Assembly: GCA_021740625.1 (NCBI GenBank)
Contig: JAIOZK010000006.1
Span: 62,001-126,000, forward strand
Direction: 5' to 3'
DNA from: Bacteroidales bacterium
Lineage (GTDB): Bacteria > Bacteroidota > Bacteroidia > Bacteroidales > JAIOZK01
Length of the DNA: 64,000 nucleotides
The translations under genes were made by a program, and so were the position numbers. Below, piece after piece: positions 1 through 64,000 of the stretch. The notes under the pieces were generated by a model. It had not been told where the DNA came from, searched no databases, and saw only the letters and a list, made by a program, of their open reading frames with translations. Within the stretch, counting starts at the first letter, position 1, and each line of letters opens with the position of its first letter.

Positions 1-129
1 ATCATCGGAAACCTTGATCATTTTTCGGAAGGGGAAAAGATCAGGAAATTTGTTTCCGAAGCCGGCTTCCGGATCATCGAATTGTATGATGGTCCATTGT
101 TTGACGGGGGAAATGTTTTGTTTGTATAA
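1..129 (+). CDS. 3' end of an unidentified protein (partial)
   Basis: Frame 1 is open from the window edge to a TAA at 127-129, giving the last 42 residues of a protein that ends in ELYDGPLFDGGNVLFV. The composition and codon use look like real coding sequence and the direction matches the next gene. Too little remains to name the family; the closing strands would fit the end of a class I methyltransferase-like fold, but that is only a guess. Confidence 0.55.
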   Translation: MIGNLDHFSEGEKIRKFVSEAGFRIIELYDGPLFDGGNVLFV

Positions 130-180
130 GAAAGTTTGCAGTGCTATTCCCAAATTTTGATTAAAAAATGATTGTATATT

Positions 181-204
181 CTCAAAAATTAATGTATTTT
201 TGAG
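181..204. promoter_or_regulatory. Perfect inverted repeat upstream of the DUF4143 ATPase
   Basis: CTCAAAAAT, a 6-base spacer, then ATTTTTGAG form a perfect 9-bp dyad 28 bases before the start of the ATPase gene at 232. It has no following T-run on the plus strand, so a transcription-factor operator or leader hairpin is more likely than a terminator. The function is inferred only from symmetry and position. Confidence 0.35.
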
Positions 205-231
205 ATTGTAATCGCAATATTTAACTAAAAA

Positions 232-1365
232 ATGATAAAAAGGGAACTCTATGATATCCTGCTCAAGCACTTTTTTAAGGGTAAATTGTTGGTTATTTTT
301 GGAGCCAGACAAACCGGCAAAACCACCTTGATCAAGGAACTTCAGAAAAAATATCAGCGTGATTCGATTTATCTGAATTGTGATCAACCCAATGTTGCAG
401 AACAGTTAAGAAATCGATCATCCCAGGAATTAAACCTGGTGATAAAAGATAAAAAAGTGGTTTTTATAGATGAAGCCCAAAGAGTTGAAAACATAGGTTT
501 GACGCTTAAATTATTAATCGACAATTTTCCTGAAAAACAAATTGTTGCAACAGGCTCGTCCTCTTTTGATCTGGCCAACAAGATCAATGAACCCTTAACC
601 GGTAGAAAATTCGAATACCAGCTTTTCCCGATTTCCTTAAAGGAGGTTTTGCAAAAACATGATTCCATGCTGGACTTATCTGCTATGATCGAACAACGGA
701 TAATTTACGGAATGTATCCCGATGTTGTGGAGAATATGCCGGATGCCAGACAGATTCTTGAAAACCTGACTTCTTCTTATCTCTATAAAGATATTTTTGA
801 ATGGCAGCAAATACGCAAACCCGATTTGATCGTAAAATTGTTAAAAGCAATCGCCTTACAAACAGGGAATGAAGTATCTTATCATGAACTGGCAAGTCTG
901 CTGGGCGTGGCCAAGGAGACTGTAATCTCATATATAAACCTGCTTGAACAGACCTTTGTAATTTTCCGTTTAGGTGCGTTCAGCAGAAATCTTAGGACCG
1001 AGTTAAAGAAAAAACAAAAGATTTACTTTTGGGACACGGGCGTTCGAAATGCGCTGATCAACAACTTTAATCCATTGACGGAAAGGCAGGACACAGGGGC
1101 AATCTGGGAAAATTTCATGATCAGCGAACGTATGAAATCCAATGAATACAATCGTCATTATTGTAATTCGTATTTCTGGCGGACAACCACCCAGCAGGAA
1201 ATAGATTATATTGAGGAATATGAGGGACAGCTTCATGCCTATGAGTTTAAATGGAGTTCGAAAAAGAAAGCAAAAATTCCCGCTTCATTCAAAAACACTT
1301 ATGATGATAGCATATTCAAGGTAATTGGCAAAGGAAACTTCATGGAGTTTGTCAGACTTCTTTAA
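232..1365 (+). CDS. AAA-family ATPase with C-terminal DUF4143 domain
   Basis: Cytoplasmic P-loop ATPase of the AAA_14/DUF4143 group, 377 residues, a normal length. The Walker A motif GARQTGKTT lies at residues 24-32 and Walker B VVFIDEA at 76-82; a sensor-like ATGSSSFDL follows near 105. The C-terminal part from about residue 200 holds a winged-helix-like segment and then the DUF4143 nuclease-like fold with a late FKW motif. Members of this group are common, often laterally transferred single genes in Bacteroidota and Archaea; their substrate is unknown. It stands alone, with an AT-rich upstream region and a dyad just before the start. The ATG at 232 is the only sensible start. Confidence 0.85.
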   Translation: MIKRELYDILLKHFFKGKLLVIFGARQTGKTTLIKELQKKYQRDSIYLNCDQPNVAEQLRNRSSQELNLVIKDKKVVFIDEAQRVENIGLTLKLLIDNFPEKQIVATGSSSFDLANKINEPLTGRKFEYQLFPISLKEVLQKHDSMLDLSAMIEQRIIYGMYPDVVENMPDARQILENLTSSYLYKDIFEWQQIRKPDLIVKLLKAIALQTGNEVSYHELASLLGVAKETVISYINLLEQTFVIFRLGAFSRNLRTELKKKQKIYFWDTGVRNALINNFNPLTERQDTGAIWENFMISERMKSNEYNRHYCNSYFWRTTTQQEIDYIEEYEGQLHAYEFKWSSKKKAKIPASFKNTYDDSIFKVIGKGNFMEFVRLL

Positions 1366-1397
1366 ATTGTTACCTGAGAACTTCACCCGCTTTTTCG

Positions 1398-1405
1398 TAA
1401 TTTTG
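1398..1405 (+). promoter_or_regulatory. Bacteroidota -7 promoter element for aspS
   Basis: TAATTTTG matches the TAnnTTTG -7 consensus of the Bacteroidota primary sigma factor and sits 32 bases before the aspS ATG. No clear -33 TTTG was found at the usual spacing. Confidence 0.5.
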
Positions 1406-1436
1406 CCCTCTTGAATCTAAAAACCATTATTTCAAA

Positions 1437-3206
1437 ATGTTAAGAACACATACTTGCGGAGAATTACGAATAGACGACCTGAACAAAAAAGTTACATTGA
1501 GTGGTTGGGTGCAGCGCATTCGGGACAAGGGTGCATTGATCTGGATTGACCTGCGCGACCGATATGGCATCACCCAGGTTTTCCTGGAAGAAGGAAAATC
1601 TGATGAAAGCCTGGTAAAGCAGGTCAGGGAACTGGGACGTGAGTTCGTCATTCAGGTAGAAGGTAATGTCATCGAGAGGGCTTCCAAAAATCCCAATATC
1701 CCAACCGGGGATATAGAAGTTGTTCCCTACAGGATCGAAATTTTGAATACTTCCAAAATACCTCCTTTCACCATAGAAGATGAAACCGACGGAGGCGAAG
1801 AACTCCGCATGAAATACCGCTACCTGGATTTGCGCCGCAAGCCGGTGCGTACCAAACTGGAACTGCGCCACCGCCTGGCACTGGAAACCCGCAAATATTT
1901 GGATTCACAACAATTTATTGAAATAGAAACACCTGTTCTGATCAAATCCACACCCGAAGGCGCAAGGGATTATGTTGTTCCTTCACGCATGAGCCCCGGA
2001 CAGTTTTACGCCCTGCCACAGTCTCCGCAAACCTTCAAACAGCTTTTAATGGTATCAGGTTACGACCGCTATTACCAGATCGTGAAATGTTTCCGCGATG
2101 AAGACCTGCGTGCTGACCGCCAGCCCGAATTTACCCAGATCGACTGCGAAATGTCATTCGTAGATCAGGATGATGTGTTGCAGGCTTTTGAAGGCATGAC
2201 CAGACATCTGTTCAAAGTTGTGAAGGATGTTGAAGTGGGGGATTTCCCGAGAATCTCTTACCAGGATGCCATGAAATACTACGGCTCCGACAAGCCCGAT
2301 ATACGTTTCGAAATGAAGTTCGTTGAATTGAACGATGTAGCCCAGGGAAAAGGCTTTAAGGTTTTCGACAACGCTGAACTGGTTGTCGGCATTTGTGCCA
2401 AAGGTTGCGCCTCTTATTCCAGGAAAGACCTGGACAAGCTCACCGATTTCTTGAAGAAACCCCAGGTGGGTGCCAAAGGCCTGGTTTATGTGAAAATAAA
2501 TGAGGACGGCAGCCTGAAATCCTCCGTTGACAAATTCTACAGTGAAGAGGACCTGAAAGAATGGGCGGAAAAATGCAATGCCAAAGCAGGCGATCTCTTG
2601 CTGATCCTGGCCGGAGAAACTGATGCAACTCGTTTTGCCATGAATGAACTGCGCCTGGAAATGGGCAAGCGATTGAACCTGCGCGATCGTTCCGTTTTCA
2701 AACCTTTGTGGGTGGTTGATTTTCCCTTGCTGGAATGGGATGAGGAGACCCAAAGATACTATGCCATGCACCATCCCTTCACCTCACCGAAAACAGAAGA
2801 CCTGAACAAACTGGAAGATGAGCCCGGTTCCGTCAGGGCCAATGCATACGACCTGGTGATCAATGGTGTGGAGATTGGTGGAGGATCCATCAGGATTCAC
2901 AACAAGGATTTGCAAAAAAAGATGTTTAAAGTCCTTGGCTTTACCGGAGAAGAAGCCCAAAACCAATTCGGGTTCCTGATGAATGCCTTTGAATACGGGG
3001 CCCCTCCACATGGTGGCATTGCCCTTGGCTTTGACCGCCTTGTAGCTCTTTTCGGTGGTTCCGACTCCATCCGCGATTACATCGCTTTCCCGAAAAACAA
3101 TGCCGGAAGGGATGTGATGATTGATTCGCCTTCAGTGGTTAGTGAAGAGCAGTTGGAGGAATTGGGGCTCAAAATAGTAAATCCCAAATCACAAGCATCA
3201 TCCTGA
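1437..3206 (+). CDS. aspS: Aspartate--tRNA ligase
   Basis: Class II aminoacyl-tRNA synthetase that charges tRNA-Asp in the cytoplasm; 589 residues, the usual size of the bacterial type. The N-terminal OB fold ([28 protein letters not shown] region) binds the anticodon. The catalytic core includes the motif 2 stretch [18 protein letters not shown], the bacterial GAD insert in the middle and the motif 3 stretch [21 protein letters not shown] near the end. The ATG at 1437 gives the standard start [11 protein letters not shown]. It appears to be transcribed alone from the TAnnTTTG promoter just upstream. The stop codon is overlapped by the start of an intergenic repeat. Whether the enzyme is discriminating or also serves tRNA-Asn cannot be told here. 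Confidence 0.97.
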
Positions 3207-3300
3207 TAACAATCGGGACAAATAAATTACAATTACCAAATAATCCAATGACCAAAACGGCCTGCTTAACGTATGAGTTTTGAATTTTGGTAATTGGGTT
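3202..3300. repeat. Intergenic palindromic repeat, copy 1
   Basis: Starts in the aspS stop codon with CCTGATAACAATCGGG, a near-perfect hairpin that could terminate aspS. It continues with AATTACCAAA at 3231-3240, whose exact reverse complement TTTGGTAATT is at 3286-3295. The segment GATAACAATCGGGACAAATA plus the next four bases recurs inverted at 6383-6406. This is the kind of non-coding repeat scattered through Bacteroidota genomes. Confidence 0.6.
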
Positions 3301-3363
3301 TTGGAGTTTCTGACTGCCCTGCTGCCGGGAAAAAAGCCTTAAGTAAATTATTTGATATTAAGC

Positions 3364-3507
3364 TTAAAGATTTCCGTATGACTCTTTACGATGCCTGATT
3401 CTAACGATCTCAATAATAAGGTTCTTTTTTAGAATTCGTTCAATTTCTTGATTTGATAATTTAAAAAGCTCTTTTTCAGCGGACTTGGTGAAGAGAATTT
3501 TATACAT
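3364..3507 (-). pseudogene. RelE/ParE-type toxin remnant with internal deletion
   Basis: Reading from ATG at 3507 gives 47 residues beginning MYKILFTKSAEKELFKL, the typical first strand and helix of RelE/ParE-superfamily mRNA interferases. The reading then jumps, without a stop, to the typical last strand IIEIVRIRHRKESYGNL. About 40 residues of the middle, which normally carry the central strands and basic active-site residues, are missing, so the frame survived but the toxin should be dead. The ATG overlaps the TAA of the upstream antitoxin remnant (TAATG), the arrangement found in intact relBE-type operons. The family assignment rests on both ends matching the family, and I regard it as secure though the gene is short. 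Confidence 0.75.
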
Positions 3508-3571
3508 TAGGTATTCTTTCTTTTCTGATACCTGGCTTCAACGTCCTCAAATGATACTCTTGGTGCATTTT
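3507..3571 (-). pseudogene. Antitoxin 3' fragment of a RelBE-type pair
   Basis: An open frame of about 20 codons ends in APRVSFEDVEARYQKRKNT and a TAA that overlaps the toxin start. The frame is closed by a TAA immediately upstream (3572-3574) and there is no start codon, so only the toxin-binding tail of the antitoxin remains. This tail style (sequence-rich in charged residues directly before an overlapping toxin ATG) is typical of RelB/DUF2281-like antitoxins. The antitoxin class cannot be named with certainty. Confidence 0.55.
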
Positions 3572-3665
3572 TTTACATACATGCAAACATCCAACTCAGC
3601 CGAATATAACTTACAAGTTTGTAACTTATAAAACCATAACCTACATCTTTCTTACTTTATATCCT

Positions 3666-3673
3666 TAATTTTG
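3666..3673 (+). promoter_or_regulatory. -7 promoter element for the U32 gene
   Basis: TAATTTTG lies 8 bases before the ATG at 3681 and fits TAnnTTTG. With initiation about 7 bases downstream the transcript would be leaderless or nearly so. The rest of the 3207-3680 gap holds the repeat copy and the toxin-antitoxin remnant; nothing else was recognised in it. Confidence 0.45.
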
Positions 3674-3680
3674 CACCCGA

Positions 3681-4928
3681 ATGCAGCATTCCACTAAAAT
3701 AGAGATCATGTCGCCCGTAGGTTCCTACGAGTCATTAATGGCGGCCATACAGGGCGGCGCCGATGCGGTGTATTTCGGTATCGGGCATTTGAACATGCGC
3801 TCGGCTTCTTCCAAAAATTTCACTTTGGATGATCTGAAGGAGATCAGCAGTATTTGTGGAGAAAACAATGTTCGCTCCTATATCACACTAAATACAGTTG
3901 TTTATGATGAAGAGATCAAAGAAATGAAAAAGGTGGTGGAAGCCGCCAATGACAACAATATCTCTGCCATCATAGCTTCCGATATGTCTGTGATCTCTTA
4001 CGCACGGCAAACCGGGATGGAAGTGCATATTTCTACCCAAACCAACATCAGCAACATTGAAGCCGTAAAGTTTTATTCACAATTTGCCGATGTAATGGTA
4101 ACAGCACGGGAATTGAGCCTGGATAAAGTTAAAGCCATAACACAGGCAATTGAGAAGGAGCAGGTCAAAGGCCCCTCCGGGAATTTGATTCAGATTGAAA
4201 TTTTTGCCCATGGGGCTTTGTGTATGGCCATCTCAGGGAAATGCTACCTCAGCCTGGATAACCTGAATCATTCAGCCAACCGGGGCGAATGTCTCCAACT
4301 TTGTCGCCGGCCTTACAAAGTAACAGACAAGGATGGAAAGGTCGAACTGGAAGTAGACAATGAATATATCATGTCGCCCAAGGACCTCAAAACACTAGAT
4401 TTCCTGGATAAAATACTGGCTGCAGGCGTGAAAGTACTAAAAATAGAAGGCCGTGGACGCTCGCCCGAATATGTGAAAACTGTTACCGAATGTTATAAGG
4501 AAGCAGTGGAAGCCTATTTCAAAGGGGAATACACAGAAGAAAATATTGGAAAGTGGAATGAAAAATTAAAAACCGTTTACAACCGCGGTTTCTGGGATGG
4601 ATATTACCTGGGCCGAAAATTGGGGGAATGGGCTGATCGCTATGGCTCCCAGGCAACAAAGAAAAAGATTTATGTCGGCAAAGTAACCAATTATTATACG
4701 AAACTGAAAGTGGCGGAAGTGAAAATGGAAACGCAATCCCTGCATGTGGGTGACGAAATCAAGATCATCGGCCCGACAACAGGTGTGGTGGATGAAAAAG
4801 TAAAAGAGATCAGGGTGGACCTGAAAAAAGTTAAAAAGACAGATAAAGGGGATTTTTGTTCAATCCCCGTGAAAACATTTTTAAGACGTTCGGATAAGGT
4901 TTATAAAATTGTAGACGCAAATTCCTGA
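3681..4928 (+). CDS. Peptidase U32 family protein (tRNA/rRNA hydroxylation type, TrhP/RlhA-like)
   Basis: 415-residue member of the U32 family. Characterised bacterial relatives (TrhP/YegQ, RlhA/YdcP) introduce 5-hydroxyuridine or 5-hydroxycytidine in tRNA or rRNA; a true collagenase activity is doubtful for the family. The TIM-barrel N-terminus reads EIMSPVGSYESLMAAIQGGADAVYFG, and the family signature with clustered cysteines is visible: CMAISGKCYLS followed by NRGECLQLCRRPY, consistent with iron-sulfur binding. KIEGRGRSPEYV follows, and a C-terminal small beta domain (residues about 325-415) completes the usual architecture. It lies 13 bases before a PHP-domain gene and the two probably share a transcript. 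Exact substrate is not decided by sequence. Confidence 0.85.
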   Translation: MQHSTKIEIMSPVGSYESLMAAIQGGADAVYFGIGHLNMRSASSKNFTLDDLKEISSICGENNVRSYITLNTVVYDEEIKEMKKVVEAANDNNISAIIASDMSVISYARQTGMEVHISTQTNISNIEAVKFYSQFADVMVTARELSLDKVKAITQAIEKEQVKGPSGNLIQIEIFAHGALCMAISGKCYLSLDNLNHSANRGECLQLCRRPYKVTDKDGKVELEVDNEYIMSPKDLKTLDFLDKILAAGVKVLKIEGRGRSPEYVKTVTECYKEAVEAYFKGEYTEENIGKWNEKLKTVYNRGFWDGYYLGRKLGEWADRYGSQATKKKIYVGKVTNYYTKLKVAEVKMETQSLHVGDEIKIIGPTTGVVDEKVKEIRVDLKKVKKTDKGDFCSIPVKTFLRRSDKVYKIVDANS

Positions 4929-4941
4929 CCTGGAAAAGAAA

Positions 4942-5784
4942 ATGAAATTATTCAATTTACATACACATACGCTTTACAGCGATGGCAAAGCCAAACCGGA
5001 AGACTTTGTAAAAGAAGCGATCAGGCAAAACTTTGATGTGCTGGGCTTCTCAGAACATGCACCTGTTCCCATGGAAAACGGTTTTGCCATTGAGGAAAAA
5101 CAACTCGGGGATTATAGCAGGGAAATCGCACAACTTAAAGAAAAATACAGGGAAAGCATTGAAATTTACACTTCTTTCGAGTTTGATTATATCCCTGGAA
5201 TCACCCAGGATTTTTCTGTTTATGCCTCGCAATGTCATATTGATTATGCCATCGGATCGGTACATCTGGTGAAGAACGGTTCCGGCAATCATCTCTGGTT
5301 TATCGACGGACCCAGGGTTGAAACATACGATGCGGGACTGAAAAACACTTTTGGCGGAAATATTAAAAAAGCTGTAAAAGCCTATTACCAACAGATCAAT
5401 GAAATGATAAACACACAGGATTTTCAGATCATCGGTCATCTTGATAAAATAAAAATGCACAACAAAGGCAGGTATTTCGAAACAGGGGAACCATGGTACC
5501 AGGATCTTTTAAATGAAAGCCTTGCCCTGATCAGGGAAAAAAACATCATTGTTGAAGTCAATACAAGGGGAATCTATAAGAGAAGGTCAGACAGCCTTTT
5601 TCCCGGAATTGATGTGCTGGAGAAAATCAGGGAAATGAAAATACCCATTACCATTAGTTCAGATGCACACAAACCTGCCGATCTTTCCGCTTATTTTGCG
5701 GAAACAATAAAAATCTTGAAAAATTTGGGGTTTCAATCCGTGAAATGCTTTAGAAAAGATCAATGGACGGAAAGAGCTTTATAA
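4942..5784 (+). CDS. PHP-domain phosphatase, histidinol-phosphatase type
   Basis: 280-residue PHP (polymerase and histidinol phosphatase) protein. The metal-binding motif HTHTLYSDG opens the protein (residues 6-14), followed by GFSEHAP, an IGSVH motif, IIGHLDKI and the late SSDAHKP motif; together these supply the usual trinuclear metal site. Architecture and length match HisJ/HisK-type histidinol-phosphatases (about 260-280 residues), which give L-histidinol from its phosphate. No other his genes are nearby, so a different phosphoester substrate is possible. It is the second gene after the U32 protein and its last 6 bases overlap the end of the convergent acetyltransferase gene. Confidence 0.8.
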   Translation: MKLFNLHTHTLYSDGKAKPEDFVKEAIRQNFDVLGFSEHAPVPMENGFAIEEKQLGDYSREIAQLKEKYRESIEIYTSFEFDYIPGITQDFSVYASQCHIDYAIGSVHLVKNGSGNHLWFIDGPRVETYDAGLKNTFGGNIKKAVKAYYQQINEMINTQDFQIIGHLDKIKMHNKGRYFETGEPWYQDLLNESLALIREKNIIVEVNTRGIYKRRSDSLFPGIDVLEKIREMKIPITISSDAHKPADLSAYFAETIKILKNLGFQSVKCFRKDQWTERAL

Positions 5785-6228
5785 TTCTTTGGGGCCCTGG
5801 TATTCCATATAAATATGATCAATATCAGCCTCATTGAAAACATCCCCTTTTGCAACAAAGCCATTCCTTTCATAAACACCTTGTGATCTCACTTGCGAAT
5901 GCAGGTAAATGGGCTTGTTTTTGGGCAATACATCCTGCAGCATTTTTTTCAGTAGTTTTTCACCAAGCTTGTTATTGCGGTATTCAGGAAGAATGGCAAA
6001 ACGTTCCAGTCTGATCCCGGCACCGGTCTCTCTCCACCTGGCCGCGCCAATGGGATTACCATCAACATAAACAAGATAATGCTGGCACTGGTTTTCGTAT
6101 TCATCGTACTCAATTTTAGGATCAACATCCTGTTCCTTCACAAAAACCAGCGTTCTGATCTTAAAGGCTTTTTTGGCCAGTTCGTAATTATCCGTTCTGA
6201 AAGTTTTTATCTCTATGTCCATAGGCAT
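5779..6228 (-). CDS. GNAT-family N-acetyltransferase
   Basis: 149-residue stand-alone GNAT domain. The acetyl-CoA binding motif A appears as FAILPEYRNNKLGEKLLKKM, with a preceding strand carrying GAARWRE and the later strand IYLHSQVRSQGVYERNGF that is typical for the ElaA/YjdJ-like branch. The substrate is unknown. Two starts three residues apart (MPM) are equally possible. The gene ends within the last codons of the convergent PHP gene. Small-molecule or protein amine acetylation is expected in the cytoplasm. Confidence 0.85.
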   Translation of the reverse strand: MPMDIEIKTFRTDNYELAKKAFKIRTLVFVKEQDVDPKIEYDEYENQCQHYLVYVDGNPIGAARWRETGAGIRLERFAILPEYRNNKLGEKLLKKMLQDVLPKNKPIYLHSQVRSQGVYERNGFVAKGDVFNEADIDHIYMEYQGPKEL

Positions 6229-6370
6229 TAGCTCTTAAGGCAAATATACAAAAATGGGAATGAAAAAATAATCAAGTATCAAATAACAAACCTCAAATAA
6301 ATCACAATATCAAAATACAAATTACCAAAACTCTATGCCAATTGCATAATGTTTAGAATATTCGAATATT

Positions 6371-6406
6371 GGTATTTGGAATTTATTTGTCCCGATTGTT
6401 ATCGGG
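6371..6406. repeat. Intergenic palindromic repeat, copy 2 (inverted) with hairpin
   Basis: GGTATTTGGAATTTATTTGT followed by the perfect hairpin CCCGAT-TGTT-ATCGGG (6391-6406). It is the inverted relative of the element after aspS. AATTACCAAA also occurs at 6320-6329 on the other side of the gap. The hairpin lies 27 bases beyond the fabH stop on the minus strand and may end that operon. The rest of 6229-6432 is AT-rich non-coding sequence. Confidence 0.55.
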
Positions 6407-6432
6407 ATGGTGCTTGTCATTTGGTATTTCCG

Positions 6433-7434
6433 TTACTTTGGATCATATGCCCATTTCAGGTAAATCGATCCCCATGTAAAACCACCTCCAAAAGCAGAAA
6501 GTATAATGTTGTCTCCTTTCTTCATTTTATCTTCCCATTCCCAGAGGCAAAGCGGAATGGTGGCAGAAGTCGTATTGCCATAGCGGTAGATGTTGATCAT
6601 CACCTGTTCTTTCTTGATCCCCATGCGGCGGGCTGTTGCTTCGATAATCCTTAGATTGGCCTGGTGGGGTACCAGGTAAGCTATATCTTCTGATTTCAAG
6701 CCATTGTTTTTCATGATCTCAACAGAAATATCCGCCATGTTGGTCACGGCAAATTTAAACACTGCCTGTCCTTCCTGGTAGATAAAATGCTCTCTTGCAT
6801 CCACACTTTGGTGGGAAGCCGGCTTTACTGAGCCTCCTGCCTTCTGATGCAAGTGGATCCTGCCACTACCATCCGATCGCAGAATGGAATCCATCACGCC
6901 GAAGTCTTCGGTAGTGGGTTCCAGCAGAGTAGCAGTGCCCGCATCTCCGAAGATCACACAGGTAGCCCTGTCCTCGTAATCAACGATGGAGGACATTTTG
7001 TCGGCTCCCACAACAATGATTTTCTTGTATTTGCCTGTTTCAATAAATTGTGAGGCAGTGGTCAGGGCATAAATATAACTTGAGCAGGCTGCATTCAGAT
7101 CGTAACTCCAGGCATTTTTCAATCCGGATTTATCAGAAATGATATTGGCCGTGGCAGGAAATTGCATGTCGGGAGTAACTGTGGCACAAATCAGCATATC
7201 AACATCGAGTGGATCCGTATTGGTTTTTTCCAGAAGACCTTTTACAGCCGGTGCTCCCAAATCCGATGTGCCCAGGCCCTCCCCTTTTAAAATTCTTCTT
7301 TCCTTGATACCTGTCCGGGTGGTAATCCATTCATCCGAGGTTTCAACCATCCTCGATAATTCCTCATTGGTCAATATAAAATCAGGAAGATATGCATTGA
7401 TTCCTGTTATGGCCGCTCTCAATTTCGTCATCAA
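6433..7434 (-). CDS. fabH: 3-oxoacyl-ACP synthase III (FabH)
   Basis: Thiolase-fold condensing enzyme that joins acetyl-CoA (or a branched starter acyl-CoA) to malonyl-ACP to start fatty acid synthesis. 333 residues, the usual size. The catalytic cysteine lies in AACSS (C117), the histidine in VPHQANLRI and the asparagine in YGNTTSATIP, giving the Cys-His-Asn triad; GGGFTWGS closes the glycine-rich end. It is the last gene of the operon yceD-rpmF-plsX-fabH on the minus strand, 13 bases after plsX. The branched-chain degradation locus at 43-54 kb makes branched starters plausible, but starter preference is not visible in sequence. Confidence 0.95.
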   Translation of the reverse strand: MMTKLRAAITGINAYLPDFILTNEELSRMVETSDEWITTRTGIKERRILKGEGLGTSDLGAPAVKGLLEKTNTDPLDVDMLICATVTPDMQFPATANIISDKSGLKNAWSYDLNAACSSYIYALTTASQFIETGKYKKIIVVGADKMSSIVDYEDRATCVIFGDAGTATLLEPTTEDFGVMDSILRSDGSGRIHLHQKAGGSVKPASHQSVDAREHFIYQEGQAVFKFAVTNMADISVEIMKNNGLKSEDIAYLVPHQANLRIIEATARRMGIKKEQVMINIYRYGNTTSATIPLCLWEWEDKMKKGDNIILSAFGGGFTWGSIYLKWAYDPK

Positions 7435-7447
7435 TCAAAATTTTTTA

Positions 7448-8407
7448 TCAATCATTAGTATACCTGTTTAAAGCCAGCCTGATTTTATCAGACAACTTTG
7501 CTTCATGAATTTCTTTCGAAAGATACAGCATATTTTTTATGGCCAGCGGACTGGAAATACCATGTCCCAATACCACACTTGCATTGATCCCTAAAATGGG
7601 CGAACCGCCATATTTTTCGTAATTGAAACGTTTAATGTATTCGTCCGCTAATTGACGTTTTACCATCATACGGTACATGGATTCTATCTGCTTCAGCACA
7701 ACATTTCCCGTAAAGCCATCACTTACAATTACATCGGCCTTATCATTATACAGGTCGCGTCCTTCTATATTGCCGATGAAATTAAATTTCCGTGAGTCTT
7801 TCATGATCTGGTAGGCATGCTGCATCAGCAGATTCCCCTTTTCTTCTTCCTCACCAATGTTTAGCAATCCGATCTTTGGGTTTTCAATATTATAAACCTC
7901 CTGTGCATAAATGGAACCCAGGATAGCAAACTGATACAGCACATCCGGTTTGGGATCGGGATTGGTTCCTATATCCAGTAAAATTGTAATGCCACCGTTT
8001 TCTTTGGGCAGTATAGCCGATGTACACGGACGGATGATTCCCTGGATGGAATTCACTGTATACATGGACCCAACCAGCATGGCTCCGGAGTTTCCGGCAC
8101 TGGAAAAAGCATCGATCTGATGGTTCTTCAATAATTTGAATCCTTTGCTGATGCTGGAATTTGTTTTGCGTGTAAACGCCTTGAGCGGATGTTCACCCAT
8201 GGTGATGACCTCTTCGGCATGAACGATTTGGAAATCCTCGGGACTTGCATTTTTTTCCTTCAATTGTTCATGAATGATTTCCTCTTTACCAATCAGAACA
8301 ATTGTATCGGATTCGGGAAGTGACTCTTTGGCTAATATTGCACCCTGAATACAAGCATCAGGAGCAAAATCGCCACCCATTACGTCCAATCCTAATTTCA
8401 TCAGCAA
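7448..8407 (-). CDS. plsX: Phosphate acyltransferase PlsX
   Basis: Peripheral membrane enzyme that converts acyl-ACP to acyl-phosphate for PlsY in phospholipid synthesis. Conserved LGLDVMGGDFAPDA opens the protein, SAGNSGAML and LLDIGTNPDPKP lie in the middle, and VSDGFTGNVVLK and GINASVVLGHG near the end. Length about 317-319 residues is normal. The sequence starts MLMKLG; the second methionine at 8401 is the more usual start. It sits between rpmF and fabH, the classical arrangement across many phyla. Confidence 0.95.
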   Translation of the reverse strand: MLMKLGLDVMGGDFAPDACIQGAILAKESLPESDTIVLIGKEEIIHEQLKEKNASPEDFQIVHAEEVITMGEHPLKAFTRKTNSSISKGFKLLKNHQIDAFSSAGNSGAMLVGSMYTVNSIQGIIRPCTSAILPKENGGITILLDIGTNPDPKPDVLYQFAILGSIYAQEVYNIENPKIGLLNIGEEEEKGNLLMQHAYQIMKDSRKFNFIGNIEGRDLYNDKADVIVSDGFTGNVVLKQIESMYRMMVKRQLADEYIKRFNYEKYGGSPILGINASVVLGHGISSPLAIKNMLYLSKEIHEAKLSDKIRLALNRYTND

Positions 8408-8437
8408 CAGTAGCTTTTTTGAGGAATTGGGTTCTTT

Positions 8438-8629
8438 TTATTCTATTTCTGTAGCAGAATGAACAAGTTTTCCTTTGTAATACAGATCACCATCAATATA
8501 ATAGGCCCTGTGATATTTATGTACCTCTCCGGTAGTCGGACAGGTTGTCAGTGTCGGGCCTGTTGCCTTATAATGTGTCCGCCTTTTATCCCGGCGTTGC
8601 TTTGATGTTTTACGTTTTGGATGTGCCAT
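8438..8629 (-). CDS. rpmF: 50S ribosomal protein L32
   Basis: 63-residue basic protein starting [19 protein letters not shown], the unmistakable L32 N-terminus. A single cysteine ([10 protein letters not shown]) remains at the position of the first zinc-ribbon pair and the second pair is absent, so this is a zinc-free type. It follows yceD by 15 bases, the usual gene pair. Confidence 0.97.
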
Positions 8630-8644
8630 GACAAAACTTATTAA

Positions 8645-9163
8645 TTAATCTTTTTTTAATTTCTTCAGTGCATCCCACCTTGGATCCGTGGAGCTTTCCT
8701 TTTTGTATTCTTCAATTTTCTTTAATACTTCCGGATTGCATTGTTCATTCCCGTTTTCATCACGGGGATGTATTTTGCGGTAAGGAAGTGATAAATGAAT
8801 GAACTCGTAAATATATTGACTGACATCAATTTCATATTCCTTTTCGGATATTACAATGATCTCGTCGCTTTCTTCAAATGCTTCAGGCCCGAATTTGATA
8901 TAAAGAGTTTTGTGGTTTGTGATCTCCTGCCTGAAAAAATCTCCGCAGCGATCACATTGCACTTTGGCAAACCCGCTTATATCAAATACAAGCGTAAGCA
9001 TATTCTCCTCTCTGATCAGCTCTAAATCAACACCGATCTCTCCGGTTTCGAGTTCGCTATAATCAAAATGATCAAAGAACTTTTTTGTTATTTCAAATTC
9101 AAAGTTATGGCCCCCGGGCTTTAAACCTTTGAATGGGATTACAAATTCTTTAAAGTAATCCAC
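8645..9163 (-). CDS. yceD: YceD family protein (DUF177)
   Basis: 172-residue DUF177/YceD protein, linked in other bacteria to 23S rRNA accumulation or ribosome assembly. The core motif VQCDRCGDFFRQEI lies near residue 75, followed by an acidic segment (PEAFEESDEIIVISEKEYEIDVS) and a basic C-terminus with the sequence DPRWDALKKLKK, which is the family hallmark. First gene of the yceD-rpmF-plsX-fabH operon, behind a strong promoter match. Confidence 0.9.
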   Translation of the reverse strand: MDYFKEFVIPFKGLKPGGHNFEFEITKKFFDHFDYSELETGEIGVDLELIREENMLTLVFDISGFAKVQCDRCGDFFRQEITNHKTLYIKFGPEAFEESDEIIVISEKEYEIDVSQYIYEFIHLSLPYRKIHPRDENGNEQCNPEVLKKIEEYKKESSTDPRWDALKKLKKD

Positions 9164-9188
9164 AATTTAATGTTTAAAATTTGGCGTG

Positions 9189-9220
9189 CAAAAGTAGAGA
9201 TTTCTACAATGAATTACAAA
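9189..9220 (-). promoter_or_regulatory. Promoter of the yceD-rpmF-plsX-fabH operon
   Basis: On the minus strand TTTG (9217-9220), a 20-base spacer and TACTTTTG (9189-9196) match both boxes of the Bacteroidota promoter (-33 TTTG, -7 TAnnTTTG). The -7 box ends 25 bases before the yceD start. This is the best two-box promoter match I found in the window. Confidence 0.7.
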
Positions 9221-9249
9221 TATTTGCACCCAAATGTGAAATAAGCGGT

Positions 9250-12200
9250 TTATTTGAAAGCTTTTTCCAGCAATCCGTCTCCTTCCATGCTTAATCTTTT
9301 GAAATACTCCGGCACATTTTTCCCAGTCAGTTTATCGACATAGAGTTTGGCCAGGTATTGCCCGAGCATGAATCCCTGTCCCCGCAATCCCAGGAACAAT
9401 CCTTTATCCGTATCAATGAACATGCGTGGTTCCACGTAATAACCAGCCCAGATGGCCTGGAAACCAACCGATGAAAGATTGGGCAAGCAGTTCACAAAAA
9501 TCTCTGAGACAATCTCAAGAAAGTCATTTGAATTTGTCTTGAGGGTTTTATCTGTTTCAAGGGGTTCGATGGCTGGGGAAGCACAACCAATGATCTGGCC
9601 CGTTTCTGCCAGTTGTTGACCATAAACAGCACTGAAACCTTTGTATTTCCTGCGGTCGATGATCATGGGCAAAGGAATATTTTCCATTCCCATCATGGGC
9701 AATCTCCGTGTAATGAAGGCCTGGTGTTTCACCGGGAAAATGCCTGTTTCAATTCCCAGCTTTTTGGCAAATTTTTCACCTTCCGGTCCCAGGGCATTGA
9801 TAAACAAATCCGTTTCGTATTCTATGTACTCCTTATCATGATTCTGAACCAGCACCCGGTAAAGATTACCCTCTTTCTTTACATCGATCAGCTTACAATC
9901 CTCCAGCATTTTTCCACCCTGCTCAATGCCGATGGTCCTGATCAGGTCGATGACACGACCGGGTGTTGCCTGCCAGCAGTTTTTGGTGATCAGGGCCGCC
10001 TGGTAAGTATCCAGGTTTTTGTTCATGAAGGGAGAAATCCTTTTTGCAAATTCCCTGGTCTGTATCATTTCAGCATCCGACCAGGCCATGGAAGCCTCCA
10101 GGGCTTTATATGTTTCATCATCATGGGCAAAAGTTACATAATCGATCTGCCTGAAATCAATGTTTTTGATTTGCTGAAGTCCCCTGAAGATCTCGAGGTT
10201 TTTACCGGCGATATCCGATAATTCGGGCAGGCTGAAATTGGGCCGTCCACCAGCAATATTGCGCCAGGAAGCACCCCGGCCAAAGTTAATGAGATGTGGC
10301 TTTTTACCTGCTTCCGCAAGATAGCGGAACAAAGCACTGCCACCAATACCACCACCGGCAACCAGGACTTCCGTTTTTACTTTTTTGGGAGAACAGTTTT
10401 GACTGCAGGCTATGTATTGCTCGGGCACTTCCTTTGGATAAAGTTCTCCAAATGATACCTGGTTCGACAGGGGCCCGCGGGGTGTTGCCTCTCCCACCAC
10501 ATTGATCCCGTATTTCCGGATCATCTGCTTTAATCGGGGAATGCAGCGTTTACCCCTGCAGGCACCCATTCCCAGACGGGTGGTATGCTTGATCTCATCC
10601 ACAGAAATAAACTTGCGGTCACCAATCACTGCAAGGATCTCTTCCAGTTTAACATCATCACAGTGGCAAACATAGGTTTCGGATTCGATATGTTTGTCGG
10701 TAGTTAGGAAATTAATTTCTTCAGGATAATCTGTTTTGGCAATGAAACCTCTGACATTGGTAAGACTCTCGCCATGAACATCAAGGGATTCAACCCTGGC
10801 AACATTGGTTTTGTTTTTCTTTTTTTGGATCTTCCTGATGATGCCTTCTCCCAGTTTGCTGCCGTTGTTGTCCACCAGGTAGACTTCATTTCCTTCCCTG
10901 ACTTCGTATTCAACCGGCAGGAAAAGCAGGTCTTTCTTTAGATTATATCCGAAAATTGCCAGTCCGGGGCATTGGTATACACAGGCCATGCAGCCAATAC
11001 ATTTGCCAAAATCAATTTGCGGTACCGTACTGGTAGAGGTTTTGGTGATGGCACCATGCGGACAGGCAAATTCGCAGGGATTACAGGCAAAACCATATAG
11101 GCAGTCAATCAGCACGAAAGGTTTTTCCAGCATGCGTTTCTCATCCGGTTTGCATGGTTCATCCAGGATTTTTTTGGGATGCTGTTGTGAATCAATATAT
11201 TCTTTCGACAGGCTGAGGTACTCATCATAATTGAAAGCTTTGTTGCTTTCCTGCAGGATCTCAAAAGCCGCCTGTTTCCCCCTGAGCACAGCACTGGTCC
11301 CCTCTCCAATTCGGATGGCATCGCCTGCACCGAAACAATTCCTGCCAAAAACTTCATTTCCTTTGATCAGCAGTTGATTGTCGGGGATCAGTCCCGTACA
11401 AATATTGATCGCATCAATGCCCGAAATGATTTGTTCAGTTCCAGGAACAGGCTTGAAGTTTTCCGCATCTGCGATTACAGCACCTGTAATTCCGGAATGG
11501 TCTTCATTTGGAATTGCCTTGATCAATATTTTAGATGTCAGAATGGGAATGCCCAGTCGCCTGACACGGTTGGCCTGCACCGGAAATCCACCCTCATGCG
11601 GCTGGGCTTCAATGATGGCTTTCACTTTTGCGCCTGCCTGCATCAACTGGTAAGAGGTCAGGTATCCTATGTTTCCTGCACCCACACTCAGCACATTTTT
11701 CCCCAGCAGGGTAAATTCCGTATTCATCATCTTTTGCACTACCGCAGCCGTGTATACGCCAGGCAAATCATCATTCTCAAAAGTAGGCATGAATGGTACG
11801 GCGCCGGTTGCAATGATCAGGTATTCGGATTCTACATAATAGATCTCGTTTGTTTTGATATTCTTCACGGCCAGTCTTTTGCCATCCAGTATATCCCAGA
11901 CAGTAGCATTGAGAAAGATCCCCTCATGATCTTCACCGGCCAGCGTTTTGGCAATATCAAAACCACGCATACCCCCAAACTTTTTCTCCTTCTCAAAGAA
12001 AAAGAACTGGTGGGTCTGCATCAGGAACTGTCCACCGATCTCATCATTGTTATCGATCACGATATTCTCAATGCCATTGTTGTTGAGTTCTTCCCGGGCG
12101 GCCAGACCGGCTGGTCCCGCACCAATAATGGCAACGCTTGTTTTGTAAACCCTTATGGCCTCTTCCTTCTTGGGAAGCCTGGTTTCGGGTGTGTAATCTT

Positions 12201-12483
12201 TTGGAATTTCTTTTACCTCTTTCACCCCGTCAACTTTGGTGATGCAGATCCTTTTGATCTCACCATCAACCAGCATTTCACATGCACCACATTTGCCAAT
12301 GCCACATTCGAGGCTCCTGGTCCTGTTCTTCAGACTGTGGCTGTGTACCGGATACCCGGCCTGGTGCAGCGCTGCGGCAATGGTATAACCCGACTGCCCT
12401 TTTACCACTTTCCCCTCATACAAAAACTCTATTGTTTTTGTTTCTTTCACCTCAAGGATAGGGTGCTTATCAATTTTATACAT
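9250..12483 (-). CDS. Fused multi-cofactor amine/amino acid dehydrogenase (HcnABC/proline-dehydrogenase-complex type)
   Basis: 1077-residue fusion of modules that are normally separate subunits of sarcosine oxidase, hydrogen cyanide synthase (HcnABC) and archaeal dye-linked proline dehydrogenases. In order: an N-terminal [2Fe-2S] domain with C60, C65, C68 and C80; a pyridine-nucleotide-disulfide-type FAD domain from GAGPAG (121-126) to about 420; two 4Fe-4S motifs (C467, C470, C474 region and C495, C498, C501, C505); a BFD-like [2Fe-2S] domain with C606, C608, C642 and C647; and a C-terminal D-amino-acid-oxidase-like FAD domain from AGGGIGG (709-715) to the end. No signal peptide is seen. It is divergent from a PutA-type proline dehydrogenase, so proline, hydroxyproline or a related secondary amine is the likely substrate, but this is inferred from context. 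Confidence 0.8.
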   Translation of the reverse strand: MYKIDKHPILEVKETKTIEFLYEGKVVKGQSGYTIAAALHQAGYPVHSHSLKNRTRSLECGIGKCGACEMLVDGEIKRICITKVDGVKEVKEIPKDYTPETRLPKKEEAIRVYKTSVAIIGAGPAGLAAREELNNNGIENIVIDNNDEIGGQFLMQTHQFFFFEKEKKFGGMRGFDIAKTLAGEDHEGIFLNATVWDILDGKRLAVKNIKTNEIYYVESEYLIIATGAVPFMPTFENDDLPGVYTAAVVQKMMNTEFTLLGKNVLSVGAGNIGYLTSYQLMQAGAKVKAIIEAQPHEGGFPVQANRVRRLGIPILTSKILIKAIPNEDHSGITGAVIADAENFKPVPGTEQIISGIDAINICTGLIPDNQLLIKGNEVFGRNCFGAGDAIRIGEGTSAVLRGKQAAFEILQESNKAFNYDEYLSLSKEYIDSQQHPKKILDEPCKPDEKRMLEKPFVLIDCLYGFACNPCEFACPHGAITKTSTSTVPQIDFGKCIGCMACVYQCPGLAIFGYNLKKDLLFLPVEYEVREGNEVYLVDNNGSKLGEGIIRKIQKKKNKTNVARVESLDVHGESLTNVRGFIAKTDYPEEINFLTTDKHIESETYVCHCDDVKLEEILAVIGDRKFISVDEIKHTTRLGMGACRGKRCIPRLKQMIRKYGINVVGEATPRGPLSNQVSFGELYPKEVPEQYIACSQNCSPKKVKTEVLVAGGGIGGSALFRYLAEAGKKPHLINFGRGASWRNIAGGRPNFSLPELSDIAGKNLEIFRGLQQIKNIDFRQIDYVTFAHDDETYKALEASMAWSDAEMIQTREFAKRISPFMNKNLDTYQAALITKNCWQATPGRVIDLIRTIGIEQGGKMLEDCKLIDVKKEGNLYRVLVQNHDKEYIEYETDLFINALGPEGEKFAKKLGIETGIFPVKHQAFITRRLPMMGMENIPLPMIIDRRKYKGFSAVYGQQLAETGQIIGCASPAIEPLETDKTLKTNSNDFLEIVSEIFVNCLPNLSSVGFQAIWAGYYVEPRMFIDTDKGLFLGLRGQGFMLGQYLAKLYVDKLTGKNVPEYFKRLSMEGDGLLEKAFK

Positions 12484-12519
12484 TATTTTTTATAATTTTA
12501 TTGTTAAAAAATTAACAGA

Positions 12520-12527
12520 CAAAAGTA
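12520..12527 (-). promoter_or_regulatory. -7 promoter element for the fused dehydrogenase
   Basis: TACTTTTG on the minus strand, 36 bases before the start codon at 12483, matches TAnnTTTG. It lies in the 155-base divergent gap shared with the proline dehydrogenase gene. Confidence 0.5.
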
Positions 12528-12552
12528 GCGTTAATTGCACAACTGAAAAACA

Positions 12553-12560
12553 TATTTTTG
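12553..12560 (+). promoter_or_regulatory. -7 promoter element for proline dehydrogenase
   Basis: TATTTTTG on the plus strand matches TAnnTTTG, 78 bases before the ATG at 12639, so the mRNA would have a leader of about 70 bases. It is only 25 bases from the opposing promoter element, so one regulator could control both genes. Confidence 0.45.
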
Positions 12561-12638
12561 CATTAAAGCCAGCTTCTTAGAAAATTTAAATTAGTTCTAA
12601 GTTGAGATGAAAATATTTAGAAATGAAAGGAACGTATT

Positions 12639-13550
12639 ATGTTTAACAAACTTATAGCCAATATTCTGCCCTACATGCCGAAATCCCTGGTCTGGATATT
12701 CTCCAAAAGATATATAGCAGGGAAGAAGATCGATGATGCCATAAATGCATCAAAAGAACTGAATGAAGAGGGCATCATGGTGACCATTGATCTTTTGGGT
12801 GAATTTATTACCAAGCTCGACCAGGCCGAAGAGAACAAAAAAATGTATCTGGAGATCATTGACAGGATGGAAAAAGAGCATATCGATGGGAATTATTCCC
12901 TTAAACCTACCATGTTCGGTTTGCTGATCGACAAAGAAGTCTGTTATAAGAATATCAGGGAGATCGTAAAGAAAGCTGCCAGCCATGAAAACTTCGTGCG
13001 GGTTGATATGGAAGATTCACAATGCGTTGACCTGGAGATTGAATTGTTCAGAAAACTAAAGAAAGAATTTCCAAAAAATGTGGGGCTGGTCTTACAGGCA
13101 TATTTAAAACGTACCCTGGATGATATCAAAAACCTGGAAGATCTGCATTCTGAAGAAAACCCCATCAATTTCAGGATTTGCAAAGGCATTTATGTGGAAC
13201 CGGCCAGCATTGCATACAAGAAATATGAAGAGATCAACCGGCACTTTATCGAAGATGTTGATTATATGTTCAGCAAAAATATGTACCCGGCCATTGCCAC
13301 GCATGATAAACCTGTAGTGGAGGGTGCCTATCAGCTCATTGAAAAGTACAAAGCACCCGGGGAAAAATATGAATTTCAGATGCTTTATGGTGTAACCCCG
13401 GAATTGAGGAGATCAATCCTGGATAAGGGTCATCGCATGAGGGTTTATGTTCCTTTTGGTGAAGATTGGTTCGCCTATTCCACGCGTCGGCTGAAAGAAA
13501 ATCCCAAAATTGCATCACAAATCATCAAAGCACTTTTTGTGAGGGGTTAA
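12639..13550 (+). CDS. Proline dehydrogenase (PRODH, monofunctional PutA-type)
   Basis: 303-residue FAD-dependent (beta-alpha)8 barrel that oxidises L-proline to pyrroline-5-carboxylate and passes electrons to quinone. It resembles the stand-alone enzymes of Bacillus, Thermus and Deinococcus in length. Signature segments are VRVDMEDSQCVDLE (residues about 121-134), RICKGIYVEP, AIATHD, EFQMLYGV and the substrate-binding end VYVPFGEDWFAYSTRRLKENP. No pyrroline-5-carboxylate dehydrogenase domain or neighbour is present in the window, so the second step must be encoded elsewhere. Divergent from the fused flavoenzyme, which suggests a shared role in proline or hydroxyproline use. Confidence 0.92.
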   Translation: MFNKLIANILPYMPKSLVWIFSKRYIAGKKIDDAINASKELNEEGIMVTIDLLGEFITKLDQAEENKKMYLEIIDRMEKEHIDGNYSLKPTMFGLLIDKEVCYKNIREIVKKAASHENFVRVDMEDSQCVDLEIELFRKLKKEFPKNVGLVLQAYLKRTLDDIKNLEDLHSEENPINFRICKGIYVEPASIAYKKYEEINRHFIEDVDYMFSKNMYPAIATHDKPVVEGAYQLIEKYKAPGEKYEFQMLYGVTPELRRSILDKGHRMRVYVPFGEDWFAYSTRRLKENPKIASQIIKALFVRG

Positions 13551-13616
13551 CAAATTATTTGGCACCGGAATTGTTTTAATTCGTAAATTTCAAATCCAAA
13601 TTAAATATTGATACCT

Positions 13617-14207
13617 ATGAAAAGAATGATCCGATTTTCAGTCCTGGCCGCATTGATCCTGACAATGCTGGCCTCATGTTCAAACAGAAAAGTAACCCGG
13701 GTTTCCCCCGATCAGCAGATCGATTTAAGTGGCCGTTGGAATGACACCGATTCAAAGCAGGCTGCCGAAACAATGATCAGCCAAGCCCTCAGCGAAAGGT
13801 GGCTCGATAATTTCCGGCAGAAAGAAGGCCGCAAGCCCGTGGTGATCGTCGGACTGGTTTTGAACAAGAGTCATGAACACATCAGTGCAGAAACTTTTAT
13901 CAAAGACCTGGAAAGAGCCTTTATCAATTCCGGGATGGTTCGCCTGGTACAGGCAGGAGAAATGCGAGAACAGTTGCGGGCCGAAAGAGCGGACCAGCAA
14001 GATTTTGCCAGCCCGGCTACCATGAAAAAGTGGGGGCAGGAGCTGGGTGCCGATTTTATGCTGCAGGGAACGATCAATTCTATCGTCGACAGTTACAAAA
14101 AAGAAAAGGTAGTCTATTACCAGATCAACCTGGAGCTTTCCAACCTCGAAACCAATGAAATTGTCTGGATTGGGGATAAGAAGATCAAGAAGTATATCGA
14201 AAATTAA
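13617..14207 (+). CDS. LpoB-like penicillin-binding-protein activator lipoprotein
   Basis: 196 residues from the ATG at 13617; an upstream in-frame TTG is a poorer start. The N-terminus is a lipoprotein signal with lipobox LASC. The body matches the LpoB/COG3417 family: VDLSGRWND-like start (here DLSGRWNDTDSKQAAETM), KPVVIVGLVLNKSHEHI, then a late GADFMLQGTINSIVD segment. In enterobacteria LpoB is an outer-membrane lipoprotein that activates the bifunctional PBP1b; in this phylum the family is often found with a COG3014 lipoprotein, as here. The partner penicillin-binding protein is not in the window. Role in cell-envelope growth is therefore by homology. Confidence 0.8.
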   Translation: MKRMIRFSVLAALILTMLASCSNRKVTRVSPDQQIDLSGRWNDTDSKQAAETMISQALSERWLDNFRQKEGRKPVVIVGLVLNKSHEHISAETFIKDLERAFINSGMVRLVQAGEMREQLRAERADQQDFASPATMKKWGQELGADFMLQGTINSIVDSYKKEKVVYYQINLELSNLETNEIVWIGDKKIKKYIEN

Positions 14208-14252
14208 GTAAGCTTGAAAGATTAAAATATTTTTAGAGAAACATTTGATTGA

Positions 14253-14310
14253 CTGTAAAGAGCGCAACAAAACAACAAATCCTGCTGCATTTTTTTTGCG
14301 CTCTTTACAG
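14253..14310. terminator. Long perfect inverted repeat between the LpoB-like and COG3014 genes
   Basis: CTGTAAAGAGCGCAA at 14253-14267 is exactly mirrored by TTGCGCTCTTTACAG at 14296-14310, a 15-bp stem with a 28-base spacer that contains a run of eight Ts. It lies 45 bases past the LpoB-like stop and 14 bases before the next start. It may be a terminator or attenuator that limits read-through to the COG3014 gene; the wide loop is unusual for a simple intrinsic terminator. Confidence 0.5.
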
Positions 14311-14324
14311 CTTTTCTTACATAA

Positions 14325-15767
14325 ATGGTTCAATCGTTCATTTCTATGAAGCCAATGCATAATCCGGGTCGAAGGCCCTTTCTGATCATAATTATTATGA
14401 TCCTGCTTTTCACAGGATGCATGACATATTACCAGAAAACACAAAAATTCCAGGACTACATTCAGACAGGGGAAATGGAAAAGGCGGAAAAACTGCTGGC
14501 CGATGACAAAAAAGCTGCAACAGGCAAAAACCGCTTCCTCTATTTTGTGAACAAAGGATGGATCAACTGGATCAGGGATCAGAACTCCGAGAGCAATACA
14601 TATTTCCAGGATGCCGATATTTACATAGAGGACTTTCACAAACAGGCCGGGTACGAAGCCTTGTCGCTAATCACCAATCCATCTGTTAAACCCTACCAGC
14701 CCGAAGATTTTGAAAAGGTATTCGTGAATTATTTCAAGGCCCTGAACTACCTGGCCCTGGGGCAGCATGATGATGCCCTGGTAGAATGCCGCCGGATCAA
14801 TATCAAATTGAATGAACTGAACGACCAGTACAAGGATCACAAGAACAGATATCAGAACGATGCCTTTGCGCATTTGATCATGGGATTGATCTATGAGGCA
14901 GGCAACGACTGGAACAATGCCTTCATTGCATACCGGAATGCATACGATGTTTATAAAGATTCTTATGCAAAGAATTTTAATTTACAGGCTCCGGAACAAT
15001 TGAAAATGGATATCCTGAGAACAGCTTACCTGACCGGTTTTCATGAGGAAGTACGCCATTATGAAAAAGAATTCGGCATCGATTACAAATACGAGAAACA
15101 CGATGGTGGCACCCTTGTATTTTTGTGGCAGAATGGTTTTGGTCCGGTCAAATCCGAATGGAGCATCAATTTTACCAAAGTGGATGGTGAAGGTGGATGG
15201 ATCACTTTTGTGAATGATGATATGGGACTTTCTTTCCCATTCTTCATTGGTGATGAATCCGATGAGAAAAAAAGTGCTTTTGCATCTCTCAGCTTTCTTC
15301 GGGTGGCTTTTCCGAAGTACCTGGAACGCCGGCCACTTTACCAGGATGCAAATCTCAAGATTGGCACGGAAACCTACGATCTTGAGCCGGCCGAAAATGT
15401 AAATGCCATTGCCTTCAAAACCCTGCATGATCGCATGCTGCGGGAAATGGCAAATTCATTGCTGCGCCTGGCCACCAAAAAGGCAATGGAAAAAGTGACC
15501 CGCGATCAGAACGAGGACATAGGCGCGGCGCTTGGCATCGTCAATGCCCTGACCGAAAAAGCCGATACCCGCAACTGGCAAACCCTGCCCTTTGAAGTCT
15601 CCTACCAGAAAATTTACTTGCCTGCGGGTCAGCACAATGTTGAATTGCATGTAAGCGGCCAGCGGGAATCCAGGATACACAATTTCACATTTGACATTCG
15701 AAAAGGGAAAACGGAGTTTTATACTTTCCAGTCGATAGAGTCGCTTCCTCCCGCCGAATCCAATTAA
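14325..15767 (+). CDS. COG3014-type lipoprotein with TPR-like helices
   Basis: 480 residues. A transmembrane signal ending LLFTGC marks a lipoprotein; the mature part begins MTYYQKTQKFQDYIQTG. Residues 40-230 form helical repeats resembling TPR units (EKAEKLLADDKKAA, ALNYLALGQHDDALVECRRI, AHLIMGLIYEAGNDWNNAFIAYRNAYDVY). The C-terminal half is mixed alpha/beta with a closing beta-rich AGQHNVELHVSGQ segment. Similar COG3014 proteins are found next to LpoB-like lipoproteins in several phyla, so a role in envelope or peptidoglycan synthase control is suggested, but no activity is established. Starts at 14325 and 14346 are both possible. Confidence 0.65.
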   Translation: MVQSFISMKPMHNPGRRPFLIIIIMILLFTGCMTYYQKTQKFQDYIQTGEMEKAEKLLADDKKAATGKNRFLYFVNKGWINWIRDQNSESNTYFQDADIYIEDFHKQAGYEALSLITNPSVKPYQPEDFEKVFVNYFKALNYLALGQHDDALVECRRINIKLNELNDQYKDHKNRYQNDAFAHLIMGLIYEAGNDWNNAFIAYRNAYDVYKDSYAKNFNLQAPEQLKMDILRTAYLTGFHEEVRHYEKEFGIDYKYEKHDGGTLVFLWQNGFGPVKSEWSINFTKVDGEGGWITFVNDDMGLSFPFFIGDESDEKKSAFASLSFLRVAFPKYLERRPLYQDANLKIGTETYDLEPAENVNAIAFKTLHDRMLREMANSLLRLATKKAMEKVTRDQNEDIGAALGIVNALTEKADTRNWQTLPFEVSYQKIYLPAGQHNVELHVSGQRESRIHNFTFDIRKGKTEFYTFQSIESLPPAESN

Positions 15768-15769
15768 TA

Positions 15770-15900
15770 GAACACGGATAACCCGGATTAGACTGATCTA
15801 CCCGGATAATTAGGTTTAGAAATTTACACTATATTCTAAAATCAGAGATATACCAATTATTAATCTGTGAAAATACGTTAAATCTGTGTCATCCGTGTTC
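15770..15900. repeat. 131-bp repeat with 10-bp terminal inverted repeats
   Basis: Begins GAACACGGAT directly after the COG3014 stop and ends ATCCGTGTTC (15891-15900), a perfect 10-bp terminal inverted repeat. Inside are several degenerate copies of the ends (ACCCGGAT, AATCTGTG, AATCTGTGTC). It has no coding capacity and sits between convergent genes; a MITE or REP-like element is likely. Confidence 0.55.
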
Positions 15901-15906
15901 CATCAA

Positions 15907-16917
15907 TCAATAATAATCCACATAAAAAGTCCTGCCCATGATCTTTTCATCCGGCAGTATCTGCACTTCATCATAAAACTCCATCAGGGCTTTTTTGTTT
16001 TTGGATCGATGGCCGATGGCAACATTCAGCTCACTGCCTGGAACATGAATTTTAATCCTTCTTCTGTAATGCTTCCTGTAAAGAGGCTGGAAAAGATCAT
16101 TCCAGAATTCGGTTAGTACCAGTTCTCTAAAAGATGGATGATATGGACCGGCAATTAATTCTTCACCGCTGCATAATCCTTCCGAGGGATGTAAACCAAT
16201 GCGGATTATATTTACTTCGTCATTTTCAAATATTTTTACAACCTCTTTTGTTTGTATGACAGCTTCTTCCAGTGACAATGCATCGTATTTCCCCTCATGA
16301 TACCAGTCTTCCAGTTTTGTTCCTTTGATCACCAGGCAGGGATATATCCTGGCATCATCGGCTTCCATATCTGCAATTTTACCGGCAGTGTAGAGGGTTT
16401 TCTCAAAACTATCCCCCGGCAATCCGATCATCATCTGCATTCCCAGGCGAAAGCCGTTCTCCTGTATCAGCTTTGCTGCTTTTTCGGTATCCTCGCTGCT
16501 ATGCCCCCGGCGACTGGCTTTCAGCACTTCATCATCCATCGACTGTGCCCCCAGTTCTATGGTTTCAACCTGGTTGAGTAAGAGCAAATAGAGTATTTCC
16601 TGGTTAATATAATCGGGGCGTGTGGAAAGCCGTATACTTTTGATCTTTCCCTGACGGATATATGGTTGAACAAGCTTCAGGTATTTTTCCTGTTCTTCCA
16701 TGGGAATACCTGTAAAGTTTCCGCCGAAAAATCCCAGTTCTACTTCATTGTTCCGGTAGTCGATGGTGGAAAGATGATCTTCAATGCTTTTGATGATCTC
16801 CTTTTCGGAAGGCACTTCCTGTTGTCCGCTGATCTTTTTCTGATTGCAATACACGCATTGGAACGGGCAGGCCAGTTCGGGGATGAAAATGGGTATGGTG
16901 TAATGTTTTGGTTTCAT
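15907..16917 (-). CDS. Radical SAM protein, Elp3-like without acetyltransferase domain
   Basis: 336 residues from the ATG at 16917; a longer open frame upstream has no family similarity. The 4Fe-4S motif CPFQCVYC is at residues about 16-23 of MKPKHYTIPIFIPELACPF. Other features are GFFGGNFTGIP, IRLSTRPDYI, ETIELGAQSMDDEVL and GLPGDSFEKTL, all typical of the Elp3/COG1243-related radical SAM branch. The C-terminal GNAT domain of real Elp3 is missing, although a separate GNAT gene lies divergent 45 bases away. Reaction and substrate are unknown. Confidence 0.8.
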   Translation of the reverse strand: MKPKHYTIPIFIPELACPFQCVYCNQKKISGQQEVPSEKEIIKSIEDHLSTIDYRNNEVELGFFGGNFTGIPMEEQEKYLKLVQPYIRQGKIKSIRLSTRPDYINQEILYLLLLNQVETIELGAQSMDDEVLKASRRGHSSEDTEKAAKLIQENGFRLGMQMMIGLPGDSFEKTLYTAGKIADMEADDARIYPCLVIKGTKLEDWYHEGKYDALSLEEAVIQTKEVVKIFENDEVNIIRIGLHPSEGLCSGEELIAGPYHPSFRELVLTEFWNDLFQPLYRKHYRRRIKIHVPGSELNVAIGHRSKNKKALMEFYDEVQILPDEKIMGRTFYVDYY

Positions 16918-16962
16918 GGAATAAAGATATGGTTTTCTTTTTCGGATTTGTATTTTTGTTTT

Positions 16963-17391
16963 GTGAAGATCCGGAATTTCAACATAAAAGATTACAACAA
17001 GATCATCCGGCTTTGGGAAACATGTGAATTGCCTTATAAGCCGAAAGGCCGCGACAGCAAAGAAAAAATGCAGGAAGAACTCAAGAAGGGAATTGCTGTT
17101 TTTCTTGTAGCCGAAGAAAAGGGGAATCTTATCGGAAGTGTCCTGGCCACCCACGACGGTCGCAAAGGCTGGATCAACCGGCTTTCCGTTTTACCGGAAT
17201 ACCGAAAACAGGGCATCGGCGCAATGCTTGTCAAAGAAGCCGAAAAAAGACTTGATGAGATCGGCATTGAAATTATTGCCTGCCTGATCGAAGATGGAAA
17301 TGACACTTCCCTGCAGGTTTTTTCGAAGCTGGGCTACCTGGAATTTCCCGGCATGCATTATCTTACCAAAAGGAAATACCCGGATGTATAA
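16963..17391 (+). CDS. GNAT-family N-acetyltransferase with GTG start
   Basis: 142 residues when started at the GTG of 16963 (MKIRNFNIKDYNKIIRLWE), the normal start of a GNAT fold; the longer open frame upstream runs antisense through the radical SAM gene and is ignored. Motif A is LSVLPEYRKQGIGAMLVKEAEKRL, and the end LQVFSKLGYLEF is typical. It resembles RimI/YpeA-like enzymes (VAEEKGNLIGSVLATHDGRKGWI), which often modify proteins or small amines. A TATTTTTG box (16951-16958) lies only 4 bases before the start, so a leaderless mRNA is likely. Confidence 0.82.
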   Translation: MKIRNFNIKDYNKIIRLWETCELPYKPKGRDSKEKMQEELKKGIAVFLVAEEKGNLIGSVLATHDGRKGWINRLSVLPEYRKQGIGAMLVKEAEKRLDEIGIEIIACLIEDGNDTSLQVFSKLGYLEFPGMHYLTKRKYPDV

Positions 17392-17422
17392 AAAAAGTAC
17401 AAGCCCATCATTGAAATAAAAA

Positions 17423-17550
17423 GAGAGTATCTAAAAAGTGCCCATGTCTATCTGGGTCACATCGATCTCAGTCGAGCCGCACTGATAATCAATGATTTTA
17501 GGCTTCGACTACGCTCAGCCTAACGAAATATCGCACTTTTTAGACAGCCT
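17423..17550. repeat. MITE-like repeat with CTAAAAAGTGC ends
   Basis: TATCTAAAAAGTGC (17428-17441) and GCACTTTTTAGACA (17533-17546) are a 13-of-14 inverted pair bounding about 128 bp. Inside are ATCTCAGTCGAGCC and GGCTTCGACTACGCTCAGCC, a second inverted pair of a type found as short genomic repeats. No coding capacity. It fills the gap between two convergent genes. Confidence 0.6.
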
Positions 17551-17557
17551 CGTTTAT

Positions 17558-20500
17558 TTATCTCACCCTCACTCTCATCCCTTCCGAATGGCTGCCGAAT
17601 TCGGGCGCATACATGCATTGTATGCTGGTGATGCCATTGGAGAAGTCTCCCTCCTGGCTTGACATCAGCGGATATTCAAAAACATAGGTTCCTTTGGGAA
17701 GATAATCGATGAAAAAGTTCGTTGAAGCATCCCGGATGCTTTCGTAATAACCCAATCCACTCTGCCAGCGATAACCTGAAAGCACATTTACCGGCTCGAA
17801 TGCTGCAGCGCGCATATCTTTCAGGTGCACATACTCCATATCGCGATCCACGCGAATGATGATCCTGACCATTACCTTGTCCCCTACTGTCAAACTGCTT
17901 GCCTGATCAATGGGTTCAATTACGGGGCCCCTGTCTGTATTTTTTTCCAGGAAGAGGTCTTTCTCAATGCTGAGCGGACTTTCATGCGGGGTGATCTTGT
18001 CCAAATCTTCAAAATACTGCCAGTACAGGGCTCCCCAGGCAATATGATCATTGGGGTTGTTCACCTCCACCTTGCCCATATCCGCTTCGATCTCTTCTGC
18101 ATTCCAGGTCTTTTTAAAGTAACCTGTTCCTGCTTCAATATCTGTGCTTACATCTTTTTCAGGTTCAATCACATGGCCCCCAATTGAAATTTCAACCAGA
18201 TCATCATCAGCCAATAAATCTGTTCCCCTGAGCAACAAAGCATATATTGCTTTTGCCGTTGCTTTGGTCGTTTTCCAGTCCTGGGTTTGTTTTTGCTTCA
18301 GGAGCCATACTTTCATTTCCTCCACTGCCTTCTGATCATTGCTTACTTCTTCGAAAGCTTCAATCAGAAGAGCCTGCCTTTCAATGGGTGCCTGATACCA
18401 GTACCAGCCATTGTTTCTGCGCCAGTACATGCCCATCTCCTCAGAATGAAGGGATTTTTCTTTCAAAGAAGCAATAATGTTCGAAGGTGTGGATTTAAAA
18501 CCGAAACGGTTCAGGGCCAGGGCGATCATTCCCTGCATGTAAAGGTCTTTGTTGAGCCAGTATTTATCTGCCTGCCCTTTATAGTAATTGAATGCTTCCA
18601 GATTTTTGTTTCTGATCTTAAAATCATCCACCAGGTAACTGCGCATGTACAGATATTGTATCTGGAGATGACTGATGTGATCAGCTTGTAAATCCACTTC
18701 TTTTCTCTCCAGTTCTTTCAAATACTGATGTATTTGCCCGTCAAGGTACCGGAGGCCATTTTCTACCATACTGCCAAGCTGTATATTCTCATCAATATCA
18801 ATGACACCCAGGTGATTCAGATGGGCGAGTCCGGTGATGATATACTGTGTGATATAACGATTCTCCCGCATCCCCGTAAACCAGGGCCATGCGCCCGAAG
18901 AAAGTTGCATCAGTTGCAGCTTTTTTATTGCATGCTTCAACTCATACGACATTTTATTCAAATCGAACAGCAGAGCAATGCGCTTTTTCCGCTCAGTTTC
19001 ATTTTTAGCCTGCCGCACCCAGGGGGTCTCCTCCAGCAATACACTCTTTAATTCCTGGTTCTTTTCCAGATTGCTCAGCAACGCATCGGGTGAAAGATCC
19101 CGCCAGGCATCGAAAACCTGTTTTATCCGAGGGTTAGAATTGGCGATGAATGTTGCCAGACTGTTGGCATAATAGCGGCTGAAAACCTGTTCCGAACATT
19201 CATAAGGATATTCCATCAGGTAGGGAAGTGCCTGCACTGCGTACCATGCCGGATTGGAAGTGTATTCCAGTGTAAGCCAGTAGTTGTCCAGGGTTTTGCT
19301 TTCTCCGGATTTGATCAGTTTCTCGAAGCGAAAATCTTTGCTTTGTCCGGCCCTGACCGGCAAGGGCAGAGATTCAGTAACAAGCATCCGGTTTGGTAAA
19401 ACGGGTATGGCCATTTCTTCCCCATCGGAGAACTTATCGGTGTGGGCTTTGATTCGGTAAGTAATGGCTTCAAGGCCTTGGGGGATGACGATCCTCCAGC
19501 GAACAGAAGTGCTGGATTTTTCATCAAGTTCAAAAGGTATTTCTTCAGCTTCCACTTGCAAAAGATCGTTGATCTTTTGCATGCTCAGGGAATTGAAGAG
19601 TTCCAGCCTTGCCGTGCCCTGAAGTTTTTCATCCAGCAAACTGCTAATCTTTGCACTGAAATACATGGTATCTCCTTCACGGAAGTAACGCGGGGCATTG
19701 GGCATGAGCATCAATTGTTTCTGCGTAACAAGCTCTTTTTGCAACTGACCGGTTTTCAGGTCTTTGGTGTATGCCAGCCCCATGAACTTCCAGCGTGTAA
19801 GGGCATCCGGCATGTTAAATTTCAGAATGATTTCACCTTTTTCATTGGTCATCATATCAGGATAGAAGAAAACAGTTTCCCGGAAATCTTTCCTGATCTG
19901 CAGAGGCGGTGCGGATTCCTTTTTGTCCTGTTTTTCAGGAATAATATTTTCATCTTCCTGTTTTGTCGCAATCACCTCTGGCATCATCTCATCTTCCTGC
20001 ATGCCTGCACTTGCATCCCTCATCATCATGCTCTTTTGATAATGTACCGGAGCCCATCTGTGGAATCCAAACCAGTTCAAACGGTCATATTCCTGCCGTA
20101 TGATCCTGTCAGCAATTCCTGTTTCGGGGAAGTAACGGGAATGAGCTGCATAAAAATTGTTCCCTGATTGCCAACCCAGCCGGAAGGATTGTGAATGATA
20201 CAGATGAAAGCCCCAGTTGTGGCCCACAAATGCATCCAGGGAGGCATCGTACATGGAGGCCAGCATTTCTGCAGCTACTGCATCACCACCGGGCCCCGTG
20301 ATCTTTATTTTCCACTCCTCTTTTTCGCCTGGTTTGAGCTTATCGCGGAATGTTTCAAGCTGAACATCCAGTATTTTGTTTGAATACGGAACTGTGATCG
20401 TTTGTTCAGCCGAATAAAAACGGTTGAATTTTACGAATGCAATTCCAATCCCAAAATTTCCACGGTAATCCGGAAGGATATCTTCTGTGATCTTGGATTG

Positions 20501-23500
20501 TTCTTTGTCAAGATTCAACCATTGGCTGGAATGTTTGCCTTTCTTATATTTCAATTCATACAGTGCGTGTACGCCTTTTGCAGCAGAACCCGCCAGTATA
20601 TTCAGTTTCTCTCCCACCTCAGCATTTTCTTCCATGCTTTGAAACCAGATGATCTCATTCGCAGGCACATCATCGGAAACCGGTGAATAAAGGGTAAAAT
20701 ATTCTTTTACCTGCACATCCTGGCCGAAAGCATCCTTTGATTTCATTTCAAGCAGGTACATTCCTGTTTCCCAGTCCTGCATGTTTTCAAGTTTGATCTC
20801 AGCCTTCTTTCCGGTATAGAAACTTTTGTTGAGCAAAGCCTGTGAGCGAGCCCATGTGGCCGGATCATTTTCATTGTCAAACAGGTCGTGTGGGAAATCC
20901 CTGTAGAAATTCTCTTTTGCCATGACAAAAACATCAGGCCTTTGCCAGAGCCGTTTTCTGAAGATGCGCTCCGGTGGATTCAATTTGTAAATATTGATCT
21001 CTCCGCTGGCATCTATTTTTTCACCATTGGGATTTGTGGCATGAATCTGCAAGGATTTCGTTTTTTCGCGATTCACGTTTTCATTCAGCTTAGTTTTCAG
21101 GATCAGGGCTTTTTCTCCTACCGAAAGGGAAGTGCTACCCGAACGTGTTTCCCCGTTGATGTCGGTCACATCAGCATAAACCGTGAAGGTAAAAACCGGC
21201 TCATAAGCAGTTTTAATGCTCAGATCAGGCAGGGCTGTAAAATCAATCTCAAACAAGCCTTGATCATTGGTTTGTGTGTATCCATTGATGATCTCTGTTT
21301 CTGCCCCGCCAAAAGGCGGCAATCCCCACCACCATCGCCAGTACGGCATTCTTACATTCCGCACCACGCGGTATTTAACAACTGCATCATCCACAGGATT
21401 TCCGGCATAGGCTTTCGCTTCACCTGTAATGCTGAGCTTTTCATTTAATTTATAGGTTCCACTTACGGGATTGAAAGTCACTTTGAACCTGGGCCGTTTG
21501 TACTCCTCAACATTGAACCAGTTTGTCCCGCTTTCATTCTTTATGCTCATCTGGCCGGTCAGAACACCTGTTGGCGTAGTAAAACTTCCGTGAAACGAAC
21601 CATATTCGTTGCTTTTCAGTTTGAGGCTGGAGATCTCCTGCTTGTTCACATCATAAAAAGTGACTTCCGTATTCTCACCTGGCATTATCTCATATTTATC
21701 ATCATCCTGTTTTTCCAGCATGATGCCCTTGAAATACAAGGTTTGCCCGGGTCTGTATATGGCACGATCGGTAAAAAAGAAAGTCCTGGTTTGAGGTTCA
21801 TCTTTTCCCCTCTCAGGATATGCATAAAATACTTCATTGCTCTGAAGCGTATCCTTTTTATGGATCAGTTGAATGGAAAAATTCCGGTCTACATTTGTCC
21901 GCCTGACGAGCAGGTATCCCTGCTTATCACTTTCCAGGTCTATGAAATCTTTATGCACGTATTTGCTTGTCCTATAATCATACTCCTGCTTGTACACTCT
22001 GCACTGTATATCTTTGAGCGCTTCTCCAGAATTACGGTTGAGGACAAAAAATTCATAATCACCATTTCCTTTGCGATTGCTGATGTATGATAGATCTGAA
22101 ACCATGATGGTTCCCAGGGCATCGGGAATCTGATCCTCATCTGCTAACCCTTCATGTCCGATCAGGAAAACATAAAACCCGGGTTCCAGAGGCGGTAGGA
22201 CTACCTGGGCTGAATGAGTCTGGAAATCACCTTTGTTTATCAGTTCAAATGATTTTTGTGCATAATTTTTATAATTCAGATATGCTTTGATAAGCTTTTC
22301 CGACCTGTTGTTCCTTTGCAGTTCCCGGTGTGCTTCGTAATTGGTTTTGATAAAACGGATGTTTGCCCTTTCCGTATTCCTGAATGAAAGCAGGGCCAGG
22401 ATGGGTTTTCCGGGCAGTTCCACACCAGCGGTACTCAGGGAAAGTCGTGTTTGTTCAATCCTGGATTTTACCACTTTGCAATTGTTGGCCCCGATAGAAG
22501 CAGAAAAAGATCCAATGGCTTCATCACATAAATCAACCGCTTTCTTTAGTTCCCACTGATACTGGGGTGCTTCATGCGGATCATATTGATTCCCCAATTT
22601 TTCATGCAGCAGGGCCATCTGGTATGTTACCCTTGTGCTGATAGCATGATCTGAATAATTGCTTTTTAAATGCTGCAAGGCTTCCAGGTAAGCTTGATCG
22701 GGTTGGGCAATACCAACAATATTTTCATGGACGAATGCAAGTCTGTGCAAGTCTATATCCACAAGGGCATCAGGATTATCATCCTGCAAATGGAATGCGA
22801 TGAGTTCCTGCAGGATCAATATTGCTTTATATTTCAGCGCAGAAGTATCCTGGCTTTTGAGTTTCATTTTGATAAATTTTTCAGCCGGATCAAAATATTG
22901 CACATCATTGACCTGGAATACAAAAGCGGGCCTGGTCAGTTCGTTGTCATCATGCATGAAAAATTCGAGGGCACGGTGTGCCAGAAAATCATACAGTGTC
23001 GGTCTGAAAACTTCACTATTCTCAGCTTGCAAAAGAATACTCGTGAATTTTTCAATGGAAAGTTTTTTCAATTCATCTGAATTCTCCAGGGAAGCCAAAA
23101 AGTGATCCTTTATCTTTTCCATGATGTGTCTGAGATCCCAGGTTTCTATGTCCGCTTCATCCACTTCACTAACCTGGCTGCGTTCCATGAATTTATAACG
23201 GTTCTGCTGATAGTAATCCCAGTATATGCTGGCCAGTATGGAATGCAATATGGATGTCTCGGGGAAAGCGGTATATTCAATTTCATTTCCCAAATCCCCA
23301 ATGATCTTATTGAGATATTCTTCCTCATAATCGCTCAGGATCTTCATTTTAAAAAGAACGGCTTTGATATACATGGGCGGGTTGTGTTCGTCCCTGGCCA
23401 TATTGTAGATTTTTTCCACTTTTTCAGCAGCGGATTTTGGCAATCCTTTATCAATTAATTTCTCTGCTTCATTCCAGAGCTTTTCGTATTTGAGGGTGTC

Positions 23501-23617
23501 ATACGCACCTTTTTGCTGGTTTGGATTTGTCATGATTTTAGGCTTGTTACCGGAAAAAGCCGCCAGCATTGTGGCGAGCGCAACGGCGATTGTGATCAAT
23601 AGGATATTCCTTTTCAT
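17558..23617 (-). CDS. Bacterial alpha-2-macroglobulin family protein with thioester motif
   Basis: Very large exported protein, 2019 residues from the preferred start MKRNILLITIAVALATML; a signal peptide is clear but no lipobox cysteine follows, unlike many bacterial A2M lipoproteins. The middle contains the MG2 macroglobulin strand set (FFFTDRAIYRPGQTLYFKG) and the A2M region with WRIVIPQGLEAITYRIKA. The thioester motif is present as YPYECSEQVFSRYY with the cysteine at about residue 1474, so covalent trapping of proteases is feasible. The later region forms the thioester-domain helical toroid. No pbpC gene, its frequent partner, lies alongside. Upstream is a divergent ECF sigma gene. Confidence 0.9.
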   Translation of the reverse strand: MKRNILLITIAVALATMLAAFSGNKPKIMTNPNQQKGAYDTLKYEKLWNEAEKLIDKGLPKSAAEKVEKIYNMARDEHNPPMYIKAVLFKMKILSDYEEEYLNKIIGDLGNEIEYTAFPETSILHSILASIYWDYYQQNRYKFMERSQVSEVDEADIETWDLRHIMEKIKDHFLASLENSDELKKLSIEKFTSILLQAENSEVFRPTLYDFLAHRALEFFMHDDNELTRPAFVFQVNDVQYFDPAEKFIKMKLKSQDTSALKYKAILILQELIAFHLQDDNPDALVDIDLHRLAFVHENIVGIAQPDQAYLEALQHLKSNYSDHAISTRVTYQMALLHEKLGNQYDPHEAPQYQWELKKAVDLCDEAIGSFSASIGANNCKVVKSRIEQTRLSLSTAGVELPGKPILALLSFRNTERANIRFIKTNYEAHRELQRNNRSEKLIKAYLNYKNYAQKSFELINKGDFQTHSAQVVLPPLEPGFYVFLIGHEGLADEDQIPDALGTIMVSDLSYISNRKGNGDYEFFVLNRNSGEALKDIQCRVYKQEYDYRTSKYVHKDFIDLESDKQGYLLVRRTNVDRNFSIQLIHKKDTLQSNEVFYAYPERGKDEPQTRTFFFTDRAIYRPGQTLYFKGIMLEKQDDDKYEIMPGENTEVTFYDVNKQEISSLKLKSNEYGSFHGSFTTPTGVLTGQMSIKNESGTNWFNVEEYKRPRFKVTFNPVSGTYKLNEKLSITGEAKAYAGNPVDDAVVKYRVVRNVRMPYWRWWWGLPPFGGAETEIINGYTQTNDQGLFEIDFTALPDLSIKTAYEPVFTFTVYADVTDINGETRSGSTSLSVGEKALILKTKLNENVNREKTKSLQIHATNPNGEKIDASGEINIYKLNPPERIFRKRLWQRPDVFVMAKENFYRDFPHDLFDNENDPATWARSQALLNKSFYTGKKAEIKLENMQDWETGMYLLEMKSKDAFGQDVQVKEYFTLYSPVSDDVPANEIIWFQSMEENAEVGEKLNILAGSAAKGVHALYELKYKKGKHSSQWLNLDKEQSKITEDILPDYRGNFGIGIAFVKFNRFYSAEQTITVPYSNKILDVQLETFRDKLKPGEKEEWKIKITGPGGDAVAAEMLASMYDASLDAFVGHNWGFHLYHSQSFRLGWQSGNNFYAAHSRYFPETGIADRIIRQEYDRLNWFGFHRWAPVHYQKSMMMRDASAGMQEDEMMPEVIATKQEDENIIPEKQDKKESAPPLQIRKDFRETVFFYPDMMTNEKGEIILKFNMPDALTRWKFMGLAYTKDLKTGQLQKELVTQKQLMLMPNAPRYFREGDTMYFSAKISSLLDEKLQGTARLELFNSLSMQKINDLLQVEAEEIPFELDEKSSTSVRWRIVIPQGLEAITYRIKAHTDKFSDGEEMAIPVLPNRMLVTESLPLPVRAGQSKDFRFEKLIKSGESKTLDNYWLTLEYTSNPAWYAVQALPYLMEYPYECSEQVFSRYYANSLATFIANSNPRIKQVFDAWRDLSPDALLSNLEKNQELKSVLLEETPWVRQAKNETERKKRIALLFDLNKMSYELKHAIKKLQLMQLSSGAWPWFTGMRENRYITQYIITGLAHLNHLGVIDIDENIQLGSMVENGLRYLDGQIHQYLKELERKEVDLQADHISHLQIQYLYMRSYLVDDFKIRNKNLEAFNYYKGQADKYWLNKDLYMQGMIALALNRFGFKSTPSNIIASLKEKSLHSEEMGMYWRRNNGWYWYQAPIERQALLIEAFEEVSNDQKAVEEMKVWLLKQKQTQDWKTTKATAKAIYALLLRGTDLLADDDLVEISIGGHVIEPEKDVSTDIEAGTGYFKKTWNAEEIEADMGKVEVNNPNDHIAWGALYWQYFEDLDKITPHESPLSIEKDLFLEKNTDRGPVIEPIDQASSLTVGDKVMVRIIIRVDRDMEYVHLKDMRAAAFEPVNVLSGYRWQSGLGYYESIRDASTNFFIDYLPKGTYVFEYPLMSSQEGDFSNGITSIQCMYAPEFGSHSEGMRVRVR

Positions 23618-23801
23618 ATGAAAATATTTATGGTACAATTTAATGATTCTTTTTGAAACTAAGGAAGGTGCTGTATTCAGCCAATCCCTGAAAATTCTTT
23701 AATTTCATGCAACCAAATTGCAAAATTTGTGCCCTTTGAATCGTAAGCCTTATAAATATTGGCCAATCGAAATTCTAAGCGGACATAGTAAGGAAAGTAA
23801 A

Positions 23802-24320
23802 TTGTCGGAAGAACAATTGATCGAAGGTTGCTGCAAAAACAGGCGCAAATACCAGCGGCTTTTGTACGAGCGGTATTGTGATGCTATGTTTACAATTGCT
23901 TTCCGCATCGTGAAAGATATGGATGTGGCCAATGATGTATTGCAAGAAGCTTTTGTACAGGTGTTCAGGGATATCAAACAGTTCCGGAGGGATTCAACCC
24001 TTGGTGCATGGATCAAGACCATCGTGGTACGCAATGCCATCAAGAAACTAAAAACGGAAGAAAGCTTTCTTCCTATTGACCAGCATACCAACGGTGATAT
24101 CATTAGCTGGCCGGACGAAATGCGGGGAGAAGACCTCGAAAAAGCCATCTTGTCGCTGCCTGCAGGTTACAGAACGATTTTTTTGCTCATAGAAGTGGAA
24201 GGATATAAACACAAAGAAGTAGCCGGAATGCTGAATATTTCTGAGGGTACTTCCAAATCACAATTGTATCATGCAAAAAAGCAATTGCAACAAATACTGA
24301 AGGATTTTACCGAAAGATGA
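23802..24320 (+). CDS. RNA polymerase sigma-70 factor, ECF subfamily
   Basis: 172 residues when started at the TTG of 23802, which gives the classic ECF opening SEEQLIEGCCKNRRKYQRLLYERY. No ATG exists that would keep region 2 intact; other non-ATG starts back to 23718 cannot be excluded. Region 2 includes DMDVANDVLQEAFVQVFRDI, region 4 is LPAGYRTIFLLIEVEGYKHKEVA with helix-turn-helix ISEGTSKSQLYHAKKQL. It directs RNA polymerase to a small regulon, held in check by the protein encoded by the overlapping next gene. The tandem target is often the operon itself and outer-membrane proteins. Confidence 0.88.
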   Translation: MSEEQLIEGCCKNRRKYQRLLYERYCDAMFTIAFRIVKDMDVANDVLQEAFVQVFRDIKQFRRDSTLGAWIKTIVVRNAIKKLKTEESFLPIDQHTNGDIISWPDEMRGEDLEKAILSLPAGYRTIFLLIEVEGYKHKEVAGMLNISEGTSKSQLYHAKKQLQQILKDFTER

Positions 24321-25723
24321 TCGAGAAAAACCGTGACATATTAATAAATGCATTGTACGGCCTGCCCCGCAGGAAAGCAGGGGAAAAGGGATGGGAAAAA
24401 GTTTCCGGTTCCCTGGATCATCTTGACAGCAAAGATTTTCTTGCGAAAAACATCTCATCACTGCCCAGATACAAAGCTCCGGCAAATGCATGGAAATCTA
24501 TAGAGAAAGCCCTGCCATCATCATTTTTTGCGGGGCCAGTGGGATCCTTGATCAAAGCAGGCTCTGCAATCTTTATCGGAGCCGCTCTGATCACTGCCCT
24601 GATATTTCTCCTACCGGATCAGGATGATAACCATCTGGTCTCTCGAGAAACAGGAAAAAGATCCAACACCAAAGCAATTGATAAAAGCAATGCTGATCGA
24701 AGTGAAAAAACGGTCATGCCCAATATAAAATCTGGAAAGAGAGCTAATGCAGCAGAGGAAATAAAGAAACCCGTTTATCCCATGGAAAGTTTAACATCTT
24801 CCACATCCATGGAGAAAGACCGGGATATCAATATGCATGCAAATGCAAAACCCATTCCGGTTGAACAATTCAGAGCCCTGCATCTGCATGCATTAACAAG
24901 AAAATCAAACCACATTTCCCAATTGCAAAATGCAGGAAAGAGAAACCAGTCCCTGACAGCGTTGACTTTTCAGGAGAGAAACAATCATGAAAGGCCTGAA
25001 ATAAATTATGACTATTTTCAGCCAAAAAATCATTTTGACCTGTCACTGGGCGCTTTTTATTCCCTGATCAACTTCCAGCGTATACAGGTACAAAACATGG
25101 AAGTTCCCGAATCGGTTTCCTCTTTTGGGATGGACCTGATGCTTGAAAGCCGAAACTTCTACCTGAAAACAGGGCTCGCATATCTGTCTTGGAAAGAAAA
25201 AGCCAAATACACTTTTGAATACAGGCAGCATGAACTGATATACACCTACAACTACGTCGATTCGGCTCATATCAATCCGGGTTCGGGCAGCATTGATTAT
25301 TTCACGACCAAACGGGAAGTATTTGATTCATTGGAACATTTTTCACCCGGTCAGATAAGATATCAATACCGGGTATTGCAGGTCCCGTTGATCGCAGGAT
25401 ACAAAGTCCTGGAAAACCAGAAGCTGAGCTTTGCCTTACAGGCAGGAATCGGTGCTGATTTCAGGATTGGCGGCAGGGAATACCTTCCTGTATTCAACAA
25501 AGAAGATGCAAGGGTGATCGATGTGGTGAATTACCTGGATTACAGGTTCAACATAAACTGGAGAATGATCGGAGGACTGAGTGTCCGGTACAGGATTTCC
25601 GACCGCTTATCTTTTTACCTGGAACCTACTTATCACCAATATCTCAAATCGATTTATCAAAACAGCGGATTGAAAAATGTGTCCTATATAGAATTCAAGG
25701 GCGGGATCATTTATAAATTTTAG
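24317..25723 (+). CDS. Putative anti-sigma factor fused to outer-membrane beta-barrel-like domain
   Basis: 468 residues; its ATG overlaps the sigma stop codon (ATGA), which implies translational coupling. The N-terminus (1-70) is short, basic and cytosolic in style, with two repeats of a K-A-W/G-W motif (GEKGWEKVSGSLDHLD, PANAWKSIEKALP). A single transmembrane helix follows at about 75-95 (SLIKAGSAIFIGAALITALIFLL region). After a long low-complexity periplasmic linker, residues about 235-468 show alternating strands like PorT/OmpA-type barrels (FDLSLGAFYSLINF, LIAGYKVLENQKLSFALQAGIGADF, final YIEFKGGIIYKF). Such sigma partners are common in Bacteroidota. Binding to the sigma factor is inferred from overlap. 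Confidence 0.7.
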   Translation: MIEKNRDILINALYGLPRRKAGEKGWEKVSGSLDHLDSKDFLAKNISSLPRYKAPANAWKSIEKALPSSFFAGPVGSLIKAGSAIFIGAALITALIFLLPDQDDNHLVSRETGKRSNTKAIDKSNADRSEKTVMPNIKSGKRANAAEEIKKPVYPMESLTSSTSMEKDRDINMHANAKPIPVEQFRALHLHALTRKSNHISQLQNAGKRNQSLTALTFQERNNHERPEINYDYFQPKNHFDLSLGAFYSLINFQRIQVQNMEVPESVSSFGMDLMLESRNFYLKTGLAYLSWKEKAKYTFEYRQHELIYTYNYVDSAHINPGSGSIDYFTTKREVFDSLEHFSPGQIRYQYRVLQVPLIAGYKVLENQKLSFALQAGIGADFRIGGREYLPVFNKEDARVIDVVNYLDYRFNINWRMIGGLSVRYRISDRLSFYLEPTYHQYLKSIYQNSGLKNVSYIEFKGGIIYKF

Positions 25724-25784
25724 GCCGTATGCAACCAAACAATCAGATGATCCCCCTTTAAAGAAAACTTTAATACTTTATGTC

Positions 25785-27539
25785 ATGAGAAAAAAGCTTG
25801 TACTACTGTTATCATTCCTTTTATCAGGATTTTTCGCACTGCAGGCCCAAGATTACATCCCGGTTAGCGGGTATGTTACCGATGAAAACACGGGAGATCC
25901 TGTGGCAGGCCAGCTTGTTAGCATTGATGCCGACAGCGCCTATGCCTCTGATGTTTTAACCAATGAAGCCGGTTTTTATACCGACACCGTTCCTGTGGGC
26001 AACGGCTTGAACTTTATTTACATTTATACCCTTGACAATTGCAGCTATCTGTATCACGATACCACCATCAACAATCCGCAACCCGGTGTTCCGGTCTTTG
26101 CTGATTTTGAGATCTGTGATGATACCACAGCAAGTTGCCAGGCTGATTTCACCTATTATGCCGATAGCACCGACCCCCATCTGATCTATTTTGTTGATTT
26201 GAGTACTCCTTCCGACAGTATTTTTGACTGGTACTGGGAATTTGGCGATGGTACATCCTCAAATGAGCAAAACCCCAGTCATCAATTCGGTGATGCCGGC
26301 ACCTACCAGGTTTGTCTGAGCATCAATAATGCCCTCGGTGCCTGCATGGATACCTATTGTATGGATATTGTCATCGGCAACCCTGCCGGATGCCAGGCTG
26401 CCTTCAGCCATGCCGCCGACAGCACCGATCCCTATACCATAAACTTCTTCGACCAGAGTACACCGCCCAATCAGATTTCCTCCTGGTCGTGGAATTTCGG
26501 CGACGGCAATACTTCCGGTGAACAAAATCCTGTTCATACCTATGTGGATGAAGGAACGTATAATGTGTGCCTTACCATAACCGCATTGTCCAACGAGGAT
26601 TCATGTATCAGTGTTTATTGCGATGATATTGCCATACAGGTATTGCCCTCTTATTATATGGGTGGGAATACATTTGCAGGCATTTACCAGCTCGATGATG
26701 GATTCGCCTATGCATATCATTATGAAAATGGCGCATACAATGAGGTGTATTCCCAGGTGATGGATTCTCTGGGCTATTATTTATTCAATCCTTTTGCAGG
26801 TGATTATTATGTAAAAGCCGAGCCCACACCCAATTCAGCATATTACAATGCCTTCATGCCGACTTATTATGGAGATGCCATACACTGGGAAGATGCGGAA
26901 ATGATCAGCCTGAACCAGAATCTGTTCAATGCAGACATCAACCTGGTTGAAATGGCTGTGACCATTCCCGGAACAGGCATCATCAGCGGGCATATTTTCC
27001 ACCAGGACGATAAGCGTGATGATAACCCGGCTACGGATATACAGATCATGCTGGCCAACGAAGCCGGAGATTATGCGGGGATTATTTTCTCTGATGAAGA
27101 GGGTTACTTTGAATTCGATGCCTTGCCCAACGGAACGTATACGCTATATGCTGAAGTGATGGGCAAATCCATCGTTCCCAAAAACTTCAGCCTGAGCGGA
27201 GAAAACCAGCATGTGGATGATGTGGTGATGGTAATCGGCGAATCCAATATTGTTTTTGGCATCAATGAAATCAATTCAAGATTTGTGGATAATATCAGTG
27301 ATATCTATCCCAATCCAGTTTCAAATACCCTGAACATTGATGTTGAAATGAAGGAAGCCTCCAGGCTGGAGTTCAACATCATCAGCCTGACAGGACAATA
27401 TATGCAAAAGAGGAATTTTGAACTCTATCAATCCGAAAGTATTGATCTGAATACAAGCAGTCTGAAAGCGGGTATGTACCTGCTGGAGATCATTACAGAA
27501 GATGATTTTAAGATCAGCAAACGTTTTGTGAAATACTAA
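25785..27539 (+). CDS. T9SS cargo protein with two PKD domains
   Basis: 584-residue secreted or cell-surface protein. Signal peptide MRKKLVLLLSFLLSGFFALQAQ; then a carboxypeptidase-regulatory-like beta domain (PVSGYVTDENTGDPVAGQ), two PKD domains at about 118-200 and 203-285 recognised by FGDGTSSNEQNPSHQF and FGDGNTSGEQNPVHTY, a SdrD/Cna-B-like segment (ISGHIFHQDDKRDDNPATD) and a C-terminal type A sorting domain starting ISDIYPNPVSNTLNI and ending KRFVKY. The sorting domain sends the protein through the type IX secretion system. No enzymatic domain is seen; adhesion or matrix roles are likely. It follows the sigma/anti-sigma pair, whose regulon it may belong to. Confidence 0.88.
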   Translation: MRKKLVLLLSFLLSGFFALQAQDYIPVSGYVTDENTGDPVAGQLVSIDADSAYASDVLTNEAGFYTDTVPVGNGLNFIYIYTLDNCSYLYHDTTINNPQPGVPVFADFEICDDTTASCQADFTYYADSTDPHLIYFVDLSTPSDSIFDWYWEFGDGTSSNEQNPSHQFGDAGTYQVCLSINNALGACMDTYCMDIVIGNPAGCQAAFSHAADSTDPYTINFFDQSTPPNQISSWSWNFGDGNTSGEQNPVHTYVDEGTYNVCLTITALSNEDSCISVYCDDIAIQVLPSYYMGGNTFAGIYQLDDGFAYAYHYENGAYNEVYSQVMDSLGYYLFNPFAGDYYVKAEPTPNSAYYNAFMPTYYGDAIHWEDAEMISLNQNLFNADINLVEMAVTIPGTGIISGHIFHQDDKRDDNPATDIQIMLANEAGDYAGIIFSDEEGYFEFDALPNGTYTLYAEVMGKSIVPKNFSLSGENQHVDDVVMVIGESNIVFGINEINSRFVDNISDIYPNPVSNTLNIDVEMKEASRLEFNIISLTGQYMQKRNFELYQSESIDLNTSSLKAGMYLLEIITEDDFKISKRFVKY

Positions 27540-27560
27540 TGCTTATTTGCTAATGCAAAG

Positions 27561-27594
27561 GCCTGTCCTTGCTTTGAGGGCGGGCTTTTTTTTT
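27561..27594 (+). terminator. Intrinsic terminator after the PKD protein gene
   Basis: GCCTGTCC, a 9-base loop and GGGCGGGC form an 8-bp stem with two G-T pairs, followed by nine Ts. It begins 22 bases after the stop codon. The following 27595-27769 stretch is non-coding. Confidence 0.7.
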
Positions 27595-27769
27595 GCCACG
27601 AAGTCACCAGGGCACAAAGAACACACAAAGCAAGACATCAATACTTGCTGGATATTTATTCGGAAACAATAAAAAAATAAGAAGTAACGTTAATTACCCC
27701 AACAACCAAAAACCAAATTATCGCACATAGACTTTTTACGCTTTAATCGTAAACCAAAATTCTAAAGCT

Positions 27770-29128
27770 ATGAAAAAGTTAAGTGCATTAATCGTTTTAT
27801 CTTCAATCCTGTTTCCTGTAATTTCCCAAAATCTTTATGATGATGTTGCTGTGATCATGAATTACAACAGCGAAACTTCTATTGAAATCGGTACTTATTT
27901 TGCGGTACAGCGATCCATTCCCGATGAAAACCTGATCTACATCGATTGTTTAACTGAAGAGGTTGTCGATACAACTGAGTTCAGGAATATCTGTAATCAA
28001 ATACTGGATCAGCTTGAAGAAAACAATCTTGAAACCTCGATCAATTATCTGGTTACCACCAGAGGTATTCCTGTTAATGTGAGTTACGGGGATAGTTGCA
28101 CAGGTTTTGAGGGTTTGCACTGCCGATCCCTCGACAACCAGCTGACCTTATTGAACAGCTCACTGGTGGATGATCCTGTTGGCGAATTTTATATTGAAAA
28201 TCCCTATTACGCTTCTGTCGATAATTTTTCATCAGAGATATTTGATTTTTTCCTCATCAGTCGCCTGGATGGAATGAACCCCAACAGCGTTTTGAGCATG
28301 ATCGATAAAAGTGGGCCCCATTGTCCTGTAGTAAAAGAAGAAGCCCAAACCCTTGTTGATTTTGTTCATCCCGATACCAATGTGGTCGATCTGTTTTCAA
28401 GATATTTTGAAGATGCCCTTGAATTTCTTGATTACAATGACTGGAGTTATCAATTTGATCCTGACACGCAGCTGATCAGTCAGCAGGATGATTTGTTAAT
28501 GTACACCAATATGATCTACGACTCGAATGTTGATCAACCCGAATTTACCTGGCTGAATGGTTCTTTTGTCAATACAATATTAACCTATACCGATCTGGGT
28601 TTTTATGCTGTCGGGGAAGAGATACCTTACAGCCTATTGAATTTAATGAATTCAGGGGCTTCGGGAGGAGGAGGTTATGCAAACGTATATTTCGCATCTG
28701 AGGGTCCAAAACAAGAACTGCTGTACTCAAGATATTTGAACGATACCTCGGAAAAAAGGTATAATCTCGCCGAGAGCTATTATGCATCTGTTCCCAGGTT
28801 ATCTTATCAATATATTCTTATTGGAGATCCCAAAACATCTCTCGACATTGTTTATGCCGGACAGGAAGATCATGAACTGGTAATGGATCGACTGCATGTA
28901 TATCCCAATCCCGGTTCAGGTGATGTTAATCTTGACTTTCATCAGGATGTGCGGCTAAAATCCATCATCATTTACAACCAGTATGGTCAGTCCGTATACC
29001 AGGAGGATCCGGGTATGGTGGTAAAAAAACATAAAATAAATCTTCGACATCTGTCGGCCGGTTTATATTTTCTCCGGATTCAGCCTGAGATGGGAAATTT
29101 GATTACACAAAAATTGATAATCAGGTAA
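27770..29128 (+). CDS. TIGR03790 family T9SS cargo protein
   Basis: 452 residues with a signal peptide (MKKLSALIVLSSILFPVISQ). The body follows the TIGR03790 pattern: YDDVAVIMNYNSETSIEIGTYFAVQR, then INYLVTTRGIPVNVSYGD, and the conserved GASGGGGYANVYFASEGPKQEL loop region. The family is found on secreted proteins and has no known activity. The C-terminal 80 residues are a type A T9SS sorting domain (LHVYPNPGSGDVNLDF to TQKLIIR). It is followed end to end by the convergent DUF3108 gene with no gap. Confidence 0.82.
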   Translation: MKKLSALIVLSSILFPVISQNLYDDVAVIMNYNSETSIEIGTYFAVQRSIPDENLIYIDCLTEEVVDTTEFRNICNQILDQLEENNLETSINYLVTTRGIPVNVSYGDSCTGFEGLHCRSLDNQLTLLNSSLVDDPVGEFYIENPYYASVDNFSSEIFDFFLISRLDGMNPNSVLSMIDKSGPHCPVVKEEAQTLVDFVHPDTNVVDLFSRYFEDALEFLDYNDWSYQFDPDTQLISQQDDLLMYTNMIYDSNVDQPEFTWLNGSFVNTILTYTDLGFYAVGEEIPYSLLNLMNSGASGGGGYANVYFASEGPKQELLYSRYLNDTSEKRYNLAESYYASVPRLSYQYILIGDPKTSLDIVYAGQEDHELVMDRLHVYPNPGSGDVNLDFHQDVRLKSIIIYNQYGQSVYQEDPGMVVKKHKINLRHLSAGLYFLRIQPEMGNLITQKLIIR

Positions 29129-29926
29129 TCAATCGATCTTTGAATTCAGGGGATGTTTCAGGTTTCTGAAGTCCGTCAGTTCGATGGTAATTGAACCGAT
29201 GATCACTTTGGAATCAAGCCTGAGCGGGATATGATTTCTATCGTCCGACACCCAGATGGTCATGGGGTATTCTTCATCAAAGACTTCTCCTGTAGCCATT
29301 TTGGGTTTAAAAGCCAGGGCTTTGAACTTGCCTGCTTTCACTTTTACCTCACCCCGGCCCAGGAATATGATCCTGGAGGTATACACCGAGTCATCCAGTA
29401 AAAATTTAACGCTCAGTTCATCATTCACATTCAGGCTGTCGACACTGAGATTGCGCATCACGTAAAATGCCGAAACGATATCCTGTGTATTGGGTGGTAT
29501 TTCCCTTTCCAGGGTGCGGCTTTTGGCGGTGTTCTTGAAGTGATCAAAGTACACATCATCATCTTTCACGAAATCCCCTTCCCGTGTCCTCCTGATAAAT
29601 TTCCACGGCACCAGGGCCTGTTCATCAACATAGGATTCAAAACGATCTCTCACTTTGAAAAACCAGTTGAACAAACCTTTCGATTTGCCTTCTATTTTCA
29701 TGTGGTAAGTGTCCCTGCCATGGAATTGTTTGTTCTCGTCGGTTACCTCTACGGTACCCACCCCCGCTGTCAGCCAGGAAGTCATCCAGGAATCATAAAA
29801 CACCCTGTACTCCAGGTATTCGCCCCGCTGGAAGGCATGATTCTGCATGTTACGCAATTCTTCACCATCGGCAAAAGCAGCCAGTGAGTAAATGAATGAT
29901 GAAAATATGATAGCGAGTTTTTTCAT
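29129..29926 (-). CDS. DUF3108 domain-containing exported protein
   Basis: 265 residues with a signal peptide (MKKLAIIFSSFIYSLAAFA). The DUF3108 fold reads GEYLEYRVFYDSWMTSWLTAGVGTVEV at the start, DRFESYVDEQALVPWKFIRRTREGD in the middle and MTIWVSDDRNHIPLRLDSKVIIGSI at the end. Proteins of this family are periplasmic or outer-membrane associated and uncharacterised; the beta-rich fold resembles lipid-binding LolB-like half barrels. It sits 15 bases after leuS on the same strand, but the functions seem unrelated. Confidence 0.82.
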   Translation of the reverse strand: MKKLAIIFSSFIYSLAAFADGEELRNMQNHAFQRGEYLEYRVFYDSWMTSWLTAGVGTVEVTDENKQFHGRDTYHMKIEGKSKGLFNWFFKVRDRFESYVDEQALVPWKFIRRTREGDFVKDDDVYFDHFKNTAKSRTLEREIPPNTQDIVSAFYVMRNLSVDSLNVNDELSVKFLLDDSVYTSRIIFLGRGEVKVKAGKFKALAFKPKMATGEVFDEEYPMTIWVSDDRNHIPLRLDSKVIIGSITIELTDFRNLKHPLNSKID

Positions 29927-29941
29927 AAAAAGAAGTGTGCC

Positions 29942-32725
29942 TTATAAAACGATGTTTATAATTTTTTTGGGAACAAAAATGAAACGTTTTGCTTGTTTTC
30001 CTCCCATGTATTTCTCAGATCTCTCATCTCCCAGTACCGCTTTTTCAGCATCATCCTTCGAAACATCCAGGGGCAGTTCAATCTTGAACCTCATTTTTCC
30101 ATTAAACGAAACAGGATATGCAAAAGTATTTTCCCTGATAAATTCTTCATTGTGCTCAGGAAATTCGACCTCTGAAATACTTCCTTCATGTCCGAGTAAA
30201 CTCCAGAGCTCCTCGGCCATGTGAGATGCATAGGGCGATAGTAAAACTGTCAGTGGTTCCAGAATGGCCCTTTTGTTGCACTTGAGATCTGTCAGTTCAT
30301 TCACGCAGATCATGTAATTGCTTACCACCGTGTTGAAAGAATATCTTTCAATGTCATTACGTACTTTCTTGATGGTATTATGCAGAACCTTCAGTTCATC
30401 TTTATTGGGCTTGTCTTCAGAAACAAGAAAGTTGTTTTCCTTGTCATGATACAAACGCCAGAGTTTCTTCATAAAGCGGTACACACCTTCAATGCCCTGT
30501 GTATCCCAGGGTTTATGGGTTTCAAGCGGACCCAGGAACATTTCGTAGCAGCGGAAAGTATCGGCACCGTATTTCTCGATCAACTCATCGGGATTCTGCA
30601 CATTGTGTTTTGATTTCGACATTTTCTCGACCTCCCAGCCACAAATGTATTTACCGTCTTCGAGTATAAATTCAGCATCGGCGAATTCCGGTCTCCATTG
30701 CCTGAAAGCTTCAACATCGAGTACGTCATTTTCCACCAGCTTGATGTCAACATGCAAGGGTGTGGTATTGTATTCTTTTCTCAATCCCTTTGATACAAAT
30801 TGATTGCGGCCTTCAACCCTGTATACAAAATTGCTTCTTCCCTGTATCTTCCCCTGGTTGATCAGTTTTTTAAAAGGTTCTTCTTCGCATACAAGGCCCA
30901 GGTCGTACAGGAACATATTCCAGAAACGGGCATAAATCAGATGGCCTGTTCCATGTTCATCCCCGCCAAGGTAAAGGTCTACATCTTTCCAGTAAGTATT
31001 GGCCTCTTTTGAAAAATAGGCCCTGTCATTTTGAGGATCCATGTAACGGAGGTAATACCCGCTGCTGCCGGCAAAGCCAGGCATGGTATTGGTTTCAAGC
31101 GGATAACCTTCCTTTGTTTGCCAGTCTTTGGCACGGGCCAATGGAGGCTCACCGCTTTCAGTCGGTAAGTATTTATCAACATCCGGCAATTCGAGTGGAA
31201 GTTCGCTTTCATCCAGAGGATAAGGCATGCCTTCTTTATAATAGATGGGAAAGGGTTCTCCCCAATAACGCTGCCGGCTGAAGATGGCATCCCGCAGGCG
31301 ATAGTTTACCTTGCCTTCGCCAAGCTCCTTTTCTTCCAGCCATTCAATGGTAGCTTTGATACCTTCCTCAACAGCTTTTCCTGTGATAAATCCCGAGTTG
31401 ATCATCAGACCGTCCCTGGCATCATAGGAATCCTCCCATGTTCTGGGGTCCGATATCTCTTCATTTTCTTGCTTGACAACCTGTATGATGGGAATATCGA
31501 AATGCATGGCAAACTTAAAATCCCGGCTGTCATGTGCAGGTACCGCCATGATGGCGCCTGTTCCGTAGCCTGATAATACATAATCGGCTACCCAGATCGG
31601 GATTGCTTCCCCGTTCACCGGGTTGATGCCATAGGCTCCGGTAAATTCTCCTGTGATCTTGTTTACTTCCGAAATACGATCCCGCTCGGAGCGGTTTTTG
31701 GCCCAGTGTATGTATTTTTCAACTTTTTCTTTTTGATCCTTGCCGGTAATCTTTTCCAGAAGCTCATGTTCCGGGGCAAGCACCATGAATGTTGCTCCCC
31801 AGAGGGTATCAGGCCGGGTTGTAAAAACCTCTATTGTTTCATCAAAACCATCAATACTGAACATTACAGAAGCGCCTTCGCTTCGACCAATCCAATTTCT
31901 TTGCACTTCTTTGAGCGAGTCAAACCAGTCGATCTTTTCCAGTCCGTCCAGCAGTCTTTGTGCATAGGCCGAAATCCTGAGCGACCATTGCTTCATGCGT
32001 TTCCGCTCGACAGGATGACCGCCCCTTTCAGAAAAGCCGTCTTTTACTTCATCATTGGCCAGCACGGTTCCAAGCTCCGGGCACCAGTTCACCATGGTAT
32101 CCGAAAGATAGGCCAGTCGGTAATGCATGAGGATTTCCTGCTGCTGCTTTTCATCCATCTGCTTCCAGTCATCAGCAGTAAAAACTTCTTCCTGACTTGC
32201 AGCCGCTTCAATGTTCCGGTTTCCTTCCCTTTCAAAAGTTTTGATCAGAGCATCAATGGATTCGGCATTGTTGCTTTTTTTATTGTACCAGGATTTGAAC
32301 AGTTGAATAAAGGTCCATTGTGTCCATTTATAATACTTTGGATCACAGGTTTGCACTTCCCGGTCCCAGTCATAGGAAAAACCAATCTGATCAAGTTGCT
32401 GGCGATAGCGTTTGATATTCTTTTCGGTGGTTACGGCAGGATGGGTCCCTGTTTGTATGGCATATTGTTCCGCCGGCAGTCCATAAGCATCATATCCCAT
32501 CGGGTGCAATACATTAAAACCCAGGTGCCGTTTATAACGGGAAAAGATATCCGACGCAATATATCCGAGAGGATGGCCGACATGCAATCCCGCCCCGGAT
32601 GGGTAAGGGAACATATCCAGCACATAAAACTTGGGCTTATCATGATCGATATCAACATGAAAGGTCTTGTTATCTTTCCAGTATTTTTGCCACTTCTTCT
32701 CGATTTCCCTGTGATTGTAATCCAT
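29942..32725 (-). CDS. leuS: Leucine--tRNA ligase
   Basis: Class I synthetase, 927 residues from the preferred start [13 protein letters not shown] at 32725 (nine residues after the first in-frame methionine). The HIGH motif appears as [16 protein letters not shown], the CP1 editing domain lies at about 230-430 ([19 protein letters not shown]), the KMSKS motif is exact ([15 protein letters not shown]), followed by the anticodon-binding helical domain. The length is at the long end for bacteria and typical for this phylum. Charges tRNA-Leu and edits norvaline and isoleucine mischarging. Confidence 0.97.
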
Positions 32726-32845
32726 TGTTTGCATTGTTATTAGAATTTGCAAAGGTAATGAAACAGGAGTAATTCATGGCAGGAGTATTCAGAGTCACTG
32801 AAAATTTCTCATGAATTAATTGTATTTTTATAAAATTTAAAATTG

Positions 32846-33154
32846 ATGAAAGCTAAAACAAAACTTATTGAAAAATTGGATTCCCAATATTTTTGGGATG
32901 TTAATATGGAAAGCCTTAATGAGGAAAATTCAAAACGGCTTATCATTGAGCGGGTTTTTAGCCTGGGGAAGAAAGATGAAATGAAAAGTTTATTAGAGTA
33001 CTATGGAAGAGACGAAGTAATATCTACACTGCAAAATCTTAATTATCTTGATCCTAAGACCTTGAATTTCCTCTCAAAAATCTTCAATAAGCCAAAGACT
33101 AGTTTTAAATGCTATACACGGAAACAATTGACAAAACAACACTGGAACTCCTGA
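32846..33154 (+). CDS. DUF6922 protein, probable antitoxin of an AbiE-like pair
   Basis: 102 residues from the ATG at 32846. The DUF6922 pattern is clear: SQYFWDVNMESLNEENSKRL, IIERVFSLGKKDEM, LLEYYGRDEVI and YLDPKTLNFLSKIFN. Proteins of this kind are regularly encoded just before AbiEii-like nucleotidyltransferases, as here, and probably act as the antitoxin in place of AbiEi; that role is inferred. The gene overlaps the next by 46 bases in another frame, which couples their translation. The sequence is AT-richer than its neighbours, consistent with horizontal arrival. Confidence 0.72.
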   Translation: MKAKTKLIEKLDSQYFWDVNMESLNEENSKRLIIERVFSLGKKDEMKSLLEYYGRDEVISTLQNLNYLDPKTLNFLSKIFNKPKTSFKCYTRKQLTKQHWNS

Positions 33155-33735
33155 AATCACTGCAATCAAGAGATTACTTAAAAAAATTTTTACTTGTTGG
33201 AGGGACTGCTTTAGCTTTGTATACCGGTCATCGCAAATCAATTGATCTCGATCTGTTTTCTTGTCTTGATTTCAATAGTGCGGATTTATTAGAACAACTT
33301 CATCAGGATTACGACTATCAGATTTATCACTCAGCAAAAAACACTTTAAAAGGAAAGATCAAACAAATAAATGTTGATTTTCTTGCGCACCGCTATCCAT
33401 TAATTGATAAAATTAACACGACAAAAAAATTCAGGTTAATCTCAGAAAAGGATATTGTAGCCATGAAACTAAATGCGATTGCTACAAGCGGGCAGCGTTC
33501 AAAAGATTTTATTGATGTTTATTTCTTACTGGAAAAATATAGGATGGCAAAAATGCTAGAGTTTTATTCAAACAAATACAGGCAAAGTAATAATACACAA
33601 ATATTAAAAAGCCTGATATATTTTGATGATGTTGACCTCTCTGATTGGCCTGTTTTAATAAAAGAACCCAATCTAAAATGGCAGAATGTAAAAAAGCGAA
33701 TTGAAGAGAGAGTTTTAGAATTATTGGCTATTTAG
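33109..33735 (+). CDS. AbiEii/AbiGii-family nucleotidyltransferase toxin
   Basis: 208 residues. The nucleotidyltransferase motifs GGTALALYTGHRKSIDLDLF (residues about 28-47, with the G-G-T-A and D-x-D core) place it in the AbiEii/MenT group, which adds nucleotides to tRNA acceptor ends and arrests growth in type IV or related toxin-antitoxin systems, in part against phage. A second conserved element, SEKDIVAMKLNAIATSGQRSKDFIDVYFL, includes the K-x-x-A and D-x-x-D region of the family. The DUF6922 gene overlapping its start is the likely antitoxin. The last 8 bases overlap the end of the convergent dipeptidase gene. Confidence 0.82.
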   Translation: MLYTETIDKTTLELLKSLQSRDYLKKFLLVGGTALALYTGHRKSIDLDLFSCLDFNSADLLEQLHQDYDYQIYHSAKNTLKGKIKQINVDFLAHRYPLIDKINTTKKFRLISEKDIVAMKLNAIATSGQRSKDFIDVYFLLEKYRMAKMLEFYSNKYRQSNNTQILKSLIYFDDVDLSDWPVLIKEPNLKWQNVKKRIEERVLELLAI

Positions 33736-34444
33736 TATTTATTAACTCTTCAAAGGAAATATCCATCAGCTTATAGTTTTCCCAGCCATGAAAATCATAA
33801 TGCCACCATTCGTAAGGATAAACCGTGAAGCCGTGTTTTTTCATGATCTCGATCAGCATTTGCCTGTTCTTGATAACATCTTCGGGTAGCTCCATATAAT
33901 CCGGATGAGCTTTATCGCTGAAATCATCAAAAGGAGTGGGCATGTTCAGTTCTTCACCAGTATTCAGATCAAGCAGGGTAATATCGACGGCACAGCCCCG
34001 GTTGTGCCTGGAACCATGCCAGGGAGCCGCGACATACATGGTATCTGGAAATACTTCATAAAATTTAAGCGTGGCGGCATACGGCCGGTAGGCATCAAAT
34101 ACCTTCAATCCAAGTCCATGGGAGGAAAGGTCTTTCTGAACATTCTGTAATGCCACTGCCAAAGGCTTCCTGGCAAATGCCTTCGGGATCTTGTAAATGA
34201 CTTCCCCCGTGAAATTGTTTTTGCTTGCATAACGGATGTCCAGCACAATATTGTCAACTGTTTCTTCAAGATCAACCAGTTTTTTTTGGGGTTCCAGGCT
34301 CACAATTGAATCATAAACTTCAAAATCATTGATGATTTCAAGGTCATAGGGATTTCTTTTTTCAGCAGTTTTTTCCTGCTTACCAACATTGCATGCAGCC
34401 AGAGACAGAAAACTGAATAGGATAAAAACAAACTTTAATTTCAT
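33728..34444 (-). CDS. D-alanyl-D-alanine dipeptidase (VanX/DdpX family) lipoprotein
   Basis: 238 residues from the ATG at 34444; the longer upstream frame lacks similarity. The N-terminus is a lipoprotein signal ending SLAAC. Zinc ligands of the VanX fold are present in SRHNRGCAVDITL (His and Asp) and EWWHYDF (catalytic Glu and His). Also KVFDAYRPYAA carries the conserved arginine. It splits D-Ala-D-Ala; here, without van regulators or a VanA ligase, it most likely serves cell-wall recycling or use of D-Ala-D-Ala rather than glycopeptide resistance. It is exported to the periplasmic side. Confidence 0.88.
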   Translation of the reverse strand: MKLKFVFILFSFLSLAACNVGKQEKTAEKRNPYDLEIINDFEVYDSIVSLEPQKKLVDLEETVDNIVLDIRYASKNNFTGEVIYKIPKAFARKPLAVALQNVQKDLSSHGLGLKVFDAYRPYAATLKFYEVFPDTMYVAAPWHGSRHNRGCAVDITLLDLNTGEELNMPTPFDDFSDKAHPDYMELPEDVIKNRQMLIEIMKKHGFTVYPYEWWHYDFHGWENYKLMDISFEELINTK

Positions 34445-34516
34445 TTTGTTATTTTTAATGAACGAAATTAAGAAAGATTCAGGAAATACCATTTTCCTGC
34501 ATTGTTTTCTGAACAA

Positions 34517-35434
34517 ATGAACGAAAGAAGGATCATATGGGCCACCATGCGGGCGGTGATTGAAACCGATCGTTTTAAAAGAAAGAAAAGTGGTAAGAAG
34601 AGCAAAAGCCACTGGAATCTCTTTCAAAGCCTGCTGAATTATTTTGTGCTGCTATTAAAACTAAGCGGCTTGTATCGCAGAGGCTTGCGAAATGCCAAAA
34701 ATATCCGAATCAATAAAGCAGTTTTTGAATTTAACTCTTTACCACTTTCTTTTAATGGTTTGAAGATCCTGCATCTTTCCGACCTGCATATTGATACCCT
34801 GCCCGGGATTGAAGATCTTATTATTGAAAAGATCCGGCCCCTGGAATATGATCTTTGCCTGATCACCGGTGATTACAGGAAAGATACACAGGGTCCTTCT
34901 CATCACATTTATCCCGCCATTGAAAAGATCATACGGAACATCCGGGCCCAGGAGGGTATTTATGGAATCCTGGGAAATCATGATTCCTACCTGATGGTAA
35001 AACACCTTGAGAGAATGGGTGTTCATATGCTGATCAATGAAAGTATTGAATTGCCACGGAAGGATGAAAAGATCATCATCACGGGCACTGATGATCCTTA
35101 TTATTACTTTACCGATATGGCCATTGAAGCATTGGAAGAAACAGAAGGGCCTTTTAAAATTGCAATGGTTCATACCTCCGAATTATTCGACATCGCTGCT
35201 AAGAATCATTACGATCTTTACCTATGTGGTCATACCCATGGCGGACAGATCTGCCTTCCGGGAGGTTTTCCTCTGATCACGCATCAGTTTGAGGGAAAGC
35301 AATTTTTCAGGGGTAAGTGGAAATTCAATGAATTGCAGGGCTATACGAGTTCAGGTTGCGGGGTTTCGGCTATCCCTATTCGTTTCAATTGTCCTGGAGA
35401 AATAACTTTGATCGAGCTGATAAGGAATATATGA
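34517..35434 (+). CDS. Calcineurin-like metallophosphoesterase
   Basis: 305 residues from the ATG at 34517. All metallophosphoesterase blocks are visible: LHLSDLHID (about 89-97), LITGDY, GILGNHDSY, MVHTSE and CGHTHGGQ, giving the two-metal site. The N-terminal 80 residues are basic with a hydrophobic helix (LFQSLLNYFVLLLKLSGLY) that may anchor it to the membrane, as in YkuE/YaeI-like enzymes, which act on lipid-linked or cyclic phosphoesters. Substrate unknown. It begins the plus-strand run that continues with ftsX 37 bases later. Confidence 0.88.
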   Translation: MNERRIIWATMRAVIETDRFKRKKSGKKSKSHWNLFQSLLNYFVLLLKLSGLYRRGLRNAKNIRINKAVFEFNSLPLSFNGLKILHLSDLHIDTLPGIEDLIIEKIRPLEYDLCLITGDYRKDTQGPSHHIYPAIEKIIRNIRAQEGIYGILGNHDSYLMVKHLERMGVHMLINESIELPRKDEKIIITGTDDPYYYFTDMAIEALEETEGPFKIAMVHTSELFDIAAKNHYDLYLCGHTHGGQICLPGGFPLITHQFEGKQFFRGKWKFNELQGYTSSGCGVSAIPIRFNCPGEITLIELIRNI

Positions 35435-35471
35435 TCCAGATTAGAATCAATTTCGTATTTTAGCCGGCGGA

Positions 35472-36350
35472 ATGTCGAAGCAGGAAGAAAAATATACCAA
35501 ACGCCGTTACAGGGCTTCCTATGTAACCACGGTTGTTTCCATCACCCTGGTATTGTTCATGATGGGTATGCTGGGCCTGATCATACTGCATGCCAACAAA
35601 CTCTCTGAATACGTGAAAGAAAACATCGGCTTTTCCATCATCATGAAGGATGGGGTGAAAGAAGCCGGTATTATTCAGTTACAAAAAACCCTGGATGCCT
35701 CGGCTTTTGTGAAATCCACTGAATACATCACCAAGGAAAAAGCTGCAGAAATCATGCAGAAGGACCTGGGCGAGGATTTCATTGAATTTCTCGGCTACAA
35801 TCCACTCCTGCCCTCCATTGATCTTCGGCTGAGAGCCAGTTATGCCAATGTCGACAGCCTGCAGAAAATAGAACAGCAACTGCTCCGGAATTCCAATGTA
35901 AAGGAGGTCTGGTATCAAAAATCCCTGGTGCACCTGATCAATAAAAACATACGCCGCATTGCGATCATCCTGCTTGCTTTCAGTTTGCTCCTGTTGCTGA
36001 TCGCCATCGCCCTGATCAACAATACCATCAGGCTTTCGGTATATTCCAAAAGATTTTTGATCAGAAGCATGCAACTGGTCGGGGCTACACAGAAGTTCAT
36101 ACGGAAACCCTTTATCCTGCAAGGACTGATGCAGGGCATTCTGGCAGCCCTGCTTGCAATCCTGTTTTTGATGGGGATCATTTACCTTTCCCGCACGGAA
36201 GTACCGGAGCTGATTATACTGCAGGATCTCAAAATGTATATCAGTCTTTTCGTGATCGTGATCATCCTGGGTTTGATCATATCTTATTTTTCAACCTATT
36301 TTGCGGTGCGCAAGTACCTCAAGATGCGAACAGACGATCTGTATTTCTGA
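35472..36350 (+). CDS. ftsX: Cell division permease-like protein FtsX
   Basis: 292-residue FtsX with four membrane helices at about 17-39, 161-182, 217-240 and 257-279 and the extracellular domain between helices 1 and 2. The N-terminal RRYRASYVTTVVSITLVLF and the end ISYFSTYFAVRKYLKM are typical. With the ATPase FtsE it controls peptidoglycan hydrolases at the septum; ftsE is not next to it here, which is common in this phylum. It forms a run with DUF3098, uppP and truB, all conserved neighbours in Bacteroidota. Confidence 0.92.
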   Translation: MSKQEEKYTKRRYRASYVTTVVSITLVLFMMGMLGLIILHANKLSEYVKENIGFSIIMKDGVKEAGIIQLQKTLDASAFVKSTEYITKEKAAEIMQKDLGEDFIEFLGYNPLLPSIDLRLRASYANVDSLQKIEQQLLRNSNVKEVWYQKSLVHLINKNIRRIAIILLAFSLLLLLIAIALINNTIRLSVYSKRFLIRSMQLVGATQKFIRKPFILQGLMQGILAALLAILFLMGIIYLSRTEVPELIILQDLKMYISLFVIVIILGLIISYFSTYFAVRKYLKMRTDDLYF

Positions 36351-36399
36351 TTTTCGGTTAAAAGATGTTAAATAACATGGGTTTTCCTCAAATACTTTT

Positions 36400-36407
36400 T
36401 ATTTTTG
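36400..36407 (+). promoter_or_regulatory. -7 promoter element before the DUF3098 gene
   Basis: TATTTTTG matches TAnnTTTG, 24 bases before the ATG at 36432. No obvious -33 box; a separate transcript for the DUF3098 gene is possible. Confidence 0.4.
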
Positions 36408-36431
36408 ACAAGTTTTCAAATTAAATTTTTC

Positions 36432-36725
36432 ATGGCAAAGACAAGCACTGCAAAAGATAAACCTGCAAATCCCAAACAAAAGGAAAAGATACTACCCGAG
36501 GGCAAAACCTTTGCTTTCAAGCGGGAAAACTATAAACTCATGTTCATCGGGCTGGGCCTTATTGTAATAGGTTTCCTGCTGATGATCGGAGGTGGCAGTG
36601 ATGATCCCGATGTTTTCAGCTATGAACTTTTCAGTTTTCGCCGGATGACCCTTGCCCCGATCCTGATCATGGCCGGATACGTGGTGGAGATTTTTGCGAT
36701 CATGAAACGGCCGAAGGAGGATTAA
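36432..36725 (+). CDS. DUF3098 membrane protein
   Basis: 97 residues from the ATG at 36432. A charged N-terminus (30 residues) precedes two hydrophobic helices, LMFIGLGLIVIGFLLMIG and MTLAPILIMAGYVVEIFAIM, separated by the conserved FSYELFSFRR loop. This is the DUF3098 family, a Bacteroidota-specific small inner-membrane protein invariably found between ftsX and uppP. No function is established; position suggests cell-wall or division-related work. Confidence 0.85.
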   Translation: MAKTSTAKDKPANPKQKEKILPEGKTFAFKRENYKLMFIGLGLIVIGFLLMIGGGSDDPDVFSYELFSFRRMTLAPILIMAGYVVEIFAIMKRPKED

Positions 36726-36731
36726 GTGAAG

Positions 36732-36916
36732 TTGGCAGTTGGCACTCGGCAGGAGGCAGCCTGATGATGTATGATTGAAATTATCATTTCTTTACTTTTC
36801 AATGGATAATTTACCTTAATTTCGCAACAAATTAATTGTGCATTCAACAGAGTCAGGCACACAGCGCAGTATATAAAAGCATGACATGCTGCCAACTGCC
36901 GACTGCTGACTGCCAA
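36732..36916. repeat. 185-bp element with 28-bp imperfect terminal inverted repeats
   Basis: The arm at 36732-36759 (containing GGCAGTTGGCACTCGGCAGG) and the arm at 36889-36916 (containing CTGCCAACTGCCGACTGC) are inverted with 23 of 28 positions matching, including an exact 10-bp core GCAGTTGGCA/TGCCAACTGC. It fills the gap between the DUF3098 gene and uppP and looks like a non-autonomous mobile or REP-like element. The uppP promoter must lie within or next to it. Confidence 0.6.
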
Positions 36917-36926
36917 ATTACAAGCA

Positions 36927-37715
36927 ATGGACTGGATAGAAGCGTTGATACTGGGTATAGTACAGGGGCTGACCGAATTCCTGCCGGTGAGCAGCAGCGG
37001 ACATCTCGAACTTGGAAAGGTAATCCTGGGTGTTAGTGCCGAAAGAAGTCTGATCTTTACGGTTGTGGTTCACGGTGCGACGGTAATGAGCACCATCGTT
37101 GTTTTTTACAAGGATATCCAGAATTTGTTGCGCGGCCTGTTTCGTTTTCAATGGAATGAAGAAACCAAATATATCACCAAACTTCTGTTCTCCATGATCC
37201 CGGTACTGTTTATCGGCTTGTATTTCTCTGAAGAAGTGGAGGCCTTTTTTAGTGGTGACCTGGTTTTTGTCGGATCCATGCTGATCATTACGGCAGTTTT
37301 GCTATCACTAACCTATATTCCGAGAAAATCAAGGAGGAAAATCAATTTCCTGGATGCCCTGCTCATCGGAATTGCACAGGCAGCAGCGGTACTTCCAGGG
37401 ATCTCAAGAAGTGGAGCCACCATTTCCACCGGACTGATCATCGGCAATAAAAAAGAAAATATTGCCCGCTTTTCCTTCCTGATGGTGCTGATACCCATTA
37501 TCGGAGCCAACCTCAAGGATTTGATGGATAAAGACCTCAGTGCAAAAAGCGATGTTACTGCCCTGCCGCTGATCATCGGCTTTCTCGCAGCATTCATATC
37601 CGGGCTTCTTGCATGCAAGTGGATGATCAATCTTGTGAAAAAAGGAAAATTGATTTATTTTGCAGTTTATTGTCTGGTCATCGGAACCGCGGCAATCCTG
37701 TTCGGAATACTATAA
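36927..37715 (+). CDS. uppP: Undecaprenyl-diphosphatase (BacA type)
   Basis: 262-residue polytopic membrane enzyme that dephosphorylates undecaprenyl pyrophosphate to regenerate the lipid carrier for peptidoglycan. Both signature motifs are present: QGLTEFLPVSSSGHLELG near the N-terminus and PGISRSGATISTGLIIG in the middle. Length and hydrophobic pattern (about eight helices) are normal. The stop is 2 bases before the truB ATG, so the two are co-transcribed. Confidence 0.95.
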   Translation: MDWIEALILGIVQGLTEFLPVSSSGHLELGKVILGVSAERSLIFTVVVHGATVMSTIVVFYKDIQNLLRGLFRFQWNEETKYITKLLFSMIPVLFIGLYFSEEVEAFFSGDLVFVGSMLIITAVLLSLTYIPRKSRRKINFLDALLIGIAQAAAVLPGISRSGATISTGLIIGNKKENIARFSFLMVLIPIIGANLKDLMDKDLSAKSDVTALPLIIGFLAAFISGLLACKWMINLVKKGKLIYFAVYCLVIGTAAILFGIL

Positions 37716-37717
37716 AA

Positions 37718-38443
37718 ATGTCTGATCTTACAAATCAAATTGTTTTTGATTTTCAGGAGGGAGAAACCTTGCTGATCAACAAACCGCTCGATTGGACCTC
37801 CTTCAATGTGGTATCCAAAATACGTTACATCATCAGGCATAATACGGGGATCAAAAAGATCAAGGTGGGTCATGCCGGAACACTGGATCCCAAAGCCACC
37901 GGACTTCTAATTATTTGTACCGGGCGCAATACCAAAAAGATACAGCAATACCAGGACAGCGACAAGGATTATACAGGTTCCTTCCTGCTGGGAAAATCCA
38001 CACCCTCATTTGATACCGAAACGGATATCGACCATGAATATCCAATCACTCATATTCATGAAGAGCTCATCCGGGAAACCGCTCAAAAATTCCTGGGTGA
38101 ACAGGAACAGATACCGCCCATCTTTTCAGCCATACAGGTAAAGGGGAAAAGAGCTTATAATTACGCAAGGAACAAAGAACAACTGGAACTAAAAGCACGA
38201 AAGATCCATATTCATGAATTCCAAATTGAAAAAGTTGATGTGCCGTCAATAACTTTTCGTATCCTATGCTCCAAAGGAACTTACATAAGATCGCTCGCCA
38301 GGGATTTCGGCAAGGCCCTCTCAAGTGGAGCATATTTATCTTCACTCTGTAGAACACGCATAGGTGAGTTTAAGCTGGAAGATGCCATGGAAATTTCAGC
38401 CTTTGAGGAAATAATTAAGAAACTTTATGCAAATCGCACTTGA
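37718..38443 (+). CDS. truB: tRNA pseudouridine(55) synthase TruB
   Basis: 241 residues from the ATG at 37718, 2 bases after uppP; an in-frame extension upstream lies inside uppP and is rejected. The opening LLINKPLDWTSFNVVSKIR and the catalytic motif KVGHAGTLDPKATGLL with the nucleophilic aspartate are exact for TruB, which makes pseudouridine 55 in the T-loop. RILCSKGTYIRSLARDFG follows. A C-terminal PUA domain is short or absent, usual for this phylum. Confidence 0.94.
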   Translation: MSDLTNQIVFDFQEGETLLINKPLDWTSFNVVSKIRYIIRHNTGIKKIKVGHAGTLDPKATGLLIICTGRNTKKIQQYQDSDKDYTGSFLLGKSTPSFDTETDIDHEYPITHIHEELIRETAQKFLGEQEQIPPIFSAIQVKGKRAYNYARNKEQLELKARKIHIHEFQIEKVDVPSITFRILCSKGTYIRSLARDFGKALSSGAYLSSLCRTRIGEFKLEDAMEISAFEEIIKKLYANRT

Positions 38444-38478
38444 CAAGCGCTATGCTTTTGTATTAATTTCGTGAAGCA

Positions 38479-38509
38479 TTGAAAATCACCGCATTTTTTT
38501 TTACCTTTG
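38479..38509 (+). promoter_or_regulatory. Promoter of queA-ispD
   Basis: TTG at 38479-38481, 20 bases spacing and TACCTTTG at 38502-38509 fit the Bacteroidota -33/-7 promoter. It ends 28 bases before the queA ATG. Confidence 0.6.
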
Positions 38510-38537
38510 CGGGCTTTTAAAAATCAGGGACAGACAT

Positions 38538-39587
38538 ATGAAGTTATCACAATTTCGTTTCCAATTACCTCCGGAATTGATCGCCAATGAACCACCTGAC
38601 AACAGGGATGAATCAAGGATGATGGTTTTGGACAGGAAGAGCGGCAAGATTGAGCATAAAATTTTCAAGGATATTTTGGATTATTTTGACGATGGTGATG
38701 TTTTCGTCATCAACAATACCAAGGTTTTCCCTGCACGCCTATACGGGACCAAGGAGAAGACCGGTGCCAAAATTGAAGTTTTCCTGCTGCGCGAATTAAA
38801 CCGTGAAACAAGATTATGGGATGTGCTGGTTGACCCTGCCAGGAAAATCAGGATCGGTAACAAACTCTACTTCGGGGAAGACGAAACACTGGTCGCCGAG
38901 GTAATCGATAACACCACCTCCCGCGGAAGAACGTTGCGTTTCCTGTATGACGGACCTTATGAAGAATTCAAACGTTCCATACAGGAACTGGGACAAACAC
39001 CATTACCCAAACTCCATAAAAGACCGGTTGTTCCGGAAGATGAAGAAAGATACCAGACCATTTATGCCAAACATGAAGGGGCAGTGGCAGCACCCACGGC
39101 TGGCCTTCACTTCAGCCGCGAATTGATGAAAAGGCTGGAATTGCTTGGCGTTAACTTTGCAGAGATCACCCTGCATGCCGGACTGGGTAACTTCCGCAAT
39201 ATCGAAGTGGAAGACCTGACCAAACACAAGATGGACTCGGAAGAAATGATGGTGGATATGCGGAATGCCGATTATATCAATCGTGCCAAAAACAATAAAC
39301 ATAAGGTCTGTGCCGTGGGTACAACCTCCATGAAAGCCCTCGAAACAGCCGTAACAATAACAGGAAAAGTAAAACCTTTTAAAGGTTGGACCAACAAATT
39401 CATCTTCCCACCCTATGATTTCAACGTGGCCGATGCCATGGTAACAAATTTCCACCTGCCGCAGTCTTCCATGATGATGATGGTATCTGCATTTGCCGGT
39501 TACGATTTTCTGATGGATGCCTATAAGCAGGCCGTAAAAGAAAAATATAAATTCTTTACTTACGGCGATGCCATGCTGATCGTTTAA
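38538..39587 (+). CDS. queA: S-adenosylmethionine:tRNA ribosyltransferase-isomerase
   Basis: 349-residue QueA, the usual length, which transfers the ribosyl part of SAM to 7-aminomethyl-7-deazaguanine at tRNA position 34 to give epoxyqueuosine. Recognised from the start [49 protein letters not shown] and the end [19 protein letters not shown]. The next gene, ispD, starts 2 bases after the stop region, so the two share a message. No other queuosine genes are in the window. Confidence 0.96.
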
Positions 39588-39588
39588 A

Positions 39589-40272
39589 ATGTCCCGGAAA
39601 GAAAAATACCTGGTCATTGTTGCAGGCGGCACTGGAAAAAGAATGCAGTCGGCAATACCCAAACAATTTCTCAGGCTTTTAGACAAACCTGTGCTGATGC
39701 ATGTTTTTGATAGATTTTACGCATGGGATCCAGGATTTAAATTCATACTTGTGCTGCCAGGAAAGCATATAGATCACTGGAAAAAACTAATTGAGGAATA
39801 TGATTTTCGTATCCCCCACATCACCCTTGCCGGGGGAAAGGAAAGATTTGAATCGGTGCAAATTGGATTAAATGCTATTGATGCTCCTGTAGGGTTCGTA
39901 GGCATTCACGACGGGGTACGTCCGCTGGTGACAAACCAACTGATACAGCGTGTTTTTGAAAATGCTGAGCAACTGGGTAACGCAGTTCCGGTAGTTCCTG
40001 TCAGGGAATCGGTGAGATGGATGGAAAAAGATCAAAGCAAGATTCTCGACCGTTCAAAAATAAGACTGGTCCAAACACCCCAGGTATTTGACCTGGCTTT
40101 GATCAAAGAGGCTTACCGGCAGGATTACAGGCCGGAATTTACCGATGATGCAACTGTTTTGGAATCCGCAGGATATAAAATCAATTTGGTGGAAGGGGAT
40201 CCGGCCAATATCAAAATAACAGAAACTGTTGATCTGAAAATGGCCGGGTATCTGATCTCAAGCCAGGGATAA
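39589..40272 (+). CDS. ispD: 2-C-methyl-D-erythritol 4-phosphate cytidylyltransferase
   Basis: 227-residue nucleotidyltransferase of the MEP isoprenoid pathway. The glycine-rich CTP-binding loop is VAGGTGKRMQSAIPKQFLRL at residues about 10-29; IHDGVRPLV and the late VQTPQVFDLALI, TDDATVLE and EGDPANIKIT are exact for IspD. It follows queA directly in one transcript. Presence of the MEP pathway fits the phylum. The convergent gene at 40275 ends 2 bases away. Confidence 0.95.
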   Translation: MSRKEKYLVIVAGGTGKRMQSAIPKQFLRLLDKPVLMHVFDRFYAWDPGFKFILVLPGKHIDHWKKLIEEYDFRIPHITLAGGKERFESVQIGLNAIDAPVGFVGIHDGVRPLVTNQLIQRVFENAEQLGNAVPVVPVRESVRWMEKDQSKILDRSKIRLVQTPQVFDLALIKEAYRQDYRPEFTDDATVLESAGYKINLVEGDPANIKITETVDLKMAGYLISSQG

Positions 40273-40274
40273 AA

Positions 40275-40937
40275 TCATATATCAAACAATAACCCCAGTT
40301 CAAAACGGATCCCACTCCAATCCGGAACATATTTGCCTTTCCGGAAAGTATACATCTGCTGATAATAACCCAGACTGGTAAACAAACCCATCTTATTGCT
40401 GAAAGGATAAACACCCATTGCACCTGCTTCCAGCCCGAGATGCTTTGTTCCTGCACTACTCTTTGAAGTGCCCGATTCACCATAAACATTGATCTCCTCA
40501 ATAAATTTAATTTTGGTGAAATAAGAAGACAATTGCTGGTACAGCCCAAGCTTCAAGTGTTTTCCCTGATGAAAAAAGGTCCCGTATTTAAGGGCAAAAG
40601 AAAATGCGTTCAGTTTAACATCCAAGTTGTATTCTCCTGAATAATCCTGGTAATTCAGCCTCGAACCTGTTGAATAAAAAGCATATTCAATTTCGAAATA
40701 ATCCTGCTCGTTTTTGCCGTGTTTTCTGAGTGCCAGGTGATAATTCAGGTAAGGGGGAAAATCATTAAAGGTCTTAACATCAACAGGGATAAAGATTTTT
40801 GCAAAGTTTACATATTCCGACATCTCTTTCATATTGTAGCTTCCAACTCCACTTCCTATCCTTCCTATGTATGTTTGTGAAGTTACTGATTCAAGCGGGA
40901 AAATTGTCATGAATATCAAAAGGACCTGTATTCGCAT
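40275..40937 (-). CDS. Exported protein, probably small outer-membrane barrel
   Basis: 220 residues with a signal peptide (MRIQVLLIFMTIFPLESVTSQ). The rest consists of alternating hydrophobic strands: YLNYHLALRKHGKNEQDYF, LNAFSFALKYGTFF, HLKLGLYQQLSSYF, LGLEAGAMGVYPF, and a final strand IRFELGLLFDI ending in an apolar residue, as in outer-membrane barrels of about 8-10 strands. No family was recognised. It follows the lipoprotein gene on the minus strand by 2 bases, so the pair is almost certainly an operon and the two proteins may form a surface complex. Confidence 0.6.
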   Translation of the reverse strand: MRIQVLLIFMTIFPLESVTSQTYIGRIGSGVGSYNMKEMSEYVNFAKIFIPVDVKTFNDFPPYLNYHLALRKHGKNEQDYFEIEYAFYSTGSRLNYQDYSGEYNLDVKLNAFSFALKYGTFFHQGKHLKLGLYQQLSSYFTKIKFIEEINVYGESGTSKSSAGTKHLGLEAGAMGVYPFSNKMGLFTSLGYYQQMYTFRKGKYVPDWSGIRFELGLLFDI

Positions 40938-40939
40938 GA

Positions 40940-42784
40940 TTAAAAATTTATTGGATAATAATAAGCGCCAGTAAATAGTTTCGAATCAAGAAGACATGGG
41001 TAGTAAGCGGGATAGCCTGCATTTAATTCTTTGATCAGGCCGCCACCCTCCGGATCATAAAACTGGTATTTACCAGTTGTGTGATTGCTTCCTACCAGAT
41101 ACCCACTTACCGGATCTATATTGGAAATCCGCTCTGAAGAAGATGTGAATGATCGGATCATTGACTGATCCTCACATTTGTATATACTGATTTCCTGCCC
41201 GGTAGTAAGGCAGTAATATTGATCGTCCGATTTATCCGGTATAAAATATACATTGCGAAAATTATTTCCAAGGTAGATACTCCGGACAACTTCTGAATCC
41301 TGAACCTGATAAAGATAAGTGTCGTATTCGGGATGTTCCCAGGTGATGAAATAGCTGCCTGAGGGAGAAATAAAAATCTTACTGACATCTGGTGAGAGTG
41401 AAGCGCTTTCGATAAAAAGCATATCCCCGGTGTTGACATCATAACCAAGAATATTACCATCGCTCAAAATACCGACAAGTATGCCATTATCAGCAACATC
41501 CACCTGGTTTAGTTTTGCATAATAACCGATAAGATTTGATACATCGATGTTCTCATATTCATTCAGGTCACTCGGGTTGAATATCCTGATAATATTATGA
41601 AAGACAGTTGACTGTATAAGGTGATCATTGTTGGGAGATACACAGATATCGCGGGGTCTTTCATTACCCTGGGTGTTTTGTTCCAGCGTTACAGATAATG
41701 CATCATATTGATATATTTCATCATAAGAAACAGCATATAATTTCTGGGGATGACTGAGGGTATATGCAAACTGTTCTGCAGGTATGCCCAGGTGTTTACC
41801 GGGCAAAAGCTCTGCGTTGTGCACCAAATATCCTGATGGTAACGACTTGCTGCTGTCACCATACCAGTATAGCCTGTAATGGTATGGAGTGAACAGCCCT
41901 CCTTCTATTGAAAAACTGGTATCAGATGGATCGGATGTATGATAGAGAATACTGTCAGGTGAAAAGGAGGTAATTTGCAATTCATATTGATTCAGATTTG
42001 CATACAATGAGCAGGCATTCCATGAATAGCTAATGTTATAATCCTCATCAACTTCCATGTTCAAATTTGGTGTTGGATAATCAATCAGTATTGATTCGGA
42101 ACTGGCTCCGTATCCTTCGCTGTATGATTCAACCGTGATGCTGTAATATGCCCATTCTCCCAGATATGTGGAATCTATATACCAGTTCTGATCCCGATCA
42201 TAAATCAACAAATGTCCGTCGGCATCAGGACCGTTTTGGGGATGCCAGCTTCTCGAAAGCCGGTAATTTTTAAAGTTGAGTTGTTCATTTTTTTCCCAGC
42301 TAATTTTCAACCGGCCCTCCACCACACTGATATCAGTTATAGCAGATGGTATTGGTGCAGCGGTCTCCATTACAGCCCTCCAGGAATATTCAAAAACGTA
42401 GCCTTCAACACCAAGTGTATCAGCCAGGCTCCCACTCCCGCTGCTTGTATACAAGATCAGGTCAAGCTCATATATGCCAGCTTCAAAATTATAGGGATCA
42501 ATGACAAATGATCCTGGATTGGATCTGAGTTCATAATGCAACTCTTCATCTATATATAGTTCAGCTTTCAGAAGCCTTTTATCTCCGAGTTGAATATTAT
42601 AATTCAAATAGGAGGGTTTAAATATATAAAATACGCTGTCAGCGGGATCCAGATCAATTTGTATGAATGAGGAGTCAGGAGGTTTTACATCGGCAAGATA
42701 ATCTCCATGGGGCTGGTACTCACATCTGGTGAAGAAGATCACTGACATCAGCAGTGCCCCCATTAAAATCTGTATCGTTTTCAT
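40940..42784 (-). CDS. Large lipoprotein with Fn3-like and beta-propeller-like regions
   Basis: 614 residues. Lipoprotein signal MKTIQILMGALLMSVIFF followed by TRC (Cys21). The first part holds immunoglobulin-like strands, then an Fn3-like domain (ISVVEGRLKISWEKNEQLNFKNYRLSR) and possibly a second (YNISYSWNACSLYANLNQYEL). The last 270 residues show repeated strand sets with WD/YncE-like phrasing (LYAVSYDEIYQYDALS, RPRDICVSPNNDHLIQS, DVSKIFISPSGSYFITWEH), consistent with a beta-propeller. Family unknown; probably displayed at the surface and co-expressed with the barrel-like protein encoded 2 bases downstream. Confidence 0.62.
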   Translation of the reverse strand: MKTIQILMGALLMSVIFFTRCEYQPHGDYLADVKPPDSSFIQIDLDPADSVFYIFKPSYLNYNIQLGDKRLLKAELYIDEELHYELRSNPGSFVIDPYNFEAGIYELDLILYTSSGSGSLADTLGVEGYVFEYSWRAVMETAAPIPSAITDISVVEGRLKISWEKNEQLNFKNYRLSRSWHPQNGPDADGHLLIYDRDQNWYIDSTYLGEWAYYSITVESYSEGYGASSESILIDYPTPNLNMEVDEDYNISYSWNACSLYANLNQYELQITSFSPDSILYHTSDPSDTSFSIEGGLFTPYHYRLYWYGDSSKSLPSGYLVHNAELLPGKHLGIPAEQFAYTLSHPQKLYAVSYDEIYQYDALSVTLEQNTQGNERPRDICVSPNNDHLIQSTVFHNIIRIFNPSDLNEYENIDVSNLIGYYAKLNQVDVADNGILVGILSDGNILGYDVNTGDMLFIESASLSPDVSKIFISPSGSYFITWEHPEYDTYLYQVQDSEVVRSIYLGNNFRNVYFIPDKSDDQYYCLTTGQEISIYKCEDQSMIRSFTSSSERISNIDPVSGYLVGSNHTTGKYQFYDPEGGGLIKELNAGYPAYYPCLLDSKLFTGAYYYPINF

Positions 42785-42805
42785 GGATAAAATATACTGT
42801 ATGTT

Positions 42806-44752
42806 TTAATTCAATTCTTTCCTGTCCATAAAATTCTCCAGGCTTTCCGGATTGGCCAGGGCATCCTTGTTCTTTACATCCTGCCCGTGGATGATCTTTT
42901 TTACGGCCACCTCCACTTTCTTCCCGTTCAAAGTATAGGGAACATCCTTCGTTTCCAGGATCACAGCCGGCACATGCCGCGGACTGCAATTGCTCCTGAT
43001 CAGCTTTTTGATCTTGGTTTTAAGATCATCACCCAATTTAACACCGGTTTGTAACTTAACAAACAAAATTACCCTTTCGTCATCATCATAATGTTGTCCA
43101 ACCACGACCGAATCCGTAATTTCATCCATGTTTTCCACAACACTGTATATTTCTGAAGTCCCGATCCTGACCCCACTGGGATTCAGGGTAGCATCCGATC
43201 TGCCGAACATGGTAATCCCGCCGTGCTCACTGATCCTGATATAATCGCCATGGTGCCAGATACCCGGATATACTTCGAAATAAGCGGAATGATATTTTTT
43301 CCCTTCCGGATCGTTCCAGAAATAAATGGGCATAGACGGGAAAGCAGTTTTGCAAACCAGCTCACCCTGTTGCTCCACCACGGATTTGCCATTTTCATCA
43401 AAACAGTCTACATCCATTCCAAGTCCTTTGCACTGTATTTCCCCGCGATGAACCGGCAAGGTTGGACTTCCCAGCACAAAACAGGAAACGATATCAGTTC
43501 CACCTGCAATGGAAGACAGTTGAACATCCTTTTTCCATTCCCGGTATACATATTCGAAACTCTCATCCGAAAGTGGGGAGCCGGTGGAGGTGATCACCTC
43601 AAGTTTTGGAAAATCTGAAATCTCTCCTGGTTTGATTTCCGCTTCTTCAAGGCCAGCGATATATTTGGCGCTGGTACCAAAGACAGTGATGTCAAGTTCA
43701 TCCGCCATCTTCAGCAGAGCATCAGGAGCTGGATAAAAGGGGTTACCATCGTATAAAACAAGTGTAGCGCCCACGGCCAGGCTGCTCACCACCCAGTTCC
43801 ACATCATCCAGCCACAGGTGGTGAAATAGAATATGGTATCTTCCGCTTTCAGGTTGCAGTGTAATCTAAGTTCTTTCAGATGCTGGATCAAAGTGCCTCC
43901 TGCCGAATGTACTATGCTTTTGGGTAATCCGGTAGTACCCGAGGAATACATGATGTAGAGGGGATGATCGAAAGGAAGCTGTTCAAAGTGCATTTCCGCT
44001 TTGGCCGGTTGTACCAGGTCTTCCCAGGTCATGGCATTGGGAATGTCATCAACATTGCGGTTCCCGGTATATTCAAACAAGACTACTTTTTCTACAGATG
44101 GAAGTTTATCCAGGATGCCTTTGAGCTTTTCCTGTGAGTTGATTACTTTCCCTTTGTAATAATAACCGTCGGCGGCAAAGATCACCTTGGGTTCGATCTG
44201 ACTGAATCGATCGAGTACGCCTTTGATGCCGAAATCGGGTGAGGAGGAACTCCAGATGGCACCGATCGAAGCAGCAGCCAGCATGGCGATGATGGACTCG
44301 GGCATGTTGGGAACAAAACCAGCTACCCGGTCACCTTCTTTCACACCCAAGTTTCTAAGGCCTTCTGCCAGCCTGTGCACCTCATCAAAAAGTTCCCGGT
44401 AATTTATGGACTTCCTGACTTCATTCTCGCCCCAGAAAACGATGGCAGTATGGTCATCCCTTCTCGACAAAAGATTCTCAGCATAATTCAATTTTGAACC
44501 CTGAAACCATTTTGCACCGGGCATCTTTTTGGGATCATCCACCACTGTGTCATAAGCTTTTGAATGCTTTATGTTTGCATAATGCCAGAACTCACCCCAG
44601 AATTCAGCCGTGTTTTCAATGCTCCACTGATGCAAGTCATAATAATATTTAAATCCCTTGTTAAATTTCTCATTGACATGCATCATGAATTCATGCATTT
44701 GAGATTTACGGGATTTTTCTTTGTCGGGTTTCCACAAGGTTTTGTATGTCAT
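42806..44752 (-). CDS. Acetoacetate--CoA ligase (acetoacetyl-CoA synthetase)
   Basis: 648-residue acyl-adenylate enzyme of the acetyl-/acetoacetyl-CoA synthetase class; length and the specific sequences [21 protein letters not shown] and [28 protein letters not shown] identify the acetoacetate branch. The AMP-binding motif is [15 protein letters not shown], the late core [20 protein letters not shown] and the catalytic lysine lies in LNGKKVEV near the end. It activates acetoacetate, the product of HMG-CoA lyase, so it completes the leucine-type degradation locus that continues upstream on the same strand. Between it and that operon lie the tandem arrays and four-helix gene. Confidence 0.92.
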
Positions 44753-44802
44753 ATTATTGATTGATTTGTCTGTTTGAGTCCGCGCATATATGCAGGTTAT
44801 TA

Positions 44803-44834
44803 TTGTTCAATTGTTCTACTGTTCGATTGTTAAA
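44803..44834 (-). repeat. Degenerate inverted array of the 8-bp repeat
   Basis: Four in-phase octamers TTGTTCAA, TTGTTCTA, CTGTTCGA and TTGTTAAA. These are imperfect reverse complements of TCGAACAA, the unit of the large array at 45349-45516. It lies on the other side of the four-helix-bundle gene, so that gene is bracketed by inverted copies of the same repeat family. Confidence 0.6.
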
Positions 44835-44891
44835 GCTTGCAGCCGAACTTCCTCTTACACATAAGTCTTTCCAATGTTAAATATACTTTTA

Positions 44892-45290
44892 TTATTCTTG
44901 TAATCTCAAATTTGTATATTTTATCAATTGATTTATCAACTTTGGTAGTTGATCGAGCTTGTCAAAAACAGAATGAAATTGTTCTTCGGATAAAATTTTG
45001 CGAGCTCTGCTTTTTTCACTCCAATCCTGGGATTCATAAATGGAACCTTTACTGATTCTATAAAACCTTATTTTATCCTTTTTTGAATATCGTCCAAAAC
45101 CTTCTGCTATATTGGCTGATATTGAATCAATAGATCGGACGAATTGCTTTCCAATTGTATCTTTGGCAAAATAATCCCAATTTAACACAATATCCCATAC
45201 TTCATTACTCAGTTGAAACGCATGCTTATAAGCATCAATATCATTTAGTTTCAAAAAATACTTCTGCTTTTCATTAATAATTGTTTTCAT
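44892..45290 (-). CDS. Four-helix bundle protein (S23/Avd-like family)
   Basis: 132 residues of the TIGR02436 four-helix bundle family, first known as ORFs in 23S rRNA intervening sequences and related to the Avd accessory protein of diversity-generating retroelements. The pattern is clear: LNDIDAYKHAFQLSNEVWDIV, FVRSIDSISANIAEGFGRYSKKDKIRFYRISKGSIYES, then a final helix. No reverse transcriptase or variable repeat is near, and no rRNA, so neither of those roles applies here. Function unknown; the genes are frequent and mobile-looking in Bacteroidota. AT-rich. Flanked by inverted arrays of an 8-bp repeat. Confidence 0.85.
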   Translation of the reverse strand: MKTIINEKQKYFLKLNDIDAYKHAFQLSNEVWDIVLNWDYFAKDTIGKQFVRSIDSISANIAEGFGRYSKKDKIRFYRISKGSIYESQDWSEKSRARKILSEEQFHSVFDKLDQLPKLINQLIKYTNLRLQE

Positions 45291-45348
45291 TTTGTGATGG
45301 TTTTCTTGTTTTCATTAATGGTGTATAATATTCAATACTTAATAAACC

Positions 45349-45516
45349 TCGAACAATCGAACAATCGAACAATCGAACAATCGAACAATCGAACAATCGA
45401 ACAATCGAACAATCGAACAATCGAACAATCGAACAATCGAACAATCGAACAATCGAACAATCGAACAATCGAATAATCGAACAATCGAACAATCGAATAA
45501 TCGAACAATCGAACAT
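45349..45516. repeat. Tandem array of 20 copies of an 8-bp unit
   Basis: Twenty contiguous copies of TCGAACAA (45349-45508) followed by one altered copy TCGAACAT. Units 16 and 19 read TCGAATAA; all others are identical. The array ends exactly at the first base of the stop codon of the acyl-CoA dehydrogenase gene, which reads from the other strand, and begins 58 bases before the four-helix gene start. Because 24 bases is a multiple of three, it creates open frames in several phases (spurious coding sequence). Such an exact array should change copy number by slippage. Confidence 0.95.
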
Positions 45517-46661
45517 CAACATCCAATATGCCGCGAAATCACCAGCCTTTGAATTTCCGATGTGCCTTCTCCGATCTGGAGCAGGCGCTGGTCGCGATAG
45601 AAGCGCTCGATGTCATAATCTTTCATCAAACCATAGCCCCCATGGATTTGAACGGCTTCGTCAGCTACTTCTCTGGCGATTTCTGAGCAATATAATTTGG
45701 CCATGGCCGATTCCTTGCCGAATGGCTTATCATTATCTTTCAGCCAGCAGGCTTTATAAAGAAGATTTCTTCCCAGTTCGATCTTCGTGGCCATATCAGC
45801 CAGCTTAAAAGCATTGACCTGAAATTTGATGATGGGTTTGCCAAACTGCTTTCTTTCCTGTGCATAATTAAAGGCCAGTTCATAGGCACCCTGTGCACAT
45901 CCCAGTCCCATGGCCGCGATGGAAAGCCGGCCGCTGTCGAGTGTGCTGAGCATGATGTGCGATCCTTCTCCAATCTCACCCAGCAGGTTGTCTTTGGGAA
46001 CGCGACAGTCATCGAAATAAAGTTCGGCGGTATCGGAAGCACGCCACATCATTTTGCCATGCATGCCCGCCCGCTTGAAACCGGGTGTATCTTTATCGAC
46101 GATAATGCAGGTGAATATTTTCTTTCCGTCCACCTCATCGGTTACGGCCTGCACGGTAGAACCGATCGACATATCCACGGAACCATTTGTAATAAAGATC
46201 TTGGATCCGTTGATCACCCATTCATCACCTTCCAGATGGGCTTTGGTTTTGGACCCACGACTATCGGAACCTGCATCGGGTTCTGTAAGGCCAAAACCCC
46301 AGAGTGCCTCACCGGTGCATAGTTTCGGAAGGTATTTTTGTTTCTGCTCTTCATTGCCATAGTAATAAAGTGGCCCGATTCCCAGAGAATTATGGGCTGC
46401 CAGCGTAGCGGCCTGGCTGCCGTCTATCCTGGCAATCTCTTCCACAGCAATGATGTACGAAAGATAATCCATGCCCTGTCCCCCGTATTCTTCGGGCAGG
46501 TACATGCCGAATAATCCCAATTCTCCCATCATGCTGGTCAGTTCAGGGGAGAACTCCGCTTTTTCGTCCAGTTCCTTTGCCCGGGGTTTTATTTCTCTTT
46601 CGGCAAAATCCCTGACCGAATCACGGATCATCTGTTGATCTTCAGTTAATTCAAAATTCAT
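45516..46661 (-). CDS. Acyl-CoA dehydrogenase (short/branched-chain type)
   Basis: 381-residue FAD-dependent dehydrogenase. Family signatures: GFGLTEPDAGSDS, WVINGSKIFITNG, HGGYGLMKDYDIERFYRD and QIGEGTSEIQR near the end. The catalytic glutamate sits at E365 in the EGTSE motif, as in short-chain and 2-methyl branched-chain enzymes; classical isovaleryl-CoA dehydrogenases have Ala or Gly here and their glutamate elsewhere. Its place in the operon predicts isovaleryl-CoA to 3-methylcrotonyl-CoA, but the active site points to a short-chain or 2-methylacyl-CoA ancestor. Starts 24 bases after the preceding gene. The stop codon touches the 8-bp array. Confidence 0.9.
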   Translation of the reverse strand: MNFELTEDQQMIRDSVRDFAEREIKPRAKELDEKAEFSPELTSMMGELGLFGMYLPEEYGGQGMDYLSYIIAVEEIARIDGSQAATLAAHNSLGIGPLYYYGNEEQKQKYLPKLCTGEALWGFGLTEPDAGSDSRGSKTKAHLEGDEWVINGSKIFITNGSVDMSIGSTVQAVTDEVDGKKIFTCIIVDKDTPGFKRAGMHGKMMWRASDTAELYFDDCRVPKDNLLGEIGEGSHIMLSTLDSGRLSIAAMGLGCAQGAYELAFNYAQERKQFGKPIIKFQVNAFKLADMATKIELGRNLLYKACWLKDNDKPFGKESAMAKLYCSEIAREVADEAVQIHGGYGLMKDYDIERFYRDQRLLQIGEGTSEIQRLVISRHIGC

Positions 46662-46685
46662 ATCAAAGGTTTGGATTTAATTAAT

Positions 46686-48860
46686 TCACTCAATATCTGC
46701 AAGTGCATTGCCGGCCTCAACCATTTCATGGAGGTCGACCAGCAGTTTGGTAATCTTGCAATCCTTGCTGGCGGTGATGTTGTTTTCCATTTTCATAGCT
46801 TCGATCACCATGACCAGGTCACCCTTTTTCACTTCATCTCCTTCTTTTACTTCAATTTTAAATACCCTGCCCGGGATGGGTGCAATGATCTTGTTGGTAT
46901 CATCGCCCGAAACTTCCTCTTCATGGGCAGCCACATCAGCATCCAGCAGGTCGTGCCGCATGAACTGAAATTCTCCCTCATTGATTTTCACTTTGGTGAA
47001 GTTCTCATCTCCTTTGGCAAATTCTGCCATGTAAGAATCTTCCCCAATTTTAAAATCCACTTCACCTTTTTCGATGTGCAACATCTCGGCATTATAAATA
47101 TCGCCTTCAATCTCAAACTCATATTCTTTGTTCTTCACTTTGTTGATGTACACGGGTATTTCCTTTTCCCCATAGGCTACATCGATCTTCATATTGTTGC
47201 GCCAGAAACCGATTGCTGACCATACATCATTCCCGTTTGAGGAGGATTTATTGTCTTCAATTTGCCTGTTGTTCATGGTGTACAGGAGGAATCCGATCAT
47301 CGCTACCGGAAACTCCACTTTGTCCTTGTTGTAAGAACTTCTCTTGGGTTTTGCTTTTTCTGTCACGCTTACTTTTGATTTTGTTGGTTCATGTTCTTCT
47401 GCTCTGAATTTTTCAAGGTCGTGTTGAAACCTTTCTTTGGCAAGGCCTGATTTGTAGTCCCTGTATTGGGTTTCATGCATGGCAAACTCGAACAATTCCT
47501 CATCGTTTTCTCCCAGTTCCCAATCGTTCTCTTCCATCTCTTTGCGATACTTATCCAGTTCATCCGGGTAAGCATCCTGGGGATTTCCGGTATAAAATTC
47601 ACGTCCCTGTTTCTTAGCAAGTTCGACAATTTCAGGGGCAAGCGGTCCGGGCAATTTACCTGCTTTGCCCAGGATCATGTTCCAGGTATTCTCATCAATG
47701 GTGGAATACCTGGGTTCACCTTTGGCCATGTGGACAATGTTCAGCAGGGCAACATTTTTAACATACTGGCTGAAAGGCGTCACCAATGGGGGATAACCCA
47801 GTTTCGGCCACACATAAGCCACTTCCTCAAAAAGCTTCACCAGCAGTTCATCTTCCGAGAGTTCTTTCTTGCCTGCAGCTTTCAGCGAAAGGTTGATCCC
47901 CTGTTGCACACCTTTCAGGTCGGCCATCAAGCTTCCCATCATACCACCCGGCAATCCTGATTGTATCATCAGGGATGACATATAGCGGTTTTTGGGATTG
48001 ATCCAATGGCCCAGGAAATCATCAATGAAAGTTTGCGTCAGGTGCCTGGCTTCCATGTATGCCTCCATATTGATCTCGGGTACCAGGAAACCGGCATCAT
48101 CCAGCATTTCGCGAATGGTGATCACATCCGGGTGGACCATTCCCCAACTGAGGGGTTCCATGGCAGTATCCACGATATCAGCTCCTGCCTTGGCCACCTC
48201 GATCATGGAAGCAACCGAAAAGCCCGGTCCGGAATGCCCATGGTACTGCACCAGTATTTTGGGATATTTTTTCTTGATGGCATTCACCAGTTTCCCCAGT
48301 GTCACCGGTCTTCCAATACCGGCCATATCTTTCAGACAGATCTCATCTGCACCGTATTCCACGGCTTTATCCACAATCTTCATGTAATAGTCAACCGTAT
48401 GGATTTTAGAATAGGTAATACTCAAGGCCACCTGTGAGATCATCCCCGCTTCTTTGGCATATTTCACGGATAATTCAAGGTTGCGGTGATCGTTCAACCC
48501 GTCAAAGGAACGGGCAATGTCTGTTCCCTGGGCTTTTTTCACCTGGTACATCAGGTGGCGCACATCTGCAGGTACGGGGAACATCCTGATGCCGTTGAGC
48601 GCCCTTTCGAGCATATGGGTTTGGATCCCGGCATCATTGAAAGCCTGGGTCCATTCCCTGACAGCTTTGTTTGGGTTTTCCCCGTAAAGAAGCTGCACCT
48701 GCTCAAATGCACCTCCATTTGTTTCAATACGGGCAAAACAACCCATATCCACAATAACAGGTGCTATTTTAGTCAATTGATCGACTCGCGGCTGGTATTT
48801 CCCGGATGACTGCCACATGTCGCGATAGATCAGACTGAATTTTATTTCTCGTTTCGCCAT
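46686..48860 (-). CDS. Biotin-dependent carboxyltransferase (pyruvate/oxaloacetate type) fused to biotin carrier domain
   Basis: 724 residues. The N-terminal barrel (1-330) is of the pyruvate carboxylase/oxaloacetate decarboxylase/transcarboxylase-5S type: metal ligands D14 (RDMWQSS), K177 in EICLKDMAG and H207, H209 in YHGHSGPG; Q17 and R86 sit where pyruvate-binding residues lie in pyruvate carboxylase, and T361 in LVTPFSQY aligns with the proton-relay threonine. A helical conserved-carboxylase region follows to about 480, then a linker, a beta-rich segment, and a biotinyl domain with EAMKMENN (biotinylated K690). There is no ATP-grasp biotin carboxylase domain. Lying between the methylcrotonyl-CoA carboxyltransferase and the dehydrogenase it may supply carboxybiotin from oxaloacetate, a transcarboxylase design. 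The H-to-W change in RDMWQS is unusual. Confidence 0.85.
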   Translation of the reverse strand: MAKREIKFSLIYRDMWQSSGKYQPRVDQLTKIAPVIVDMGCFARIETNGGAFEQVQLLYGENPNKAVREWTQAFNDAGIQTHMLERALNGIRMFPVPADVRHLMYQVKKAQGTDIARSFDGLNDHRNLELSVKYAKEAGMISQVALSITYSKIHTVDYYMKIVDKAVEYGADEICLKDMAGIGRPVTLGKLVNAIKKKYPKILVQYHGHSGPGFSVASMIEVAKAGADIVDTAMEPLSWGMVHPDVITIREMLDDAGFLVPEINMEAYMEARHLTQTFIDDFLGHWINPKNRYMSSLMIQSGLPGGMMGSLMADLKGVQQGINLSLKAAGKKELSEDELLVKLFEEVAYVWPKLGYPPLVTPFSQYVKNVALLNIVHMAKGEPRYSTIDENTWNMILGKAGKLPGPLAPEIVELAKKQGREFYTGNPQDAYPDELDKYRKEMEENDWELGENDEELFEFAMHETQYRDYKSGLAKERFQHDLEKFRAEEHEPTKSKVSVTEKAKPKRSSYNKDKVEFPVAMIGFLLYTMNNRQIEDNKSSSNGNDVWSAIGFWRNNMKIDVAYGEKEIPVYINKVKNKEYEFEIEGDIYNAEMLHIEKGEVDFKIGEDSYMAEFAKGDENFTKVKINEGEFQFMRHDLLDADVAAHEEEVSGDDTNKIIAPIPGRVFKIEVKEGDEVKKGDLVMVIEAMKMENNITASKDCKITKLLVDLHEMVEAGNALADIE

Positions 48861-48908
48861 TTTTCAATATGCTTGTTACTTAATTAATTTCTTTTTTATT
48901 GATCCTTG

Positions 48909-48936
48909 ATCCAGTATCCAGCATCCAGCATCCAGT
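48909..48936. repeat. 7-bp tandem array, copy A
   Basis: Four perfect-phase heptamers ATCCAGT, ATCCAGC, ATCCAGC, ATCCAGT; further degenerate GATCCAGG/GTCCAGG units continue to about 48960. It separates the hydratase gene from the biotin-dependent enzyme gene. Confidence 0.7.
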
Positions 48937-48965
48937 AACAAGGATCCAGGGTCCAGGATCTAGCT

Positions 48966-49754
48966 TCATTCTGTCCACTTTGGTTTTCGTTTTTCGAGGA
49001 AGGAAGCCATGCCTTCCTGTCCTTCTTCCGAAGCTCTCAGCTCAGCGATCAGCTTTGCTGTCATATCGATAGAATCTTCAAAATCATATTTGTTGTACAG
49101 ATCGTAGATAAGCTTCTTCGCAGCGGTAACGGCTGCCGGCCCGCTGCTTTTCAAAATCTTGATTGTTTTGGCCGCTGTTTCTTCCAGGGCTTCGGCAGGA
49201 ACGGCTTTGTTGGCAAGGCCCAGTTTTTCTGCCTCATCCCCAAGGAACCTCCTGCCGGTCAACATCAGATCGCGGGCGCCGTATTCACCGATTCTTTTCA
49301 CCACATAGGGGGAGATGGTGGCCGGGGCAATGCCCAGTTTCACTTCCGCAAATGCGAATTTTGTGTCTTCAGCGGCATACACAAAATCACAGGCTGCCAG
49401 CAATCCATTGGCACCCCCGATGGCTGCGCCATGCACTAGTGCAATTGTTGGTTTAGTGCATGTATAGATAGCATTGAAGCATTTGGCAAGCTTCAGGCTG
49501 TCCTGGTAGTTCTCTTCGTATCCGAATTTCGCAATGCCTTTCATATAATTAAGATCGGCACCTGCACAAAATGACTTGCCCTTTCCTGCCAGAATCACAA
49601 CCCTGACATCCTTCATTTCATCGATCTCCCCGAAGCAATCCACGATCTCAGCGATCATTTCAGCATTCATCGCATTGTGTTTCTCAGGCCTGTTCAACCA
49701 AATCCTGCCAACATGATCCTCAAACTCGAATTCTATGTTTTGAAATTCCTTCAT
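48966..49754 (-). CDS. Enoyl-CoA hydratase/isomerase family protein (methylglutaconyl-CoA hydratase type)
   Basis: 262 residues from the ATG at 49754 (MKEFQNIEFEFEDHVGRIWLNRPEK). Crotonase-fold motifs: LAGKGKSFCAGADLNYM, then ALVHGAAIGGANGLLAACDFVYA with the oxyanion hole, and AEVKLGIAPATISPYVVKRIGE bearing the catalytic glutamate region. In this operon it is the natural candidate for hydrating 3-methylglutaconyl-CoA to HMG-CoA, the step between the methylcrotonyl-CoA carboxyltransferase and HMG-CoA lyase. The gene is flanked on both sides by short 7-bp tandem arrays. Confidence 0.85.
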   Translation of the reverse strand: MKEFQNIEFEFEDHVGRIWLNRPEKHNAMNAEMIAEIVDCFGEIDEMKDVRVVILAGKGKSFCAGADLNYMKGIAKFGYEENYQDSLKLAKCFNAIYTCTKPTIALVHGAAIGGANGLLAACDFVYAAEDTKFAFAEVKLGIAPATISPYVVKRIGEYGARDLMLTGRRFLGDEAEKLGLANKAVPAEALEETAAKTIKILKSSGPAAVTAAKKLIYDLYNKYDFEDSIDMTAKLIAELRASEEGQEGMASFLEKRKPKWTE

Positions 49755-49796
49755 TATAAATAAAACCAATTGATTTCTTATTTAATCAATAACCAT

Positions 49797-49824
49797 ATCC
49801 AACATCCAGTATCCAGCCTCCAGC
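49797..49824. repeat. 7-bp tandem array, copy B
   Basis: Heptamers ATCCAAC, ATCCAGT, ATCCAGC, CTCCAGC, the same unit and orientation as at 48909-48936, on the other side of the hydratase gene. Confidence 0.65.
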
Positions 49825-49830
49825 CTCTCT

Positions 49831-51438
49831 TTACATCCTGAACACCCCATATTTCTGTTCTTCAATTTCTTTATTCAGCGAAGCTGAGATACCCAGTGCA
49901 AGTACCTTACGTGTATCTACCGGGTCGAGAATGCCATCATCCCACAACCTGGCCGTGCTGTAATAAGCCGAACCTTCGAATTCATATTTTTCAATGATCT
50001 TTTTCCTCAGGGCCTCTTTTTCATCTTCCGGCATCTCTTTGCCTTTGGCTTTGTATTGATCTTCCTTCACGGTAGTGAGAACACCTGCAGCCTGCATGCC
50101 TCCCATTACAGAGATTTTTGCATTGGGCCACATAAACAGAAGGCGTGGACTGTATGCCCTGCCGGCCATGCCGTAGTTTCCGGCCCCGAATGACCCACCA
50201 AATATGATGGTGAATTTTGGCACATTTGCATTGGATACTGCATGGACCAGTTTGGCCCCGTCTTTTGCGATTCCGCCTCTTTCATATTGTTTTCCCACGA
50301 TAAACCCGGTGATGTTCTGCAAGAAAACCAGTGGGATCTTCCTGGAAGTGCACAATTCAATGAAGTGGGCACCCTTCAGGGCTGACTCTGAGAACAAAAC
50401 ACCATTGTTGGCCAGGATACCTACCGGGAAACCCATGATATTGGCAAATCCTGTAACCAGTGTTTTCCCGTATTTTTCCTTGAACTCATGAAAGCGGCTG
50501 CCATCCACGATACGGGCAATCACCTCTTTTGCATCCACCTGTTTTTTCAGGTCGATGGGTGCAATGCCATAAAGTTCCTCCGGGTCGTAATAGGGATCTT
50601 CGATGGGCTCAATATTCAAGGCTTCTCTTTTTTTATGATCCAGGTTTTCAAAAATATTCCTGCAGATCTGCAGAGCATGAACATCATTTTCAGCAAAATG
50701 ATCGGCCACCCCGGAGATGGAGGTATGCACATCGGCACCACCAAGTTCTTCGGGCGTAACAACCTCACCGGTTGCAGCTTTTACCAGGGGAGGACCTCCC
50801 AGGAAAATGGTGCCCTGTTTTTTCACGATGATGGTTTCATCACTCATGGCAGGAACATAGGCACCGCCTGCCGTGCAGGACCCCATTACAATAGCGATCT
50901 GGGGTACGCCCATCGCGGAAAGCCTGGCCTGGTTGAAGAAGAAACGGCCGAAATGATCCCGGTCGGGAAATACGTTGGCTTGCTCCGGAAGGAAAACACC
51001 GCCGGAGTCGACCATGTAAACGCATGGTAATTGATTCTCCATGGCAATTTCCTGTGCCCGCAAGTGTTTCTTGATGGTTTCCTTGATGTATGTACCTCCT
51101 TTCACAGTGGCATCATTGGCAATGATCACTGTTTCGCGTCCGTGAATGATTCCGATACCGGTCACAATGCCGGCAGATGGGTGCTGATTATCCATTATAT
51201 CATAGGCTGCCAGGGCCGACAACTCCACAAAAGGTGTATTGGGATCGATGAGTTTCTCCACGCGCTCGCGGGCCAGCAGCTTCCCCCTTCCCTTATGCTT
51301 TTGAATAGCTTTCTCAGGGCCTCCTTTGGAGATTTCACGCTGGATCTTTTTGTATTTGCTAAGGAGTTGCAAAAACTCTTCTTTATTCCGTTTAAACTCA
51401 TCGGAATTAACGTCGATCTTAGAATCAATTCTAAACAC
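49831..51438 (-). CDS. Methylcrotonyl-CoA carboxylase-type carboxyltransferase (beta subunit)
   Basis: 535 residues from a GTG start ([20 protein letters not shown]). Strong match to the MCC beta branch of acyl-CoA carboxyltransferases: [66 protein letters not shown] and [19 protein letters not shown] are nearly diagnostic, and [17 protein letters not shown] follows. It transfers a carboxyl from carboxybiotin to 3-methylcrotonyl-CoA. The alpha subunit with biotin carboxylase normally next to it is missing; the only biotin carrier in the locus is on the 724-residue carboxyltransferase fusion. First gene of the minus-strand operon, with a divergent promoter region shared with the HMG-CoA lyase-like genes. 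Confidence 0.93.
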
Positions 51439-51505
51439 AATAATTAAATTTGGTTAAACCTTATTATCTCTTTATCAATATCTTCTGTTGCCGGTATCAA
51501 AGGTT

Positions 51506-51523
51506 TTGCCCCGTGCAGGGCAA
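51506..51523. promoter_or_regulatory. Palindrome in the divergent leucine-locus control region
   Basis: TTGCCC-CGTGCA-GGGCAA is a perfect 6-bp dyad about 67 bases upstream of the carboxyltransferase start and 93 upstream of the lyase-like gene start. Its place between two divergent catabolic operons suggests an operator for a dimeric regulator. No T-run follows it. This is inference from symmetry and position. Confidence 0.35.
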
Positions 51524-51615
51524 GTTTGCTCTATGCAATGATAAGAAAAAAATCTATATCTTAGTGGGGTAATCATAGTCTGTCTTACTTATTTATTAAC
51601 CTAAAATTCTGTTAT

Positions 51616-52626
51616 ATGGATTATCCCAAAAAAGTCCGAATTGGCGAAATTACCGTAAGAGACGGTTTTCAACATGAAGAAATTTTTATACCCACCGATG
51701 CAAAGCTATGGGTCCTGGAACAATTGATTCTGGCAGGTTTCAGGAACATTGAAACAACCAACTTTGGAAACCCCCGGGGTATGCCCCAGTTTAAAGATGC
51801 AGATGAATTGATGCAGAAGCTTCATAAAAGCAAAAGGGTAAAACACATGCTGGATGATGTAACCCTTACTGCAGTTACCATCAGAGAAAGATCCATTGAA
51901 CGTGCCATTCAGGCTAAAAAAGATGGTTATGGCGTAGACCGCATCCTTGTCATGGTTTCAACCAGTGAATCGCATCAGAAAAAGAATTCCGGATTGAGCA
52001 TAGACGAATATTTTAAGATGTGTGAAGAATATATTCCCAAATGCCATGATGCCGGAATTCTTGTGAATGGAACCGTCAGCACCATTTGGGGTTGCCCGAT
52101 CGAAGGACCTACCGAAATGAAAAAAGCTGTTGAATTTACACAGCGCTGGCTCGACATGGGCGCCGATGATGTGGAACATGCCGATCATGATGGTTCAGCA
52201 GCACCCAACCGTGTTTATGATTATTTTTCCATGCTGCTGGATGCCATACCAAAACCGGAAAAGCATATTGCACATTTTCATACCACACGCGGATGGGGGC
52301 TGGCCAATGTTCTGGCTGCCCTGCAGGCCGGGATTACCAACTATGAATCCTGCATGGGCGGAACCGGCGGACAACCCGCCAATTTTGTGAGCGGTGTGCC
52401 CGTTTCGGGAACAGGGGCATACTACTACAAGGATCCCAATATTGTTGGGCTGGTTTCCACGGAAGATATGGTGGTAATGATGGATGAAATGGGTATCGAT
52501 ACCGGTGTGGATGTTGACAAAGTGCTCGATATTGGCAGAATGCTTGAAAAAATACTCGGCCGTAGACTGAGATCCGAATCTATAAAAAATGGAAGGATAC
52601 CAAAGGAATTAACCGGAAGGAAATAA
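51616..52626 (+). CDS. HMG-CoA-lyase-like aldolase (DRE-TIM family), active-site Cys absent
   Basis: 336-residue DRE-TIM metallolyase. The metal and catalytic arginine motif is EITVRDGFQHEE (residues 11-22), with NIETTNFGNPRGMPQFKD matching the VEVTSFVSP block of HMG-CoA lyases, and AHFHTTRGWGLAN giving the His-x-His metal pair. In HMG-CoA lyases the mobile loop is GGLGGCP with a catalytic cysteine; here it reads GGTGGQPAN, so that cysteine is replaced by glutamine. It therefore may cleave or form a different CoA ester, or rely on its paralogue. Followed by that paralogue, the canonical-looking lyase, 63 bases downstream. Confidence 0.8.
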   Translation: MDYPKKVRIGEITVRDGFQHEEIFIPTDAKLWVLEQLILAGFRNIETTNFGNPRGMPQFKDADELMQKLHKSKRVKHMLDDVTLTAVTIRERSIERAIQAKKDGYGVDRILVMVSTSESHQKKNSGLSIDEYFKMCEEYIPKCHDAGILVNGTVSTIWGCPIEGPTEMKKAVEFTQRWLDMGADDVEHADHDGSAAPNRVYDYFSMLLDAIPKPEKHIAHFHTTRGWGLANVLAALQAGITNYESCMGGTGGQPANFVSGVPVSGTGAYYYKDPNIVGLVSTEDMVVMMDEMGIDTGVDVDKVLDIGRMLEKILGRRLRSESIKNGRIPKELTGRK

Positions 52627-52689
52627 ATAAACATTTTACAGGAGAACCCAATTTACCCGTAAATCTGTCGTTCAGATCAGGGGAATGAT

Positions 52690-53550
52690 ATGCTAAAGAT
52701 TATTGAGACACCTCGGGATGGTATTCAGGGTATCAGTGGATTTATTCCCACCAGAAAGAAAGTTGAATACCTCAACACCTTGCTAAAGGCAGGTTTCGAT
52801 ACGGTTGAGGTGGGAAGTTTCGTTTCACCCCGGGCCATCCCCCAGCTCAGGGATACGGAAGAGGTGTTGAGAAAAATAGACCTTTCTGATTCTCACTCCA
52901 AGATCATGGTGTTGGTTGCAAATAAAGCCGGGGCTAGCAATGCCGTGCGTTTTGATGCGGTGGATCATATTTCTTTTCCTTTTTCCGTTTCGGAAACTTT
53001 CCTCAGGAAAAACATCAGAAAGGACTTTCAAAAAGGATTTGAGGAAGTAGAAGATATCCTTGAAATTTCTCTTTCGCATGGGAAAGAATTGATCGTTTAC
53101 CTCTCCATGGGATTCGGCAATCCGTATTCGGATCCCTGGAGCCTGGAGATCGTGGAATACTGGGCCGGCAAGCTCTTTGACCTGGGATTGCGTACCATTC
53201 CCCTGTCGGATATTACCGGTGAATCCACACCTGAAAAGATCAGTGCTGTTTACCGGACCCTGGTAAAAGCATTTCCAAAAGCCGAGTTTGGATTCCATTT
53301 GCATGCAACACGAGACAAGTGGTATGAAAAGGTAAACGCTGCATACAGCTCAGGATGCAGGAGGTTTGACAGCGTGCTCGGGGGATTGGGCGGCTGCCCG
53401 ATGACTGGCAAAGAAATGCTGACCAACCTTGATACTTTTTCATTTTTGAAGTATCTGGATGATATTGAAGTCTCCCCCGGTTTGAATAGTGAGGTGCTTC
53501 AGGAAGCGGCCCGCATCAGTCAGGAAATCAAAAACCAATATACAAAATGA
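52690..53550 (+). CDS. Hydroxymethylglutaryl-CoA lyase
   Basis: 286 residues. Motifs of HMG-CoA lyase are complete: ETPRDGIQGISGFIPTRKK with the catalytic arginine, VEVGSFVSPRAIPQL, FGFHLHATRDKWYEKV with the His-x-His metal site, and the active-site loop GGLGGCPMTGKEM with the catalytic cysteine. It splits HMG-CoA into acetoacetate and acetyl-CoA, the last carbon-cleaving step of leucine breakdown. The final bases overlap the next gene by 4 (ATGA). Together with the acetoacetate ligase and the opposing operon it completes the pathway. Confidence 0.9.
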   Translation: MLKIIETPRDGIQGISGFIPTRKKVEYLNTLLKAGFDTVEVGSFVSPRAIPQLRDTEEVLRKIDLSDSHSKIMVLVANKAGASNAVRFDAVDHISFPFSVSETFLRKNIRKDFQKGFEEVEDILEISLSHGKELIVYLSMGFGNPYSDPWSLEIVEYWAGKLFDLGLRTIPLSDITGESTPEKISAVYRTLVKAFPKAEFGFHLHATRDKWYEKVNAAYSSGCRRFDSVLGGLGGCPMTGKEMLTNLDTFSFLKYLDDIEVSPGLNSEVLQEAARISQEIKNQYTK

Positions 53551-54272
53551 AAGAAGAAAAAGTTGAATTAATCAGGATGATCGTGGATTTCTGGCACCGT
53601 ACCATGATGCATTATGCCATGTGGTTTGCAGAAGTTCAGCACCAGTTTGGCCGCGAGAAAGCGCTTGCGGTCATGAAAGAAGCACAAAAGAGAAGTTATT
53701 CCATACAGATGAAAAGACTGGGCAAGGTCCTGGGCTTTGAGATGGAGGAGGATATTCCGGCGCCCATGTTGAAAATGGATAAGGAAACGCTGACTAATCT
53801 CAGGAAGGCTGTTGCTGCAAACTGGCTGGCCAATGATGGTGTGTGGTTCCAGTCGGTGGAATTTAGCCGGGGCATGAACGATGCCAAAAGATGCAACGAT
53901 AGTGCCTGGGCACAGTTTTCCCCATTTGAGGCATGGTCGATCAAACGGCTGCTGGATTTACCCGAAAAGCCCGGGCTGGAAGGTCTTAAAAAAGCTTTGA
54001 ACCACAGATTGTATGCCTATATCAACGAACAAAGTTTCGAAGAGGAATCCGAAAATAGCTTTGTTTTCAAAATGAACGACTGCCGTGTTCAGAGTGCACG
54101 CAAAAGAAAAGGCCTTGATGATTATCCCTGTAAATCGGGTGGCCTGGTGGAATACACTACTTTTGCTGAAGCAATCGATGCCAGGATCAAAACAGAATGC
54201 ATCGGCTGTCCTCCCGACCCGCATCCTGAGGAGTGGTTTTGTGCGTGGAGGTTCAGTTTGAAAGAAAAATAA
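53547..54272 (+). CDS. DUF6125-like conserved cytosolic protein
   Basis: 241 residues, start overlapping the lyase stop, so translationally coupled. The first half is helical (WHRTMMHYAMWFAEVQHQFGREKALAVM) and is followed by LANDGVWFQSVEFSRGMNDAKRCNDSAWAQF. The second half contains conserved cysteines: NDCRVQSARKR, DYPCKSGG, ECIGCPPDPHPEEWFCAW; four to six Cys in this pattern suggest metal or iron-sulfur binding. It resembles DUF6125 / L-2-amino-thiazoline-4-carboxylate hydrolase-like families found in bacteria and archaea. Function unknown; coupling to HMG-CoA lyase suggests a part in the leucine-type pathway. Confidence 0.65.
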   Translation: MKEEKVELIRMIVDFWHRTMMHYAMWFAEVQHQFGREKALAVMKEAQKRSYSIQMKRLGKVLGFEMEEDIPAPMLKMDKETLTNLRKAVAANWLANDGVWFQSVEFSRGMNDAKRCNDSAWAQFSPFEAWSIKRLLDLPEKPGLEGLKKALNHRLYAYINEQSFEEESENSFVFKMNDCRVQSARKRKGLDDYPCKSGGLVEYTTFAEAIDARIKTECIGCPPDPHPEEWFCAWRFSLKEK

Positions 54273-54286
54273 AATATTCTAAGAAC

Positions 54287-54979
54287 ATGAAATTTGATCA
54301 AGAGTTTTATCAGGAAATAAAAAAAATCTATCCGGATAATATTGAATGGGGATTGGTTGGTATTCTTACAAAACAATCCAAAGTTTACACCTTATCATAT
54401 GATTCAAAAATACTATCTGGTATTTTTGAGATTTTTTGTGAACCTGTCATTAATAATATTGCCAAAGACAAAGGATTAACATTGGAAAAGACTGGCCAAA
54501 CAAGTTACCCAGACTTTACTTTGTTTGATCCCGGGAAGCCAAATGAAAAAATTGCTGTTGAAGTAAAATCCACATATCGAAAGTTTACGAAAGAAAATAA
54601 AATAAAAAAGTTCCATTTTACACTTGGCTCATATCGATCGTATATTCGAGACCCTCAAGGTAAAAAAGGTATACTCTACCCCTACAAGGAATACAAAGAG
54701 CACTGGATTATAGGATTTTTGTACACACGTAATCCTGCATGCAAAGTAACGGAGATTAAACAAGTAATTGAGGCATCTCAACTAAAATCTCCCTTCATGG
54801 ATATTGATTTTTTCGTACAAGAAAAACACAAAATAGCAGGAAAAACACCTGGTAGTGGAAATACAACAAATATTGGTTCTATTAAAACTGATAATATTGC
54901 AGATTTTAAGGCAGGCGAATCCGGATTTAAAACAAAAAAAGATTTTGATAATTACTGGAAAAATTATAAATTAGGCTAA
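54287..54979 (+). CDS. Type II restriction endonuclease, EcoRV family (predicted GATATC)
   Basis: 230 residues from the ATG at 54287. Clear EcoRV homologue by recall of that sequence: YPDFTLFDPGKPNEKIA, HWIIGFLYTRNPA and the recognition loop PGSGNTTNIGSI (G189, G191, N192, T193, N195), identical to the residues that read GATATC in EcoRV. The catalytic PD-ExK-type site is D76, E92, K94; EcoRV has Asp where E92 is. The C-terminus stops at YWKNYKLG, about 22 residues earlier than EcoRV (245 residues), so the last DNA-contacting tail is lost. The DNA is clearly AT-richer than the neighbours. Its methylase follows after 13 bases. Confidence 0.9.
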   Translation: MKFDQEFYQEIKKIYPDNIEWGLVGILTKQSKVYTLSYDSKILSGIFEIFCEPVINNIAKDKGLTLEKTGQTSYPDFTLFDPGKPNEKIAVEVKSTYRKFTKENKIKKFHFTLGSYRSYIRDPQGKKGILYPYKEYKEHWIIGFLYTRNPACKVTEIKQVIEASQLKSPFMDIDFFVQEKHKIAGKTPGSGNTTNIGSIKTDNIADFKAGESGFKTKKDFDNYWKNYKLG

Positions 54980-54992
54980 ACTATTTTGATTA

Positions 54993-55937
54993 ATGTTTAA
55001 GCAATCCTTGCCAAAATATATTGATAAAGTTTTTGTACCTCCTATTAAATGTCAGGGTATTAAAACCAAACTAGTCCCGTTTATAGCCAGATCAATCCAA
55101 TGGAATGGGAAAGGAAAATGGGTAGAACCTTTTCTAGGATCCGGTGTAGTATTGTTTAATATCGCACCTGAACGGGCTCTTGTTTCTGACACGAACGAAC
55201 ATATTATCAAGTTTTACAATGCTTTGAAAATTGGACAAATTGACGAGCATATTGTTAAAGAATACCTTGAAAATATGGGAGTAAAACTTTACAATGGGAA
55301 AGCAGATTTTTACTATGAAATACGAGAAGAGTTTAATAATGACGGTGATCCGCTAAAACTATTATTCTTGAATCGATCCGGTTTTAATGGCATAATGCGT
55401 TTTAATGGATCCGGAAAATACAATGTGCCCTTTGGACACAAACCGGAACGTTTTCGCAAAGCCTATATCACCAAAATCGTTAATCAGGTAAAAAATATTA
55501 GAAAACTCATTAGAAAAAAGGATTGGAAGTTTATTGTAAGTGACTGGAAAGATACTTTGGCGAAATGCGAACCTGATGATTTTGTTTATCTGGATCCTCC
55601 ATACATTGGCAGGCATACTGATTATTACAATGGTTGGAAAGAAAATGATGCTGCTGACTTAGCGTACACTTCCAGTAATTTGCCTTGTGGTTATGCTCTT
55701 TCGATGTGGAAAGAAAACAGGTACCGGAGCAATGATCATCTTGGTAATTTTTGGACTGATTGTGTTGAAAGAACATATGATCATTTTTATCATGTTGGTT
55801 CCAAAGAAAAATTCAGAAATAAAATCACAGAGTCTTTGCTTATCAAACCAGGATTTGAATCGAAATTTAAATCTGATAAAGCTTTCGAGAGTAAGATTGA
55901 TGAAAAAAACAAACAATTGATTATTTTTAATTCCTGA
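54993..55937 (+). CDS. Adenine-specific DNA methyltransferase, M.EcoRV/Dam type
   Basis: 314-residue N6-adenine methyltransferase of the D12/alpha class. The opening DKVFVPPIKCQGIKTKLVP is shared almost residue for residue with M.EcoRV. SAM-binding motif VEPFLGSGVV and catalytic DPPYIGRHTDYYNGW are intact, with FLNRSGFNGIMRFNGSGKYNVPF between. It should methylate the first A of GATATC and shield the host from the preceding nuclease. GATATC does occur in this window (for instance near 251), so protection is needed. No controller gene is seen. Isolated R-M island between the leucine locus and the AAA+ operon. Confidence 0.92.
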   Translation: MFKQSLPKYIDKVFVPPIKCQGIKTKLVPFIARSIQWNGKGKWVEPFLGSGVVLFNIAPERALVSDTNEHIIKFYNALKIGQIDEHIVKEYLENMGVKLYNGKADFYYEIREEFNNDGDPLKLLFLNRSGFNGIMRFNGSGKYNVPFGHKPERFRKAYITKIVNQVKNIRKLIRKKDWKFIVSDWKDTLAKCEPDDFVYLDPPYIGRHTDYYNGWKENDAADLAYTSSNLPCGYALSMWKENRYRSNDHLGNFWTDCVERTYDHFYHVGSKEKFRNKITESLLIKPGFESKFKSDKAFESKIDEKNKQLIIFNS

Positions 55938-56009
55938 AATATCTCCTCTATTGTAGATTATAGTCATCATTTTAATACTTTTACACTGCCGAATTAACAC
56001 ATCTATTGT

Positions 56010-58745
56010 ATGCTTTTTTACAAGGAGAAGAATCACGATAAGGGTGATAAAAGCCAGGACAAATATAAATTTAAATCCCTGCAGGTCTTCAACTGGGAAA
56101 ACCAGATCAACAACAAGAAATCCTATCGCACTGTTTTCGACCGGGCCGAGTTAACTTACCTGGGTGCAGAGTTTTGCTTTTACAATAAAAAATTTGATGA
56201 ATCCGACTGGAAAACAAAAGTAAAACTGGTAGCCTACCAATACGACAATAAAAACAAAGGAAAGAAAATCTGCACCATCGAACGGGATGTAGAAGTTCCG
56301 AAATCAGAAAATCTGGTTGTGGTTTCCGAAGGCTACGGCAATGACGACAAAGGAGAGTTCTGGAAAAAAGGCAATTATATCTGGGAGGCATTCATTGATG
56401 GAAAGTCTGTTGGTTTGAAAGAATTCCTCATAGAAGATGTAGGTGTTGTTACAAAACATGATAATCCCTATTTCAATCACTTTTCACTGAAAGTATATGA
56501 GGGACCCGATGAAAATGTCAGTATTGATCAGCGCAGGTACCTCCGGGTTTTTGACACGGGTAAAACCAGGTACATCTTCGGAGAATTGAAAATCGTGGAT
56601 TTCGTGGGCAGGATATGGCCCTGCGAATTATTCTTTAATTTTTTCGATGATACCGGACAACTTATCGGTCAAAGTGTATTCTTCGACTTCCTGGAACCGG
56701 AAGAAAATGATATGACTTATACCGTCACGGCCGGATGGGGAAACCAGGATTTTAACAACTGGAAACAGGATGATTACACCGTAGAGGTGGTCTTCATGGA
56801 CCAGTTGGTGGCCGTTTTGCCCTTCAGTGTTGCCGATTATGAAAAGGAGGATATCAGGAAACCCGATTCGGAAGATCCTGCCACAGAAGTGAATCAACCG
56901 GTCGAAGATCCGGATCCCACCACAGCTCAAGATGAGGAAACAACCGAAAAAACATCTCCCGCTAATGAGCGAAAATCGAACCGGGAGTTGCTGAACAAGG
57001 AATTGAAAAAGCTGGATGAACTGATCGGGCTTCAGGCTGTGAAAACAAAAATCAGGGAACACATCAGTTATATCGACTTTTTGAAGGTCAGGAAAGATTT
57101 GGGTTATAAAGATGAAGAGGAGATATCACTGCACAGCGTATTCACCGGCAATCCCGGTACCGGAAAAACCACGGTGGTGAAATTGCTGGGCCAGATCTAC
57201 AAACACATGGGCCTTTTGAGCAAAGGACATGTGCACACGGTAGAATCCACTGACCTGATATCAGGATACATCCGTCAAACCGGCAAGGACACACGGGAAC
57301 ATATCGAAAAAGCCAGGGGAGGAATACTGTTCATCGATGAAGCCTATATGCTTTATAAAAAGAAAGCAGAAAATGATTTCGGGGATGAAGCCGTTTCTGC
57401 AATCCTCACTGAAATCAGTGATGGGAAAGGCGATATCGCCATCATGGTGGCCGGTTATCCCAATGAGATGAATGAGTTTATCAATTCAAATCCAGGCCTG
57501 AAATCCCGTTTCAAGAATTATTTCCATTTTGATGATTATACCCCCGATGAGTTGATAAACATTGCGCAGTTTGCCGCCCGGAAAAAAAATGTCGACCTCA
57601 GTCCGGAAGCAAGAAAACTGGTCCATAAAAACCTCATCAGGTCATACAGGAAGCGCGACAAGACCTTTGGGAATGCCCGCCTTGCCTATCGCACAGTAGA
57701 TGAGGCCAAGATGGCCATGGGCATCCGTGTGATGAAAAAACTGGGCGAAGCGGAGATCAACAAAGAAGTGGTTAGCAAAATTGAAGCTGAGGATATCAAA
57801 GAAGTGCTCAAAGAAGGCCGCAAACAGATCATCGATATACCCATTGATGAAGAATTGCTGAATGAAGCCCTGATAGAATTAAAACAGCTCACCGGACTGG
57901 ACAATATCAAACAGGAGATCAACGACCTGGTCAAACTGGTGCGCTATTACCGGGACATGAAAAAGGACTTCAGAAAGGCTTTCAGCATACACAGTGTTTT
58001 TACCGGAAATCCGGGCACCGGAAAAACCACGGTCGCCCGTATCCTGGGAAAGATATATAAATCCCTGGGAGTGCTGGAACGTGGTCACCTGATCGAAACC
58101 GATGCCAGCGACCTGATCGCAGGTTTTATCGGGCAGACGGCCATCAAAACCAAGGAACGGATTACAGAAGCCATGGGCGGCATCCTCTTCATTGATGAGG
58201 CTTATTCCATCACCGAAGGGCGGCATCCCGATTTTGGCAAAAAAGCAGTGGCCACTTTGCTGAAAGAGATGGAAACGAACCGGGGTCATTTTTCAGTGAT
58301 CGTGGCCGGTTATCCCAGGCCCATGAAAGAATTTATTCAGTCGAACCCGGGATTGAAATCACGTTTCGACCAGACCCTGGTATTCAAAGACCTGGATGCC
58401 GAAGACCTTTACAAAATTGCAGTGGGAATGCTTGCCAGCCAGGACCTGGAGCCGGATGAAGAAGCCGCAGAACATCTCAAAAAATACCTGGAATTTCTTA
58501 CTGCCAACCGAAACCAGTACTTCGGCAATGCCCGCTCTGTGCGTAAGATCATCGACAGAGCTGTCAGGAGCCAGAACCTGCGGATGGCCGAAATGAAAGC
58601 ATCCGAACGAAGCGAGGAAAAAATGAAAACACTCATCCTTGATGACCTCAGGGAATTCAGGATCGATGATTTCACAGCTTTTCCTTCCATCGGCTTCAGG
58701 CTTGGCAAACAGGATGAAAAGGCCGAAATCAAGAAAGACAAATGA
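56010..58745 (+). CDS. Double CbxX/SpoVK-type AAA+ ATPase with duplicated N-terminal beta domain
   Basis: 911 residues. Residues about 20-280 contain two similar beta-sandwich-like units; compare SEGYGNDDKGEFWKKGNY (106-123) with AGWGNQDFNNWKQDDY (241-256). A low-complexity acidic linker (280-325) follows. Two AAA+ modules then have Walker A GNPGTGKT at 380-387 and 666-673, Walker B FIDEA at 441-445 and 727-731, and AGYP plus SRF sensor/arginine finger segments. CbxX/CbbX proteins remodel partner complexes (rubisco activation in the named case; unknown in most others). The start of the DUF7477-like gene overlaps the stop (ATGA), so the two work together. No rubisco genes here. Confidence 0.85.
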   Translation: MLFYKEKNHDKGDKSQDKYKFKSLQVFNWENQINNKKSYRTVFDRAELTYLGAEFCFYNKKFDESDWKTKVKLVAYQYDNKNKGKKICTIERDVEVPKSENLVVVSEGYGNDDKGEFWKKGNYIWEAFIDGKSVGLKEFLIEDVGVVTKHDNPYFNHFSLKVYEGPDENVSIDQRRYLRVFDTGKTRYIFGELKIVDFVGRIWPCELFFNFFDDTGQLIGQSVFFDFLEPEENDMTYTVTAGWGNQDFNNWKQDDYTVEVVFMDQLVAVLPFSVADYEKEDIRKPDSEDPATEVNQPVEDPDPTTAQDEETTEKTSPANERKSNRELLNKELKKLDELIGLQAVKTKIREHISYIDFLKVRKDLGYKDEEEISLHSVFTGNPGTGKTTVVKLLGQIYKHMGLLSKGHVHTVESTDLISGYIRQTGKDTREHIEKARGGILFIDEAYMLYKKKAENDFGDEAVSAILTEISDGKGDIAIMVAGYPNEMNEFINSNPGLKSRFKNYFHFDDYTPDELINIAQFAARKKNVDLSPEARKLVHKNLIRSYRKRDKTFGNARLAYRTVDEAKMAMGIRVMKKLGEAEINKEVVSKIEAEDIKEVLKEGRKQIIDIPIDEELLNEALIELKQLTGLDNIKQEINDLVKLVRYYRDMKKDFRKAFSIHSVFTGNPGTGKTTVARILGKIYKSLGVLERGHLIETDASDLIAGFIGQTAIKTKERITEAMGGILFIDEAYSITEGRHPDFGKKAVATLLKEMETNRGHFSVIVAGYPRPMKEFIQSNPGLKSRFDQTLVFKDLDAEDLYKIAVGMLASQDLEPDEEAAEHLKKYLEFLTANRNQYFGNARSVRKIIDRAVRSQNLRMAEMKASERSEEKMKTLILDDLREFRIDDFTAFPSIGFRLGKQDEKAEIKKDK

Positions 58746-59473
58746 TACCGCAAAAAAGCAGTACACAGCTTATCTTTGCTTCCGATGACTGGAACGAATG
58801 CTACAGCAGCATAAAGGAAAAGTGGAATCAGGGATATGTGATCAGTTGTGCCGATTTCGGCCGGGATCAATACTGCATTGTGATGAACAAAGGAACGGAT
58901 TGGGGTGAGCAGAATATCCTGATCAGCAATGATTTTCCTTATTTTGATATCAACGATTACTGGGACAGGCGGCTGGATATCACCCACATTTTCCGGGATA
59001 AAAACAAATGGTACCTGGTATTTACAGGAGATACGCCTGCCAGCGGGCAGGAATGGCAGTACAAGCAATCCTTCGGGGATATCAAGCGATTTATCAGGAC
59101 GCTGTGGGGTCAGCGGAAATTCATCTCCGCATGTTACCAGCACGAAAACAATTATTTCATGCTGATGTCGGGCGGGCCTGAATGTAAACAAAAGTGGGTG
59201 ATCAGCCAGGTGGTTCCTGAAAATATCATGTCGGGGAACTATTTGAAAGAATTGAATTGGTTCATCACTTGTTTGGCTGAAATCGATGGAAAACTGATGA
59301 AGGTGTTTTCAAGTGCAACCGCCATACAAGAGCAATTTATTCTGAGATCAACAAACATGAATGATCTTGCGGACAAACTGGATGAATACTGGGAAAAGGG
59401 ATATTTCATCAGCAATTGTGCCTTTGTCCGCGAAGATCTTTACCTTGTTTTCTCAAAATATGTGGTATCATGA
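58742..59473 (+). CDS. DUF7477-like W-x-x-G-Y repeat protein
   Basis: 243 residues made of about five imperfect repeats of roughly 45 residues, each with a W-x-x-G/R-Y/F turn followed by two strands: KWNQGYVISCADFGRDQYCIV, YWDRRLDITHIFRDKNKWYLV, LWGQRKFISACYQHENNYFML, LNWFITCLAEI and YWEKGYFISNCAFVREDLYLV. This matches the DUF7477 repeat known from bacterial and plant kinase-associated proteins, with no known activity; a beta-propeller-like or beta-prism fold is likely. Start overlaps the AAA+ stop by 4 bases and the stop overlaps the next start, so it is translationally coupled on both sides. It may be the substrate or adaptor of the ATPase. Confidence 0.7.
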   Translation: MIPQKSSTQLIFASDDWNECYSSIKEKWNQGYVISCADFGRDQYCIVMNKGTDWGEQNILISNDFPYFDINDYWDRRLDITHIFRDKNKWYLVFTGDTPASGQEWQYKQSFGDIKRFIRTLWGQRKFISACYQHENNYFMLMSGGPECKQKWVISQVVPENIMSGNYLKELNWFITCLAEIDGKLMKVFSSATAIQEQFILRSTNMNDLADKLDEYWEKGYFISNCAFVREDLYLVFSKYVVS

Positions 59474-59892
59474 GCCAGGCCTGTTATCACCTGATCGGGA
59501 GCTGCGGCATTTTTTGTTCGGCCTGCTATTCATACCAGAAAGGAACCTGCCTGGGATGCGGTTCTGAAAACAGGAACCAGCAGCGGATCAGCAAATGGAA
59601 CTGCCGGATCAGGAATTGTTGCAAGCAGGAAAAACACCTGAACTATTGCTTCGAATGCAAAGAATTTCCCTGCGATAAAATTTTGAAATTTGTTAAATCA
59701 CATCCCAAAGACAAAAAGTATACTTACCGCCACCAGGCCATACAAAACCTGGCTGACCTGAAAGCCATGGGCATTTCACAATGGCTGCTTGAGCAGCAAC
59801 AAAAATACACTTGCGGAGATTGTGGGGGTCAGGTGATTTTTTATGATGATTTTTGTGTGGATTGTAAGAAGAAGATTGATTTCGGGGAATGA
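59470..59892 (+). CDS. DUF3795 zinc-ribbon-like protein
   Basis: 140 residues from the ATG at 59470, which overlaps the previous stop (ATGA). The DUF3795 cysteine pattern is complete: GSCGIFCSACYSYQKGTCLGCG, then RIRNCCKQEKHLNYCFECKEFPC, and at the end a second ribbon CGDCGGQVIFYDDFCVDCKKK. At least three metal sites are likely. Function of the family is unknown; it is often encoded alone, so its place as the third gene of this AAA+ operon is informative. The stop TGA (59890-59892) lies inside the first copy of the 69-bp direct repeat. Confidence 0.8.
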   Translation: MSQACYHLIGSCGIFCSACYSYQKGTCLGCGSENRNQQRISKWNCRIRNCCKQEKHLNYCFECKEFPCDKILKFVKSHPKDKKYTYRHQAIQNLADLKAMGISQWLLEQQQKYTCGDCGGQVIFYDDFCVDCKKKIDFGE

Positions 59893-59954
59893 ACTACCCC
59901 GCCGCAGAGCAGATGAGTATCAAAATGAAAAACTTGTCCGCCTACTGGCGGATT
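59886..59954. repeat. 69-bp direct repeat, copy 1
   Basis: Runs from GGAATGAACTACCCCGCC to CCTACTGGCGGATT. It matches copy 2 (63765-63833) at 64 of 69 positions without gaps. It contains the hairpin TCCGCC-TACT-GGCGGA; the first hairpin (CCCCGC...) is damaged here. The DUF3795 stop codon lies in its left end. Confidence 0.85.
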
Positions 59955-60026
59955 GAATTGGGTTTCCTGTTTGCAGGCTTTCATCGATGTCAGGTCCTGC
60001 GGACGCTGACAGGATTGTGAAAATAA

Positions 60027-60059
60027 AGACCTGCCAGGTTTTCAACACCTGACAGGTCT
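60027..60059. terminator. Bidirectional terminator hairpin between convergent genes
   Basis: AGACCTGCCAGGT, a 7-base loop TTTCAAC, then ACCTGACAGGTCT form a 13-bp stem with one mismatch. It lies between the convergent DUF3795 and rodA genes and can serve both. The 59955-60026 stretch has CAGGTCCTG and GCTGACAGG fragments of the same motif. Confidence 0.6.
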
Positions 60060-60084
60060 ATAAGGAACAGATCATTGAACAATC

Positions 60085-61344
60085 TTACAACACCTCCAGC
60101 CGCGATGCATCCATCCGGATAAAAATAAAAAGCAATATCGTAAAAGCCCAGAGGGAGGAGCCGCCATAGCTGAAGAAAGGCAGGGGAATCCCGATCACCG
60201 GCGTCAGGCCGATGGTCATGCCGATGTTGATGGCAAAGTGGAAAAACAAAATGGAAGCCACGCCATAACCATAGATCCTGCTGAAACGGGATCGCTGCCG
60301 TTCGGCCAGTTGCACCAGCCGGATCAGAAGGAGCAGGAATAGCAGAATGACGAACAAACTCCCGTAAAAGCCCCATTCCTCGCCTACGGTGCAGAAAATA
60401 AAATCCGTACTTTGTTCGGGTACAAAATCGTATTTGGTCTGGGTACCTTTCAGAAATCCTTTTCCGCTGAGTCCGCCGGAACCAATGGCGATTTTTGACT
60501 GGTTCACATTGTATCCTGCCCCATGAATATCTTTTTCCAGTCCCAGCAAGACATTGATCCTTTTTTTCTGGTGAGGCTCCAGTACATTTTCAAAGGCATA
60601 ATCCACGCTGTAAGTGAAAGCCGCCATCAGGACCAGCAATCCAAGGATGGGTTTGATGGATTTTTTCAGTCTTTTGTACAGGATGAGCACCAGGAAAATA
60701 AGTCCGCCCAGCACAGCCAGAATAACAGGAGTGCCCAGCAGCAGTGTCAAAACAAAAAGCACTGCAGCTACCAGTCCGATCAGCAGTATGCTGCCGGAGA
60801 GGCCTTCACGGTACAACACAAGAATAAATGCAGAGTAGACCAGGGCAGAGCCTGTATCGTGCTGCAAGAGGATGAGAAATGCCGGGACTGTAATGATCAT
60901 CAGCGCTTTCATGATATCCTTCAGTTTTTTCAGGCCAACATTGTGGCTGGTCAGGAAACGCGCCAGGGCCAGGCAGGTGGCGAATTTGGCAAATTCGGCG
61001 GGTTGTATGGCGAAGGATCCGATCTGGAACCAGGAGCGGCTGCCCGAAATGGTCGTCCCGATCAGCAAGACCGCTACGAGGCTCAAAATAGTCAACCCAT
61101 AAAAAAGATAGGAAAAAGTTGAGAAAAACTTGGAATCAATGCTGAGGATCACCAGGGCCAGGACCAGGGAAAGACTGATCCAGATCATTTGCTTGCCGTA
61201 ACGCTGGCTCACATCAAAGATGCTATTATGTTCTTCGTTATAGACCGAGGCATAGATGTTGATCCAGCCGAAGAGCACCAGTGCCAGGTACAGCAGGATC
61301 GTGATCCAGTCGATGTTGTAGAATATGTTCTTACGGTCCCTCAC
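60085..61344 (-). CDS. rodA: Rod shape-determining protein RodA (SEDS glycosyltransferase)
   Basis: 419-residue integral membrane SEDS protein with about ten hydrophobic helices. SEDS signatures: GSRSWFQIGSFAIQPAEFAKFATCLALARFL, then AIGSGGLSGKGFLKGTQTKYDFVPEQSTDFIFCTVGEEWGF, and GLTPVIGIPLPFFSYGGSSLWAF near the end. It polymerises lipid II glycan strands during elongation together with the class B penicillin-binding protein. Its start overlaps the end of mrdA by 14 bases, the standard pair. Confidence 0.95.
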   Translation of the reverse strand: MRDRKNIFYNIDWITILLYLALVLFGWINIYASVYNEEHNSIFDVSQRYGKQMIWISLSLVLALVILSIDSKFFSTFSYLFYGLTILSLVAVLLIGTTISGSRSWFQIGSFAIQPAEFAKFATCLALARFLTSHNVGLKKLKDIMKALMIITVPAFLILLQHDTGSALVYSAFILVLYREGLSGSILLIGLVAAVLFVLTLLLGTPVILAVLGGLIFLVLILYKRLKKSIKPILGLLVLMAAFTYSVDYAFENVLEPHQKKRINVLLGLEKDIHGAGYNVNQSKIAIGSGGLSGKGFLKGTQTKYDFVPEQSTDFIFCTVGEEWGFYGSLFVILLFLLLLIRLVQLAERQRSRFSRIYGYGVASILFFHFAINIGMTIGLTPVIGIPLPFFSYGGSSLWAFTILLFIFIRMDASRLEVL

Positions 61345-63175
61345 TGCCTTCTTCCTTTTTCGTTAATAAATCCGCATCAAGCATTTTCTGTTCAAACCAC
61401 CTGGGCCTGGCGATTTCACCTTTCAGGTATTTTTCGATCATCAGGGTGGCAATGGGTGCAGCCCATGTTGAGCCAAAGCCACTGGTTTCCACCACAACGG
61501 CGATGGCAATTTTGGGATCATCCTTGGGTGCAAAGGCCATGAAGACGGAATGGTCGTCACCATGAGGATTTTCGGCCGTCCCTGTTTTGCCGCATATCTC
61601 AATGTCTTTAACCTTATACCACCTTGCAGAGCCATGTTCTCCCTCGTAAACAAGGTGCATACCTTCAATTACCGGATTGAAATATGAACTGTCGATGCCT
61701 GTTTCGTTAAACCTTGTAAAGAAGTTCACTTCATTTCCGATGGAATCTACAGCCTTGAGGAGGTGGGGCGTATAAAATGATCCTTTGTTGGCAATGGTGG
61801 CAGATACATTGGCCAGTTGCAGGGGCGTCAGTTCGATCTCACCCTGACCGATGGAAAGGGAACGAATGGTGAGCGCCCGCCATCCCGACTCTCCATAGTA
61901 CCTGTTAAAATAGCTGTCTTTCGGCAAATTGCCACTCCGCTGGTTCGAAATATCCGTATTGAATTTGGACCCGACATTAAAACGTTCCAGGTAAGAACGC
62001 CAGTTGTTGTAACCTTGCTGAATGTTTGTAAACCTCTCCTGTTCGATGATTTCGCGGAAGGTATTCCAGAAATAAGGATTGCAGGATTGCTCGATGGCAT
62101 TGATCAATGAAAGTGGCGAATAGTGATTGTGGCTGCACTTGATGGGTTTGGAGATCACCCCATCGCAGGAGAACCTGGTTTCGGGAACGATCACGCCTTC
62201 ATTCAGAGCGATCAGGGCATTCACGGGTTTAAAAGTTGAGCCCGGAGGATATTGTGCTGCCACCGGCCGGTTGAACAATGGCTCCAGGGTGTCGCGGCTC
62301 AGCTTTCTGAAATTCTTCGTCCTGATCCTGCCAATCAAAAGGTTGGGATCATATGCCGGGCTGGAGACCATGGTAAGTACTTCTCCACTGGTGGGTTCTA
62401 TCGCCACAATACTCCCTTTTTTATTGCGCATCAGTTTTTCACCATACAATTGCAGGTCTTTATCAATGGTTAAAAAGAGATTTTTACCGGCCTCGGCCAG
62501 GGTGTCAAAATTCCCTTCCTGGTAGGATCCCTTTTCCCGGTTGAATACATCCACCATCACCACTTTCAGTCCTTTCTGTCCACGCAACAGGTGTTCATAG
62601 GTCTTTTCGATGCCGCTTTTCCCGATGTAATCGCCCTGCCTGTAATAGGAATCCTTATCAATTTCCTTCCGGTCGACTTCTCCCACATACCCGAGTATAT
62701 GTGCTGCAAAGGGGATGGGATATTTTCGTAGCGTCCTGGCCTGCACATAGAATCCTGGGAACTGGTATAACTTTTCTTCAAGAAAAGCATATTCTTCCTT
62801 GGAAATCTGCTCCAGGAAGATGGAAGGCTTGTAGTATGAATATTTTTTCGTTTGTACCAGACGATCAACAAATTCCTGTTTTCCCATGTGTAACAGCCTG
62901 CACAACTCCATGGTGTCCAGCTTCGTGATTTGCCTGGGCACAACGAGTAAATCATAAGCTGCTTCATTGTATACCAGGAGGTTCCCGTTACGATCGTAGA
63001 TCAGGCCGCGGGAAGGATACTGGGTGATATAACGCAATACATTGTCCTGGGCAAAGAGCTTATAATTGTGATCCATCACCTGCAGGGAAAACAGCTTTCC
63101 CAGGTAAATCAGTGCAATGATCACAAATATGCCAATGATAATATAACGTCTTTTTGAATAGGTATCGCTTCCCAT
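61331..63175 (-). CDS. mrdA: Penicillin-binding protein 2 (elongasome transpeptidase)
   Basis: 614-residue class B PBP. One N-terminal membrane helix (YIIIGIFVIIALIYLGKLFSL), the PBP dimerisation domain from RYITQYPSRGLIYDRNGNLLVYNEAAYDL, then the transpeptidase with STFK (PPGSTFKPVNALIAL), SCN (EQSCNPYFW) and KTG (CGKTGTAENPHGDDHSVF) active-site motifs. Cross-links peptidoglycan during lateral growth with RodA, whose gene overlaps it. mreC/mreD, usually upstream, are not between it and the following gene on this side. Confidence 0.95.
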   Translation of the reverse strand: MGSDTYSKRRYIIIGIFVIIALIYLGKLFSLQVMDHNYKLFAQDNVLRYITQYPSRGLIYDRNGNLLVYNEAAYDLLVVPRQITKLDTMELCRLLHMGKQEFVDRLVQTKKYSYYKPSIFLEQISKEEYAFLEEKLYQFPGFYVQARTLRKYPIPFAAHILGYVGEVDRKEIDKDSYYRQGDYIGKSGIEKTYEHLLRGQKGLKVVMVDVFNREKGSYQEGNFDTLAEAGKNLFLTIDKDLQLYGEKLMRNKKGSIVAIEPTSGEVLTMVSSPAYDPNLLIGRIRTKNFRKLSRDTLEPLFNRPVAAQYPPGSTFKPVNALIALNEGVIVPETRFSCDGVISKPIKCSHNHYSPLSLINAIEQSCNPYFWNTFREIIEQERFTNIQQGYNNWRSYLERFNVGSKFNTDISNQRSGNLPKDSYFNRYYGESGWRALTIRSLSIGQGEIELTPLQLANVSATIANKGSFYTPHLLKAVDSIGNEVNFFTRFNETGIDSSYFNPVIEGMHLVYEGEHGSARWYKVKDIEICGKTGTAENPHGDDHSVFMAFAPKDDPKIAIAVVVETSGFGSTWAAPIATLMIEKYLKGEIARPRWFEQKMLDADLLTKKEEGSEGP

Positions 63176-63198
63176 GCGAATTAAGGCTCCTTCTTAGC

Positions 63199-63675
63199 TT
63201 ACTTGCGTTTGTAAAAGTAAACGCATCCCTGATTCTTTCCATTGTTTATTTCACTGTAAAATTTTTCATGCATCACGGCTTCGTAGGTGAGCGGATCAAT
63301 GTATTCTGCTGTTACCACTACCTGATCATTTTCATCCACTTTAATCTTGACATAATTATATACATAGCCTTCTCCCAGTGGATTTTTGATGAGCTTGCTG
63401 GTGGAAGCGACCAGGAAAGCATGTTCATTGCGAATACTACCCGGGGCGAAATATTCAAAAACATCGATCTTCATCCCACCGATCGCATCAACCGATTCCT
63501 CCTGGATTTCCCCATCATATTCCAACACACAGTCGCCGTAATGCAAAACTACGCTTACTTCCTTTCCCTTTTCCAGCACCTTCAAGAGTTCCTCGAAACT
63601 TTTGAGTTGTTTGTTCGCAGCAAGGGCAGGAAGGCACATCATCATTCCAACAATCAAATACAGCAAGCGTTTCAT
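63199..63675 (-). CDS. VirK-like secreted protein
   Basis: 158 residues with a signal peptide (MKRLLYLIVGMMMCLPALA). The pattern resembles the VirK family known from plant and animal pathogens: SFEELLKVLEKGKEVSVVLHYGDC with the conserved cysteine, SVDAIGGMKIDVFEYF, and the end GEGYVYNYVKIKVDENDQ, YIDPLTYEAVMHEKFYSEINNGKNQGCVYFY. Family function is not established. It lies 23 bases before mrdA on the same strand, so it may share the transcript, though the roles seem unrelated. Match made by memory and should be treated as moderate. Confidence 0.6.
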   Translation of the reverse strand: MKRLLYLIVGMMMCLPALAANKQLKSFEELLKVLEKGKEVSVVLHYGDCVLEYDGEIQEESVDAIGGMKIDVFEYFAPGSIRNEHAFLVASTSKLIKNPLGEGYVYNYVKIKVDENDQVVVTAEYIDPLTYEAVMHEKFYSEINNGKNQGCVYFYKRK

Positions 63676-63764
63676 GTTTATAACAATTAAGTCGTTGTTG
63701 ACAGGATTATCTCAACAAACTTAAAAAAAATAGCATTTCTCCTGACAGCAAAACTCATCAAGAT

Positions 63765-63833
63765 GGAATGAACTACCCCGCCGCAGAGCAGCGGGGTATC
63801 AAAAGAAAAAACTTGTCCGCCTACTGGCGGATT
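63765..63833. repeat. 69-bp direct repeat, copy 2
   Basis: Same 69-base unit as 59886-59954 with five substitutions. Here both hairpins are intact: TACCCCGC-CGCAGAGCA-GCGGGGTA and TCCGCC-TACT-GGCGGA. Its right end runs into the TAA of the receptor gene on the minus strand, where the hairpins could terminate transcription. Confidence 0.85.
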
Positions 63834-64000
63834 AAAACTCAATCCTGAATTGCGGAACCACCAGCAGCCCAAGTTGATCTATCTCGGAAATCTCTCCTGT
63901 TTTGGTATTGAATTGCCTGCTGTAAATGTTTCGGGTATTAAATATATTTTGAAAGTCTATGGCCCATTCCATGGTCAGGTTTTTGGCATCCTGCCGGAAA
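63832..64000 (-). CDS. C-terminus of a TonB-dependent outer-membrane receptor (partial)
   Basis: The last 55 residues before a TAA at 63832-63834 read EWAIDFQNIFNTRNIYSRQF, then a loop, then the closing strand LGLLVVPQFRIEF. The phrase DFQNIFNTRN and the final strand ending in Phe are typical of TonB-dependent receptors with a CarboxypepD_reg N-terminus. The protein runs off the window. The ligand cannot be told. Confidence 0.7.
   Translation of the reverse strand, partial: FRQDAKNLTMEWAIDFQNIFNTRNIYSRQFNTKTGEISEIDQLGLLVVPQFRIEF

Follow-up and report, generated by a model that had tools for sequence, protein, structure and literature searches.

A double-ring AAA+ protein of the CbbX/SpoVK/EccA clade with predicted tandem Ig-like domains and a candidate DUF7477 adaptor in a Bacteroidales genome

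The first of three overlapping genes in a 64,000-nucleotide stretch of a Bacteroidales genome (the window) encodes, by its sequence, a AAA+ ATPase of the CbbX/SpoVK/EccA clade in which two motif-complete rings follow a predicted pair of Ig-like β-sandwiches. We put at roughly even odds (probability about 0.5) the reading that the product is a cytosolic double-ring remodelling chaperone with the Ig-like pair for docking, the DUF7477 product of the second gene as an adaptor in trans and the DUF3795 product of the third gene as a further adaptor or a passenger. The three-gene set was found in the source genome only.

Results

Three overlapping genes beside a restriction-modification pair

Gene 1 (56010–58745, + strand) encodes a 911-residue double AAA+ protein (P0001), gene 2 (58742–59473, +) a 243-residue DUF7477 protein (P0002) and gene 3 (59470–59892, +) a 140-residue DUF3795 protein (P0003). 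All three frames are open to their stop codons, and the two ATGA stop/start overlaps described in the sequence-only reading of the window are both present, at 58742–58745 (+, genes 1/2) and at 59470–59473 (+, genes 2/3, with the gene 3 ATG at 59470). An ATGA overlap is by itself nothing special, because two other gene pairs in the window have one (52690–53550/53547–54272 and 23718–24320/24317–25723).

A restriction-modification (R-M) pair adjoins gene 1 on the upstream side and the same strand, as had been noticed, and comprises an EcoRV-type nuclease (54233–54979, +) and a Dam-type methylase (54993–55937, +; 72 bp upstream of gene 1). The AbiE-like pair said to lie nearby is represented by an AbiEii-like gene (33109–33735), but at a distance of ~22 kb, for which "near" is generous.

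Gene 1 encodes two intact AAA+ rings of the CbbX/SpoVK/EccA clade

The gene 1 product can be divided into a tandem Ig-like β-sandwich pair, a disordered linker, two CbbX/SpoVK-type AAA+ modules with AAA_lid_6, and a C-terminal tail with an [LIV]GF motif. The Pfam AAA core and lid families (PF00004 and PF17866) each match two stretches of the protein. Ring 1, delimited by Pfam and motif conservation, spans residues 330–600 (56997–57809, +), with Walker A at 380, Walker B at 439–445, GY at 482–483, NPGLKSR at 494–500, FGNAR at 553 and the pore loop GYIRQT, accompanied by the clade-specific R422/G425. Ring 2, delimited in the same way, spans residues 615–882 (57852–58655, +), with Walker A at 666, Walker B at 725–731, GY at 767–768, NPGLKSR at 779–785, FGNAR at 838 and the pore loop GFIGQT. 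The catalytic motifs (Walker, sensor and arginine-finger) and the aromatic pore loops are intact in both rings, and G482-Y483, G767-Y768, N494/N779 (in NPGLKSR) and R557/R842 (in FGNAR) are conserved across 55 family members.

The CbbX/SpoVK/EccA clade is marked by a sensor-1 GY, an Asn upstream of the arginine finger and a second arginine finger (PMC10659427). The spacing from this Asn to the conserved Arg is six residues here, departing from the published feature list, and the other clade marks are present. Judged by sequence, the gene 1 product is a AAA+ of this clade. Its best structural matches are the CbbX entries 3syk/3syl/3zuh, which together with EccA1 are also its best PDB sequence matches. 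The suggestion of a protein-remodelling machine is thus well supported, with clade membership, intact motifs in both rings and CbbX as the nearest solved structure.

Gene 1 nonetheless differs from each of the named clade members. CbbX, the red-type Rubisco activase, shares the AAA+ core and lid and, by inference, the action of a tail-pulling remodelling ring, but has one ring module and lacks the N-terminal β-sandwich; gene 1 scores below the CbbX cut-off (TIGR02880, 407 against 459 bits). No RuBisCO large chain was found in the source genome, and a Rubisco partner was rejected on that ground. SpoVK, the MurG-activating sporulation chaperone, has been reported from no organisms other than sporulating Firmicutes, and its N-domain is short, with three strands and a helix (PMC10659427). 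Gene 1 exceeds the SpoVK equivalog cut-off with a score that sums two rings (TIGR02881, 472.6 against 422.95 bits); SpoVK is a single module, whereas gene 1 has two rings and an Ig-like N-region of ~280 residues and occurs in Bacteroidota and relatives. EccA, the type VII secretion AAA+, likewise has a variable N-terminal domain, but gene 1 falls below its cut-off (TIGR03922, 372 against 467 bits), lacks its TPR N-domain and has no type VII secretion genes in view nearby. The sequence-only reading had asked whether the ATPase always accompanies Rubisco or type VII secretion parts; neither was seen among the orthologue neighbours read.

Relative to its own clade, P0001 is somewhat more diverged in every region, most of all in the linker. 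A concentration of changes in one domain was rejected, the divergence being spread over all regions.

The N-terminal region is a duplicated Ig-like sandwich

The duplicated N-terminal β-domain proposed for the ATPase was borne out. AlphaFold2 predicts two β-sandwiches (pLDDT ~94), N1 at residues 19–145 (56064–56444, +) and N2 at residues 150–280 (56457–56849, +), and hhalign aligns them with a probability of 98.5% (E 1.8e-15, 21% identity). Across 149 genomes of the order the pair is nearly confined to long frames that match the AAA+ in length, one copy in each. An N-domain profile search of the PDB gave no sequence relative. Structural searches with Foldseek and VIA-align returned many Ig-like sandwiches level at Z ~10 and none prominent, among them AlkC, a GH2 sandwich, the Wzt carbohydrate-binding domain and the factor XIII barrels. 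A specific fold relative was rejected with so many candidates tied, and we claim the fold class alone because no Ig-like match stands out.

At the other end of the protein, an IGF motif (residues 894–896; codons 58689–58697, +), located by the family alignment and the predicted structure, lies in a disordered tail. In the form [LIVM]G[FY] it is kept in 55/55 family members, despite the disorder of the tail.

Gene 2 encodes a cytosolic-looking DUF7477 protein

Pfam assigns gene 2 to DUF7477 (PF24289, 52.3 bits against a cut-off of 27). It had been described as a W-x-x-G-Y repeat protein; about five repeat units are present, but the full motif occurs in just two of them. Profiles of P0002 gave no relative among solved structures, two matches to designed TIM barrels spanning 35–38 residues being taken as chance. 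By inspection P0002 has no signal peptide, and all DUF7477 proteins without AAA+ that were read carry an N-terminal secretion signal; the only cytosolic-looking DUF7477 proteins are P0002 and those fused to AAA+.

Such fusions, in which DUF7477 is joined to a double CbbX-type AAA+, occur in 7/17 other DUF7477-bearing genomes of the order (the Bacteroidales DUF7477-(TPR)-AAA-AAA proteins L054, L055, L176, L179, L180, L181 and L182). They resemble the arrangement here in combining a double CbbX-type ring with DUF7477, in one chain rather than two, and differ in lacking the Ig-like pair. Because their rings form a clade apart from gene 1, which falls within the Ig-domain clade (support 100/99), we rejected the idea that gene 2 is the broken-off half of a fusion. 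Given the fusions and the secreted look of the other DUF7477 proteins, P0002 is best read as a client-binding adaptor in trans.

Carriage by mobile elements was also considered. Viral carriage was rejected, as queries A2 and A3 had no match in viral contigs, and plasmid carriage likewise, as P0002 had no plasmid match; a DNA pattern of the canonical DUF7477 motif gave no match in this viral and plasmid check.

Gene 3 encodes a cysteine-rich DUF3795 protein

Gene 3 belongs to DUF3795 (PF12675, 32.6 bits against a cut-off of 22.6), and its product is a probable zinc protein. It had been called triple zinc-ribbon-like; 16 Cys were counted, so three zinc sites are possible. Its membership in a system with genes 1 and 2 is doubtful: DUF3795 relatives (E < 1e-7) are present in genomes with no AAA+ orthologue, and the protein may be a passenger or a further adaptor.

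The three genes are not a conserved set

Gene 1 orthologues occur in > 80 species of Bacteroidota, Chlorobiota and Ignavibacteriota, normally solitary and with changing neighbours. The flanks of 80 orthologues, searched with proteins and with profiles, held no DUF3795 and no clear DUF7477, the one borderline DUF7477 match being in L121 (E 0.011); the N-domain, as positive control in the same search, gave 80 matches. Because 0/80 neighbourhoods hold a clear DUF7477 or DUF3795, the proposal that the trio works as a conserved system was rejected. The link between genes 1 and 2 stands through the fusions in other genomes, but gene 3 has no such support.

It is possible, though we lean against it, that the gene 1 product works alone as a housekeeping or stress chaperone and that genes 2 and 3, which would have no job in common with it, arrived behind gene 1 by chance, the region beside the R-M pair being variable. 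The solitary orthologues agree with this, as do the independent distributions of genes 2 and 3. So does a congener genome that lacks both the R-M pair and a gene 1 orthologue and in which the flanking blocks (HMG-lyase/DUF6125 and rodA/mrdA) sit on separate contigs, so that the locus is a breakpoint there. Against it, the two 4-bp overlaps imply co-translation, and seven other genomes fuse DUF7477 to a AAA+ of this kind, which is hard to call chance.

Discussion

A proposed remodelling chaperone with an adaptor in trans

By analogy with its clade, the gene 1 product would form hexamers and use ATP to pull specific client proteins by a tail or loop, so that a complex would be activated, released or taken apart, not degraded. 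The Ig-like pair would serve as docking platform. Gene 2 would supply the client-binding adaptor as a separate, translationally coupled subunit, in the role that DUF7477 presumably has within the fused chains of the sister family, and gene 3 a small zinc protein, perhaps a further adaptor, perhaps just a passenger. The pairing of AAA+ and DUF7477 as separate genes is a one-genome case, which counts against the adaptor model.

A possible immune role

Defence, the other role suggested for the operon, has circumstantial evidence: the R-M pair upstream and the company kept by the orthologues. Four members of the gene 1 clade (L069, L084, L093 and L117) have an adjacent DUF4062-STAND gene on the same strand, a TIR gene lies beside L084 and L070, and a TrkA_N-RyR channel gene beside L093, L117 and L070. 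Such neighbours accompany 5/17 orthologues in the gene 1 clade, whereas the sister clade has 0/37 (Fisher p 0.002, ignoring shared ancestry; about three independent events). DUF4062 is described as an antiphage TIR-like NADase (PMC13174449), and tandem ATPases of the SpoVK family are known from Type III-A CoCoNuT defence operons (PMC11090510). The AAA+ might, then, be an immune component that acts on NAD-consuming or signal-triggered immune complexes, by remodelling or resetting them, or else pulls on phage proteins, with the window version a defence-island variant beside the R-M pair. We think this unlikely. No DUF4062 and no RyR domain are present in the source genome, and many members of the gene 1 clade adjoin ordinary genes. 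The lack of DUF4062 also sets this genome apart from the DUF4062/Swarozyc-type NADase system, although DUF4062 lies beside four clade orthologues. No PADLOC family covers the trio; partial AAA-region matches to IetA, TRIP13 and others reflect weak AAA-core similarity, and genes 2 and 3 gave none. Type III-A CoCoNuT, compared by description alone, shares the tandem AAA+ and the defence setting but has VWA genes on its flanks and a McrBC-type operon.

More speculative still is the specific form of this idea, in which the double-ring clade with R422/G425 in its first pore loop is a recurrent part of NADase/TIR and RyR-channel immune operons and the window operon a variant whose R-M pair and DUF7477/DUF3795 genes replace the NADase module; we give it little credence. 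The recurring TIR-like NADase and RyR-channel neighbours nevertheless suggest a possible role in bacterial immunity for at least one branch.

The C-terminal tail and the gene 1 family

ClpX docks ClpP via its IGF loop. That the ring is an unfoldase feeding a peptidase docked on the [LIV]GF tail would fit the invariance of the tail motif, but is very improbable: none of the orthologue neighbours read was recognisable as a peptidase gene, the motif might just as well serve for binding inside the hexamer or to an adaptor, and a published analysis, in which the clade consists of dedicated chaperones that vary in their N-terminal domain, found no association with peptidases (PMC10659427).

The preferred reading, a remodelling chaperone with DUF7477 in trans, concerns a clade that has been called understudied and whose three characterised members each have one dedicated client or context. 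The gene 1 family is widespread in Bacteroidota and combines the invariant tail motif with a dedicated tandem Ig-like domain that has no assigned family, and the split DUF7477 subunit offers a handle for a client search by pull-down.

Organization of the trio

The three open reading frames of the trio lie where the sequence-only reading had placed them, with ATGA at both junctions. Gene 1 (56010-58745, 911 aa) encodes two AAA + AAA_lid_6 modules, gene 2 (58742-59473, 243 aa) encodes DUF7477, and gene 3 (59470-59892, 140 aa) encodes DUF3795, each assigned by Pfam above its curated cut-off. Two more ATGA overlaps occur elsewhere in the window, so the overlap in the trio is a sign of an operon and otherwise ordinary. 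In the best-supported mechanism, to which we give a probability of about one half, the gene 1 product would be a CbbX-like double-ring remodelling chaperone, with its Ig-like N-terminal domains serving for docking and DUF7477 acting as a separately encoded adaptor subunit (gene 2).

An EcoRV-type nuclease (54233-54979) and a Dam-type methylase (54993-55937) are encoded directly upstream on the same strand, and the stretch from 54.0 to 56.5 kb is AT-rich (32-38% GC, below its surroundings). In a congener of the window genome (G001), where no gene 1 orthologue was found, the genes that flank the window operon are split between two different contigs, which puts the restriction-modification and trio segment at a point of insertion or rearrangement.

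Gene 1 encodes a predicted double ring with an Ig-like N-terminal pair

The closest solved structures to gene 1 are CbbX and EccA1 by sequence and CbbX by fold. Each ring has intact Walker A, Walker B, GY, NPGLxSR and FGNAR motifs and an aromatic residue in its pore loop. These features match those given by Delerue et al. (PMC10659427) for the SpoVK-CbbX-EccA clade, to which gene 1 belongs. Gene 1 is not SpoVK, CbbX or EccA proper: the NCBIfam CbbX and EccA scores fall under their cut-offs, and the SpoVK score exceeds its cut-off with the two rings summed.

An AlphaFold2 model of the full chain, built from 55 sequences, has a mean pLDDT of 85.9, and the N-terminal pair alone, from 51 sequences, reaches 94.0. 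The N-terminus is predicted to form a pair of beta-sandwiches that share homology (hhalign 98.5%, E 1.8e-15); in fold comparisons, Ig-like sandwiches tie at a Z of about 10 and none stands out as a relative. Across 149 genomes of the order, a profile of the pair matched only long, AAA+-length frames, one per genome, apart from one short partial match. A C-terminal tail with [LIVM]G[FY], disordered in the gene 1 model, is present in 55/55 family members.

The ring gene is widespread and mostly solitary

Full-length gene 1 orthologues (42-52% identity) were found in 13 of 98 sampled relatives in the order, and scanning GTDB species with a pattern gave 151 confirmed matches in Bacteroidota, Chlorobiota and Ignavibacteriota, of which 80 were fetched. 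The ring gene is mostly solitary, with neighbours that vary from lineage to lineage. Single-sequence and profile searches of the 80 flanks detected no DUF3795 and no DUF7477 except one borderline match (E 0.011). Judged by the test that the sequence-only reading had set, conservation in other genomes, the idea that the trio forms a system is thus refuted. A chance assembly of these three overlapping genes is possible, if somewhat unlikely. A decayed gene-1-type AAA+ with in-frame stops (L042, G047:C160:27702-28211) shares 55% identity over 170 aa.

Relatives of genes 2 and 3

Of 295 genomes in the order, 18 encode DUF7477. Among the 17 other than the window genome, seven have it on the same polypeptide as a double CbbX-type AAA+, in some cases along with TPR (L054 and L055 by Pfam, five by sequence match), six fuse it to a caspase (three by Pfam, three by sequence reading), three combine it with CxxCxGxG motifs resembling those of DnaJ (by reading), and the last was left unclassified. 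Nine more genomes in the wider phylum carry DUF7477 in long or single-domain proteins. Judged by inspection of N-termini, every form without AAA+ looks secreted, in contrast to gene 2 and the AAA fusions. The caspase (C14) fusions in Bacteroidales are at L061, L062, L063, L177, L178 and L183.

In the AAA+ domain tree, gene 1 falls within the Ig-domain clade (support 100/99), apart from the DUF7477 fusions, which group elsewhere. This separation indicates that gene 2 did not split off from such a fusion but was gained next to a ring of another kind, and it is chiefly on this ground that we infer gene 2 to be a putative adaptor in trans. DUF7477-AAA-AAA fusions repeatedly follow a DUF6232 gene and one of about 550 aa, which is laminin-G-like in L054; this makes up a conserved neighbourhood of unassigned function (L054:442-2508, L176:5477-7635, L179:3429-5648, L181:3582-5699).

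Many genomes of the order (25/99) encode DUF3795 relatives; at E < 1e-7 these never occur in a genome with a full-length gene 1 orthologue, the window genome aside. The sole tie of gene 3 to the ring is the ATGA overlap. Other CbbX-type rings have zinc-ribbon N-termini (L056 and L065, read from sequence), which makes a zinc adaptor role for gene 3 conceivable. In the L056 cluster (1834-10881), Pfam identifies a Ser/Thr kinase and a protein with several CbbX-type AAA+ modules; sequence reading adds a zinc ribbon on the latter protein, an FHA-like zinc protein and a PP2C-like phosphatase. The cluster is possibly a kinase-linked CbbX-type system.

Immune-type neighbours in the gene 1 clade

With support 100, a tree of 55 rings separates an 18-member clade that includes gene 1 from its 37-member sister clade. 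The first pore loop carries residues that are fixed within each clade, R422/G425 in 18/18 of the former and G/A in 37/37 of the latter. Conflict-type genes adjoin the ring on the same strand in 5/17 members of its clade besides gene 1 versus 0/37 in the sister clade (Fisher p 0.002, ignoring shared ancestry; about three independent events).

In L069 (6298-11991), a DUF4062-NACHT-TPR gene lies 150 bp downstream of the ring. In L084 (126-6921), the ring gene is flanked by DUF4062-STAND (78 bp upstream) and by TIR (70 bp downstream). The order is TrkA_N-RyR, DUF4062-NACHT-TPR, ring in both L093 (2646-7831) and L117 (2585-7946; TrkA_N-RyR by sequence match). In L070 (6237-12109), TrkA_N-RyR lies 108 bp downstream, followed by opposite-strand TIR and TPR genes. 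These five loci are candidate immune operons of DUF4062-STAND or TIR, TrkA_N-RyR channels and the ring. DUF4062 is reported to act as a TIR-like NADase in Swarozyc, an antiphage system (PMC13174449, preprint), cyclic-ADPR immune signals have been reported as the target of phage RyR-domain proteins (PMC13232231, preprint), and type III-A CoCoNuT defence operons include a tandem SpoVK-family ATPase (PMC11090510). Presence of the ring would be optional, since in other Bacteroidales TrkA-RyR genes lie near TIR or TIR-like genes without it (L292, L293, L297, L298).

A defence role for the trio or its ring, compatible with the remodelling-chaperone mechanism, draws on this contrast between clades; neither DUF4062 nor RyR was found in the window genome and PADLOC recognised nothing specific in the trio, and we regard the role as doubtful. 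A ring that feeds a peptidase is very improbable; the SpoVK-CbbX-EccA clade has been described as dedicated chaperones that differ in their N-terminal domains and lack peptidase partners (PMC10659427).

Elsewhere in the window, an AbiEii-like nucleotidyltransferase (PF08843, 52 bits) is encoded at 33109-33735, about 22 kb from the trio, and a 23S rRNA-intervening-sequence protein (PF05635) at 44892-45290.
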